Program-made: the position numbers and the translations under genes | Shown: positions 1 through 64,000 of the stretch, one piece after another | Position numbering within the stretch: position 1 is the first letter of the stretch | How the letters are laid out: each line of letters opens with the position of its first letter | Source: Owenia fusiformis | Lineage: Eukaryota; Annelida; Polychaeta; Sabellida; Oweniidae | Length of the DNA stretch: 64,000 nt | Assembly (NCBI GenBank): GCA_903813345.2 | Contig: CAIIXF020000012.1 | Location: 29,152,684-29,216,683, forward strand | Direction of reading: 5' to 3' | The notes under the pieces: generated by a model | The model's database searches: none | Told to the model about the DNA's origin: nothing | Seen by the model: the letters and a program-made list of their open reading frames with translations, nothing else

Positions 1-822
1 AAAATGTACCACATTGTCTTTTTTGATTTAATCCCATTAAGAGAGGCATTGACATGTTTAACGAGTGACAGGAAAACTTACTATTTAGAGCTTAGACTTA
101 TATTGCTCTGAAAATGCTGAGGGGATGGAAATATGTGTAATAACATGAACATAAATGTCAACATGTGACATTAATGTTAACATGTGACATTAATGTTAAC
201 ACTTGACATTAATGTCAACACTTGACGTTTATGTAAACTGACCCTCTCGAGGCCATACATGTTTTAATATGACATAACTTTATTCTACAACATATCAATT
301 ATGATCTGTATGGCAACCGTAAGGCGGCCGTAACTTCCTAAAGTCAAAATAAATGCACAGCATAAAACGATGTAGATTTTCTATATCGATTTTGTGAAGT
401 TACGCCATCACAGAGCAAATGTAACAGAGACTTAATGAGGCTACTGACCTAACAATTATTTTTAAATAACATGAACTCAATTTTTGAAGAAATAGCAACA
501 TTTTAATGTTTGATAATTTTACCTGAGGTTTTATTCCTTTACAAAAATATTATATTATATATTAATTATTATTTCATTATATATATCAATTTCATAATAT
601 TTGCTCTCTCTTCAAATTCATAAGAATTTTCTACAAATCACTTTATTCTTTATCATTTCATATATTTTATCAAAGGAAACCTTATGTGTTTTATATTCCT
701 GTAGATATAAATGTGGATATTCATACATATTGTATTTCTTATTTGGGAGAATTTAAAAACATTTTTGCACTCTACGTAAATCTTAAATAACTTTTAAATT
801 TGAAATCTTTTTGAGATATATA
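1..822. other. AT-rich non-coding stretch
   Basis: No gene seen on either strand. On the minus strand this would be intron or flank of the gene described below. The only structure noted is the 19-bp tandem repeat at 157-232, listed separately. A splice-like 26-base stretch near 92-117 has good signals but its reading phase does not fit the neighbouring candidate exon, so it is not called. Confidence 0.6.
157..232. repeat. 19-bp tandem repeat, four units
   Basis: Four adjacent 19-base units, consensus GTTAACATGTGACATTAAT, starting at 157, 176, 195 and 214. The last two units carry ACACTTGAC in place of ACATGTGAC. It is a short local duplication with no coding meaning. Confidence 0.9.
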
Positions 823-1000
823 CAGTAAAACTTGTGTATAGTGAACATTTTTTTGCCAAGAAAAAACGTTCACTGTAGGTAGGTGTTCACTAGAGAGAGG
901 GTAATTTATACAGAAGTCAGTGGACTATGTGCGTAGGAAGGGTGTCCACTAGGGACAGGTGTTCACTAGAGAGAGGTGTTCATTAAGACAGGTTTTACTG
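823..1000. mobile_element. TA-flanked MITE, Tc1/mariner-pogo type
   Basis: A 178-bp element with inverted ends CAGTAAAACTTG and CAGGTTTTACTG, flanked by TA on both sides (821-822 and 1001-1002). Inside are repeats of a GTTCACTAGAGAGAGG theme. The TA target duplication and CAGT termini fit non-autonomous members of the Tc1/mariner-pogo superfamily; there is no transposase. Relatives occur at 10563, 28570 and 33392. Confidence 0.8.
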
Positions 1001-1026
1001 TAGATGGCTTAGTGGCACTTGTACAT

Positions 1027-1130
1027 ACAGTGAACACCTCTAGAGCCACAAGAATGTATTCACTATAGGTAGGTGTTCACTACAGAGAGGTGGTTTTATA
1101 CTGAAGTCGTGGAGTAAGTGCTGAGAATGG
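1027..1130. mobile_element. Partial second copy of the TA-flanked MITE
   Basis: Just to the right of the element at 823-1000 the same internal themes recur (GTGAACACCTCTAGAG, TAGGTGTTCACTA, then TTTATACTGAAGTCGTGG, compare TTTATACAGAAGTCAGTGG near 906). One terminus is missing, so it is a fragment or a local duplication. Confidence 0.6.
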
Positions 1131-2401
1131 ATGTTTCTGATAGACATACGGACGTAATGACGGAGGGACAAACAGGCACCTGCATGCCTAAACAATCATC
1201 AACATTATCTATGACAATACGACATTTTGAAAAAGTGCCACAAAAATTTAACATATTGGGAATAATGAAACACCACATTTAACTTAAAATGACAACCAGC
1301 TTGATCACAAAACAATACAAATCTGGCAATGAATAATTCATGATAAAAATGTAACATGACATACCCACATTTCTCTAATCAATGAATTCATTCGAGTAAC
1401 TTTTATTGATTTTTAATAATAAAATATTTCATAAGTAATTTATTTAGTAGGTTGCTGGATCACTACATGTTTCCACTTGCGAATTGATAAAGGTAGTCTA
1501 TGCCTTAGGTTTCTGCCCGGACAATCAGTAATATCCCATTATACGAAAAATTCATCAGAATATATTGAAAAATAAAAAAATTAGAGAGTTATTATGAGAA
1601 CTTTATGATATACCCTCGTAATTGCTTATATAATATCTTACATAGCTTAGATATATCTTGAGACCATGTTTAGTATTGCTGATATATTATTGAGAAAATC
1701 GACAGAACAACCAACTGTCAGAATTGAACACAATTAAGTTTGACAATATTGCAGGCTACCTTTGACATACTGTATCTGATGGGTGGACCAATATGTAGAA
1801 GTGGCTGATTGCAATGATTTACAAAATGACCTCGAAACAAAGGTAGATTCAAACAATGTACCTGTCCATTATCATAATAAATAAATGACATCTATGGTAG
1901 CAGTGTCCTTAAATGACTGGAATTCTCTTTAAAAGTACATTTCTAGAAACAAGGCATTAAGTTTTTAATTTTTTATGGAAGATGGTACAGGGTGAGCCAA
2001 AAAGGTAACCCAAACAATTCTTGATAACTCAGTCATCCTGTATGGTTTTAAAGTCATATTTGGCATATATGAACTTTTGAAAATGGTATACTAAAACAAA
2101 TGTCATAAATATATTTTCTTATTTGCGGAGTTATCTTATAAATGGAACACATCCTCAACATTTTAACAGTTTCTATTAAATGTATTATGCTTCATTTCAT
2201 AAAATAAACAATAAAAATAAAATATTGTATAATTACAACGATAAACTAACACAAACAATTAATAGCAAAAAGGTCATGATGACATTAAACATATGTGTGA
2301 AATATAGTCCATTTTTTAAAACAATCCAAATTTTAAAATAAAACATATCACTACTGTATATTGGTATTATTTTGCTTCATAATAGAGTTCAATCTACTAG
2401 T
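1131..2401. other. Non-coding, no feature recognised
   Basis: AT-rich sequence without a convincing open frame or repeat border. The longest minus-strand frame here overlaps the MITE fragment and is not supported as coding. Confidence 0.5.
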
Positions 2402-3920
2402 TTAAAGGCAGAATCAGATCTATAGGGGGAGGGTTGACAGAATTGCAAGCAACGTGTACAACTGAACTACCAAGCGTTTTCTTGCAAACTCAGATACAAT
2501 AATCCCCAAAAGATTTGTGATTGTTACAAATTGGTGAGTTAACTGAGGATTCAAAGTTTAAAAATGGGGGGGGGGGAAATATACTCCTCAAAAAAAGTTA
2601 AGGACCTCATAGGTTTACATGTTAACCCCCATATTTGTTTAACGACTGTTTTCTAAGCGGGGAACAAAAGAAATCCCAATAAAGTAAATAAATCTGTATC
2701 TTGATTCTATTCCCTGTAAAGTCCGCAACGTTTCAATGTTATATCTCCATTACATTCTGTCAAAATTTCATGAAATGTAACAAAAATGGCAAATCCCATG
2801 TTAAACAAATTAGGAATGGTGGCTTAGGGGCAACTCCGATTTTGGAATATCTATTCAGCAAAACATTTATTAAAAATACTTTCTAAGTAGAAAATTAAAT
2901 GATTTTACATTTTACATGCTAAATGTCTCGCTTATGTTGTTAAAATTTGCGATACGGAGCGTTAAAGTAATTTTGACCACCTCACTGAACCACCTGTGTT
3001 ATTTCAATAAGAGGTTCATTAAAAAATTATTGAATTTGAAACTATTAACTTTTGTAAAGCCTGGACAATTAAATCATATTTTTGTCGAGTAGACAATTTA
3101 GCAAATTTAATTATCTCTTACAATCTCAATTTTGAGAGCAATCGGATGGATGGATCGTTCCTCATATGACTTATGGCAACCCAACCATTCACCATTTGTT
3201 TAACATGGAATCTGCCATTTTTGTTAAATTTCATGAAATTCATCAATTTTGACATCAAATTTTGACCCAATGTAATGGAGATATAACATTGAAACGTTGC
3301 GGACTTTATAGTGAATAGAATCAAGATACAGATTTATTTTCTTTATTGGGATTTCTTTTGTTCCCTGCTTAGAAAACAGTCGTTAAACACATATGGGGGT
3401 TAACATGTAAACCTATGAGGTCCTTAACTTTTTTTGAGGAGTATAGTTAATTCTCCCAAATAACTAGAATTTAAAGATTGCAAGTAATATAAAGGAGACC
3501 CTGTAGGCATTTTTGACAATTTGAAGGTCAGCAAAAGGTCAAATCTCAAAAGGTCAAATCTCAAGCCGAAGGTCATGTTAGAACTCAACGAAACTTGTAA
3601 ATGATGTTTAAAAAAAGATTTGTTAAAATTGATCCAAGTTGAAATTTGGTCTTAAAACATTTTACTGAGGATTCAAAATGCTAAAATGGGGGAAAATAGT
3701 AAATTCTCCCAAATAATAAAAAAAATGGTAACCATATTTATAGAAATATAATCATAGTAAAAATCTTTAGTTTTCCAAAGCATGTACTTGACAAGGATGA
3801 TCTGAGCCATAACTATTCTAAAATTTAAACAACTCTTTGTCTAGCTTGCTTTCTAGATTTGATTCTCTCTTTAATGTTTCTATGTTATATAATTTAGTAT
3901 ATGTATTTGTAATAGAGATT
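2402..3920. repeat. Old dispersed repeat, homologous to 34992-35420
   Basis: Short blocks here (AATCAGATCTATAGGG near 2411, TGAGGATTCAAAGTT near 2542, GGTAACCATATTTATAG near 3727) recur in the same order at 34992-35420. The left copy has been split by the TA-flanked element at 2584-3441 and is bordered on the right by the Ngaro element at 3921. Part of the motif set occurs twice within it (near 2540 and 3662). Divergence is high, so this is an old family of unknown type. Confidence 0.6.
2584..3441. mobile_element. Long-TIR element with TA duplication
   Basis: An 858-bp element with inverted ends of about 250 bp, beginning CTCCTCAAAAAAAGTTAAGG and ending with its complement, flanked by TA (2582-2583, 3442-3443). 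The arms share, for example, CAACGTTTCAATGTTATATC. Small open frames in the two arms translate to similar peptides because the arms are inverted copies; they are not genes. TA duplication suggests a Tc1/mariner-type non-autonomous element. Confidence 0.85.
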
Positions 3921-4216
3921 TAAAAGTAATTTAAGGAATCTGCAAGTGGACCTTAAATGGATTTATACCGACTGGCCGGATATCCAATCATGTACTGGCT
4001 TTCACTTTCAGTTATACACGTGTGTCTCGAGTTACATCTTGGGTCTATCTACTACTTCCTAGCTAGACAGCATCCTTCATTCAGTTTCATGTTTCGAAAC
4101 AGACAACATAAATAAGCATTGATTTGTTAAAAAAATTATTGTTTCAACTTTACAAGCTATTCAGCATTGTTATATTAAGAAAATATTATATAACATAAGA
4201 AAGAACACTATTTATA
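3921..4216 (+). repeat. Ngaro split repeat A1
   Basis: Left terminal repeat of 296 bases, identical by eye to A2 at 6634-6929. It starts TAAAAGTAATTTAAGG and ends CACTATTTATA. In this family the outer A and B ends are thought to be joined through a circular intermediate by the recombinase. Confidence 0.9.
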
Positions 4217-4404
4217 TACAATTTATAACATATTTTTACTTTACGAACTTATAAGTTAATAAATACACAGTTTGTGGATTGAATTCGATCATTTACCAAA
4301 TTCCATAGTGGACAGGACTCGGAAGGAGGATATAAATCTCTTCACCATCTAAAGCGATATCTATTAAACCCTGTGAGTATCTGTTCCTTTATACATTTTG
4401 TAAC

Positions 4405-5480
4405 ATGGATGGATTATCAGCAATGCTAATTGGACATTCCTTTGTTAGGCGCTTTAAGAATTATGTTCGCACAACTGAAGACAAACGCGTTAAATGGAAT
4501 CTTGGGCTAGAACGCATTCATATTAGATATGACGGTTTGGGCGGTAGAAAAGTAGGGACAATATTGAATGAAACATTGGAAAATAAATTAAAAAATCCGC
4601 CACACTTATGTTATGCTGGCCTGTAAATGAACTTTTAGTTAGTGCACTTAATGCTACTCAAGCTGGTCTTATCAGCTAGTGAGTGACGTCACTGCTAGGA
4701 TTTCCCACCATATGGCCTAATGCTTACACAGAAACTCTTTGGTATCTAAAATGTGTGATCATCTTAAAAATAGTATTACAGCTTGTAATTAATACTGAGT
4801 TGGGTCTTGAAATTAACACTTTGTGAAAGTACTACCCCTTCCTCTAATGTTTCCAGGGTTTCTCTTAATTTGAGTGAAAGTTTATCAGATTAAAGCACCT
4901 TGATGACAGGCTGGTTAGTTCATAAATGTATTCTCTCTGAACATTCTGGCAACTTGAACATTCAATCTCTCAAAATTGCAGGAAGGGATCAACTTGATTC
5001 AAAATTGTTCATTTAGAGAATTGTCTTGCCTATGCAGGATTGAAATAATTGTTTTGATCCCTTCCTGCAAACGCCCCCCAGACATATTTTACTAAGACTA
5101 CCCCCAAAATTGGGAAACCCTAATCCTAGTTACATCTCACAAGCAAGTGGCTGTCTTTTAATAGCAACCAAATCCCAGCAATGTTAAAAAGGTCAAGTTA
5201 CACATTAGCGCTTTAGTGGTAGTCAGCTATGCAGGCTTTGTTTACATTCTGCAGCAGCTGATAGCAGGTCACCGGCTTTTCCTAAACTAAAAGATCACTG
5301 CTTAACATAAGTGGCCAAACATAGTCATCTTACAAATTGGAGGAAATGATATCTCAAACGGAAAAAGACCCGAAACAGTTGCCTCCGATATAGAAAATCT
5401 AGTCATGAAATTACACCAAGAATATCACGTCGAATATATTTTAGTATCTGAACTTATACAAAGATTGCCCTGTCTCACTT
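4405..5480 (+). pseudogene. SGNH hydrolase remains within the Ngaro element
   Basis: The translated start MLIGHSFVRRF matches the first block of SGNH/GDSL hydrolases (G-H/D-S), and further right LQIGGNDIS resembles the G-x-N-D block. SGNH-type hydrolases are known accessory domains of Ngaro elements. The coding region is not intact, and it is treated as a fossil part of the element. Confidence 0.7.
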
Positions 5481-5498
5481 CTTAAAAATTACCTCACC

Positions 5499-5765
5499 TT
5501 GAGGGGTATGTCAGAAGGCCCGCTGTTTTTGCAATCAAACACAACACAAGTCCACAGAGACAGCTTCAGCAAATGGTTAAGAAAAGCCCTGACATTCATG
5601 AATCTTGATACAAAGTTTTATAAGACACATTCCTTCAGAATTGGTTCGGCTACTCACGCGTGTATAAACAAAGGTCTTACGGATCAGCAAATAATGCACC
5701 TAGGGAGATGGGCATCAAACAGTTTTAAAAAATACATAAGACCTCAAATTAATTCAGCAATGTAA
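5499..5765 (+). pseudogene. Tyrosine recombinase C-terminal remains (Ngaro)
   Basis: The translation contains HSFRIGSATHA (the H-x-x-R box), then GLTDQQIMHLGRW and SFKKYIRP with the nucleophile tyrosine position. This is the typical C-terminal catalytic half of the tyrosine recombinases of DIRS/Ngaro and Crypton elements. The split direct repeats around it favour Ngaro over Crypton. Only the C-terminal part is visible. Confidence 0.8.
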
Positions 5766-6389
5766 TTCATAAATAGCCTGAGGTGTTGCCCAAGCTATCA
5801 ACTTATCACTATCGAATCATGATTTATGAATCATAATTTAAATTAGACGGTTGGCACATGCATGCACTCTTGAAATAAGTGGGCAAGGAAATTCAAGTAT
5901 GATTGAATTGGTTGATACCAGATGAGAGCCCCTTTTATCATTTATTAGGATATGACATCAAATTAAAATGGTGTTTTCAGAGCTGTTGGCCTGGAATCTA
6001 GTACGTTTGACAAACATTAAATGAATATTACCTTTCCCAGAGCAGTTGGCCTGGGAAGTCTATGGTTCCTGTATATAGTGTAAACACATAGCTAGCAACG
6101 AATTAGTTTTAGCAAGGGTGAACGTGACCGAGGATTTCGGGATCCTTCGGAAATTTAAAACTCCCTGGAGTTTGAGCTGATGGCCAATCTCTAAAGTTAA
6201 AAACATACGCATATTAGAAGAATAATAAGAATAATTCTCGTAATTCTCACAAAACAAATTCATTGTATTTTAAAACTCATACAGCTAATTTTTCTTCACA
6301 GACGGCGCATGTCTTGAAAATTAATGTTAATGTGTTTTTCATGGTCTTTGGCCACACAAACATGATAACTCATGTTATTAGTGCCCAGT

Positions 6390-6637
6390 GGCTTTTTAGC
6401 GTCCATTTCAAACATTATGTAAGGTTATGTAATACTTTATACAATTATGTAAGACAATGTAAACGAATTTATACTATTGTTAATTTGTGTAATATTATGT
6501 AATGTTAGGAAATTGATTATGTAATGTTTTTATGTAAAAATAATAAATCAAAATAGATGGCCACAGGATGGCTCTTGACACACCAAATTATACTTGTCAG
6601 TTTATTATTTCCCGATAGAGCGGGCGGGAAGTATAAA
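6390..6637 (+). repeat. Ngaro split repeat B1
   Basis: A 248-base repeat identical by eye to B2 at 7142-7389, from GGCTTTTTAGCGTCC to GCGGGAAGTATAAA. It abuts and slightly overlaps A2; the B1-A2 junction shares the short core TAAA, as expected of the circle junction in this family. Confidence 0.9.
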
Positions 6638-6929
6638 AGTAATTTAAGGAATCTGCAAGTGGACCTTAAATGGATTTATACCGACTGGCCGGATATCCAA
6701 TCATGTACTGGCTTTCACTTTCAGTTATACACGTGTGTCTCGAGTTACATCTTGGGTCTATCTACTACTTCCTAGCTAGACAGCATCCTTCATTCAGTTT
6801 CATGTTTCGAAACAGACAACATAAATAAGCATTGATTTGTTAAAAAAATTATTGTTTCAACTTTACAAGCTATTCAGCATTGTTATATTAAGAAAATATT
6901 ATATAACATAAGAAAGAACACTATTTATA
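6634..6929 (+). repeat. Ngaro split repeat A2
   Basis: Internal copy of A1, identical by eye over 296 bases. It is followed by about 210 bases not found elsewhere in the window (6930-7141), then B2. Confidence 0.9.
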
Positions 6930-7141
6930 ACCCTCCTCCTTTCCCCGATTCTACCTCCAATAACACAAATGTATTATTGTTGAAATTCACGTTGTTTTAG
7001 TTTACAGACTGTAATTAACTATGTCACGTTTTTCGCAAACCTATTTGAGAAAGAGACTTTCACATAGCTGTCACCATGTGTTAGTAAGCTTGTACAGTCC
7101 TAACTAACCTTTTTTATATTTTTTATTTTACATTAGGTTAC

Positions 7142-7389
7142 GGCTTTTTAGCGTCCATTTCAAACATTATGTAAGGTTATGTAATACTTTATACAATTAT
7201 GTAAGACAATGTAAACGAATTTATACTATTGTTAATTTGTGTAATATTATGTAATGTTAGGAAATTGATTATGTAATGTTTTTATGTAAAAATAATAAAT
7301 CAAAATAGATGGCCACAGGATGGCTCTTGACACACCAAATTATACTTGTCAGTTTATTATTTCCCGATAGAGCGGGCGGGAAGTATAAA
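7142..7389 (+). repeat. Ngaro split repeat B2
   Basis: Right terminal repeat, identical by eye to B1. It ends at the TAAA core; the flank continues TGTTCATATTTTGCC, which is not part of the element. Confidence 0.9.
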
Positions 7390-7984
7390 TGTTCATATTT
7401 TGCCTACCAAAAAACAAGTTGATAGGTTTTACATACAGATTCAGCCTACATGAAATAAATGTAGCAATCCGTTACAGATATCAACTGGTGGTGTTACAGA
7501 TGCCAACTCTGATGAATGCTAGACACAAAAAATAGTGCCTACATGTTTAACAACATGTCACCATGGAAACATAATAAAAAGCATATTACATATTAAAGCC
7601 TTATGTTACAATTCATCATCAAAGAATTACATCATTATTTTAGTATAAATGACATTTATTAAGAGTAGTCTCAGTCTAGATAGACATTTAGTTCATACTC
7701 TGAGGCCTAAAAATGACTTTACGATAATGTGTATATTTTTTATATTAAATGAGATCATAATGCTTTATAATCAAACAAAAAAAAGCTAGAAAACATTTTG
7801 ATCCCCATGTTAGGTAGTAAGAGAGTAGGGGATTAAAAGACAGTTTCACATGTATCTCCCAAACTGAACAATGCTATTTTATCTATACTGTATTCCAAAT
7901 GGTTACATGTACCTTATCAACCTTCATTTGTTGTTTGTTTGACAGAATTAATAATATAGCATATCATTGTTGGTAATTACATGC
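7390..7984. other. Non-coding, traces of a dispersed repeat
   Basis: No gene. Between about 7470 and 7560 there are degenerate traces (GTTACAGATGCCAACT, AACATGTCACCATGG) of the repeat family whose core is CATGCAAAATGTCACCAC, seen better at 8469, 10930, 14298 and 22850. Confidence 0.5.
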
Positions 7985-8220
7985 CAACCTCCTAAGCAGG
8001 TATCCAGAATTCGTACCTCCTTCCTTCCCCTGCTATAACCAAATTTGGAAGCGCCCGATTAAACTGAATCACGTGATCTAATTATGCGCTATGACTTATA
8101 CATGATTTCTCTCGCAACCAATCAGATTGCGAGTTCTTAATCTGGGAAATGCTAACTGCTTATCGCAGGGGGTAAAAAGAAAGAACATATTCTGGATTTT
8201 TAAGCCCTGTGATCGGAGAA
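7985..8220 (+). mobile_element. hAT-like MITE, copy 1 (degenerate ends)
   Basis: About 236 bases closely matching the copies at 10600-10847 and 36578-36825 (shared: GATCTAATTATGCGC, ACTTATACATGATTTCT, CAGATTGCGAGTTCTTAATC). Its outermost bases have decayed and I see no clear target duplication. It lies about 45 bases from the candidate exon at 8264-8323. Confidence 0.8.
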
Positions 8221-8263
8221 AAAAAATAAATAAAAAGAAAAAAAAACTATTAAGAGCACATAC

Positions 8264-8323
8264 CTGGTTTATCCAGATGAGATGTTTCTGTAACCGTAGC
8301 AACTGATGATTCATCGTTTGATT
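8264..8323 (-). CDS. Candidate 60-base internal exon of the large gene
   Basis: On the minus strand a pyrimidine-rich acceptor TTTGTTTATTTACAG precedes 60 bases and a donor CAG/GTATGTGC follows. Entered in phase 1 the exon is open and leaves in phase 1, which matches the exit phase of the exon at 38491-38775. It would encode roughly ESNDESSVATVTETSHLDKP, serine/threonine-rich and acidic like its neighbour. The intron separating them would be about 30 kb, so other exons may be missing. The frame also runs past the acceptor and donor, which on its own is not evidence. Assignment to the same gene is inference from strand, phase and composition. Confidence 0.5.
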
Positions 8324-10130
8324 CTGTAAATAAACAAACAGATTTTTCAAAATAAGTGTTTCCATAAATAAAGGGTAAATAATTCTAAAAGCTCTGATGT
8401 TCTGGTCAAATCCAGCTAAATTAATTAATTATAATCCAGCAAAAATTAAAAAACAAGGCATTAATATACAAATGTCACCACCTGCCATTTGTTACAGATG
8501 CCAACTGCTGAACGTATTTTTAAGAGATACCAATTGCCCACCACCAACCGCGGAATACTGTCCAAAAATAAATTGAAGACCAAAACAAATATGTCACCAC
8601 TTGTGATGGTGACATAAAAACTCGATTAGCTAAAACACAAATTCGGCTAAACAGCAGCTCTAGTAAACAAACTATAAAAGAAATTTCCCACAATTAGCAT
8701 CGTAGGTAGGAATCCATTTTCTGATAAGTCCTGATGACAGACATTTACCAGTGTGAAATATTACAGGGAATACCAATTAAGATTTCCATAGAATTTCAAC
8801 AAAACCAATAAAATCTTTAATAAAAACAGAGTGTAACCCTAACATCTAACATATTTTGAAAATTATCGAACTATGAATTGGCCAAACACGGTGTGTCTCA
8901 CTTCCAAGTATTCACATAAAAAATATTAACAAAATTGCTCCCCCATATTTCCAGTTATTGCAATTAGCGTAACCAATTTCAAAACTATTCTGCAAATCAT
9001 AAATGTTTCCCTTTTACTGTATGAGTCCAATGAATGAATCCATTTACTATTTCTTGAGATGGAAGGAGTTGGAAAAAGATGAAAATAATCTGTATAAATG
9101 TATATTCTACCATTATATGATACTCATAAAATGTGAACTATAGCCATAGCAATTTAATAATAAAAATGAATATGTCAATGCCTTGTAAAAGAGATTTCTA
9201 TAAATAGTTTTTTATCACGTACCAGTGCTAAAATGTTTTCATTCTAAAAGTGCAATTCTCATGAACTTAAGCGATGCCGATAAGCCATAAATGTCATGAC
9301 AACCTACATGAAAAGTTGTTATCTCTTTATATGTTTTTTTTTCATTTTAAAAAAGTTTTTTATGTGAACTTAATGAATTCCACGGCATTATTCTTTTCAA
9401 TTTAAATGTTTATGGGACGGTGTAATGCCCCAATAAATACAGCTATATCAATAGCTGATTTTGAATAAAAAAATAAATTTACACATTAAAATAATTGTGA
9501 CTATAGTACACTGACCTTTGCATGTGCATTTTTTCTCTAACTTCAAAATATTTTTATATTCATTTAATTTAAGAATGAATGGTTTAAATTATCTGAATTC
9601 TTTCTTGTCATGAAATGATTCAGATTCTACATATTGTAATTCAAAAGTAAACGCCCTGTGGTGATATAGAATTAATAATAAAATCTCCAAATTGTGACGC
9701 CATATTAACATTTGTGGAGTGAAGTTATTCTTCTATGAAATAAATATTTTTCAACCTTTTATACTCTAAGGACATGACACAACGTCAATTCCATAAAGGT
9801 GTAGTATTCTATATTTGAGTACCTTTCTAAGCAATTCCACAGTATAGTAAAAATCCCAATCAAAATATTTTTGACAAATATATGAACTGCTGACATCTGA
9901 TATGATTACGGCTTATAAAGCACAACAAGGGACAATTTAAAAACTATAAATAATTTAAACATGTTATATTGCCTTATTGAGTAGGTCAATATGTTGAAAA
10001 TATTGTAAAATTGGAACACCTAAGATACTGAAACATATCTATTTGTGAAACACCTCCCAAGTAGAATATTATAAGATGAGTATATCAAATATGTTCTACT
10101 AAGATGGGTTTGAAAGAGCTCAAGACTTAA
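8324..10130. other. Non-coding, AT-rich, probably intronic
   Basis: No gene seen. Near 8469-8640 there is a degenerate member of the CATGCAAAATGTCACCAC repeat family (ATGTCACCACCTGCCATTTG, later AATATGTCACCACTTGTG). The remainder shows no border, hairpin or open frame that I could support. Confidence 0.5.
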
Positions 10131-10484
10131 GGATGTTCCCTGGTCAGATAGGAAAATATTCAATAGTATTTAACTTTTTCTCAAAAATGGTTTTCTGGGA
10201 TTCTCACGGGCAACAAAGAATATTAAAACTTTAAAAACCATATGTTAGTGTGCTTTTTTCTGAGCAAGAGGCCTCTAAAGTGTCAATATTTGACAAAAGT
10301 GGGCGTGGCACTTTCTCATTGAAACCCATGTTAAAAATCAGGTTTTCACCCCAAAACACACTTTTGAATATTTAACTTTTTCTTAAACTCACAGAAACAC
10401 TTAGTTATGCTATGTACTTCACATTTTGAAAAGAAAAATTAGGGGTTGGTGTTCATCGTTTTCAACTTCGTCCAGGGAACATCC
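10131..10484. mobile_element. TTAA-flanked MITE
   Basis: A 354-bp element with inverted ends GGATGTTCCCTGG and CCAGGGAACATCC, flanked by TTAA on both sides (10127-10130, 10485-10488). A TTAA duplication is typical of piggyBac and Kolobok superfamilies; the termini do not decide between them. No coding capacity. Confidence 0.8.
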
Positions 10485-10562
10485 TTAAGAAAACATTTTT
10501 CGTCACTTTCTAACACTTTGAGATGATTGCTTCAGAAGTATTAATAATATGGCACAGTTTTA

Positions 10563-11108
10563 CAGTGAAACCTGCATATCGAACATCTCTCTCTTATCTC
10601 ATCCTCCTAAGGAGGTATCCAGAATCCGTACCTCCATCTTCCCCCTGCTATAATCAATTTGGAAGTGCCCGATTAAACTGAATCACGTGATCTAATTATG
10701 CGCAATGACTTATACATGATTTCTGTCGCAGTGTTGCGACACCCAATCAAATTGCGAGTTCTTAATCGGGGAAATGCTAAATGCTTATCGCAGGGGGTAA
10801 AAAGGATGAATATATTCTGGATTTTGAAGCCCTATGATCAGAGGATGTCTTATCTAAACATCTCTCATTGTGAACACTTTTACTCAGACCCAAACTGATT
10901 TTTCTCATTGACATACATGTTTATACAAGGCTTGAACACGCAAAATGTCACCAGCTGCCATTTCTTACAGACGCTGATTGCCAAACACCAGCCACCGGTC
11001 ATCATCCGAAAAAAGGTTTGAGACTAACAATGTCACCACCACAAAACCTTGAAATATGAACACCTACTAATCTGAACACTTTTAGCCAGGTCCAGTAGAG
11101 CTGTACTA
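10563..11108. mobile_element. TA-type MITE split by two later insertions
   Basis: Begins CAGTGAAACCTGCATATC after TA and ends with themes of the intact relative at 33392-33559 (ACACTTTTAGCCAGGTCCA). It is interrupted by the hAT-like element at 10600-10847 and, near 10918-11040, by a member of the CATGCAAAATGTCACCAC family. The right terminus itself is missing. Confidence 0.7.
10600..10847 (+). mobile_element. hAT-like MITE, copy 2
   Basis: 248 bases from CATCCTCCTAAGGAGG to GATCAGAGGATG. It is flanked by a perfect 8-base duplication TCTTATCT (10592-10599 and 10848-10855), the size made by hAT transposases. The inverted ends are short and imperfect (CATCCTCC; CCAGAAT at matching depth). A 66-residue open frame inside it is chance. 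Confidence 0.9.
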
Positions 11109-11661
11109 TTACGGTTACAAAGATTTAATCATGCAATGTGTTTTACGCTGATAAATGACATGTCACACATGGGTTGTTTAATGCTTCCTGTTATATCATA
11201 TTTGTTATAACATGTAAATATGGCTCTAATAAATCTTTTACTACACTAATAAAAATTGAAGTTAATGTTTTTTTTTCATTAAACTTGGCAATTTATAGTT
11301 TTAACTAAACAAGGCACAAGATATGATGATAAATATCATACTTTTTTATAGAAAAATTCAAAATGACTAACAAGTCACCAAGCATGCCCAGCACCTGTAT
11401 TCTCTTGCATATGTTAAATTGAAAAGTGATTTTCCTAGAATTTTGATGACACGATTTGAATTATCTCGCCCCCACCCTTGCCTATCCAGACAAAAAGTTG
11501 CATGGTGCCACACTCACCAGCACAAAACAACAATAAGCAGTCTGAAAAAGTGTGAATAAAAAAATTCACAAATTCACAAAAAAATCAGAGCTATTAATAT
11601 ATAGTTCATACTCACACGAAAGAGAAACAAATTTTGTGTCTCCAATTTATTCATTCAATAA
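11109..11661. other. Non-coding, no feature recognised
   Basis: AT-rich with several homopolymer runs. No gene or repeat border recognised before the 176-bp satellite. Confidence 0.5.
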
Positions 11662-12715
11662 TTTGTTGTTTCCCAACTGCACTTTTTAATGAAAAAATAA
11701 TGGAAGTGACAAATTATGTATGATTGCTTAAGCTTATAGACTATTAACAATAGGCCTAATATAATCCTTGCTTATAATACAAAGCCTACTACTAGACTCA
11801 GATCCCAAAAACATGATACAAAGAAAATTCAATAGTTTGTTGTTTCCCAACTGGTTATCACATTTTAATGAAATAATGAAAGTGACAAATTATGTGTGAT
11901 TGCTTAAGCTTATAGACTATTAACAATAGGCCTAATATAATCCTTGCTTATAATACAAAGCCTACTACTAGACTCAGATCCCAAAAACATGATACAAAGA
12001 AAATTCAAAAGTTTGTTGTTTCCCAACTGGTTATCACATTTTAATGAAATAATGAAAGTGACAAATTATGTGTGATTGCTTAAGCTTATAGACTATTAAC
12101 AATAGGCCTAATATAATCCTTGCTTATAATACAAAGCCTACTACTAGACTCAGATCCCAAAAACATGATAAAAAGAAAATTCAATACTTTGTTGTTTCCC
12201 AACTGGTTATCACATTTTAATGAAATAATGAAAGTGACAAATTATGTGTGATTGCTTAAGCTTATAGACTATTAACAATAGGCCTAATATAATCCTTGCT
12301 TATAATACAAAGCCTACTACTAGACTCAGATCCCAAAAACATGATAAAAAGAAAATTCAATAGTTTGTTGTTTCCCAACTGGTTATCACATTTTAATGAA
12401 ATAATGAAAGTGACAAATTATGTGTGATTGCTTAAGCTTATAGACTATTAACAATAGGCCTAATATAATCCTTGCTTATAATACAAAGCCTACTACTAGA
12501 CTCAGATCCCAAAAACATGATAAAAAGAAAATTCAATAGTTTGTTGTTTCCCAACTGGTTATCACATTTTAATGAAATAATGAAAGTGACAAATTATGTG
12601 TGATTGCTTAAGCTTATAGACTATTAACAATAGGCCTAATATAATCCTTGCTTATAATACAAAGCCTACTACTAGACTCAGATGCCAAAAAACATGATAC
12701 AAAGAAAATTCTAAA
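11662..12715. repeat. 176-bp satellite, six units
   Basis: The landmark TTTGTTGTTTCCCAACT occurs at 11662, 11836, 12012, 12188, 12364 and 12540, giving a period of 176 (first unit 174). Units 2-6 differ at only a few positions, so the array was amplified or homogenised recently. Each unit includes AGGCCTAATATAATCC and TAGACTCAGATCCC. No open frame persists across units. Confidence 0.95.
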
Positions 12716-14963
12716 TTATGTGATTGTTATAGTTCTACAAAGCAATACTGTATAGTACTATGTAAATTTAACTGATTTCAAACATTTGTGGTTTTTTGAA
12801 TAAAAAAGGAAAAAAGAAAAATAATCTGTTCAAAATAATTCTTCTCTTGTATCAATTACATTAGTTACATTAGTAACATTAGTAACAGTTACATCAACAT
12901 CAAATATTTTAGTATCATCAATGCAATACAGTATGCTCTAAAAATTTTGAAGCACTACTTACATGTTAATTGTTAATATATATCACCAAAGCTATTGCGT
13001 TTTACACTATCTTTCAAGTCCTCGGCCCCAATAACCATTAACTGGTAGCAATAGTTGCAAAATGTCATTGGTGAATAGAAACTGAAGTAATAAAGTCATA
13101 TACCAGTATGAACATGTGTGATCGTGACTCATATGTTTCGCTGATATTTATTGAAAAGATGACATATTATTGTTATAACAAGGTATTAAACAATATATTT
13201 TGATACTACTTATGACAAATATTTTTTTAAGAATTATATGATTCCTAAAATAGTAAAGTGTCACCATAAGGCCAGAAACTAGACCAACAAAGTATAAGTA
13301 AAAGAAACATATAAGTATTAGAAGAACTAAAAGAAAGATAAGCAATTGAAGTATAAGTAATGGAAGACTTAGTAATAGAAGCATTAGTAATTAAAGTATC
13401 ACTATCGCCATATTAAGGGCCCACCCCTAATAAGCGCCCACCCGGCTTCACGGAGTTCAAGAAATTTCGAGGAATGACCAAGTTTTCAAATTTCAAGGGG
13501 TGATAATAGAGTACCTATACTAGACTGCAGAAAATGTGACACATTTTGTAATTCGATGCATCCTCCCGATAAATATCTATCATTTGGCGCTTCCCATATC
13601 AGACTAAACAAAAATTATTTCAAAATAGATTCTTGCTTTATTTTAGCAATCTTTCTCCTCAATAACTATACATATCATTATTGTAAAAATATGTTGTTAC
13701 TTCGTCTTGATCTTGCAAACAAGGCATTATTTTAGAAACAAACTAGGAATAGAAGCATTTTTAATAGTAACTGAAACAATAAAAGTATAAGTAATAAGAA
13801 GTTAGTAATGAAAACAAATTGTTTTTCTTGCTGTGCATAGCCTATCACACCCCTGACATTGAGCTACCCCCTGATCTCAAAAACCCTGAGAAAAAACCAT
13901 ATGAAGATAACAGAACATTTTGTACCTATTACCAGCAGAACCAACAAATAGTGACACTCCTTAAATAGCCTTAAATGCACCTATTTTACATTTCTTATCA
14001 TAGACATTGATAATTTGATATTTTATCAAACTACTCTAACTTCTTGACTTAAAAGTGCAAACTCATTAGCTTTTTTTGTTTTCTATCAAATCAGATTACA
14101 AGACATCTACAAATGCCCATTGTATCATTGATTATATACTGTATTTTTGGTCATATAGATTTTTTCATAATGCTTATTCCTCTCTGTAGAGAAGTAAAAT
14201 ATATTCTACATTTCTTATATTATTTTCATTTAATTAAAATTCATTTAAATAACACAATGTTAAAGTAAGATTGCAAAAGTGACATGGAGGCATAAACATG
14301 CAAAATGTCACCACCAGTTGTAACATACACCAAACATAAATGCCAAACTCTGACCACCAACCACCAAACACCAACTGTCACTACAATAAAAAAAAATAGT
14401 TCAGTGTGTCTATTATCTTTGTGTTATCTTTGTGTTAATTAAAGCAATTTACTGTTTAGAAAGTGAATTCTTGCAATTTTCTTCATTTAAAGATCTAGGT
14501 TATTACATATTGTTTCCATATTCTTAATAAACACCTCCATTTCTCCTTAATTAGGATATATAATCATATTTTTTTGCTCTGCAAATATCTGAATTAGTTG
14601 TAATAATATACACTTTAACTACTTAAAACAGATTTTAATTCAATATTTGCAGAAATAAATACATCACAAGACCTGTCCTTTTGTCGGCTCGACTCGATTT
14701 TTCATAATTGTGAATTCTCCTTGACTCGCATCACTAGTTTAATCACCTTTAATTCACCGAGGCTTAAATTCTTAATCATAGATTCAAATCCAGTTCAATA
14801 TTCAAGACTAAGAGTTAATACTGCAATTAGAATAAGGTGTCATTCACCATTTCATCTTAAGTATATGCTAACCTGCATTGTCTGGATAGATACCTGCATA
14901 AGTTGCAAACAATGCATGTGATTATAACCCAGATGATGCAGATAGACAGACAGGTTATTATTT
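12716..14963. other. Non-coding, mixed low-complexity sequence
   Basis: No gene called. About 13290-13400 is purine-rich on the plus strand with AGTA/AGAA repeats; the leucine-rich minus-strand frame there is a product of composition. Around 13420-13450 is CCCACCCCTAATAAGCGCCC, which looks like a repeat. Near 14290-14385 is a member of the CATGCAAAATGTCACCAC family (AAACATGCAAAATGTCACCA). A splice-like stretch near 12970-13060 was considered and not called. Confidence 0.5.
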
Positions 14964-15797
14964 TCATTTAAAGTGGAAGCAAAGAGTTGTTAATTATTTG
15001 TATTTAAAGTGGAAGCAAAGAGTTAATTATTTGCATCTAAAGTGGAAGCAAAGAGTTGTTAATTTCGCATTTAAAGTGGAAGCAAAGAGTTGTTAATTAT
15101 TTGCATTTAAAGTGGAAGCAAGGAGTTGTTAATTATTTGCATTTAAAGTGGAAGCAAAGAGTTGTTAATTATTTGCATTTAAACTGGAAGCAAAGAGTGT
15201 TAATTATTTGCATTTAAAGTGGAAGGAAATAGTTGTTAATTATTTGCATTTAAAGTGGAAGCAAAGAGTTGTTAATTATTTGCATTTAAAGTGGAAGCAA
15301 AGGGTTGTTAATTATTTGCATTTAAAGTAGAAGCAAAGAGTTGTTAATTATTTGTATTTAAAGTGGAAGCAAAGAGTTGTTAATTATTTGCATTTAAAGT
15401 GGAAGCAAAGAGTTGTTAATTATTTGCATTTAAAGTGGAAGCAAAGAGTTGTTAATTATTTGCATTTAAGGTGAAAGCAGAGTTGTTAATTATTTGCATT
15501 TAAAGTGGAAGCAAAGAGTTGTTAATTATTTGCATTTAAAGTGGTAGCAAAGAGTTGTCAATTATTTGCATTTAAAGTGGAAGCAAAGAGTTGTTAATTA
15601 TTTGCATTTAAAGTGGAAGCAAAGAGTTGTTAATTATTTGCATTTAAAGTGGAAGCAAAGAGTTGTTAATTATTTGCATTTAAAGTGGAAGCAAAGAGTT
15701 GTTAATTATTTGCATTTAAAGTGGAAGCAAAGAGTTGTTAATTATTTGCATTTAAAGTGGAAGCAAAGAGTTGTTAATTATTTGAAAGTGGAAGCAA
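14964..15797. repeat. 36-bp minisatellite, about 24 units
   Basis: Tandem units of 36 bases built from CATTTAAAGTGGAAGCAAAG followed by AGTTGTTAATTATTTG. Early units vary in length; units after about 15560 are nearly uniform. Because 36 is a multiple of 3, the uniform part shows an open frame repeating HLKWKQRVVNYL; this is a consequence of the period and not evidence of a gene. Confidence 0.95.
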
Positions 15798-15837
15798 AGA
15801 CTGGACAGACCAGGAAAATGTTGGAAGCAACGTGAAA

Positions 15838-16020
15838 TTATGAAGAGCATCCGTGATCTAATCAGTAGGTCGCGGGTTCAATTCCCGCCGAAGTGGAGTG
15901 ACTTTTTCACATCAGCCATTAGTGTTGGATTTGATCCTATGTTTTCAAAGAAAACTGAATGTGTATTTAAAATAAACAATTGCGGTTTGAGGTTTCGTCA
16001 AATCCAACAGCTGATCTCAT
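15838..16020 (+). mobile_element. tRNA-derived SINE remnant
   Basis: GCGGGTTCAATTCCCGC forms a perfect 5-bp T-arm with a 7-base loop and contains the RNA polymerase III box B (GGTTCAATTCC). The preceding AAGAGCATCCG and AGTAGGTC resemble the D-arm end and variable loop of a tRNA, but no complete cloverleaf or box A is present. The following body has complementary segments GTTGGATTTGA and TCAAATCCAAC. It is best read as a 5'-truncated tRNA-derived SINE lying against the end of the 36-bp minisatellite. Confidence 0.55.
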
Positions 16021-17593
16021 AAAATGCACTGAATTAGTGATTCGAAAACACAATGTGGTTTTCTTATTCCATATACGGTATGGGTATATTTACATCCCAG
16101 TAATGATGATTACAGCGTGATCCCAGAATGCAATCTTAATATTTTTCAATCAATTTTTCAACCAGATTTCAACGAATATCTAGATCACTTCTTGTGTGTT
16201 TTAGAACTGAACTGTTTTAGAAATGAGACCGAAACTCACAATTCAAATTCTGAAGTGATCAAAATGGCAGCTGTTTGAATTCAAATTTCGTAATCACGAC
16301 ATATCCATACATGTTTATGGCAGAATATCGAGTTTGAACCCTGGGAGCGATTCATCCTTGAGCTAGTATTAGTAAAAACAAAAAAAGTAATTTTCACAGA
16401 CTGAATCGTATTTCAAATAAATACAATAATTGATTGATGTTCATTTTGAATGATGGTGTCACCCCATCACTGTGATGAAAATTGCTCTGGTGATTACAGT
16501 ACTAATGTGTGAACCGGACAATTACCACTTCGGTATTTCCATTCAGTAAAAATGCAATTAATGAACTGAAATGAGCAACTAAAGTTCAGAGATAAAAAGC
16601 AGCTGTACAAATTGCAGGTAAATGAATTTAATCGAAGCAATGAATTTAATCGAAGCAATGAGTTTAATCGAAGCAGGGAATCAATTTAACTGTGATTGCT
16701 CAAAAGCTAAGATATGTTTACTTTAAGAGAGAGGATGAGATTAGCTTATAGTCACTAGAATTTCTCACAACAGGCTAAATACATGTAAATGAATACAACA
16801 GGCCAAATTAATGGAAATCATAAATTTAACATGGAAAAGTTAAATGTCCCTAAAAACAACAGGCAAATTTTTTGTGAAGTCATTACTGGTGAAAATCGCC
16901 TGTTGCCTGCTGCTAATTAATGAAAACCCCTGAGTTCATAGTTGAGCTATTATCTCTTCAATGTGGCATTATTATCTATTATCCGAGCATGTAACATTTT
17001 AATTAATCCAAATTAACTTACTTCTCATATCTTAGTCTCGATGCAAAATAACAAGTCATAACATCACAAAATTATGCCAAAAATTAACATTTTAATATAC
17101 AAGGTGTTTTAATTAATTTTTGAGTCATACTCCCTTAAAGACACAACCAATAAATTAATTTCAACCAATCAGTGATGATGTCAGAGATCAATGAAAAAGA
17201 GGATCATCTTTACAGGTAGATACATATGTAGGATCATGATACACAGGATGTTTGATTCCATAAATACTATAATAGGATTAGTGCAACAGAATTGCATTTA
17301 AGTCATTGAGTCAAATGTAAAGGACAAGTCTCCGTTTGGAGAACAGTCTCCTGGGCTAATAATTTTTTATGTACAATCTAGAAATATCACCCAAATTAAA
17401 TTAAGACTATTCATAAGAAGACATTAAAGTCTATATTATGTATAAAATCAAAGTCCAAAACAGGGATAATGCACAATTAGAGTGATGAACTTCGTTCTCC
17501 AAACCGAGAAGAGGCCTTTAATTCAGTTTTATTCAATTTCTCAAACTGTTGTATTTCTTAACATTAGTGTTTAATCTGGCCATATTTGCCCCC
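16021..17593. other. Non-coding; small repeats only
   Basis: No gene. At 16622-16675 there are three 18-base units TGAATTTAATCGAAGCAA. At about 17320-17365 the sequence AGGACAAGTCTCCGTTTGGA with CTCCTGGGCTAATAA is shared, in reverse, with 32850-32930, marking a dispersed repeat. Confidence 0.55.
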
Positions 17594-18305
17594 TTATTCT
17601 GCCACCTTTTCACATGATTGTGCTACCCTTTATCCCCTTATTGTGCCACCTCTCTACCTGATTGTGCCACCCTCTATACCCCTTATTGTGCCACGTTTTA
17701 CCTGATTGTGCCACCCTTTATACCCCTGATTGTGTCACCCTTTATACTCCTTATGGTGCCACCTTTTTTACTCCTTATTGTGCCACCTTTTCACCTGATT
17801 GTGCCACCCTTTATACCCCTTATTGTGTCAGCCTTTATACCCCTTATTGTGCCACTCTTTATACCCCTGATTGTGCCACCTTTTTACCTGATTGTGGTAC
17901 CTTTTATACCCCTGATTGTGCCACCCTTTATACCCCTTATTATGCCAGCCTTTATACCCCTTATTGTGCCACATTTTTACCTGATTGTGCCACCCCTTAT
18001 ACCCCTGATTGTGCCACCTTTTATACTCCTTATTGTGCCACCTTTTTACCTGACTGTGCCACCTTTTATACTCCTTATTGTGCCACCTTTTCACCTGATT
18101 GTGCCACCTTTTATACTCTTTATTGTGCCACCTTTTCACCTGATTGTGCAACCCTCTATACCCTTTATTGTGCCACCTTTTCACCTTGATTGTGCCACCC
18201 TTTATACCCCTTATTGTGCCACCCTTTATACCCCTTATTGTGCCACCTTTTATACCCCTGATTGTGCCTCCCTTTATGGTCTTTAATTTTGATTGTGCCT
18301 CCTTT
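17594..18305. repeat. 21/24-bp minisatellite (TTGTGCCACC)
   Basis: About 30 tandem units of 21 or 24 bases around ATTGTGCCACC followed by CTTTATACCCCTT or TTTTCACCTG. Since both lengths are multiples of 3, open frames of 222, 175 and 118 codons appear in three frames over the same bases. They encode monotonous PPFIPLIV-, CATLYTPY- and KRWHNKGY-type repeats and are not considered genes. Confidence 0.95.
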
Positions 18306-19350
18306 TAAGACCTCTTTGTTCCCCTCTTATCCCTAATTGTATTCAGTTAATATGCTTTCTTATTTAGGAAAACAAAAAAAAATTAATCGCGAGAGTTTGC
18401 TGCTGAAAATACGTTTAATGTGTAAAATGCATAAAATCCCTATTGATTATTACATGTATATTATAACCCAGAATGGACATTAAAAGCATGTGTGCCATTT
18501 CAAAGATATAAACCTACAGGTAAAATCACATAAAAACAATTAATTCTAATTGGGACTTGAATAATTTATACAGTATACAATAATACATCGAACTCTCTGA
18601 AAATGTGAAAATGTGATATTTTCTTCAAATATCATCAAATCTTGTTTCTCTGAAAATGTGAAAAACGTGATCTTCTTTGGATATGACCAAATCTTCCTTC
18701 TCTGAAAATGTGAAAAATATGGTCTTTGATCATGTCACGTAGGAATATATCTGTAGGTTAGATCAAGTTGGTGGTTATCTAACAATTGCTTATATAATCA
18801 TAATATAAGCATTGATAAGCGTTTATATTATGCGAGTACCTCCATATAGTGAATTTTATTATCTTTTGACATTTGCTAGAATTCTATCCTTGGTATTGCA
18901 ATATCACATTTTTTTATTCCTACAGATATATTCCTACGAAAATGAACTTAAAAGCACATTTCAAAATATGAGTTTCTGTCAATTGTAATCTGAATGATTT
19001 ATCATCCCAACCATACACATAGACTAAAACAATATTATTAATAAAACATAATACGCTTTTTTGGTTCATTTAGACTTAGTAAATAATGCATGGCCAGCAT
19101 GTTCAAACTATTTATTATCAGCTGTCAGTCATCAGCTGTCACACACCATGTGATCGATTTTTTTTCTTTATAAATTTATTTATTCAGCATACTCGAATAC
19201 ATATTTATTCCACGGTTAGAGCAATATGAGATACATATATATAGCAAGTGATAAATCACATATTTAATTGGGATCAGGACTGATTAGAATTAACGGGATG
19301 ATATCAGGTTAATATGCATGCTAATTCCAATTTCATATTTATTTGCATCC
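18306..19350. other. Non-coding; three ~65-bp units near 18590
   Basis: No gene. Between 18590 and 18740 the phrase CTCTGAAAATGTGAAAA recurs three times at about 65-base spacing. The remainder is AT-rich without recognised structure. Confidence 0.5.
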
Positions 19351-19860
19351 CTATTGACATCTACCTTGCCTATTTTACCTCCATTATTGACATCTACCTT
19401 GCCTTTTTAGCTCCGTTATTGACATCTACCATGCCTATTTTAGCTTCGTTATTGTCGTCTACCTTGCCTATTTAACCTCCTTTATTGACATCTACCTTGC
19501 TTATTTTACCTCCTTTATTGACATCTACCTTGCCTATTTTAGCTCTATTATTGACATCTACCTTGCCTATTTTACCTTCATTATTGACATGTACCTTGCC
19601 TATTTTAGCTTTGTTATTGACATCTACCTAGCCTATTTTACCTTCTTTATTGACATCTACCTTGCTTATTTTACCTCCTTTATTGACATCTACCTTGCCT
19701 ATTTTAGCTCCGTTATTGACATCTACCTTGCTTATTTTACCTCCATTATTGACATCTACCTTGCCTATTTTAGCTTCGTTATTGACATCTACCGTGCCTA
19801 TTTTAGCTCTGTTATTGACATCTACCTCTCCTATTTGACCTCTGTTATTGACTTGCCTAT
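19351..19860. repeat. 33-bp minisatellite, about 15 units
   Basis: Tandem units of 33 bases: TTATTGACATCTACCTTGCC then TATTTTAGCTCCG or TATTTTACCTCCA. The period is a multiple of 3, which explains the overlapping open frames on both strands (104, 121 and 62 codons) with repeated peptides. No gene is inferred. Confidence 0.95.
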
Positions 19861-19922
19861 TTTTTATCTTATCTACACACTTGTAGACCAATCTCTTGTT
19901 TAAAAATGCAAAATCAATAAGG

Positions 19923-20062
19923 GTTATGTACTTGGAGGTTTTGGATATGGGGTTTATCCAGAGGGATATATGCAGATCTACCTGAGGGACCATAGGGACC
20001 GAAGGTAGATGTGCATATCTCTCGAGGGATAAACCCCATATCCAAACTAACTGTACATAACT
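19923..20062. repeat. Foldback element with ~60-bp arms
   Basis: An imperfect inverted repeat: GTTATGTACTTGGAGG with GGATATGGGGTTTATCC on the left pairs with GGATAAACCCCATATCC and CTGTACATAAC on the right, around a short centre. It sits just right of the 33-bp minisatellite. Probably a MITE-like foldback; no target duplication identified. Confidence 0.75.
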
Positions 20063-21377
20063 GCTCTATCCCTATACCAAGTGGAGTTTTTTCCAAATTC
20101 TTTTTCAGAATTTTTTTCAACTTTTTTTCCCAAACTTTTTTCAAAGTGGGAAGATATGTTAGATATTGTGGGAGGGAGATATGGAGGTTCTGGATACGAA
20201 GATATAAAGATGAAGCTCTCTTTTAAAAATGCAACACTAACCAATCAGAAAGGGTTATCATACTAATTTACAAGTTTGTTTTGCAAAACCTCATACTAGT
20301 ATAGGAGCACAGGTCCCACACTATAGAATTTAGAATTTATTAAGGCACGGCCACTGTGTTATCAGGGCGTGGCCAGACTACAATTATACAAACTACATTT
20401 ATACAGTTACATTTATACAGTCACAGTTACCAAGGTATGTCTATACCTTGGCAATCCAAGATGTAGAGTAATGGTAATAGTACAGACTATTGCAAAGTGG
20501 TAAACAATATAAAGAACAAAAGACTTTTCCAATAAATCACTGAGGAATTCTCCCTGTCATTGTTCTATATGTTTCCTCTATGGGCAAAGCTGTTGTTCTG
20601 GTTTAGTTATGGTGAACTACACATTGTTTGTAACCTCATTCAACCCCATTGATTTCATAATCTTGGGAATATTGGAGGATGTCCCTTACATAAACTTTTA
20701 ATATGGGTTTTTTGTTTAAGACGATTTTAACTTACATTCCCCAGAAAACCATTGTTTACTTTTATTACGAGCAATGACTTGCGGCCAAATCGTAAGTCAT
20801 TGACCCCTGAATATCAGATTTGAGTACTTTAGACAATATAAACAAAGCTGTTTTTTAAGCAAGCAAAATCATACTATAAAAAGATGTAGTAAAAATAGCT
20901 TCAAGGGTTGAATAACAAACAATCGATGAATATCTAAAACAAATGAAATCAACACTGTTCTACAAATATTCCTTTAGTATCATAACATAGCCTGCTAGTA
21001 CAAGAAATAATAGGCTTACATCACACCCAATTCTCAACAGGTCGTACAAACGGTACTGGACGACTTGCTAATTTATTTATTTCAACGTTTTAACAGGAAA
21101 TGAGCCCTTATTTTTCATAGAAACATAGTCCATGCTATTCAGAGATACCTCTAGTATCGCTACGTCTCAACATTTTTTCTTAACATGATCTAGAACTTCT
21201 CAAATCTTCTAGGAAGCACGATAATATCATGGTGCACTTCGCGCACATCCTTCACATCGTACACTTCTCAACTGGAATTAATTCCTCTGAATTCTTCCAT
21301 TTATTTTGGAAACTGAAGTGTCTGGTTGATGTGTAATGATTTTATCAATTATTTAGTCACTATAACATAATGATATA
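20063..21377. other. Non-coding, no feature recognised
   Basis: Contains a T-rich tract near 20080-20140 and a small palindrome around ACCAAGGTATGTCTATACCTTGG near 20430. Frames here are products of the T-rich tract. Confidence 0.5.
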
Positions 21378-21574
21378 CCAGGCCCGTAGCCAGAATTTTC
21401 CAAGGTGTTCAGTTTTCAAAAATTTCCAGGGGGGGGGTTCACATTTGACAATTTTGGCCCAAATTTGGCTAAAATCACTTGAGAAGTGCTCAAAATGGTG
21501 AAAAACTGCAAGATTTTAAATTTTGGCCAGGGGGATTCGCCCGAACCCTGCGAACCCCCCTGGCTATGGGCCTG
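21378..21574. mobile_element. Foldback MITE, AGGCCCGTAGCCAG family
   Basis: Inverted ends CCAGGCCCGTAGCCAG and CTGGCTATGGGCCTG, with G-rich and C-rich sequence just inside both ends. Related fragments occur near 24225-24465, 28103-28215, 60240-60320 and 61260-61395. No coding capacity. Confidence 0.75.
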
Positions 21575-22143
21575 TATATGTTAGGCTCTAGGTGCAGATG
21601 AAGCTTTCTTTTAAGACACAAAATCAAACTACAGTATTGGAAAGTGTATTTCTGATATTCGTACACTGAATGTCAGAGCCTAATTTGGCAGGGCAGATGA
21701 AACTCTCTTTTAAAGGCAAAAAATCAAACAAATGTAAATAAGACACTCTGATGAGAATACATGGTATTGTGATGTCATGTTACTATAGCAACAATAACTC
21801 TACCTGCATTTGATTTCTTTTTTTGAAACTTTACTGTTTCAGTTGCAATACCTCATAGTTTTAGCTAAAATTTGAAGACATTTGGTGCAAAATTAACATG
21901 TAATTTCATGATTACAAACATTCAATTCATATTAAACCAAGCTCTGCTAAAATAATTCAGTCACCATCTCTATTAGTATAAATTCATTCAAAGCTAATTA
22001 CTTAATATTCTGATACTAATCGCCCTTGTCTATTTCGAGAGCAACGTGCTCTAATTATTGTGATTGATCTTTAAACTTCATCAAATGGAAGGAATTACAA
22101 CTGTCAATAAGTGTGATGGTTATCATGTATTCATTCCCCTTAA
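21575..22143. other. Non-coding, no feature recognised
   Basis: Short recurring phrase GATGAAACTCTCTTTTAA (near 21598 and 21687, also near 20210), suggesting a dispersed repeat. No gene. Confidence 0.4.
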
Positions 22144-22626
22144 CAGGGCTGTCAACTGCCCCGCAATTTGCGTATTTGTCACGCATTTGCTGAAGAATTT
22201 GAAGTCACGCCAGTTATTTTTGCGTGACAGAAAATGTCACGCAAATACGCATTTTACCTGGTTATTGTCAAGCAAAAACATTTCTGTAGAAAATTTTCTA
22301 AAAAAGATCGTCTGCACAGCGAAAATACGAACGACGGGAAAAAACGTACGCATTTCGTTCGGACTTTTCACGCGAATTATGGAATATGTCACGCATCCCG
22401 TTTGAAATTTTTCGTACCTCCCCCCCCCCCCCGTTGAAACGCGAGCGTAGCGAGCGCGAAAAATTTGAGGTGTTCAAAATTTGGCAAGATGTAATAAAAT
22501 TTAAACCAAGGTGTTCAAAATTTGGATCAAGGTGTTCAGATTTGGACCAAGGTGTCCACATTTTGAGGGGAGGTGTTCAACATTTCCAAGTCACTCATGT
22601 TAGGTGTTCCCAAGTTGACAGGCCTG
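22144..22626. mobile_element. TIR element with CAGGGCTGTCAACT ends
   Basis: Inverted ends CAGGGCTGTCAACTG and AAGTTGACAGGCCTG, flanked by a 6-base match CCTTAA on both sides (22138-22143, 22627-22632). The interior has several TGTCACGCA phrases, a C-run at about 22421-22432, and GCGAGCGTAGCGAGCGC. Open frames of up to 113 codons inside are not supported as coding because they run through the ends and the C-run. Confidence 0.7.
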
Positions 22627-22918
22627 CCTTAATGTATGGACATATTTCTGTTTTGCTAGTAACATGTTCTGATGACACTTTTTTGATGTGAGCTCATCCA
22701 ATGGAATGAGTTACGACTGTCAATAAGTGTGATAGATATCATATGTATTCATTGTCTTGAATGTATAGACATATTTCTGCTTTGCTAGTAACATGCCCCC
22801 CCCCCCCTCCCCATTATGTCTACAATATACAAAGCATTAACATGCAAAATGTCAACACCTTCCATTTGTATTAGAAGCTGAATGTCAGACGCCAACTGCC
22901 ATCACAAAAATGGAGATA

Positions 22919-23063
22919 TTAGGGAGTTTAAGCTTGCAATGTTTTTCACAACCTAAACGTAAATGGAAAATATTTAAGCGATGTACATTCTGTATTTGTA
23001 TGGGCGATTGGTCATATGTATAGGTTGGGGTTTCAATTTTATATGCAAGCTTAAACTCCCTAA
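22919..23063. mobile_element. TA-flanked 145-bp MITE
   Basis: Perfect 20-base inverted ends TTAGGGAGTTTAAGCTTGCA with TA duplication (22917-22918, 23064-23065). No coding capacity. Just to its left, about 22840-22900, lies a member of the CATGCAAAATGTCACCAC repeat family. Confidence 0.85.
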
Positions 23064-23089
23064 TAACAATATGTTACCACTTTTGGTGT

Positions 23090-23850
23090 TGAGATAAAAA
23101 TGGTTTATAAATCAATCTTAAGTAATAACCCTACCTGCTTTTAACTTTCTCCTTCACCATTAACCCCCCCCCCTCCAAATGATTTTTATCATTAGCATAA
23201 AATGTATGGGAAAATTCAACATTAGGTCTACATTATAAAATGGGTTGGAAATCAATTGTAAATGATAACACTATCCATTTGGCAATTTTCTCCTTCACCA
23301 TTATCCAGCCCCCTCCAAATGATTTTTATCATTAGCATAAAATGTATGGGAAAATTCAACATTAGGTCTACATTATAAAATAGTTTGGAAATCAATTGTA
23401 AATGATAACACTATCCATTTGGCAATTTTCTCCTTCACCATTACCCCCCCCCCCCTCCAAATGATTTTTATCATTAGCATAAAATGTATGGGAAAATTCA
23501 ACATTAGGTCTACATTATAAAATGGTTTAGAAATCAATTGTAAATGATAACCCTATCCGTTTGGTAATTTTCTCCTTCACCATTATCCAACCCCCTGCTC
23601 ATGATTCGTTTATCATTTACATAAAATGAATGGGAAATTCAACATTAGGTCTACATTATAATAAAAAGGTTTGGAAATCAATTGTTTATGATAACACTAT
23701 CCATTTGGCAATTTTCTCCTTCACCATTATCCAACCCCCTGCTCATGATTCGTTTATCATTTACATAAAATGAATGGGAAATTCAACATTAGGTCTACAT
23801 TATAAAATGGTTTAGAAATCAATTATATATGATAACCCTACCTGTTTTTT
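23090..23850. repeat. ~141-bp tandem repeat, about five units
   Basis: ATTAGGTCTACATTATAAAA recurs at 23221, 23361, 23503, 23644 and 23788, a period of 140-144. Each unit has TTCTCCTTCACCATTA followed by a variable C-run (CCCCCC to CAACCCCC) and GATTTTTATCATTAGCATAA. The C-run length is the main variable. Confidence 0.9.
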
Positions 23851-25199
23851 AATAATCATAAGTTAATCCTTTGATGTGGCACTCAGCGGTAGTTTAATCC
23901 AAGAACTACAAATGATCGCTAGATTAGCAACTATAGTTTAACTCTTAATATAATCAATTTGATTGTTCATGTAAACTCCTCGTTATAGATTTATAAAAGC
24001 TCCCTGTCTCGCTATTACTATAGGCCAGAATTAAGCTTAACACATATAACTGCGATACACATACAGCAATAATGTATTAATTTGAAAAACACTCTTTATG
24101 AAATGTAATGTGGAAATCAATAAGAGCCGATGCTTTTGCTCAAATGAGATATGGATCTAAAAATGATTATACAATTAATGTACATGTTTAAAATATCCGT
24201 CTGCATATAATACATATTCGCAGGGGCGCAGCCAGTTTTCAGTCAGGGGGGTGCGATTGTGGCATAAACAAGCCAAAAAAAAGATTTACTTTGAATTTTA
24301 CAAAAATTGATGCAACTTTCCTTCAAAACTGAGCTAGAATCTTCAAATAAAAAGCATTTTTAAGCTCTTTTCTACTTCTTTTTCATGGTTTTATTTTCAT
24401 TGGTTATAGAGGGGGGATGCAATTGCACCCATCGCACTCCCCCTTGGCTATGCCTATGTATTTGTGGTACTCTCGTTTTTGTATCAGTTTTCAGAAGAAC
24501 ATTACAACTTTAAGCATTTTTACATAATTAGAAAATTTGATATGCTTTAACACCAATCCTCTCTACAGTCTATTTCAATGTTTTATTTTAGTTAATAAAA
24601 ACTGAAAGATAAGGAATCAAAACAACCATAGTGCTGTAATATATGGAAATATAATATATTCATATTATACACGAATATCACTTGTATATTTCAGATTAAT
24701 TAGTTCTATGTGCAATAAACCAATGGCCTCTTGTATTTTCAGGTGTTTCAGCCATGGCACGCAGAGAAAAATAAAAAATATAAAAGGCCACATATTTTAT
24801 GAGCCAAACCACAAGCAATCAAAGATATACAAATGTCATTTGTGTATAAAATGAATATATTTTTCCATGTATTAAAGTACTCTGGTGTTTTGATTTCTTA
24901 TTTTTGGTTTTATTTACAAAAATAAAACATTGAAATGGACTTTGTCTTATACCTAGTTTAACTACTTTCACATCCTGTCTCTTATTGCAATCGTGTCTTT
25001 ATGCATCTTACATGTCGAAAAATCATGCGAGTATATGACAATACATCGATTTATATTGATGTTTTAAAATAATGGGGCAAATTAGATTATTTGTGTTGAA
25101 AGAAGTTAGCATGCTTTAAAGGCTACAGTAAATAAATATTTGTTTAGTATACCAAGTCTCAAATAATTAATAATTAAATACAATGTTTGAAAAAGTGGT
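23851..25199. other. Non-coding; degenerate foldback at about 24225-24465
   Basis: No gene. GGGGCGCAGCCAG near 24226 and CCTTGGCTATGCC near 24451 form degenerate inverted ends like those of the element at 21378, with GTGCGATT and AATTGCACC inside. Confidence 0.5.
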
Positions 25200-25645
25200 T
25201 TCTATTCTATTTGCCTATTAATATGTATGCACAAATTCCAAAGGGAAAGGACCAAAAATTATTACAGAACACAGAAAGAAAAAGAAAAAAACATCTAAGA
25301 ACACCAGTCATAAGGAAAACAAACCCTATAATTAGCCCAAAACATGATTTAACTAGATATTAAGAAACAATGTTCACACTGGCGAATAAAGAAGATAATA
25401 AGGGGTTCCACATTTAAAAAACCACACTTGAGCGAAAAACATTTTGGGCCCCTAAATCCAAAATTAGGCCAAATTTTGAAAATTGAAGGCCCATGTTTTG
25501 ATAATTTGGCCTGAAAAAGCCCAAAAAGGCTGAGTGATGCCCAAAAAAGCCCAATAAATGAGGCCCTACAAAAATTTTTGGGCCCAATTTTTTTTTTCTG
25601 AGCCCACCCAATGGGCACCCCCTGGATCTGCCAGTCCAATACCAT
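25200..25645. repeat. Dispersed repeats: 25200-25380 pair and a GGCCC-rich block
   Basis: 25200-25380 is a diverged relative of 30780-30955 (shared phrases: GCACAAATTCCAAAGGGAAAGG, CCCAAAACATGAT, AAGAAACAATGTTCAC). The block 25430-25640 has repeated GGCCC, AAAAAGCCCA and GAGCCCACCCAATGGGCACC phrases, suggesting a separate element. The 98- and 80-codon minus-strand frames there are in different frames and lack any recognised domain. Confidence 0.5.
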
Positions 25646-27042
25646 ACCCTCTCCACCTCATATACTGTATCTCATAAACCACATTATCTCATCCAAACAC
25701 AAAAGAAACAAAATAACGACAATGCCAAGGCAGAGCAAATCCCATCAAACAACCCACATGTTCATGTATGAGTGTAAGATAAGACTGTTCGCAAACCTTT
25801 CCCAAAATGACCACCATACGAGATGTAAATCATTTGAATTGTGTTATCCTTACATGTATTTACATGTAAAATGTAAACAGAATCAGACTATACTCCTTTA
25901 CTTTTTGTGCAGTTCTTGCAAAACAATAAAATATGTCACAAAGTAAAAATGGCAGCCATCTTCAAAATGGTTGCCGTATTAGCCAAATTGTGATAAGACA
26001 GTGTGTCTTGTTTCATATGAAATATCGCTCCAAAACTTGACTAGTAATGATAGTGTGTAGTGTAGTGTTAGTTCAGAAGATTGTTTTTTGTACAGACTAA
26101 CATATCATGTTATGGTTCACTAATATGATGCTATCAAAAAAGTCAGTAAAAGATAATATCTAATAGTAAAACTGATAAATATAAAAAAATATAACAAAAA
26201 TGGTGGCCATTTTTATCTAACAGAATGGATGAATCAAAAGTTTGTAAAAATCCTCAAAAAAGATTTTTATACTAATTTCAATGTTTATGTCATTTTCATG
26301 ATTCTAATTTACATATGTAATTATAATTAGGAATAAAATGGTTAATATTTCTATATCTTCAAGGGGATAATATACACAGTTCAAAATTCAAATATTTCAA
26401 TTTAATTGAACGAAAAATAACATTTCAAAATTGTTCCAATTTTTGGGGAAAATATTAGACAATTTTACGCTAAACATACTTAATTTACTTAAGCCTTAAT
26501 TCAACATCAATAGAAATACCATAGGTAACAGGCTCTTTTACATTTTTCTGTTTTTGAAAATATCAATGTAGCAAATATGAATATCAAACATCTTGACTAC
26601 GCCAGAAATACCTAAGGCTATTAAAGCTTAATAAATAAATAACCTTGACTACTGCATCAACATGGAAACCATATATTTTACAATGCTGGTATAAATTTTT
26701 AGATCGATTTTTAATATGGGTAAATTGTTTAGCATAGTGGTTCACAGCACAAAATCAATAAAATCAACCTGTCATTTCCTTTGAAATATTGATCAACTGA
26801 TTCACCAATATCTAATCATTATTTAGGAGCAAATGTTACATTTTTCTGAAGGTCAGTTAACACTGAAAAAATACAGAATTACGATTTTGAAATTGATTGA
26901 TCACATTGTCAACTGGCTGCATTCATAATTTTAAAAAAATTAATCAATCTGATGGAGTGGATTTATAGTTATTGCTTGGGTTCATATCTCTTATTCATTG
27001 TCTTTCTATCTTAAAGGCTCTGTGTAAACACTGACAATATAC
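25646..27042. other. Non-coding, no feature recognised
   Basis: AT-rich. AATGGCAGCCATCTTCAAAATGG near 25948 resembles a phrase at 32220, suggesting a shared old repeat. A 111-codon plus-strand frame (25611-25946) shows no domain and starts inside the GGCCC block; not called. Confidence 0.45.
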
Positions 27043-27600
27043 CCCGGGGGGTTCACTGTGTACAAAATTTGGCAGGGGTCCTAGACTGAACCCTCAGATA
27101 TCAATTTATTCCCATACCAAAATGTCAAATTTGAATGTGTTCCCATACCAACCGATATAGTTCCCAAAAGCCATCCCAAATGCCCAAATATGAAACCAAT
27201 GTCATACCAAATGTCAAAATATAGGACCAATGCCATACCAATGCCATGACTGGTCCAAAGTAGAATATTTCCTGGGGAAAAAGCTATTTATTTACACTGA
27301 AGAAGGTCCCAAGAAGAAGGCGATCTTTGAGGAAAACGAACCAAAACAACCTCATATTAGGATATGTGTAACTACTAGACTAATTCCATACCATAATTGT
27401 GAGATAACATATTTTCCATGACCATTCTCATACCAGAAAGTTGAAAAATCTGACCATTTCCATCTCTCAAAAGTTTAATGAGGGGGCATTCTCATACCAC
27501 ATCCTAAAATTTGGGTCCATTGCCATACCAAATGTCCAAAAAGGTACCCCATGTGCGCCGAGGATCCCCGTCAAGATTTATATACAGTGAACCCCCCGGG
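27043..27600. mobile_element. TIR element CCCGGGGGGTTCACTGT with 8-bp duplication
   Basis: A 558-bp element with inverted ends CCCGGGGGGTTCACTGT and ACAGTGAACCCCCCGGG. It is flanked by a perfect 8-base duplication CAATATAC (27035-27042, 27601-27608). The interior repeats CATACCAAATGTC-like phrases. An 8-bp duplication suggests a hAT-like or P-like transposase; no transposase is encoded. Ends resembling it border the large composite at 56012-63455. Confidence 0.85.
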
Positions 27601-27654
27601 CAATATACCCAGCGGTTTAAACTTAATATGGGGCCTTTAAGTTTTGGTGCTTCC

Positions 27655-27880
27655 ACCTCAGGTTACCACCATAAATGTGGGGTTGATTTTTCAAATCATC
27701 CCTACAACTACATGTGTATTGAAATCTTGGGGTTTTAAATTGTCAGTAGTTGACACAAGCTGAATTTTATCTAACTATCCACAAATCCAGCTTATTTTCA
27801 ACCTGAAGGTTTCAATACACAAGCAGTTGTGGGGGGTGATTTGAAAAATCAACCCCACATTTACAGCGGTACCTCAGGTA
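27655..27880. repeat. Foldback element with ~70-bp arms
   Basis: The left arm (ACCTCAGGTTACC, AATGTGGGGTTGATTTTTCA, TGTATTGAAA) pairs with the right arm (TTTCAATACA, TGAAAAATCAACCCCACATT, GGTACCTCAGGT). It lies about 50 bases from the previous element. Confidence 0.8.
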
Positions 27881-28569
27881 CAATATTTTCACACCCTTGG
27901 GAATTTTTCTAGTTACAATCTAAGGTATATCCACTTACTGTGATAATATTACTTTAAAGTGAGATATAATATATAGATGGTGCATTTCTTATTGCTGTTT
28001 TAAATATCATCTTAAAGTGTGAGATAATATATAGAGGGTGTATTTCCTACTGCTGTTTTAAATATCATCTTTAAATGTAACATAATAATATATAGAGGGT
28101 GAAAAATTCAAGGGGGGTTCACTTTTGACAAAATTGGCCCAAAATCTCATGAAAATGCTCAGAATCATGAAAACTGCATGATTCTGAAAGAAATTTTGGC
28201 TGGGGGGGGGGGTTTGATATGCGAAATGTAAGATCAATTCTAACAAAAAAAACAACAACAACCTGGAGCACGGAATGAAAAGCTTTAAAAAAGAAATTGT
28301 GATATAAATAATTAATATGTATGAAATCATGAATCAAAAATATGATATGAATTAATAAATAATATATAAATTGTATGGCATGCTACATGCAGTATAGACT
28401 GTTTATGCTCATAGAACATGACAAAGAACATTTCTGCTTATAGCCTTGACTGTAATTTGTAATTGGACACTGGGTTTTCACACGCATCTATAAATCAGAT
28501 TCCAGATAGTTTCAATCACTACATATGACATGGTATAGTAGATTGTGTGCTTGTAGAAATGCTTAGTTA
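27881..28569. other. Non-coding; ~58-bp repeat and foldback fragment
   Basis: Between 27955 and 28100 a ~58-base unit (GAGATAATATATAGAGGGTG, TGCTGTTTTAAATATCATCTT) occurs a little over twice. At about 28103-28215 is a fragment of the family at 21378 (GGGGGGTTCACTTTTGACAA, ATTTTGGCTGGGGGG). Confidence 0.6.
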
Positions 28570-29046
28570 CAGTGAAACTTGTAGGGTGGAACACCTCTAG
28601 AAGTGGAACACCTCTGTTAGTGGAACACCTTTCAGAGTCCCAAGATCAACTGACCCAATGTTAAATAAACCAAAGGAGGATTGGCTCCCAATCGAGAGCA
28701 ACATCGAGGGCATGTCGTGATACTAAATACAAAATCAAACAGATGCCATTTTGTTAACTTCAACATTTGAATCGTGAATTTTGGTCTTATTTCCAAGCAA
28801 AAAATTCCAAAACTCACAAGAAATGATTGAGATATTGGTTCAAATCTAATGAACTGTTTATTTTGAATTTATAATCAGTTTCAATTTCAGAAAATAATGA
28901 CATTTTAACGTTTTCACTTTTGGAAAATATCGAGTTTCGATCCTTGGAGCCAATCCTCCTTGAAATAAACCTTATAAGTGGTACACCTCCGAAGTGGAAC
29001 ACTTTTTAGAGGCCCCAAAGGTGTACCAGTTAGACAGGTTTTACTG
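28570..29046. mobile_element. TA-type MITE carrying a nested element
   Basis: Ends CAGTGAAACTTGTAGG and AGACAGGTTTTACTG, with TA on both sides (28568-28569, 29047-29048). It belongs with the elements at 823 and 33392. Its middle is a second element (28672-28962) with its own duplication; without it the element would be about 177 bp, like its relatives. Confidence 0.85.
28672..28962. mobile_element. Nested TIR element with 9-bp duplication
   Basis: Inverted ends AAAGGAGGATTGGCTCC and GGAGCCAATCCTCCTTG, flanked by a perfect 9-base duplication AAATAAACC (28663-28671, 28963-28971). A 9-base duplication is typical of Mutator-like elements, though length alone is not decisive. Inserted into the TA-type MITE at 28570-29046, so it is the younger of the two. 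Confidence 0.85.
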
Positions 29047-29468
29047 TACTAATATCAAAACTATTAATAGGATACAAGGAACAGTGATGACTTATAGATT
29101 CTAATCTCATAAATGTCTCTATTTCAGGAGACATAGACCAACCAACCAACCGACCATCAATAATAATATAATACGGGCATGTAATACAATATATAAAATT
29201 GTTGGTTAATTGAGAACAGTCAAGCTATAGTGATAATTATGCGTATGAATGTGTGTATACATGTTATCTCTGGGGTGTTTGACCGTTGACTAGTGGCACA
29301 GAAAATTGTCGGAGAGTCTCGTTATCAATGCATTGAGGGTCTCAAATTTAATTGACCTATCTCTGTATATGCCATATATCAATCTAAAAAGAACAATTTG
29401 TAAACTTGTAATATTTACTTTACACTTTCATTGTTAAAAAATATTTGCATTAAAATGGACTCATTTAA
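29047..29468. other. Non-coding, no feature recognised
   Basis: AT-rich sequence between two elements; contains a short ACCAACCAACCGACCA run near 29140. No gene. Confidence 0.5.
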
Positions 29469-30300
29469 AGTCCCCGTCTAAAGTTTGAAAATATTTTTTT
29501 ATCATTCATTTACTATTTGTCATGACTTAAAAAGTTATTCTAGAGATTTTTGAAAGAAAAATTTTTTTTGAAAAAAAAGTTGTGAGCATTTCATTTCTCA
29601 AATATTCAAATTTCCCGCCATTTTTCAAAAAAAGTTGAAATTTTTTAATCATCAATATTTCTTAAAGCATTTCGAAAAAGATTATCTTTTTAACACCAAT
29701 GCAAAGATTGATCAAAGGACACACTATTTCAATAATAAAATGCCATATTTAATGGGCCACTTCAATGTTTTAGCATATCAAAAATATTTTGCACCATTAG
29801 TGATATCACTAAGGTACCAAAAACTTTTTGAAAAAAATTGAAATTTTTTTTTCGATGTCAATCTTTTCTTATTATGCTAGACTTCAATAATATACCAATG
29901 TTGATTGTCTAACCAGGTTCAAAGGAAGAATATATTATGTTTTAGATATCATTGTACCATTGGTCTCTATGAGAACTAGAATTTTTAAATGCATTTTTCT
30001 CGGAACCATTTTCATGCACTGATAAGTTCATTTCTCGCTTATTTATGAACCGATTTTCTTAATTTTTTCGGCAAAAAACATGCGAGGATGAATACTTTGC
30101 ATTGGTATGAATTGTTGCTAATTAAAAGATATGTATGACCTCTAAAAGTTAGTTTTAAATAAATTCACAAATTTTGGAACAAAAAGTCTATCAAAAACCA
30201 CTTTTTGAAATTTAAAAAAAAAGTTTCACATATCACACTTTGATAACATTGGGTAAGACTACAATATAAGCCAAAGTGGTTTAAACTTTAGACGGGGACT
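29469..30300. mobile_element. 832-bp TTAA-flanked element
   Basis: Inverted ends AGTCCCCGTCTAAAGTTT and AAACTTTAGACGGGGACT, flanked by TTAA (29465-29468, 30301-30304). Kolobok and piggyBac both make TTAA duplications; AG-starting termini fit Kolobok better, by memory of the families. Two short frames inside show no transposase feature. Confidence 0.85.
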
Positions 30301-30304
30301 TTAA

Positions 30305-30535
30305 GTAAATGCCAATATTATGGAAATTCATTCTACAAAAATTTCAATGTCAAGGAAATTCACTCTACAAAAATTTCAATGTCAAGGAAATTCAGACTGA
30401 TGTAAATTCCAATTTCATGGAAATTCAGACTGACATAAATGCCAATGTCACAGAAATTAAGACTGACGTAAATGCCAATATCACGGAAATTAAAACTGGC
30501 GTAAATGGCAATGTCACGGAGAGACAGTCAAGGCC
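30305..30535. repeat. Short tandem repeats (27 and 33 bp)
   Basis: Two or three copies of TCTACAAAAATTTCAATGTC with AAGGAAATTCA, then about five units of roughly 33 bases (GACTGACGTAAATGCCAATG, TCACGGAAATTAA). The frame across it repeats EIKTDVNANVT-like peptide and is not treated as a gene. Confidence 0.8.
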
Positions 30536-31622
30536 CTGAAGATGAAAGGGGCACTCAATATGCTTCAATCCCTCGTGTTGGTCCCTCCCATAAAAATTGA
30601 ACACTTGCGTCATTGAATCATTAATAATTATCATTTATTCAATATGCATAAAGGTCCTAAAAGGCACACCTAAAATCACACCCACATAATAAAGGTTTAA
30701 AAGAATAACACTTAAAACATACACAAAAGAGTGACACTTAAACATTCACAAAATGCTCTAAGGTACTGGGGGCCTAAAAAATTGTTTATAAATATATAAG
30801 CACAAATGCCAAAGGGAAGGGTGACTAAAAACTTTAAAGAAACCCAACAAGAAAAGCAAACTGTAAGTGTAAATCTGTCATAATAAAAGTAGACCCTATA
30901 TATCCCAAAACCATGATATAAGGTGAAAAGAAACAATGTCTAACATCCCCCTCCCCCCTCCAATCGAGAACCAATATCACAATCCAGGACCAGAACACCA
31001 AGGGACATTTCATTCATACTGAAGTCATTACAATATATGTTGAAGAAAAATTGAAAAAATTGATAGCCAATACTCATAACATCAATAACATCAAAAATAG
31101 TTGTAGATACTAGTACTCATAAAAGATAGAGTATTCAGTCTCAAATGATGTGGGATAGATAAAATCCAGTCTCGAAGTCCATAGGCAATTCAAAGGGTCA
31201 ACATCTGTTCGCAAAGCCGTCATCATAATCCATAAAACACAACAATTCACAATGGTCATCAGGAGAAAACTATGGCTGGTTTCGATCCCTATTTCTCAAC
31301 CATTAATGCCATAGCCGGATTCCACCTCAAAAGGTGCCAAGTGAAAAAAGTTTTTCACTTGGCACTAATATAGTGTGTATATTTCTATATTGAAATATTT
31401 GGAACATACAGTAGTACTATGAGTAATTATGTTTGATGGAGTAGAAGATTTTTGGAGTCATCAACTTTATTTCTTACTTATTTTTTATTTTTTACAGAAT
31501 TTTTTTTCATCCAAATTTTTATCCCCATATCGGGGTATATGAGGGTAAGGGATTAGAAGAGGATTTATCACAAGATCTGTAAAATGAAGCCTTCTGATTG
31601 GTCAGTTCTTGTGCTGTACCAA
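30536..31622. other. Non-coding; relative of the 25200 repeat
   Basis: 30780-30955 matches 25200-25380 at low identity. Near 31340 is a short palindrome GCCAAGTGAAAAA/TTTTTCACTTGGC. No gene. Confidence 0.5.
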
Positions 31623-31715
31623 TCTGTATTGCTACTGAGATTGTCACCATTGATTATCTCCGTCGCAATACAGAAAATATTGTTATGGAGGGGACAATCT
31701 CAGTAGCAATACAGA
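31623..31715. repeat. Hairpin, 23-bp perfect arms
   Basis: TCTGTATTGCTACTGAGATTGTC (31623-31645 by position) is perfectly inverted at 31693-31715. The loop contains another TCGCAATACAGA. Similar TGTATTGC phrases form the next hairpin. Confidence 0.85.
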
Positions 31716-31740
31716 GGATCACACGATAAAAACTTTATAG

Positions 31741-31865
31741 AATGATTTGAAGTGCAATACAGGATATATTCTGTCTCAATATTCTGTATTGCCACCCGAA
31801 TTTGTCTCATTCCAATACGGAGTTTTCTCGAGCAGAATATATCCTGTATTGCACTTCAAATCATT
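31741..31865. repeat. Hairpin, 33-bp perfect arms
   Basis: Arms 31741-31773 and 31833-31865 are perfect inverted copies, starting AATGATTTGAAGTGCAATAC. The 59-base loop repeats TGTATTGCCACC and TCCAATACGGAG, so the same core word recurs. Perfect arms mean a recent origin or ongoing conversion. A 93-codon plus-strand frame starts in it but shows no domain. Confidence 0.9.
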
Positions 31866-33391
31866 CAATAACTTAAAGTATGACCTCAAACAACAGATTT
31901 TTTATCTCTGGATCAATGACCTTATTTATATATTTATTTATTATATTTTATTCATTTATTTATTCATCTGTTATTGCTCTTCAGAATTTTCTTTAGTTTT
32001 CCGTGTGTTTTTGAATGATGTTTTTTAATAACATAGCAAAGACCAATAAAAATAGATTAAAATGAAATCGCTGGGTTTAAATCATTGAATTCATCAGAAT
32101 CATAGTAAAAAACTTATTTTCTTCAAAAGTCATTTGGACTAAAGCTGAATGTTCGTCAGACCACTGTTTCCAAACTATATCACGGAACTATCCTTTTCAA
32201 GTGTATTACTACAGACTTTCAAAATGGTGGCCATTTTTCAAAATGGCCACCTTCTACCAAAAGTGTCATTAGACAGTGTGCCATGCTTATATTCACATAC
32301 CAAATATGAACAAAATCACTCCACTACTTTTCGAGTTATAGTAATTCAATTCTAAATATATAATCAAAAATCTATCATGAAATTTATCTATAATTTTCAC
32401 AGCAAGTGATGAATTAATTGCACATTAAGTCGCATGATAAAATCACTTAAATTTTACATGCTAGTTGATAAAAGTTCGAAATGGCTTCACATAGTAATTT
32501 TTTTTTTTATTGACATTTTTGTTTGATAAATAGTAAATACATGTGTTTGCTTATTGTTTGGGTTCACTGATTCTTTTTCAAGTATAAAAAACTAGTTTAT
32601 CAATATTAAAGCTTAAAACCTTATAAAATTTAGCAATAGCACGGAATATATTATCAATAGTACAATTAGTGCATGTACTTTTACCCTTTACCCTTTTTTA
32701 ATAGTCTGTTTCATCCATACTCTAATAATAAGAGATAATCTTGTGATATAACCTTGCCTTGAAATAAGTCAACGAAAACTTACGAAAGACTTACAAGACC
32801 TCCAGAGGTGAAAAAAGTTACTAATTTTCGCAAAGTTATTAAAAGACTAGTCTAGGTTTGGAAAACGAAGTTATTAGCCCAGGAGACTCCAAACCGAGAC
32901 TTGTCCTTTCAAGAAATGCAAGTTTAAAGTAAATTCTACAAACAAAAATGGACTAACTCATTCACAACTTTACAAACTTTTAAGAAATAAACCCTAGAAT
33001 TGCTGTTAAATGCCATGCTCGTTTTCATTTTTGTTTTCATAAGAAATTATGCAATTGTTTTGTCATATTGACATATCCGATTCTCCTCTACCTGATCGCC
33101 CTACAAGCAATTTTCATTATTATCCATTTACCATACTAACCGATGGATTATTTTTATCGATTTATTTATAAACCTTCTCAAAAACCTTTCTTTGAAGTTT
33201 TATCAAATTTTTGTGCAAAAATAAAATAAAATCCACTCCCTAATTTTGTCTGTTTTCCTGGCATGGTTTTAAATGCATCACAGGTGGCATGATAAACCAT
33301 TTCATCAATATATCTAGTAAATAAACTGTGTCAGCATTCTAGATGTCAGCAACAGTATATACGGTAGTGTCATTTTCTTATATTAAAACTA
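31866..33391. other. Non-coding; shared repeat at 32850-32930
   Basis: No gene. 32850-32930 is the inverted relative of 17320-17365 (CCAGGAGACTCCAAACCGAG, ACTTGTCCTTT). AT-rich elsewhere. Confidence 0.5.
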
Positions 33392-33559
33392 CAGTAAAAG
33401 CTGTATATCTGAACACCTCTCTAATCTGAACACCTCTATTATCTACCTTTATTATCTCCTATTGACTTACATGTTGATAAAACCTTGGAATGTGAACACC
33501 TGCTAATCCAAACACTTTTGGCTGGTCCAAGAGGTGTTCAAATTAGACAGGTTTTACTG
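33392..33559. mobile_element. TA-flanked MITE, best intact copy
   Basis: A 168-bp element with ends CAGTAAAAGCTGTATATCTG and AATTAGACAGGTTTTACTG, flanked by TA (33390-33391, 33560-33561). It serves as the reference for the split copy at 10563-11108 and for 28570-29046. Confidence 0.85.
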
Positions 33560-33930
33560 TACATATGACTATATGATATATGTGCATATGACTATATGAT
33601 ATATGTATATAAGACTATATGATATATGTACATAAGACTATATGATATATGTACACATGACTACATGATATATGTACATAAGACTATATGATATATGTAC
33701 ATATGACTCCATGATATATGTACATATGGTTCCATGATCTATGTACACATGACTATATGATATATGTACATATGACTCCATGATATATATACATATGGCT
33801 CCATGATATATGTTCATATGACTCCATGATATATGTACATATGACTCCATGATATATGTATATATGACTACATGATATATATATACGACTATATGATATA
33901 TGCACATATGAGTACATGATATATGTGATA
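33560..33930. repeat. 23-bp minisatellite next to a MITE end
   Basis: About 16 units of 23 bases, CATATGACTATATGATATAT plus GTA, starting directly at the right end of the MITE. The array is rich in ATAT palindromes. The 112-codon minus-strand frame across it (YIMESYVHIS repeats) is a repeat artefact. Confidence 0.95.
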
Positions 33931-34160
33931 AATATTTACAATAACAGCCTGTTCTACCCATACAGATCAACAACATATGTCACAATGTCTAGTCATAAGA
34001 AATGCTTTATAGCATAGGGGTAGCATTTTACCATTATATGTTAAATCATTACATCAGTTTTTATCTATGTTCAGTAAATAACTTAATGAATTTCCTGGAA
34101 TTTTGATGACAACATTATGTGGCACCTACTGGCTTATCAGTGCAAGATGATTACAATGCA
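33931..34160. other. Non-coding spacer
   Basis: No structure recognised. Confidence 0.4.
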
Positions 34161-34736
34161 GCACTTTTTAACCTCTTGAAGCTACCCAGAGTGACAAGAT
34201 TTCTCGTCACCTAAGAAATGACCTTGAAACCTGGAGTGACAAGATAATCAATCACAAAATTTTTGCTAAAATTTCTCTTATTTGAACAATTTTCATCCCA
34301 TTTACTCAGAAAATATTTTAACCTCTTGACTACCTGGAGGGACAAGATTTCTCATCACCTCAGAAATGACCTCTAAACCAAGAGTGACGAGAAAATCTGT
34401 CACAAAATTTTTCACTAAAATTGCTCTTATTTGAACAATTTACACAATTTTTTGGGAATGTGTAGAAATGATCTCTACCGTCTCATTTTACAGAGCATCT
34501 AAAGTTGTATAGCTATGTAGTAAAATGTCAAAAGGTGACAAAATGAAAAATTCTCTGGTTTCAACCAATTTTAGAGCCTGGGATTCAAGAGGTTAAAAAG
34601 TGTAGAAATGATCTCTGCCAACTGATTTCATTAACTTGAGCATCACCTGTTGTATATGAATGTAGTAAAATGTCAAAAGCTGGCAAAAATGAAAAATTCT
34701 CTGATTTTAGAGCCTGGGATTCAAGAGGTTAAAGTG
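34161..34736. mobile_element. Foldback element with internal duplications
   Basis: The outer ends GCACTTTTTAACCTCTTGAA and TTCAAGAGGTTAAAGTGC are inverted. Inside, the left half has two copies of GTGACAAGATTTCTCGTCAC-type sequence (34193, 34341) and the right half two copies of GTGTAGAAATGATCTCT...GGGATTCAAGAGGTTAAA. It is a compound foldback grown by internal duplication. Confidence 0.7.
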
Positions 34737-35575
34737 CGATAAAAATTGATTCCAGTTATTGAACAGAAGATCCATCTTTACTCTTATAATAAATAATAAA
34801 TCATCTTTTCATCCAATCAGAGAAGGTCACAATTAAAACTCGGCAATCGGAATTAATTTGAATATTATGACAACTATGCAAACCTTATTAGGTCAGATAA
34901 TGTAACATTCACATAAAAGATGGCACTACAATCAATGCAGCTGTATTATCTGATTAGTTCACTATTGTGAAATTATAGTTAGATGAAGCAATTATAGCGA
35001 AAAAAGTGGCTTGTTCTTATTGGTTAAAAAGCATAATCAAATCTGTAGGGAATGACAAAATTGCAAGCTCCAGTTTATGTGAAATTAACCTAGCATTATA
35101 TTCCTGGTGATGTCAAATATAATATCTCCCACAAGATCCATGATATTTTAGAAATTGGTGATGTTAGATTCAAAGTGCAAAAATGCAGGTAAAATGTTTT
35201 AACTCTCCCTAATGATAATTAATACATATGGTAACCATATTTATAGACACATATATATATATATTATTGTACAAATCTTTAGTTTTCCTAAAACAAAGTA
35301 CATGTATATATATACACTTTGGGTATTTTTAGAAAATATTCTAAAATTGAAACAAATTTTTCCGATTCTCCCTTTCAGCAACTTCAAGGACCTGTCTCTC
35401 CAGTTGCAGGTTTGATACTGATTAATTGCATTAATGTGATTGATGAAATATTTCTACACCGGTAATTCTTACATAATCATATTGATTATTTGTACCATAA
35501 AAAATTAAAAATAATCCTTCAATTATCGACCGCAGTCATTACGAGTATACTCTGAAAGACAGTGAAAAATCCTTT
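34737..35575. repeat. Old dispersed repeat, relative of 2402-3920
   Basis: 34992-35420 shares ordered motifs with 2402-3920 (AATCAAATCTGTAGGG, GACAAAATTGCAAGC, ATTCAAAGTGCAAAAATG, GGTAACCATATTTATAG). Here no element has split it, so it gives the uninterrupted arrangement. Flanks hold nothing else recognised. Confidence 0.55.
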
Positions 35576-36577
35576 TTATAGCATATCTATCAATATGAAA
35601 AATAATTTTGATGGAGTATGACTGGAAAGTGGATATAAAATTTTCAGATGTAATTTTCCCATAAAGTGGAAGATATCATTTCCCATAAAATGGGAAAAGG
35701 TCATCATGGTTTCTACGGCCATTCTTAAGAAGAGAGACATCAATATTAAAATTACATTTTTCTGGGAGCTAAAATTGCAACTTTTATTTGAACTCACATT
35801 GAGCTAATTTTACTGATCATATTGAATATTGAGTGAAGCTTAATTGTATTATACATGTATGAATTCACTCTACTATACCTTACATTTGGTGTTCATGAGC
35901 AACCCATTTGGCTTATTAGTAATAATTATGTTATTTGTTTTTATTTATCTGTTCCTTATGAATGGTTTATCGGAAGACTGTTAGATGTAAATAAGGTACT
36001 TTCAAAAATATACTTAACAATACAATTAGGCAAACAGAGTATCTTATGCATTTCTAGGGGTTAGGTATAGTAGAGTGGAATTATGCTTATCCAAAATGCA
36101 ATTAAGGTAAAGCTGGAAAATAACATTTTGCTAAAAATTGCTATATCTGCACATGTTATTTTCTAGTACAAAATAAAGTATTTATTGAGCCTTAATCCTA
36201 ATTTGTCTTTTACTATTTGACCTACTTAAGCGACATGACCCATTTTCACAAAAATTTCTAGATATTTTTTTTCACAAAAACTTCCAGATATGATGAAAAC
36301 CAACAAAAAATACCATGCATGAGTCATTTTGTGAGAAATGGTGACATATTGTTAGAGCCTCCAACTTTTTGGAGATGGTGTTTGGCGGTTGTTGTTTGGT
36401 GTCTGTAACAATATCTGTAACAAATGGTGGTCAGAATCTGCAACAAATGACAGTTGGTGACATTTTGCATGTTTATGCCTTGTTATATAAATGGCACTAG
36501 ATTATGTTACATCAAATTGTGTTCATGAGGAATATATGTTTTTCAGTGAGATAGGTTTTTCTATAGACAATATATCA
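35576..36577. other. Non-coding; inverted CATGCAAAATGTCACC family copy
   Basis: No gene. 36375-36480 is the reverse-oriented member of the family (GACAGTTGGTGACATTTTGC, ATGTTTATGCC). Frames of about 70 codons show no domain. Confidence 0.5.
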
Positions 36578-36825
36578 CATCCTCCGATCACAGGGCTTCA
36601 AAATCCAGAATATATTCTTTCTTTTTACCCCCTGCAATAAGCAGTTACCATTTCTCTGATTAAGAACTCGCAATCTGATTGGCTGTCACACCACTGCGAC
36701 AGAAATCATGTATAAGTCATTGCGCATAATTAGATCACGTGATTCAGTTAAATCTGGCGCTTCCAAATTGGTTATAGCAGGGGGAGGAAGGAGGTACAGA
36801 TTCTGGACACCTGCTTAGGAGGATG
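36578..36825 (-). mobile_element. hAT-like MITE, copy 3
   Basis: 248 bases, inverted relative to copies 1 and 2, from CATCCTCCGATCACAGGG to GCTTAGGAGGATG. It is flanked by a perfect 8-base duplication ATATATCA (36570-36577, 36826-36833). The imperfect inverted ends share CATCCTCC and CCAGAAT. Confidence 0.95.
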
Positions 36826-37358
36826 ATATATCATGACCAATATCTCAATAAAAAAGCAAATAAAAAAAGTCAATAATTTAAGTACTATTAATATTACGAT
36901 GCACAAATGTTTCCTGCGGATGTTTCCATCATAATGTTAATCATAAAAATGATTATTAAAAATTTGATTCATGAGTTTGTGTGATTGATAGTAAGTTTCG
37001 AAAAAATTGTTTTATTTTTACAATTTCTCTCTCAACATTCCATGTCATGCTTCATTTAATATTTTGTAAAATCTCCAACTTTTGAATTTATACCAGAATA
37101 ATCCGCAAACATCAGCATGCTTTTTGAGTGCTTCCAGCTTTCAACACCCTCTCCCTTCTAATGCCTTTAAAGAAGGAAAAGATTCAGTTTTTTTGTTTGT
37201 CATTTTTTGCCATGAAAATCATCTTGGAGTATTTTTGGTTTAAATTGTGGCTTCTCCATCCGCAAATACACTCCAAATGCAACCTAACTTCAAAACTTTT
37301 TTGTACCCCCCCCCCCCCCCCCCCCCGAATGGTTGTTTTTAATGTCGTTCAACTAGAA
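36826..37358. other. Non-coding; 21-base C run
   Basis: No gene. A run of 21 cytosines lies at 37306-37326. The 77-codon plus-strand frame reads through the C run as polyproline and is not supported. Confidence 0.6.
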
Positions 37359-37797
37359 TAACCCAGATGCGAGTAGAAATGATCTTGATTTACATCATTA
37401 AAAATTCACAATTCAGTCAAACTGATGTCATATTTGGAATCTACATGTAAAATAACATTTAGAAATGTGGTTTTGAAAAGAGTTTATCAACTTTGAAAAT
37501 TTAATTTTCTTTGAAAATGTGACTTCTAGGTCGGGGAGATTCCCCATAGTACCCATGTTGTAAAACCACAAAAAGTGAAATATCTTTTCTTGTGTTGGCC
37601 AGATAATATTTTCTTTTACTTGAAATATTTTAATGTGTATAACTATCAGATACATAAAGGTAATATGAAAAGTGAACCACTAAAACTGATGCATATTCAA
37701 GTTTAAGGAAATTTTGTAATACCCTGCCATGTTAATTCCCCCGAATCAGCCACCTGGTGGCGAAACTGGTAACTACCTACTCGCATCTGAGTAATTC
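37359..37797. mobile_element. TIR element with CAGATGCGAGTAG ends
   Basis: Inverted ends ACCCAGATGCGAGTAG and CTACTCGCATCTGAGT about 440 bases apart. No coding capacity. The target duplication is not clear, so borders are good to a few bases only. Confidence 0.65.
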
Positions 37798-38490
37798 CTG
37801 TAATGGCGTACTACTCATAAAGATAGTGCTACGCCAATGTATATGGATGTTTAGGATCAAATGAAAGTACGGAGAAGGATCATCAGCATATAGATGTATC
37901 CTGTATTGAGCATCAACTAGTTTACATATATTAACATCTTCCTGTAGATTGTATTTTAATTCCTATTATAACTTTCGAATTCTGAAAAGCTTTTAGTGTC
38001 AAAGGAAAAGTGCATAGAAATATAGTCAGCGTATATCATGCATTGACCATCAACTAGTTTAATCTCAAACAGAAAAGACCAGGAACATCTTCCTGTACTT
38101 TTACTTCTACCATTGTTATATCAAATGTAACAATTATAATATACAAAATATGTTAAGCACTAACAAAGTTATTCTGTCGATAATATGTTTTGCTGCTTAG
38201 GGGTCTCCCTTGCTTTTAATCACAATATGAGGGGTGATCAATAAACAATGGAGCTTTTTACACAGACATTTTTACCTGTATTACCTTCATTAAAATTAAG
38301 AGTTGCAAGACATCTTGCTTATGTTGTCTTCAACTTGTCAGGACAAATAGATAATTCAATGATGCATCATTGGGGAAAAAATCATTGAGATTTTTCAATA
38401 AGAAGCATCTGAGGAAAAATCCTGGGGAGAATACTGTAATCAGTCAACAATCAACAAGTTTAAAAGGAAATGTGATTTTGTAGTACTTAC
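37798..38490. other. Probable intron of the large gene
   Basis: Follows the donor of the exon at 38491-38775 on the minus strand. Two loosely similar stretches (CATCAACTAGTTTA with CATCTTCCTGTA near 37911 and 38049) suggest an old duplication. No further exon could be supported here. Confidence 0.5.
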
Positions 38491-38775
38491 CATTTAGTTC
38501 AATCTCCTCCTCACTTGTAGCAAGGTCTTTATCCATGAAATCTTCTTCATCTTCAGTGAAATCCATCACACCCTCATCCACATCTTCATTGTCACTGTTG
38601 ACTGTCACAATTTTCGAGATTTCAGTCTCATTACGGACAATGTTATCCAACAGTCCCTCCTCCTCTCCTTCACTAGTATTTGCCTCCTTAGCATTAGATT
38701 TTACAGTAGTAGTGGTGTCTGTAGAGGTTACGTTGCTACAGGACACAGTCGGCATATAACATGGTCTTCGGCCAC
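38491..38775 (-). CDS. Acidic internal exon of the large gene
   Basis: A 285-base exon. Acceptor TTTCTCCTCAG/GTGGCC and donor AATG/GTAAGTAC are both strong. The phase-1 exit of the giant exon joins exactly to the open frame here (reading ...RTGGRRPCYMPTVSCSN...), and the exon leaves in phase 1. It encodes 95 residues of serine-, threonine- and acid-rich sequence, ending DFTEDEEDFMDKDLATSEEE. KIVTVNSDNEDVDE has the form of a SUMO-interacting motif (hydrophobic core followed by acidic residues); this is inference. The DFTEDEED stretch echoes DFSDEDN at the end of the giant exon. Confidence 0.8.
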
Positions 38776-39212
38776 CTGAGGAGAAAGATGAATATTACCA
38801 TCATCATTGTCATCGTTATCATATTTCTTTTTCTTATTATTTGTGGTATTTCAAGAACTGTAGTTTCTGTTGTGAATATTTTCAGATATTGCATATGCAA
38901 TGCTTGAAACATGACAAAATGTCACCACTTGCAAATGGTTATTGGAATTTGTAAGAAACTGCTCTGTAAATTGGATCTTTTTGAGGAATTTTGAGAACTC
39001 TTGATGAGGTACACCAGTTGTTTATGTAGTTCGTTTTGTAAATAGAGTCTTACAGATTCTATAAATGATTCTGAACCTTCCCTTTATTCAGAGAATTTCT
39101 TGAGAAGATATATTATACATGTCTTCCTCAGGATATTACACTACATCCTACATAACTATTAACCTTTTTATTGTTAGTATTTCTAAAAAAAGAAAAGCCA
39201 CAAGGACAATAC
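38776..39212 (-). other. 437-bp intron of the large gene
   Basis: Bounded by donor ACAG/GTATTG and acceptor TTTCTCCTCAG on the minus strand. Inside is a short fragment of the dispersed repeat (ACAAAATGTCACCACTTGC near 38912). If the intron were kept, the frame would run about 20 codons further, through hydrophobic GIVLVAFLFLEILTI, before a stop. Confidence 0.75.
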
Positions 39213-42200
39213 CTGTTCTAATTTTCTTCATCAGACCCTCTCTGATAATAGGACCTTCCAAGTTGTCTTCATCAGAAAAATCATAAACTGCTTCATTCAT
39301 GACTTCCATAAGTTTGGTTGATTGTAATCCTGCTTTGGTCTCAATACCTATTTGATCATCATCGTTTACTTTTGTTTCTCTTTCAGTTAGTTGCTCTTCT
39401 CTGTTCCCAATTTGTGTTTGCTGCAATGTTTTGTTTTTAATATCATTAGCATTTTGGGTGTTAGTACGATCACTGTCTTTATGATGAGAATGTTTCTGTT
39501 GAGAGTTAATCCCATGTTTTTTATTTGTTTGATTTAACTGAATATTGTTCCTTTTTGGTCGACCATTGTTATTTCTCATCATCTGATCTCGTAGAGAAGG
39601 GACTTCATTAGCCATAGCATGTTCAGATGGCTCTCCATTATCACTGAGCGTTCTGTGGTGTATATGTTCACGTTTCTCAACAGCAATATCTGGTATTTTA
39701 TTTCTTTGGTTCAAGTTGAAATCTTCTTGATTAAGACGAACTACCATTACTCTCATTTGCCTTGTGGCTCTTATTTTTCCATATTTCCCTGCATTGCTTC
39801 TTCTCTTAACTTTGTATTGAGTTTTTTGCTTTTTGGACTTTGACAGCTCATTCTTATCTCCATTCTTCGAGAATTTCTGTCTTAACTTTTGTTTTGCAAA
39901 GGTGATCTTTTCCTCGTATATATAATCCAGTTTGTTATAATGAACCCAATAGGGAAGACTTGGTTTATTCCTTGGCCTCAAATTGAATCGCTTGGGACTT
40001 CCCCTAACTGGTGACTTTTTTCTCTTAGTGTATTTCCTCTTTTTCCGAAGCTGTTTCACCTCATTTTGTTGAACACTTGGTTCTTCTAAGCTGATATAAT
40101 CAGGTTTCATTAGACCAGTCTCTGGACATAGCACAAGGGTATCACTTTGTAAACTCCCAACATCTTGAATTGAGATATGTGTTGGTTGTAAATCACTATC
40201 ACCATCATTGATTGTTGCATTGTCTGTTTTATTTACATATTGTGATTTAGTATCTTTGGTTCCATGTGTACATGCACCTTTAATAGATGGACTTTCACAG
40301 ACTGAGTTCCTGACATTTGACACCTTTGTTCTATCATCTGTTTTGACTGCTACATTAACTATTTTTGGCGAATCTGCATTTTCATTGGTTTGCTTGGGAT
40401 CAAGTAGATTTACGATTTCACCTTGAGGTTCACTTGCTGTTTTAGCATTCACTGCCGAACATGTTTCCTTAACACCACTTATTTCAGCATTACTGCAAAT
40501 AGCATGAGTAACATCAACTGCTTTATTCAATTTTTTCTCTGCGGAACCAACAACATTTTGATCATTTGAGAATATTTGATTAACACAGTCATCGATAAGG
40601 TGTCTGGTAAATACAGGTTTGCCTCCCAGATTAACTGCATTTTCTATCGTGCATTTCGAGTGTTGACCATAAAAACTTCTATTGATAGAATCATCATCTA
40701 CTAGAGATTTTTTGTTAAACCCGGGTTTATGTTCTGCAGTAACTTTATTTTCATGTGTCTTGTTATTTTCCCCTCTCATCATTTCATTCAGCTTACTGTC
40801 GATGAATGCTTGGACTGTTTGCACAGGTTGAATTGATTCAGCTCTTCTTTCATTAACATTTGCATGTGGTGTATGAGCCTTGACTTTTGCACCCCATTGC
40901 TTTTTAAAGTGAACATGATGATGCTTGGGTGTTTCAGGTTTTTCCTTTCTAGATAAAGTGGTAGAATTTGTAAGAGGCCTGGGATTGGGATTGATTTGGG
41001 TTGTAGAGTGTGAACCTGTGGAATTGACTTGGTGTATAGAGCTGGTATGGTACAAACTATTTTCATGGGAAGTAGTTATGGCCCTAGGAGTAGTATTGCT
41101 GGTTGAATTTGCCTGGAGTTTAGAATTTGAATCAGTTGTGAGATTTGTAATAGCTGTGTAAGTGGTGTGGTTAAGGGGCTTGGTATATGTTGTGTAAGTT
41201 GTTTTGGGTATAAAACTGGATTTTGTGATATTTGTAATAAGCCTTGCTTGATCTGGGTGATTAACACTGTTTGTGAAATTCCTCTTTGTAATATTCCTTG
41301 CTTGATCTGGTGGATTAACAATGGTTGTGAGATTTGTATTTGTAACATGGCTCACCTGATTTTGGGGACTTGCATGAACTGGTTGATTAACATTGGTTTT
41401 GAGATTTGTAAGATCTATAGGAATTGTGTGATTAGTAGTATAATTGAGATTTGCCTGACCATGACTCATCGATTTTACATGGGTTGTGAGACCTCTGATT
41501 TTTACATTGGTTGTAAGATTTGTATCTGTTATAGGATTTGTATATGTGTTGGTATGGGTAACATGATTTGTATATGCACTAGCATGGGGAATGGGCTTTG
41601 TATGAGCCTTGACATGAGCTATGGGAACTGAATTAGTGTTGGCACGGGGTATTTGATTTGTATGTACATCGAATATGGGAAATGAATGAACATTTGTATG
41701 ACCTACTTGATTTTTATGAGCATTAACATGAGGGATGGGTTTTGAATGAGTGTTGGTATGAATGACAGAATTTCTATTGTTTGTGAAATGTCCTCGAATT
41801 GTGGGGCAAATTTGGGAAACAGAATTCTGTTGAGCAACAAGGTTGGCACTGCTTGATAAACATGCATCAGTTGCATAATTGCTGACAAAGGCTATAGACT
41901 TGTTTTGTTCTGTAACACTGGTATATCCCGTTTGATGAACATTACCACTTCCACTAATCAAGTTAGAGACACTGCCACGATTTGAAAAGTCATGGTGTGG
42001 AGTTGGCCTTTTTGGTCTCATTGAACTTGTGTTTAGCACACTAGCAGAGATTCTAGGCGCATCTAATGTTGTATTGGGTTCCTCATCAGATGACAATGCA
42101 TATGTTTCATAAAATGGGACATCATATTTGAACGGTATTTTTGGTGTTATACTTTTAGAATCACTGATCAATATTTCCTTTAATGACATATCTGAGTTGG

Positions 42201-45200
42201 GAAAATTTACATGGTGATTATTTGCTTTTGGTATGATATATTCAACATGGCTCTTTGGGACATCTCCCTCTATCGACTTCTTGGAGTTGGGGGTACTTAT
42301 TTTGTCAATATGTACCTTTGATGAAATCTGTTCAGTTAGGCTGTTTGGGGGCTCCTCATTTAGAGACTTATTAGAGTTTGGATCATGTTCCTGGAGATTA
42401 TGGACTTCATGTGTTATACACTCACTGTAGGTGCTGTTAATTTCACCTTGAGGCTTATTTGAGGTTGGGGCGTTTATTAGGTCACTTTGTACCTTTTCTG
42501 TAACATCTGTTACACTTTGGTTGTTCAACATTCTCTCCTCTCCTGATATATTTGGATTTAGTACCATTATTGGGTCATTATGTTCACGATGCTTACTTCT
42601 GCTGCTGATGTGGTCACTGATTATTTCATTCTCTACTAACTTACTGGACATTGGGACATTTACTTTGTCCTTAAAAGGACTTGCACTAGCTTTTATAAAT
42701 TCATCATCTTCAGTATCATCATCTAGTGCACCTAAAGTGGAAGCCATTGAAACAATGTGTTCTGAGTCAGTTATAGCAGGTACTAATTCAGAAGTTGGTA
42801 GCTGCTCTTTGACAAACATTTCACATTCATGTTCAATGCCTGGATGGATATCCTCTTTTACAACACCTTTGTCAGATGTTTCACGATCAATGATCAAAGG
42901 AGTTTCTCTAACAGGTGACTTACTTTCAATTGTTGAAGAAACATTATCACAAAATGATGTTTCATTTTCCCTGGAAGAAGGAACACTTTGTGTGACTGTT
43001 ATCTCACTTTCATTAGTTGATGGACCAATATCTTTGTGTGATATTTCAGTACCCAATGTTGAAGAGGTACTTCTCTTATCAGATCTTTCATCTCTATCAA
43101 CTAAAGGAGAAATGGCTCTGCCGGGTATTTTAGGACAAATAGAAGAAGGAACAATCTCTTTGACATGATTATGGATTGGAGAAACCATCTCTATATCTGA
43201 TATTCTAAGGTCATTTGATGAGGCATGAATATCACTGACTGATATTTCTGGCCCAATAGATGAAGAAGCATGGCTGGACTTTTCACTAGCAAAGGTGGAG
43301 GGATCAACACCTATGTTAGATATTTCAGGACTTAAAGTTGAAGACTCGCTCTTCTTGTCAGACTCATCATCTTTATAAGCTGAAGTGGAAATGACTTTGT
43401 CAAGTATTTCATTTTCAATGGCAGACTCAACAGTATCTAAGGCATTGCAAGATGTTTCATGTTTGTAGGTACTGACTGCATCACTTGATAACCTGGAAGT
43501 AGGTTTATCAGTCTCTCTGTTATCTTCAAGATTACATGTTGAACTAACCACTTCATTCACATTAGTCTCATCAAAACCATCACTTGTAGCATCATTAGCA
43601 TTTTCCTTTGCTTCAGATTCGAGGTTCTGACTACTTATGGAATTAATGTCATCAAATTTAAGTTGTGACAATACTAATGATTCACATGGCTTACTGGCAC
43701 TGACTTTGCTGCTATCTGGAACATTTGATGGCTCTACAACTTCACATAGATTTGTACTCTCATTATCAAACAATGGTTTATCCAATGAGACTTTGGACTT
43801 TGGGTCAATAACAGTGTCAGTATCTCCTTGGTTTATACTTTCAGTAAGCTCTGTTTCATGTTTTTCTTTAGGGACAATGTCTACTGATACAATTTGATCA
43901 ATTTTGTCGCTGCTCACTCCTTTTGAATCATCAAAACATATTTCTTTGGATCCAACATGATTTCCTCGGTCAAGTGTGCTATATTTCGTATACTTCTTTA
44001 TCTCAGATTTTGATAATTTTGGAAGCACTACTTTTAGAATTGGCTGTTTGTTAGTATGATCAAAATTAATTAATAAATATGAACCTTCTTCACTTATTGG
44101 AACTTTGGAGTCAATATTATCAGACATTGAGTCCATATCAACAGATTTTAAGTCCATACCATTAGGTGTTGAGTCTATATCATCAGATTGTGAGTCCAAG
44201 TCACTTGCCTTTGAGTCCATATCATTGGGATTTGAGTCCATATCAACTGACTTTGAGTTCACATCATCAGGTTTTGAGTTCATATCATTGGACTTTGATC
44301 CAATATCACTGGACTTTGAGTTCAAATCAACAGACTTTAAGTTCATTTCATCAGACTTTGAGTATATATCATTAGGGCTTGAGTCTATATCATTAGATTT
44401 TGGCTCTATATCATTGAATTTTGAGTCAATATCACCATGATTAGAGTCCATATCATCAACCTTTGAGTCCATATCAATAGGCATTGAGTCCACATCATCA
44501 GGCTTTGCATCTATTTCAACAGAATTGAAGTCCACGTCAGGCTTTGAGTCCATATGATTGGACTTTGGCTCCATATCATTGGGTTTTGGGTCGAAATCAC
44601 CAGGCTTTAAGTCCATATCATTAATTTTTGAGTCTGTATCAACAAAATTTGAGTCTACATCAGGTTTTGATTCTATTTCACCAGGCTTTGAGTCAATATC
44701 AATATATTTGGAGTCTATATCATCAGACATGGAGTCTTTAGCAACAGACTTTGAGTTTATTTCACCAGGCTTTGAGTTCATATCATCAGGGTTTGAGTCC
44801 ATATCATTAAGTTTCGAGTCTATATCAACAAATCTCGAGTCCATATCATTGAAATGAGAAATAGTATCATTAGGCTTTGAAACTGAATCATCAGACTTTA
44901 AGTCCATTTCATTAGGCTTTGAATCAATTTCATTGTACTTTGGCTCCATATACTTGGGGTTTGAGTCCATATCACCAAGATTTGAGCCTATATTATTAAG
45001 CTTTGAGTCTATATCAACAGAATTTGAGTTTACCTCAGGCTTTAAGTCCATTTCATCTGCCTTTGAGTCTATTTCATTGGACTTTGGGTCCATATCCTTG
45101 GAGTTTGAGTCCATATCACCAGATGTTGAGTCCATACCATTAAGCTTTGAGTCCATATCAACAGAATTTGAGTTAACCTCAGGCTTTAAGTCCATTTCAT

Positions 45201-48200
45201 CTGCATGTGAGTCTATTTTATTAGACTTTGGCTCCATATCCTTGGGTTTTGAGTCCGTATCATTAAGCTTTGAGTCCATATTAACATAATTTGAGTCTAC
45301 ATCATTGGTCTTTGACTCCAAATTCTCAGTTTTTGGGTCAATATCATTCGGGTTTAAGTGCAGATTACCAGGTTTTAGTTCAATACCTCCAGGCTCTGAG
45401 TCAACATAAGCAGTTGATGATGGTGAATATGGATCATCAGACTTTAAATTCATATTACAAGGCTTTGCTCCCATAACAACAGTCTTTATATTCATATCAC
45501 CAGGCTTTATTTCCATAACATCTGTCTTTGTGTCAATACCACCAGACTTTGTTTCTATAACATATGGTGTTGTATACATATCATCAGATTTTGCCCCCAT
45601 AACATCAGTCTTTGAGTTCATATCACCAGGCTTGGAGTTTATATCACAAGGTCTTGATTCCATATCATTGGTCTCTGAATTTACACCACAAGGTCTTGAT
45701 TCCATATCACCAAGCTCTGTATCTGTGTTCATATGAGGCCTTGAGTCCCTATGAGTACTATCAGCTGTTGAGCTCATCTTTTCAGATATTAGATTCATAT
45801 CATCTAGTTCTGAGTCTTTATCACCTGGATATGGGTTCATACCAAAGGTTTGATCAGACATTGAGTCTTTATTCTCTAGCTTAGAATCATTTTCCTCTGG
45901 TTTTAATCCTGATTTTGGATCTATATCATTGGGTTCTAATCCTAATTTTGGATCTATATCATTAGATTCCAATCCTAATTTTGGATCTTTGACTTTATGT
46001 TCCAATCCGAATTTTGGAGCTATACCTTTAGGTTCCAATCCTGACTTTAAATCTCTATCATTAGGTATTAATCCAAACAGCTCAGCAAGGATATGTAACA
46101 TCATCTTTTTCCTCACAGAAGAATCCGCACTTTGGATTTCTAGGATGGATTCTAGCTCAACCAGGATTGCATCTACCTCATCCTTCAAGATGACGTCGTT
46201 CCAATGATTGGAGTAGGTCTGGTTCGCCATGGCAACTGAGGAGGGGGTCACCTGAGTGCTGTTTAATCCACATAGAGCTGGGCTTTCATTAAGGTATAAA
46301 TCATATGCTGCTTTCCGGTTGCACAAATCTGTGATGTGATTTTCAAACTCATCTTCAAGTTCAGCAAGACTATCTTCTATTTCTGATTCAACGCCGTTGG
46401 CATTAAATATTCCTTCATCATTGATATCAGCATCATTATTAACAATTTCACTGTTATTAATTTCATTAATGACAACTTTATTGTAATCATTTTTATTGAT
46501 GTCATTTTCTTCATTAGCATCACCTGGAGCACCTTTACTGAATGAACAATCTTCACTATTCTTCTTGAGATCACAACTTGGTTGAGGGCTTAAAGAGAAT
46601 ACATTTCCTTCTCTAGGTGGACAATTAAGAGGAAGAGCTCTATCTTGCTTGAGATCATCAGCTATATGCTTAGTTGCACAAAGGCATCTTTTTGAATTGC
46701 TTGTGGTTGAGGACTTTTCTAAAGGGTTATTTTTGGACTTTCCCTGTGATCTTTTAGGGTGTTTCTCTTGGGATATGTTTCTGAGCTTCTCAATGTTATT
46801 CTTGAGCCGATTGAAAGTAGCTTGTGATATACTGCTAGCATTGTCATTTTCTTCTGATCCATCTTTGAGAGTATCTATTTCTGCATCATTCAGTTTTTCA
46901 CAGAGGTTATTTCCCTTTGGTGTATCTTTGAGATTATCATTTTCTTCATCCATGAGTTGTATTTCAGAGATGTCAATTCCTTGTGATGTATCTTTGATAG
47001 TATCTTTTTCTGGTTCCTTAAAAATTTTGGAGGTGTCATTTGCTTTTAAGAGAAGTGACGCAAATATATTTCTTTCTGAATGCTTCTCTGCTGAATTACT
47101 GTTGCTTTTTTCATCATCTGTGGTAGATAGATTTATTGAAAATATATTTCTTTCATGTTTTACTTTCGTATCCTGGTGACATGGTGTCTGGGAGTTTATA
47201 TCTAGAGTTTTAGACATAGAAGTATCTCCTTTGCCTTTTTCATTCGTGTAAGTTCCATCAGCAGAAGCTAGTTGGTTTGTTTGGTAGATCACTAATTTAT
47301 CATGAACCGGTTCATTCTGTGATGGTTTTCGTCGGCGACCTGATTTCTTTGCTGATATTAATGAATGGAAAAGTTTCTTCAGTTTCTTCATCCTATCTAG
47401 TTTATCATTACCTATTAGGCTTACACCTATTGGGGTTGTCCTTGGTGATGATTGCTTCTCTTTGTTCATGCGATCAGAATTACTAAGGGCAAATTCTTCA
47501 TCTATTTTGGCCTGTTTGTTTGTATGTTCACTCAGGTCAATATCATTTTCTGACGTCTTTAATAGTTCATCTTTGTTTTGAGCATTTGGTGTATCTATCG
47601 TGCAAGTGTGCGCTGTCAGAGCATCAGTGTTCATATGTGCACCCATTTTTGGAGAACTTGCTATAAATGCTTTTGTACTTGGATAATTTGTTTTAATTGC
47701 ACCCTTTGTTGAAGCAGCCATTGATATTTGATCTACCCTTGAACAGGATCTTTCTGTAAATGTGTTTTGTTTTGTAGCAATTGTGTGTACATCCATGTTT
47801 GTAGCAGATGTTTCTAATGCATTCATGTTTGCAGCAGTTACTGTGGGTGCATTATCTTTTATGCTTGCTGCAACATTATCACTAGACATTAGTCCAACAT
47901 TACTGTCATTAATTTGGAAATTTTTATTCATGAACTTGTATTGGAGTTTGGTAAGTTTTGTAAGTGCAGGGTACAAATTAGAATGACTTGGTGCATTCAT
48001 ATTTTGTTTAAATGTTCCATCACCCTTAATGTTTTCATTTGGCTCTTTTGTTCGACTATACTCATCCAGACATTCCCCCTCATTATGTTCCTCATTATTT
48101 GAGTCACTTGTATCTTCCATGTAATCATTAGATTTCTTAAGGATTGTCATGGTTGCTCTTTTCTTATTCTTGATGCGATCATATATTGTATCATTGAGGC

Positions 48201-49545
48201 ATCTTTTTTCAGATATCTGCTGATCGCGTATGGTTCCAACACTGTGTCTTCTTTGTTTTGATACCTTCTGAGGATAAACAACTTCAACGCTTTGTCTTCT
48301 CCTTTCAAATACCTTCTGATTTGTTTGATTGTCATATCTTTTCCTTTCAACTATCTTCTGATTAGATGTTTGATCGATATATCTCTTCTCTGATGCTGAA
48401 TCATTGTTGTGTCTCTTTCCCTCAGATATTGCTTCATCAATGTGTCCTTTCCCTTCAGATATATTTTGATAAGATATTGTCCCAGCAATGTGTCTCCTCC
48501 CATCAGATGTTGTCTCATCAATGTGTCTCTTCCCTTTCGGTATTGTCTCATCAATGTGTCTCTTCCCTTCAGTTATATGTTGATAAGATATTGTCCCATC
48601 AATGTGTCTCTTCCCCTCAGATATTTTCTCATTAAATTGTCTCTTTTCAGATATTGTCCCATCTATATGTCTCTTCCCTTCAGAGTATTTCTCAGCAATG
48701 TGTCTCTTCTCATCTGATATTGCTTCATCAATGTGTCTCTTTTTCCCAGATATACTTTGATCAGTTACTGTCACATCAATGTCTCCCCTCTCAGAAATAT
48801 TAAAAACAGATCCTGTCTCAAGACTGCTCCCTTCTGACACTCGACCTTGATCTAAGTTTTCTATTGCCTTGGTGTTAATTAGAGTTTTAGATTTAGTTTT
48901 CTTCATGCTAGGTTTTTCCATAACTACACATAAATTCTCCGACATACTGACAACATCAGTCGGTTGTTTTTCTAATTTCTGCTCTTCTAAGTGTACTATA
49001 GTTTTTGCGATGACATTTCCAGCGGGTAAGATTCCATCAGCATCCCCTTTAACATCCTTTATAATACCTTTATCACATTGTGTATAAACAGTTCCTCTAT
49101 TTGTGTTATCACTGACTCTAGTCTTCTCTGCACCATGGGATTTTTCCTCCTTTACTCCACTCCCTTGGATATGTGAGGTCATACTGCCATCATTAATTTT
49201 ATATATATCACATGAACTATTCAATATTGAATTTTCATTGAGTAATACATCAGTAATACATTTATTTGAAATACCTGTACTCTTGTGCTTATCTGCTTGC
49301 ATTGTTGTATTAATAGTCACACTGGTACATGACAACTCTGAGTCAGTCTCATTGCTCCTTTGATTAACGGTGTGACGCTCAAGGCAGTTAAGCATGCTAC
49401 TAGATTGAGTATTCTGATCACGATGATTTATATTTGTTCCTTTTGAGACATGTCTTTGGTGAACAGATATGTTTTCATGGCGATGTAATCCATTCGATAC
49501 TGGTTGTAATTTGAGTGTAGATCTTTGTCGGCTCGTCTGTTCCAC
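39213..49545 (-). CDS. Giant exon of an unnamed repeat-rich protein
   Basis: A single 10,333-base exon, open throughout, encoding about 3,444 residues. It starts after the acceptor TTGTGCTTCTAG with GTGGAACAG (valine, not an initiator) and a stop lies in frame just upstream, so it is an internal exon; it leaves in phase 1 at ACAG/GTATTG. The protein is rich in Ser, Asn, Asp, Lys and Thr with few hydrophobic stretches, so probably disordered. Visible blocks: residues about 250-460, some 15 units like ISEGKRHIDGT; about 1150-1815, roughly 90 units of the seven-residue DMDSKPN type; about 2580-2800, units like HTNPIPHVNAH; a lysine-rich stretch near 3160-3260 with KRKYTKRKKSPVRG and RFNLRPRNKPSLPYW; and acidic YDFSDEDNLEGP near the end. 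Basic and acidic C-terminal parts suggest a nuclear scaffold. I do not recognise the family. Antisense frames over it are shadows. Confidence 0.85.
41150..41800 (-). repeat. Coding Asn/Thr/His repeat block
   Basis: Degenerate in-frame repeats such as AHTKPIPHASAYTNHV and TNLTTNVKIRG on the minus strand, roughly 11-residue spacing. More decayed than the other two blocks. Confidence 0.75.
44100..46080 (-). repeat. Coding 21-bp repeat block in the giant exon
   Basis: On the plus strand the phrase TTTGAGTCCATATCATTAGG recurs every 21 bases or multiples of it for almost 2 kb, encoding the seven-residue DMDSKPN unit. Units at the right end (45900-46050) are longer and encode DPKLGLEPNDI. The frame is kept through the whole block, and changes fall at certain unit positions, as expected of a translated repeat. 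Confidence 0.9.
48160..48790 (-). repeat. Coding ISEGKRHIDGT repeat block
   Basis: On the plus strand CATCAATGTGTCTCTTCCC recurs many times at spacings of 33, 42 or more bases. The encoded unit is about ISEGKRHIDGT, basic, with degenerate units to the C-terminal side (KRYIDQT, RRQSVEV, RRHSVGT). It is unrelated in sequence to the other two repeat blocks of the exon. Confidence 0.9.
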
Positions 49546-49879
49546 CTAGAAGCACAATATTTCTATTTAATTTATATGACACTTATATGATTGATTAATT
49601 AAAGAATCATGGTGCATAAACGACCTGTTTTTGATAAATGTTATTGCCTCAAAGCTACACCGCTATACTACCTTTCATATATATATGTATATTACACTGA
49701 AAGCAAATAAAATCAGTTTGCACATTTGAAGCCAAGCGTATATTACGCTTAAAGCAAACACAATCAGCAGTATATTAAAGGGACAGTGAAGACAAAATAT
49801 TGTTTTTCAAAAAGCTGATCAAATATGGAAGTATAACTAATTCTATGATACCAAAATGTCAAAATAGAACCCTGGGTAC
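49546..49879 (-). other. Probable intron next to the giant exon
   Basis: No exon supported. A fine acceptor (ATTTGCTTTCAG) near 49698 and a donor-like AAAG/GTAGTA near 49674 frame a 25-base stretch, but its phase does not connect to the exon at 51271-51413. Confidence 0.5.
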
Positions 49880-50681
49880 TTGGCTCACATTGTGTGAATT
49901 TTCAATTAAAGTTGGCTCATATTGTGTGGATTTCAATTAAATTTGGCTCACATTGTGTGAATTTTCAATTAAAGTTGGCTCATATTGTGTGGATTTTCAA
50001 TTAAAGTTGGCTCACATTGTGTGGATTTTCAATTAAAGTTGTCTCACATTGTGTGAATTTTCAATTAAAGTTGGCTCCCATCGTGTGATTTGTCAATTAA
50101 AGTTGGCTCACATTGTGTGAATTTTCAATTAAACTTGGCTCACATTATGTGAATTTTCAATTAAAGTTGGCTCACATTGTGTGAATTTTCAATTAAAGTT
50201 GGCCACTGTGTGAATTTTCAATTAAAGTTGGCTCACAATGTGTGAATTTTCAATTAAAGTTGGCTCATATTGTGTGGATTTTCAATTAAAGTTGGCTCAC
50301 ATTGTGTGGATTTTCAATTAAAGTTGGCTTACATTTTTGTGTGGATTTTCAATTTAAGTTGGCTCACATTGTGTGAATTTTCAATTAAAGTTGGCCACTC
50401 TGTGAATGTTCAATTAAAGTTGGCTCACATTGTGCGAATTGTCAATTAAAGTTGGCTCACATTGTGTGGATTTTCAATTAAAGTTGCCTCACATTGTGTG
50501 GATTTTCAATTAAAGTTGGCTCACATTGTGTGAATTTTCAATTAAAGTTGGCTCACATTGTGTGAATTTTCAATTAAAGTTGGCTCACATTGTGTGAATT
50601 TTCAATTAAAGTTGGCTCACATTGTGTGAATTTTCAATTAAAGTTTAAGTCGGCACATATTTTGTGAATTTTCAATTAAAG
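49880..50681. repeat. 32-bp minisatellite, about 25 units
   Basis: Tandem units of 32 bases: TTGGCTCACATTGTGTGAAT plus TTTCAATTAAAG, with a few shortened units (GGCCACTGTGTGAA) and GGATT variants. It lies in the intron just upstream of the giant exon. Confidence 0.95.
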
Positions 50682-51270
50682 CTTTCAACTTTTTCAAGAT
50701 TTATGAAACAAAATATTTGACAAATAAAGTGGTGGCTATTTTGATATTTGGCAGATATTTTCAAAAACTTCAAGACAGTATTCCTTACTTATAAACTAAA
50801 CTTTATTCACACCCTGCAATCAGAAAAAAATGGAGGGGTCAGCAGCCGATTTCTGCTGGTAAATCGCTAAATAATTGCTAAATGAATAAGTGCACTGTAT
50901 GGTGAAATGAAATGATTTTTTAACTACCACACTATGGTGTGAGATCTATTTAATAAAAAGGTGCAACGTTACCATCATTCAAAGTCGATCCTTTTTCTAT
51001 AAATCAAGCATATGGAGGTCTATGTGACCTGTTTTAAATATAACATTATCATTACAAAGTGCATGTTGTTGTTGTTTTTTAGTATAAATTACTTGCAAAA
51101 CATTGTGTTTTTTACAGAGAACAGAGGGTGGGGTAATTCTAGATAGCTTATCCCCCCCCACCCCCCTTTGTTTACTATAATTTTTTTTTTAATTTTTAAT
51201 AACATTTTCTTACTCATTTCTAAAAGCTGATATTTATGTTGTGATGTTAACTTCATTTCGAGGGTCTCAC
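50682..51270 (-). other. Probable intron, no feature recognised
   Basis: Contains a C-run near 51151-51168 and T-rich sequence. A missing small exon (phase 1 to phase 0) would have to lie here or at 49546-49879 if the splice chain is right; no convincing one was found. Confidence 0.45.
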
Positions 51271-51413
51271 CTTTACATATTGCATTTATTTTCATGTCAT
51301 GGAGACTTCCACTCGTTGATTTATGAAAGAAAGATTCATCTTTACATGCTGGTAGTGATGCACCTTTTAAAATAGATCCCACACCACTCCTTTTACAAGA
51401 TATTTTGCCAAAA
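51271..51413 (-). CDS. Candidate small upstream exon
   Basis: A 143-base open stretch with a strong donor AAAG/GTGAGACC and a weaker acceptor TTGACTACAAG. Entered in phase 2 it is the only open frame, encoding FGKISCKRSGVGSILKG, ASLPACKDESFF and so on to INAIC. The candidate exon at 52550-52583 exits in phase 2, which fits. It exits in phase 1, whereas the giant exon needs phase 0, so one exon is missing or one border is wrong. An inner acceptor AAAAG/GTGCATC at 51363 would allow direct joining to 52692. The upstream intron end is close to a Harbinger-like MITE. Confidence 0.45.
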
Positions 51414-51440
51414 CTTGTAGTCAATATTTATCCTTCTTTA

Positions 51441-51589
51441 AGCCCCAGTCACTTTTTCTCTACGACTGCCATATAGCGGCCATAGGTTCACAAACTCGAT
51501 GTAGAAAATTTACATCGAAGGGCTTTAATGCTGCATAATTCTCCTGACAACCACCATAAAATTGCCATAGATCAAATGTGACTGAGGCT
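51441..51589. mobile_element. Harbinger-like MITE with TTA duplication
   Basis: A 149-bp element with ends AGCCCCAGTCAC and GTGACTGAGGCT, flanked by TTA (51438-51440, 51590-51592). A three-base TTA/TAA duplication is typical of PIF/Harbinger elements. It ends 27 bases upstream of the candidate acceptor of the 51.3-kb exon. Confidence 0.75.
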
Positions 51590-52549
51590 TTACTTTTGAA
51601 ACAATCATGAAACGAAATAAATGTCCTTAAAATTTCATTTTACATGTTATTCTATAAGTTCTGCCACTGTCTAGGTATCAAAACCGAGTGGTCAATTTGC
51701 CGAAAGGTCAAATTTTATCCTTTTCCTAATTTGAATTTTCCTAATGATAATAAATTTCCCATTGGTATACATTATGAAGATAATATTTCTGACATTTCAT
51801 TTTCCGAACCTGGCAAAAATTAGGCAATTGGCAAATTAAATGATTAGGCAAAATAACCTCTTATACAGTATCTTTTTGTTTCTTCCTTAGTTATATATAA
51901 TTTTCCCACATACATAAATCAATCAGATCAATAATTTTGTAAAGTCTGTATCTCTACTATAATATTAATAAATCTTAATCCTGAAAAATGTTTTGGATGA
52001 GATAGACCAATAGAATATCATGAAAAGAAAAAATGAACTTAATAAAATACCCCTACCTTAACATACCAAATCTCGGCTTTAAAAGTCAATTACTAAAAAA
52101 TTAACGCTCTAAAAATCTTGATTTAATGAATATAAAAAACGATTTAATTATAAAGTATTGATAGAGTAGTTTAATAGGTTTACAATCAAGTGCAAAAAAA
52201 TATTGTAGTAAAACATTCTTTTTTACACAAATTTGTTTTTTATAGATAGCCTTGACCAGATTTTTTATAAAATAAATCATTAAAGTTACATATCAAACCT
52301 AGATATAGTTGGTGGGTATCATGAACCTTCTGCATGCTAACTTAATTCAGCAAATATATCCCACGCGACTGACTTATTTTTCAAAGAGTGCAAAAAATGA
52401 TATGCCTGGACTAAATAATTAATATCTCAATAACTACAGAATGAATCTGGATAAGATTTTCACAAAGAGAAGATACATTGGCCTGGCTCATGAAAAAAAT
52501 GTTCTCATGAATTTTTAACATAAATAAACAGGACTGGGCATAAATATAC
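51590..52549. other. Probable intron, no feature recognised
   Basis: AT-rich sequence with no repeat border or exon that I could support. Confidence 0.5.
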
Positions 52550-52583
52550 CATGAATACTCCTCCGGAATCCGCCGTTTCGCCC
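52550..52583 (-). CDS. Candidate 34-base exon
   Basis: Acceptor GTTGAATCTCCACAG and donor CATG/GTATATTTATG enclose 34 bases. Entered in phase 1 from the exon at 52692-52770 it is open, reading roughly (G)AKRRIPEEYS, and leaves in phase 2, which fits the candidate at 51271-51413. CpG-rich like the first exon. The intron to exon 1 would be only 108 bases. Confidence 0.4.
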
Positions 52584-52691
52584 CTGTGGAGATTCAACGT
52601 CTGGTCAGAATCCAAAACTGAATTTGCAGCGATTGAATGTTCATTTTTCAGTTCAGAAAATATTCTAGTTTCTATTTTCGATGACCATTAC

Positions 52692-52770
52692 CGGCTTCCA
52701 AGAGCCTAAAGGGCTCGAAATCGCGATCCATTTCCTCCACATGTTCGTTGTGATCGTATTTGGCCACCAT
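52692..52770 (-). CDS. Likely first coding exon of the large gene
   Basis: On the minus strand an ATG in strong context (CAAAATGGTGG, A at -3, G at +4) opens 26 codons, MVAKYDHNEHVEEMDRDFEP then FRLLEA, and runs to a donor GCCG/GTAATGG in phase 1; the frame stops soon after in the intron. The region is CpG-rich against an AT-rich, CpG-poor background, as in a promoter. Assignment to the same gene as the giant exon rests on strand and position, and the splice chain has one unresolved phase. It could instead start a separate small gene. Confidence 0.55.
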
Positions 52771-53010
52771 TTTGTATGATTTGTTCACTAAAAACGACTT
52801 AAACACTGTTTAAATCGTTGAATTGAGAAATATTTTTCGAAAAATCGCCATTTCTAGGTCAACAGGAAGTCCCCACGTAAGGACTAAATAAATCGGGCAA
52901 TCTGATTGGATCATAAGACCGGCGGGAAAAAGTTAAGTTTTTGAAAGTTTAAATTCGACTGGAGTCGCCAGCAGTTGCCGGGGATTGTTAAGCACGGGCG
53001 ACTACGCTCC
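52771..53010 (-). promoter_or_regulatory. CpG-rich putative promoter and 5' leader
   Basis: Reading on the minus strand, the stretch holds an E2F-like TTTCCCGCC (52921-52929), a CCAAT box (52905-52909) and an ETS-like core GGAAGT on the opposite strand (52865-52870), followed by AAATGGCGAT, which resembles a YY1 site and carries a short upstream open frame (52810-52851, 13 codons). CpG density is much higher than around it. Such a mix is common in housekeeping or cell-cycle promoters; use in this organism is inference. Confidence 0.5.
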
Positions 53011-53599
53011 CCGGTAGCATGCTAAAGGTTAATGACCTGTCCAATCATCAAAGTATGGATTTTTATACCCTGAATGACAACAATACAAAGTTTTTCTAAG
53101 CAAAATATTTTTCTTATATTCAACCGAATTTTCGTTAAAACTCCCAATTTGTCAATGAGAGACCACGATTTTGTATTAAAAACTCCTTACTTATTGAATC
53201 ATATTTTGTTACCCTGATTTTTCCAGATTTTTTCCAGATTTATTTGAATTGTCAATGGTTACAATGGAGTAGCGTCATATTCGCATAAAACGCCATGGCG
53301 TACTCTCAAATTTAGAGAAAAGTTATTTTTTTATATTGAACACTTAAAAAATACTGGATTTTCTGAAATATTGCCAATAATTTACATTTAATTAGTCCAT
53401 ATTAATCGAAATTTCGTATTTAAAAACACCCCAGAAGGCTTCAAACGCAATCTCATTGTAACTTTTTCTGGAGGAAGATCCCCCGACCCCCCCCCTCAGG
53501 GTTTCGCTAACTCGCGGCGTGCACTCACAAAATACCCACGCTACGCCACTGGGTTAGTAACCAAGATTTTTCTCCTGACTTTCTTAGAAACCTTAATTC
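53011..53599. other. Non-coding upstream region with an old TIR repeat
   Basis: GGAGTAGCGTCAT near 53265 and CACGCTACGCCACTGG near 53542 look like degenerate inverted ends of a repeat, with a C-run near 53484. No gene. Confidence 0.45.
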
Positions 53600-54088
53600 T
53601 CTCCTATTTTATTTAAAAATCTGAACTTTCTCCCAATTTTTACTTGAAAGACACACAGCATGTCTACTGTCAGGGATGTTAAGCTAAACGAAAAAAAAGT
53701 ATATCTGGTAAGAGTTCGATGGGAACTCCAGGAAATTCTGATATTTCACGCTTTCTATTTTTCCAAATTTTCTTTCAAAGTTTCCAGACAACACAGGAGC
53801 TACCATTGACTAAAAGTAGACAGTGTAATGTTACTTTCCTAAAAAAAGTAAGGAAATATACACATTGTCTTCATACTTAATTTTGTACCAGAAAATAACA
53901 TGTACAGGTATAGCAATTTTTTACCAAAATGTTACTTTCTGGCTGAACCTTAAAAAACATGAAAATAATTATTCCCGTAGACACCTACATGTAATTTGAA
54001 ATTCCCCATTCTAAACATGAAACATTGAAGCATATTGAAGTGGTCCAAAAACATGCATGTGCAAAGCATTTCTATATTCACTTCATTA
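53600..54088. other. Non-coding, no feature recognised
   Basis: No repeat border or open frame of note. Confidence 0.5.
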
Positions 54089-54462
54089 GTCCATTTGTCA
54101 CCCCTATACATACTATAGTGAACCTATGAATTGTTAAAAACACGATGTTTTATGGTTAATTTATAATAACAAGGGTTTTCTGAAGTGATTTAACTGGGTT
54201 GGACAAAAAGTTAGTTTGGGGAAAATGTATATCGGCTAATTAGGGAGGGGTGCATTGGCTTAACATGGCGTTGACTATTGACTTAGCGTCGGGATACCAC
54301 CATGTACCTGGAACGTTACTATGGTGATAGATACAAAAAATTTCCCCAACGTTAATTTTTTGGCAACCCAGCTAAATCACTCCAATAAACCCTAATGATA
54401 GTATTTGCACAGAAAAACATCGTGTTTTTAAATATTCATAATTAAGAAAATGACAAATGGAC
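54089..54462. mobile_element. TA-flanked long-TIR MITE
   Basis: A 374-bp element with TA on both sides (54087-54088, 54463-54464) and ends GTCCATTTGTCA and TGACAAATGGAC. The arms extend about 140 bases with mismatches (AAAAACACGATGTTTT against AAAACATCGTGTTTTT; GTGATTTAACTGGGTTG against CAACCCAGCTAAATCAC). Confidence 0.85.
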
Positions 54463-54684
54463 TATCATGTTTACATTTTGAAAACCAGTTTGAATGAAAC
54501 ATCCCCAGTCTTGGATTTACCATGGGCTTTCAATAGAGTGAATGCCAATGGATTTACTGAAGGTCACAAGACTATATTAACAGTGAAATATTTATACTTA
54601 ACTGTATGCTTTCTACTAGTGAGGGTAATTGCATAGTTAGCATGTCAGCAAGAACTGTCATTGATATAAGTACAAAACTATCTC

Positions 54685-55032
54685 GTGTGACCTTTTTGCA
54701 CTAAGAACTGAGTTAGAATGGATGGTCCACATTCATGTGACCTTTTTGCACTAAGAACTGAGTTAGAATGGATGGTCCACATTCATGTGACCTTTTTGCA
54801 CTAAGAACTGAGTTAGAATGGATGGTCCACATTCATGTGACCTTTTTGCACTAAGAACTGAGTTAGAATGGATGGTCCACATTCATGTGACCTTTTTGCA
54901 CTAAGAACTGAATTAGAATGGAAGGTCCACATTCATGTGACCTTTTTGCACCAAGTACTGAGTTAGAATGAATGGTTCACATTCATGTGACCTTTTTGCA
55001 CTAAGAACTGAGTTAGAATGAATGGGTCCACA
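54685..55032. repeat. 50-bp tandem repeat, seven units
   Basis: Units of 50 bases containing TGTGACCTTTTTGCACTAAG and AACTGAGTTAGAATGGATGG. The first four are identical by eye; the later three have a few changes. Confidence 0.95.
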
Positions 55033-55306
55033 TTTTTAGGTTTACAGAAGGTCAAAAACTTGGTAAACAACGTAAATCGTAAACATGTACTTTCAAAGCC
55101 ATACTGCAAAAAAAATTTAAAACAGCAAGGTACCTGTAACCTTCACTTAAAATGCAAGAATTATACCTGCAATCTACCCTGTTCCCCATTTACTAGACAC
55201 ACTATATTACCCTCTGAGTATCACAGACATTTCAGTTTAGTTGTTGATAGGGTATTAGTATAAAATAAAGCTTGCATGCAAATTTATTAGGGTAATTTTC
55301 AATTAC
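55033..55306. other. Non-coding spacer
   Basis: An 81-codon frame (55018-55263) starts inside the tandem repeat and shows no domain; not called. Confidence 0.5.
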
Positions 55307-55946
55307 AGGAATTACACCATGCGTTTTAAAAAGGCGCCTGAGGTTTTAACCCAGTTTGAAAAATAGGTGAAATCACGATTGCGGATTTACAAAAGCGCTT
55401 TTCCAAAGCTACTAGAACCCTCGTCACTAAAGGCCTTAAATCGTTAGGCGCTTTTTGAGTATAGCGAAATTCCGATCGGTTTTGATAAAACGCCTTACCT
55501 GGGTTTTTACCATTTGCCCTAATGCCTTGGGCACATTTGCTCTGATTATCACTACGGCGCCCGGCCGATTGAGTATTTTGTTCAAAATTGAATACGATAT
55601 TGAGCAAAACACTCAATCGGCCGGGCGCCGGCCGATGGATCGGAGCAAATCTGACCCAGGCATAAACGAAATAAGATGTATTTTGAATGCTACACATTTG
55701 AGCCACAGCAAAAATACAGGAAATGATGGATGGGACCCAAAAATGCATTCAAATTATATCGCAAAAAATGAAAGTTGAAGTTCACATCACTGGCAAAAGT
55801 GCATGAAAGGCGTTTTAGAAATGACAGGTGTAATTTCAAAATAAAATTCCTAAGGCGCTTTAGAAATGTTGGTGTAATCAGGATGGCAATTTTTTAAAGC
55901 CCTTTCTACTGAAGCGTTTTTAGCGTTTTTTTCAGGTGTAATTCCA
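55307..55946. mobile_element. TIR element with a GC-rich central hairpin
   Basis: Inverted ends AGGAATTACACC and GGTGTAATTCCAG, each followed by GCGTTTT-like sequence. The centre is a strong hairpin: arms 55556-55574 and 55611-55629 pair perfectly over 19 bases (GGCGCCCGGCCGATTGAGT), and pairing continues outward with mismatches for about 30 bases more. Two antiparallel frames of 140 and 107 codons resemble each other because of the palindrome; they are not genes. Confidence 0.8.
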
Positions 55947-56575
55947 GCTAATATAAAGTTAGTGTAAGTTTTAATGTAAGTCTTCTGACAAAATATTCTT
56001 ATTAGATATACTGCCGGGGGTTTCACTCCAATATGCCGTACCTTCTAATATCTATGTGCCAGGTCAAAAAACCCATTTTTGTGCATTTTTTCCATGTCAA
56101 TTTGCTCTCAAGATTGGAAGTTTCCACGTTTAAATTCCTCTCAGACTTAATAAAAGTCCATTTTATTCCCCTCAACTTCAAAGATATGTCCATGTCAAAA
56201 TCCTCTGGAGTTTATTTGAACTAAATTTCCCAAAATATTAGAATATTGACTACAAAATCCACTTTCCACACTGTGCAAAAAGCCAAATATAGTAGCGTAT
56301 AAGTGGCAAACTATTTGTGAATATAGTTCAGTATGTCCTCACTATATTGTATTTGGTATGGGAAACAAACTATTCTTGCCTCAGAAGCGGAACATTTAGT
56401 ATTGGTGGTATATACTCTACGATACCAAATATCGTTTGAACTATTCTCCGATTATTCTTAAGAGCCAGGAATAGTAGGATATAAGTACATAGAAAAGATG
56501 AGTATAGTATGTATTACGTAATCCAAAAACAAACTATACGCCTCTTATACGCGAGGCTATATATTCTTTGATGTG

Positions 56576-57436
56576 CCTTAATTTGCTTGGAGTTAATCCT
56601 ATTTTATTTTTCAATTAAGCGCTAATGTAAACAAATAAAATCATGCATTTCACTTAAGAAAGCTTAATCAAACTTAATGTCTGAGATCTCATTAAAAATT
56701 TTATGATGTTGAAGTATATGATTTTAAATGAATTTAAATGCATTTTAAAAATGTAAGTCAATATAAAAAGTGGAATGAAAAATTTGGGTATATTTCAAAT
56801 ATAAATCGGTAAATTATTTATTCTCCATTTTGAGTAAAATAAGCGCATATTAATTTGAAGTTAGTTTTTAGTCTTACCAAAAATCAGCAGCAATTTCGGT
56901 GTAGTTAAAATTAAAATGAGGCAAAGTGTATGGCGATATCTTCGTTCTTTGTCAGTTTTAAATTGAGACAATCCTGACTTTCCTATGACAAATTAGACAC
57001 CTAATCGGGGAGGGGGTTCCGAGGTTTAGAGTGAAGCCATCTGGAGGATTGGAAAATTAATTGTTGTATAATTATGTGGCAGAAGTTGATGATGATGATG
57101 CATTTTTAAATTTTAAAAAGAAAACAATATTCAAATGTATGAAATACAATAAGGAATCGGTATAAAATCCCAGGGATTAAATATTATGAAGGATGAGGGA
57201 TTGCGCTGAATGAAAACTTATTTTTGTATGCAAATCATTAGGTTACATGTACAATCTATAACATATATAATAGTACGGATCAACCTTATCAACAAGTGTC
57301 ACAAAACGATACAGAACAAAACACAAAGTTTAAGTATAAAATATGCATATATTTCAATATATTTGTCAATTACATAGCATACAGTAATTACAGAGTACAT
57401 TATATTTTACAATTTCATGAATAAAATGGTTTAAAA
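56576..57436. other. Left spacer of the CACTA-like element
   Basis: AT-rich sequence between the left arm and the satellite array. No gene, no repeat unit recognised. Confidence 0.5.
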
Positions 57437-59893
57437 GGTTAAACTCCGCTCATGAGTATGTTTAATTCAATTTGAGACCTAGTATGTGATGTGCTGTAAG
57501 TTCATCAGTATATTAAAAGGTTCAATTTGGCGCATTATAGTATAGTTCAATTTGGCACGTTATTTATGATGTTCATAATGCCCCAAACTGAACTATGCTA
57601 ACACGCCAAATTGAACTTTTTAATATTGAACTGAGAGCACATCACATACTAAGTCCCAAATTGAAACATACTCATGAGCCAAGTTTAACCTTTCAATGTA
57701 AGGATGAACTTTGAACATCATAAATAACGCGCCAAATTGAACTACACTAATGCGCCAAATTGAGCTTTTTAATATATTGATGAAGTTGGAGCACATCACA
57801 TACTATGTCCCAAATTGAAACATACTCATGAGCCAAGTTTAACCTTTCAATGTAAGGATGTACTTTGAACATCATAAATAATGCGCCAAATTGAACTACA
57901 CTAATGCGCCAAATTGAGCTTTTTAATATATTGATGAAGTTTGAGCACATCACACACTATGTCCAAAATTGAAACATACTCTCATGAGCCAAGTTCAACC
58001 TTTCAATGTAAGGATTTACTTTGAGCATCATAAATAATGCGCCAAATTGAACTACACTAATGCGCCAAATTGAGCTTTTTAATATATTGATGAAGTTTGA
58101 GCACATCACATACTATTTCCAAAATTGAAACATACTCTCATGAGCCAAGTCCAACCTTTCAATGTAAGGATTTACTTTGAACATCATAAATAATGCGCCA
58201 AATTGAACTACACTAATGCGCCAAATTATTATGATGTTCATAATGCCCCAAACTGAACTATGCTAACACGCCAAATTGAACTTTTTAATATTGAACTGAG
58301 AGCACATCACATACTAAGTCCCAAATTGAAACATACTCATGAGCCAAGTTTAACCTTTCAATGTAAGGATGAACTTTGAACATCATAAATAACGCGCCAA
58401 ATTGAACTATGATAATGCGCCAAATTGAACTTTTTAATATATTGATGAAGTTTGAGCACATCACATACTATGTCCCAAATTGAAACATACTCATCAGCCA
58501 AGTTTAACCTTTCAATGTAAGGATGTACTTTCAACATCATAAATAATGTGCCAAATTGAACTATACTTATGCGCCAAATTGAGCTTTTTGATATATTGAT
58601 GAAGTTAGAGCACATCACATACTACATGTATGTCCCAAATTGAAACATACTCATGAGCCAAGTTTAACCTTTCAATGTAAGGATGTACTTTGAACATCAT
58701 AAATAATGCGCCAAATTGAATGATACTAATGCGCCAAATTGAACTTTAATATACTGATGTACTTGAAGCACATCACATACTATATCCCAAATTGAAACAT
58801 ACTCATGAGCCAAGTTTAACCTTACAATGTAAGGATGTACTTTGAACATCATAAATAATGCGCCAAATTGAACTATACTAATGCGCCAAATTGAACTTTT
58901 TAATATACTGATGAACTTACAGCACATCACATACTATGTCCCACATTGAAACATACTCATGAGCCAAGTTTAACCTTTCAATGTAAGGATGTACTTTGAA
59001 CATCATAAATAACACACCAAATTGAACTATGATAATGCGCCAAATTGAACTTTTTAATATACTGATGAACTTGGAGCACATCACATACTATGTCCCATTG
59101 AAACATACTCATGAGCTAAGTTTAACCTTTCAATGTAAGGATGTACTTTGAACAACATAAATAACGCGCCAAATTGAACTATGATAATGCGCCAAATTGA
59201 ACTTTTTAATATACTGATGAACTTACAGCACATCACATACTATGTCCCAAATTGAAACATATCCATGAGCCAAGTTTAACCTTTCAATGTTACGGATGTA
59301 CTTTGAACATCAAAAATAACGCGTCAAATTGAACTATGACAATGCGCCAAATTGAACTTTTTAATATACTGATGAACTTGGAGCACATCACATACTATGT
59401 CTCATCGAAACATACTCATGAGCCAAGTTTAACCTTTCAATGTAAGGATGTACTTTGAACATCATAAATAACGCGCCAAATTGAACTATGGTAATGCGCC
59501 AAATTGAACTTTTTAATATACTGATGAACTTAGAGCATGTCACAGGCTATTCCCAAATTGAAACATACTCATAAGCCAAGTTTAACCTTTCAATACAAGG
59601 ATGAAATTTGAACATAATAAATAGCGCCCAAATTGGTCTATACTAACGCGCCAAATTGAACTTTTTAAAATACTGATGTACTTGGAGCACATGACATACT
59701 ATGCCCCAAATTGAAACATACTCATGAGCCAAGTTTAATCTTTCACTGTAAGGATGTACTTTGAACATCATAAATAATGCTCCCAATTGAACTATACTAA
59801 TGCGCCAAATTGAACTTTTTAATATACTGATGTACCTGGAGCACATCACATACTATGCCTCAAATTGAAACATACTCATGAGCCTAGTTTAAC
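57437..59893. repeat. 154-bp satellite with inverted first unit
   Basis: About 15-16 units of 153-156 bases around CATACTCATGAGCCAAGTTT, AATGCGCCAAATTGAACT and GAGCACATCACATACTATG. The first unit (57437-57575) is in the opposite orientation, so the array is bounded by GGTTAAACT...CTCATGAGTATGTTT on the left and AAACATACTCATGAGCC on the right. A block beginning ATGATGTTCATAATGCCCC occurs at 57567 and again 664 bases later at 58231, showing a higher-order duplication. Minus-strand frames of about 70-86 codons are repeat artefacts. Confidence 0.95.
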
Positions 59894-59929
59894 CTTTCAC
59901 TGTTTCTTTCAACTTTTGGGTAATAACTG

Positions 59930-62830
59930 TGGATTAAAGGTGAAGAAAAGTCATTTATTAAAAATCAAAAAATTAACTTTTCAATGAGTTAATCGATTAA
60001 TTCCAAATTTTAACACAATATTAATCATAGCAAGAGGGACACTACAGAATCAAATAAATTAGAAAAACTTAATTTGCAAATTATTTGTCTGTGGAAATCA
60101 GAACCATCGCCTGTAGATATTAATCCTTTAATTCATAACAAACGGATTAGTTATCAGTGAACAAAACTCATGTCATAGAAATTAAATACTTGGGGATTAA
60201 AGTTTTATTTATATTGCTCTGACATGTCAATACATGTACGAGATGGTGAAAAACTGCATGATCTTGAAAGAATTGTTGGCCAAGGGGAGGGGGTCGCTAG
60301 GTATGGGCCTGTATAAAATGCGTAATGTATTTAGCTGAATATTGAGCATTTCTGTGTCAAGACTGTTTGTTTTTGTGGCTGACAAAGTGAATACAGGTGG
60401 CTGTGCTTTTGTAATATAAGAGGGGGATTTAAATGTCGTTTATTGTAACCTTGATGTGACAGAGAAACAATAGAGTAAACATGTGAGGAAAACTTATTAA
60501 TTAAGAATTAAAAAATTATTTTTCCAATGAATTGATCGATTGAATCCAAATTTTAACACAATGTTAATCATAACATGGGGAATAATATACAATCAAATAA
60601 ATATAAAAAAACTTAATTTGCAAATTATTTTTTGTTGAACTTAGAATCGTTGGCTGTAGGAAATTAATCCATTGACTCTAACAAACAGATTAGTTATCAG
60701 TGTTAACGAAACTCATTTTATAGAAATTGAATAATTAGGGATTAAAGTCTTACTTATCATATTGCTCTGACATAGCTGTATGTCCATACCGTATGTTATT
60801 TGGAACAGTTTGTTCTTCCATGCACCAATTTGCTCAAAACATAATCATCGATTTGTCAGATGAAACATTTGCAATAAATGTAAAATGCGCCCGTTTCTTT
60901 AGTTGCATTATCACATCATCAACTAAACATACCGAATCTTGCACCTTTTGTATATGTATATATTGAAACGGAAAACAAAGAATGATTAATAAAACCAGCT
61001 GTAATAAACAGAAATGGTCCGATTCTAATAGAAACAATTGTATTGCAAAGGCTAATCTCTGTTGTTTATCACGGGTGTTTATCTCAGATATCATATGGAT
61101 AACAGAAACCGCATGAATTGTGAAATGTGAAAGAATATAAGTTTTGACTTTGTTCTAATATGGCTTAATACCACATGAACTTGTATCAGTTACATAATGC
61201 ATGTTATTTCTTAATTTATTATAAGTGATTTGTCAGATGGAATCAATATTTCTGGTATATTACAGGCTCGTAATAAGTTTGATCCCAGGGGGTCAATTTT
61301 CAAAACATACCAATGATTTTGAAAGAATCTTGGCAAAGGGGTGGGGGATTCACATGAACCCAACGACCCTCCCCCCATGGCCACAGACCTGTATCAAATG
61401 TGTAATGTATTGAGCTGAATATTTTTGCAGTTTTGTGTGGTTTGCGAAGTGAATAGTGGTGTTTGTTTGTGTCTGTGTAAGAGAGGGCTTTAAATGTTGT
61501 TTGTTAGAGAGAAACAATGGAGTTAAATTGTGAGGAAACCCCACAATTAAAAATCAAAAAATTAATTCCCAATGAGTTAATCGATTGAATCCAAATTTGA
61601 ATACATTGTTAATCATAGCACGAGGTATACTATACAATCAAATGAATATGAAAAACTTAATTTGTAATTTATTTTTGTGGAAATTAGAAACATAGACTGT
61701 AGAGATTAATCCATTAACTCTAACAAACAGATTATTTAATAGGGTGAACAAAACTCAATTCATAGAAATTGAATACTTAGGGATTAAAGTTTTACTAATT
61801 ACATTGCTCTGACATGTCAATACATGTATGTGAATGATGAAAAACTGCATCTCTTTTAAGAAATTGTTGGCCATGGGAAGGGGGTCCTAAGGTACGGGCT
61901 TGTATAAAATGCGTAATATATTAATTGAATATTGAGCAGTTCGTGTCATGACTGTTTTTGGTTGGCAAAGTGAATAGTACAGATGGTTGTTCGTACCTGT
62001 GTAAGAGGCCGGGGGATTTAAATGTTGTTTGTTGTAAACCTGATGTGACAGAGAAACAATACAGTAAAAATGTGAGGAAAACTCATCAATTAAGAATAAA
62101 AAATTTACTTTCCAATGGATTGAATCCCAAATTTAACACAATCTTAATCATAACTCGATGGACATTATACAATCAAATAAATATGTAAAAACTTTATTTG
62201 CAAATAATCTTTTTGAGAAATAAGAACCATCAGCTGGAGAAATTAATCCTAACAAACGGATTAATTAGTGTGAATGAAACTCATTTCATAGGAATGGAAT
62301 ACTTAGGGATTAACGGCTCAAAAATAAACTCATATAATCCGGTTTTGATTGCAAATGCCAACATATTATTTGCTCCTGACTAGAATATTATTCTATATTA
62401 TATGGCAATATATGTTGTTTCCTTCAAATAATACACGAATAATATCATTAAAGAAAAATTAGTTTTTAAAAATAGTTATTATATCTTATTCCGCAATAAT
62501 ACAGGAAATAACTGCCTACTGTACAGGAAAAAATATTCTTTGCGATTCCCTCTTATTGCAACTATATAAAACATTTTATTCTATATTATTTTTACTTTAA
62601 TACCGAGTTAATTGAAAAATGTAACTTTTCACAGACTTAATGAAATGAATCCAAAATTTAACACGGTGTTAATTATAATTCGACTGCCATTGCATAATTT
62701 AGTAAAAGTAAAAAGCTTAATTTATAAATGACTTTTTGATGGAAATTAGAACCCTCAGTTGTAGAAATGACCAGATTAATCTGAACAAGCGCATTAATTA
62801 GCATTAAAAACAAAATACATTCAATGCTGG
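59930..62830. repeat. Degenerate ~540-bp tandem array, about five units
   Basis: The phrase AATCCAAATTTTAACACAAT or a variant recurs near 60001, 60547, 61589, 62124 and 62650, at spacings close to 540 or twice that. Each unit also has CTTAATTTGCAAATTATTT, AACAAACGGATTAGTTATC, GAATACTTAGGGATTAAAG and TTGGCCAAGGGGAGGGGGTC. A different stretch (about 60790-61230) interrupts the third position. Units are far more diverged than those of the 154-bp satellite, so this array is older. Confidence 0.8.
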
Positions 62831-63455
62831 ACTTTGCTTTTAATCTGTTAAAACAACAAACTCGGGAACTGAAGCTATTACGTAATATCGCGTATAAGAT
62901 GCGTATAGTTTGTTTTGAGGTAGAATAAGAGAAGAATCAGTCAAGTATAGTTTGATATAGTCTGTTTTAATTTAATATAAGTTGTTTTTCACCGCATATA
63001 GTAGGTTTGATTCCTACTTTGAGGCGTATAAGTGGAAAATAGTTCAGTTAAGATATACACTCTGCAATGATATATGCAGCTTATTTCAGTTTATATGGGC
63101 GTATGGGAGAGTATATCAGGACTTATATTAAAGTGTTCCGTTTTTAGGAATATGGGAGAAACTATTCTCGCCCATATTTAAGGTGATATTCAAACTATAT
63201 GGGGGATATTCTAAAAAATAGTTTGCTATAGTACAAACTATATTTGGCTTTTTTCACAGTGCCAGTGATTTGTCCCTGGCCTCGGCAACTGATTTAACAA
63301 AAATACAATTCTTTTGACCTCAAAAAGGTGCTCTCTTTGACAAATTTCCATGTTTTTTCCTCTCAGATTGGCCAGTTTCCATATGTTAAGGCCCAAAGCC
63401 AAAATTGCCAATGCTGTACATACCTACCCAAATTATTTAGAGTGAACCCCCAAGG

Positions 63456-64000
63456 ATAAAGTCTACAGTAAATCATGGAATTGTCATTTATCTTAAGAGT
63501 GTACTTACAATTGTGATCTTGAAAGGATGACATGATTGAAAAGGGTGACACGATTGTATAAATATCTCCCATAAAGTTTATCTTTGAAAACCTAGACACA
63601 TAAATTATGTTTTTGAACTTATGTTAAAAGCTAGTCTATTCAATAAACCTACTGAACTGAATTTATTTATCTTTCCAAAATTATGTAGACAGAATAAAAT
63701 AAAAATAGTGCCATGGGTACTGGGCTCACATCACCATGACAAAGCCAACATGTCTAGCCCTGATCAGTTTTAGAACAAAAGTACAACTTTAAACCATTTT
63801 CAGTCACCTTTTCAAAGGGCTGAAAAAGCTATTTCATCATGTTTAGAGTCAAACTGACCATGCCCATTGTGATCCTGGTCATGTAAATGATGTATGGAAC
63901 AATTTGTACATATGTAACCGATTGATTTACAGAAATAAATGATTTGTAAAAAAATGTGTGGAACCAAAGTAAAATTGACTGAAGGTCAAAAAATTTAAAA
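63456..64000. other. Non-coding, no feature recognised
   Basis: AT-rich sequence to the window end without gene or repeat border. Confidence 0.5.

Follow-up and report, generated by a model that had tools for sequence, protein, structure and literature searches.

A single stretch of 10.3 kb without stop codons on the minus strand of a 64,000-nucleotide window of the annelid Owenia fusiformis raises the question whether it is a coding exon and, if so, to which gene and kind of protein it belongs. Between positions 49545 and 39213 one exon of 10,333 bases was found, i.e., 3,444 codons and one further base to the donor; the reading frame itself runs open from 49545 to a stop at 39150–39148 (3,465 codons). 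Since stops occur at 0.068 per codon in the rest of the window, the chance of so long an open frame is about 10^-105. The remaining five frames on the same DNA contain 110–506 stops, and the longest open run in 50 dinucleotide-Markov copies (three frames each) was at most 151 codons. G is distributed unevenly over the codon positions (29%, 12% and 13.5% for positions 1, 2 and 3). The open frame that an earlier note had reported from the letters alone is borne out by these values, and the splice signals which it placed at both ends are present: an acceptor, gtgcttctag/GTGGAAC, with 7.9 bits and a donor, TTAGAACAG/gtattg, with 5.5 bits (simple matrix). The giant exon is confirmed as a real coding exon. 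Its first 50 codons, which precede any in-frame ATG, reach 0.07 bits per codon, a value that falls inside the 5–95% range of the remaining exon and above the 95th percentile of noncoding open 50-codon runs (-0.03; 99th percentile, 0.30); by this measure an internal exon is favoured, rather than proven. No convincing upstream exon ending in phase 0 was detected within 26 kb (best, 14.5 bits); an exon-like stretch at 51271–51363 is unsuitable, as its end is in phase 1.

The coordinates of the features are given in Table 1. The protein is built from repeats, as had been described: the 11-residue units (residues 259–409), the heptads (1226–1806) and the T/N/H block (2585–2860) are all present, the last one weakly. 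A second, short 11-residue array (1169–1222) precedes the heptads, whose block keeps the reading frame from start to end. About 2,400 of the 3,444 codons belong to none of the repeat blocks. Of the C-terminal parts which had been called basic and acidic, the basic one stands (net +30, residues 3151–3300), while acidity at the exon end is slight (net -3 over 27 residues); the stronger acidic stretch (net -20 over 97 residues) belongs to the next exon. Synonymous bias within the repeats is mixed. For the heptads, nearest pairs gave a pS of 0.135, a pN of 0.139 and a dN/dS of 1.03, and all pairs 0.93, i.e., no bias; this gives no support for coding, since the same units in the two wrong frames yielded 1.00 and 1.12 (nearest pairs) and 0.54 and 1.02 (all pairs). 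For the 11-residue units dN/dS was 0.57 (nearest pairs) and 0.53 (all pairs), in the true frame only, without a wrong-frame control.

Table 1. Features of the giant exon and of the gene model that continues from it; negative positions lie outside the window.
Feature	Window position	Contig position	Strand	Details
Giant internal coding exon	39213..49545	C12:29191896-29202228	-	phase in 0, phase out 1
Degenerate 11-residue repeats, ISEGKRHIDGT type, residues 259-409	48319..48771		-	12 units by pattern
Short 11-residue-unit array, GLEPNDIDPKS type, residues 1169-1222	45880..46041		-	
Acidic heptads, NDMDSKP type, residues 1226-1806	44128..45870		-	54 units by pattern
T/N/H-rich block, residues 2585-2860	40966..41793		-	weak periodicity, degenerate
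Basic region, residues 3151-3300	39646..40095		-	net +30, clustered K/R; candidate nuclear localisation signal, pattern only
Acidic next exon, 285 bases	38491..38775		-	phase 1 to 1; acceptor 10.9, donor 10.1 bits
60-base exon	8264..8323		-	phase 1 to 1; acceptor 8.2, donor 10.3 bits; exon score 25.6
Intron sequence	1..8263		-	gene model goes on outside window
Model exon	-7097 to -7469	C12:29145214-29145586	-	
Model exon	-9983 to -10201	C12:29142482-29142700	-	
Model exon	-17508 to -18682	C12:29134001-29135175	-	
Second giant exon, 4.8 kb		C12:29114542-29119346	-	
Last two exons		C12:29114067-29114195 and 29113589-29113627	-	carry MYND finger

Searches with the exon itself returned little. The whole giant exon matched none of the Pfam families at E values up to 10, and its two PDB matches, to Alba (E 0.018) and a guanine nucleotide exchange protein (E 0.96), were not believed; on this point, the lack of a recognisable domain in the exon, the earlier note was right. 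The second giant exon had no PDB match up to E 1. Pfam searches with eight other pieces gave nothing over the cut-off; the second giant exon had a weak match to DUF6092 (E 0.01, 16.5 bits, cut-off 28.7), the piece 38492–38773 one to TCAD2 (E 0.25) and the piece 51092–51427 one to LOR (E 0.077). Rfam and tRNA searches of the window were negative. Searches for COX1 and for mollusc haemocyanin, aimed at the phylum of the animal, were negative as well, the second one being without positive control. No second copy of the giant exon was found in the 498-Mb genome: one half of it returned itself and 10 low-scoring rows (5 inside the same exon), the other half itself and 12 (1 inside the same exon), and the 1,631-codon frame holding the second giant exon returned itself only. 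Five loci among the 16 outside rows (L021, L027, L028, L029, L030) turned out to be tandem-repeat arrays and not relatives. One of them, L029, also holds a coiled-coil-like frame.

In the gene model, eight more exons on the same strand join the giant exon in one frame of 17,418 bases (5,805 residues) with a single stop, at its end, over a span of 88.6 kb. Splice and codon scoring, with no rule on phase, recovered the exons at 38775–38491 and 8323–8264, the three exons between -7097 and -18682 and the 4.8-kb frame; the acceptor of the MYND exon was recovered in the same way, but with 18.1 bits only and with a different donor, and the final junction was placed by eye. Seven junction phases agree, for which the chance is 1 in 3^7, or 1 in 2,187 (calculated post hoc). 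In 20 Markov copies made of this span, which contain no repeats of the minisatellite kind, no exon-like segment reached 22 bits, versus 25.6 bits for 8264–8323. A segment at -22297 to -22360 with 20.2 bits was excluded from the model; chance alone would give 0.75 segments of this sort. Most likely, the giant exon has an internal position close to the 5' end of a minus-strand gene with at least nine coding exons, extending over at least 88.6 kb and encoding at least 5,805 residues.

At the C terminus of the model a zf-MYND domain (PF01753) was identified with E = 1e-10 and 41.9 bits (cut-off 22.7), covering positions 1–39 of 39 of the profile; four further profiles matched there, each under its cut-off. 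The penultimate exon by itself scored 34.2 bits and reaches profile positions 1–29 only; thus the last exon completes the finger. All eight zinc ligands of the C4-C2HC type are present (C5768, C5771, C5779, C5782, C5788, C5792, H5800, C5804), with steps of 3-8-3-6-4-8-4, as in DEAF-1. Among solved structures, CBFA2T1/ETO, ZMYND10 and DEAF-1 are the closest relatives. The co-repressor-binding residues of DEAF-1 that were compared (M512, E514, T516, Q529, W533) have the equivalents T5776, L5778, S5780, Q5793 and W5797, two of five being identical to DEAF-1 and three of five to ETO; Gln5793 and Trp5797 correspond to the co-repressor-contact residues Gln529 and Trp533. The profile of the ZMYND8/ZMYND11 fingers (PF24324) remained below its cut-off (15.7 versus 27 bits). 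The earlier note had not recognised the protein of the giant exon; this exon is probably only part of a larger gene which ends in a MYND finger about 78 kb further, outside the window.

A common transcript of the giant exon and the MYND exons is suggested by the joined frame; the link between them consists of a 30-kb intron, the 60-base exon and a 15-kb intron. Only two phases bear on this join (1 in 9 by chance). Alternatively, there could be two neighbours on the same strand, a giant-exon gene ending at or soon after 38491–38775 and a separate MYND gene starting at about -7 kb, the giant protein then being without any recognised domain. The 45 kb between the two exon sets, in which the small exon 8264–8323 is the only convincing one and the only exon of the model, would agree with such an arrangement, as would an in-frame ATG about 20 codons into the first exon of the second set. 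We consider it unlikely, since the 60-base exon is flanked by strong sites and has the right phase at either end, the phases match across the gap, and the best in-phase terminal exon between 38480 and 8330 scores 17.3 (next, 13.6; without donor term, thus on a scale different from that of internal exons) and is a minisatellite frame. The open frame of this minisatellite, 19981–19642, has an exon score of 28.5 in the wrong phase (0 to 1), which indicates that the score is fallible on repeats; with an acceptor at 19977 the phase fits (1 to 1) and the score is 23.5.

Other identities appear much less probable. Repeat-built giant internal exons are known in cytoskeletal or neuronal scaffold genes, and a relative of MAP1/Futsch or the ankyrins might come to mind; this is very unlikely, because the giant exon has no Pfam match, no MAP1 or ankyrin domain was found in the scanned flanking exons of the model, and the sole MAP1B-domain match in the genome (C10:3072569-3073378, E 9e-84) is on another contig, which refutes MAP1 as the identity. 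Still less can be said for a centromere or kinetochore protein of the CENP-C or KNL1 type. The basic part of the giant exon holds SPKRFNLRPRNKPSLPYWVHYNKLDY, which by eye looks like the CENP-C motif, but the basic stretch matched two unrelated chains in the PDB (E 0.63 and 1.6) and, in Pfam, no family of such kind (one weak bacterial match, E 0.09); the model ends in a MYND finger instead of a cupin, and the CENP-C cupin was absent from a whole-genome search, which had non-animal control genomes and may be too weak. The idea, taken from the motif RFNLRPRNKPSLPYW, found no support in the cupin, PDB or Pfam searches. A decaying or neutral frame, i.e., a satellite expansion in a gene without protein function, would be in line with a heptad dN/dS near 1 and with the open frames of 145–222 codons in other minisatellites of the window, but is hardly credible in view of the codons outside the repeats, of the very low chance (about 10^-105) of so long an open frame, of the high codon scores along the exon, and of splice sites and downstream exons in phase.

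Most likely, the giant exon belongs to the early part of a MYND adaptor gene, since the downstream exons join it in frame and end in zf-MYND. The product would be almost wholly disordered, judging from its composition. In charge-hydropathy analysis of the whole model, 90 of 114 windows were on the disordered and 24 on the ordered side. Single-sequence structure predictions gave a mean pLDDT of 48 (pTM 0.28) for residues 1040–1175 and of 60 (pTM 0.17) for residues 3130–3290. A published study (PMC9825244) reports an enrichment of long internal exons in nuclear genes and in disorder.

A slight preference is given here to one gene whose giant product would be a mostly disordered adaptor of the nucleus, with a C-terminal MYND finger that would recruit co-repressors; nuclear location and recruitment are both predicted. 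MYND proteins serve as adaptors which bring co-repressors to chromatin. The protein would most likely act as a tethering hub: the finger would dock on proline-leucine motifs in subunits of co-repressors or remodellers (of the SMRT/NCoR or GATAD2A type), and the long N-terminal half, full of repeats and with a basic patch, would give reach and allow many weak contacts with chromatin or other factors. The matches to PLNLS (PxDLS-like), NLS-like and SIM-like motifs are short patterns of the kind that a sequence of 5,805 residues yields by chance; the gene model itself contains no PPxL-type or LxxLL match. It is conceivable, although rather doubtful, that an undescribed class of giant chromatin hub is represented, with more than 5,800 residues, mostly from two giant exons, in which, as far as it was read, the C-terminal MYND finger is the only folded module recognised; the N-terminal 11-residue and heptad arrays would vary almost freely in length and sequence, with frame and composition being kept, and would serve co-repressor complexes as a tunable tether. 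If true, this would be a natural test of very long disordered tethers in gene silencing, and of whether selection on such exons keeps only length, charge and frame. A featureless giant exon became assignable once the gene was followed outside the window.

Known giant-exon scaffolds (the giant exons of ankyrin-B/G, MAP1/Futsch, the N2 exons of titin) share with the model one very long internal exon and a disordered, repeat-rich protein, but no ankyrin, MAP1 or titin domain was found in the scanned model exons. Open-access literature on giant exons and intrinsic disorder led to ankyrins, that on MYND and giant, intrinsically disordered proteins included titin among the matches listed, and that on MYND and mollusc gene family expansion led to Smyd genes; on bivalve uncharacterized zinc finger MYND proteins nothing was obtained. 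ZMYND8 and ZMYND11 likewise have a C-terminal MYND finger, whereas no PHD, bromo or PWWP domain was found in the scanned exons. Gln1051 and Trp1055 of ZMYND8 are reported to bind the PPPL motif of GATAD2A (PMC13196413); the Gln and Trp are four residues apart, as in the model, a comparison based on two of four contact residues. DEAF-1 and ETO/CBFA2T (MTG) contain SAND, TAF or NHR domains, of which none was detected in the scanned exons, but have in common with the model a MYND finger that lies at the C terminus or close to it, and the Gln and Trp of the co-repressor groove. The MYND proteins known to us are of ordinary size; the model has about ten times the length of DEAF-1 and is built on two giant, apparently disordered exons.

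On the minus strand, a reading frame is open from 49545 down to a stop codon at 39150–39148, and a GT donor after 39213 sets the 3' limit of an exon of 10,333 bases (the giant exon). Stops occur in the window at a rate of 0.068 per codon, so that 3,444 codons would stay open with a chance of about 10^-105; the longest open run in 50 Markov copies was 151 codons, each of the remaining five frames contains 110–506 stops over the exon, and composition differs strongly between codon positions. The acceptor, gtgcttctag/GTGG, whose TAG doubles as the stop closing the frame upstream, scored 7.9 bits and the donor 5.5 bits with a simple splice matrix. Both the long open frame and the splice signals at its ends, as described in the earlier note, were thus confirmed. 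Codon 51 is the first ATG in frame. Since the 50 codons ahead of it contain no stop (chance 3%) and show a coding-type score (between the 95th and 99th percentiles for open noncoding runs), the exon is most likely internal, as had been claimed, and would continue an upstream coding exon ending in phase 0; within 26 kb, however, no convincing exon of this kind was found.

The repeat-built character of the protein holds for the 11-mers and heptads, but the third block is only weakly periodic. The reading frame is intact over all repeat units, including changes of unit spacing by one residue (three bases). Values of dN/dS were 0.53–0.57 for the 11-mers and 0.93–1.03 for the heptads. In the heptads synonymous change was not in excess, and strong constraint on their sequence is not favoured. 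A wrong-frame control on the heptads reached down to 0.54; therefore, the repeats are no proof of coding.

For the gene model, 180 kb beyond the window (C12:29152684-29216683, assembly size 498 Mb) were taken in addition, 100 kb on its lower side and 80 kb on its upper side. Exon-like segments were scored from their splice sites and codon usage, with no rule on phase, in the 40 kb adjoining either side and, separately, in the remaining flank. When only the two giant exons were used to train the codon model, none of 20 Markov copies of the span gave a segment of at least 22 bits; the plus strand gave one (22.5 bits), inside a frame which is LINE-like by eye. From the giant exon onward the phases run 0-1, 1-1, 1-1, 1-2, 2-2, 2-1 and 1-0; the next exon has a starting phase of 0 and the sequence GNLVLMSESDIVAGSKMCSICGREATFLCSGCKKMWYCSIKCQ; the last, of 39 bases, reads MAAWEKHCSECC followed by a stop. 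The phase-free list contained the MYND exon's acceptor, with only 18.1 bits and paired with another donor; the donor used in the model and the last exon were placed by eye. Joined, the nine exons comprise 17,418 bases and span 88,640 bases of genome; they encode 5,805 residues, with a single, terminal stop.

Features in and around the window (coordinates count from window base 1 and are converted to C12 positions by adding 29152683, unless stated otherwise; exon-like segments listed for the minus strand, at least 22 bits, from the giant exon to -39.2 kb)
Feature	Position	Strand	Remarks
11-residue units	residues 259-409	-	
Short 11-residue array	residues 1169-1222	-	
Heptads, NDMDSKP type	residues 1226-1806	-	
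T/N/H-rich part	residues 2585-2860	-	weakly periodic
Exon-like segment	38775-38491	-	≥22 bits; in phase
Exon-like segment	19981-19642	-	≥22 bits; 33-base minisatellite; outside phase chain
Exon-like segment	8323-8264	-	≥22 bits; in phase
Exon-like segment	-7097 to -7469	-	≥22 bits; in phase
Exon-like segment	-9983 to -10201	-	≥22 bits; in phase
Exon-like segment	-17508 to -18682	-	≥22 bits; in phase
Second giant exon (4.8-kb frame)	-33337 to -38141	-	pieces ≥22 bits; in phase
MYND exon, match in the genome-wide search	C12:29114064-29114144	-	34.2 bits for its part of the profile alone
Recombinase-like frame	5445-5762	+	Phage_integrase, E 0.0004, 20.6 bits (cut-off 27.1)
Neighbouring frame	4336-4623	+	Pfam blank
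Minisatellite	17590-18277		
Minisatellite	19352-19852		
Minisatellite	49880-50645		
Minisatellite	54686-55034		
Minisatellite	57575-59903		
Tandem array	11653-12711		176-base unit x 6.0, 97% matches
Tandem array	23146-23840		142-base unit x 4.9, 91% matches
Retroelement frame	81748-86685	-	
Retroelement frame	-53355 to -49275	-	
Retroelement frame	121135-126896	+	
TRIM-like frame	-55655 to -53922	+	RING + B-box, by eye
TRIM-like frame	-89807 to -88128	+	RING + B-box, by eye
Two adjoining frames	-94675 to -93576	-	like broken mariner-type transposase, by eye
Giant frame on another contig	C1 ~27165614-27174463		3,549 codons; includes search locus L028

The minisatellites near 17.6–18.3 and 19.4–19.9 kb contain open frames of 145–222 codons and can mimic exons. 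The tyrosine-recombinase-like frame is probably a mobile-element remnant. Retroelement frames flank the gene on both sides and are, by eye, of zinc-knuckle, endonuclease and reverse-transcriptase type, with a protease-like stretch in one; the two long TRIM-like frames are mutually similar.

From the segment following the giant exon to the MYND half, a distance of 45 kb holds one exon of 60 bases. If this step is wrong, the giant exon would be part of a shorter gene with no known domain, next to a separate MYND gene. Seven junctions have boundaries from phase-free scans and would by chance agree in phase in 1 of 2,187 cases; this agreement was noticed post hoc. That the giant exon and the MYND half are one gene is considered quite probable; this grading, like that of the proposed function, is a judgement rather than a computed value. 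MAP1, one look-alike with a giant exon, was rejected, since it sits elsewhere in the genome. No second copy of the giant exon was found in the genome; the giant frame on contig C1, which in the part examined carries PAEITTG-type heptads and there matched the Pfam profile Fez1 (40.7 bits) and, more weakly, coiled-coil-type profiles, appears unrelated as far as seen.

The protein had been called unrecognised, which stands for the giant exon itself (no Pfam match with E up to 10; two weak matches in a PDB sequence search) but not for the joined model, which ends in a zf-MYND domain (E = 1e-10, whole profile covered). Structure prediction from single sequences gave low-confidence folds for two candidate ordered islands. 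As for the suggested check for disorder, composition and charge-hydropathy of the gene model, with 90 of 114 windows on the disordered side and 24 against, fit a disordered protein. The MYND domain itself is known; an architecture in which two giant exons encode disordered residues by the thousand ahead of a C-terminal MYND finger was unmatched in Pfam, PDB and the literature searched, and the same protein may carry an unnamed annotation in eukaryotic protein databases.

We propose that the C-terminal finger would hold a co-repressor or remodeller subunit, and the very long disordered part with its basic patch would bind chromatin or other factors and give reach. A nuclear MYND giant recruiting partners, taken as a whole, is somewhat favoured; any particular partner would be less certain. 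PMC9825244 reports an enrichment for nuclear annotation among genes with internal exons of more than 720 bases, in the four species examined for this, and a rise of encoded disorder with exon length in eight species; these trends fit the proposed nuclear disordered protein.

A genome-wide search detected MYND domains at no fewer than 25 places, the exon of the model among them. The nearest solved chains to its finger were ETO/CBFA2T1, ZMYND10 and DEAF-1, and the spacing of all eight zinc ligands is exactly that of DEAF-1. Of the five MYND residues named for co-repressor binding in PMC3555993, Gln and Trp are kept, whereas the other three differ. In ZMYND8, according to PMC13196413, a Gln and a Trp bind PPPL motifs of GATAD2A, and their spacing is the same in the model's finger, which supports a recruiter function by analogy only.
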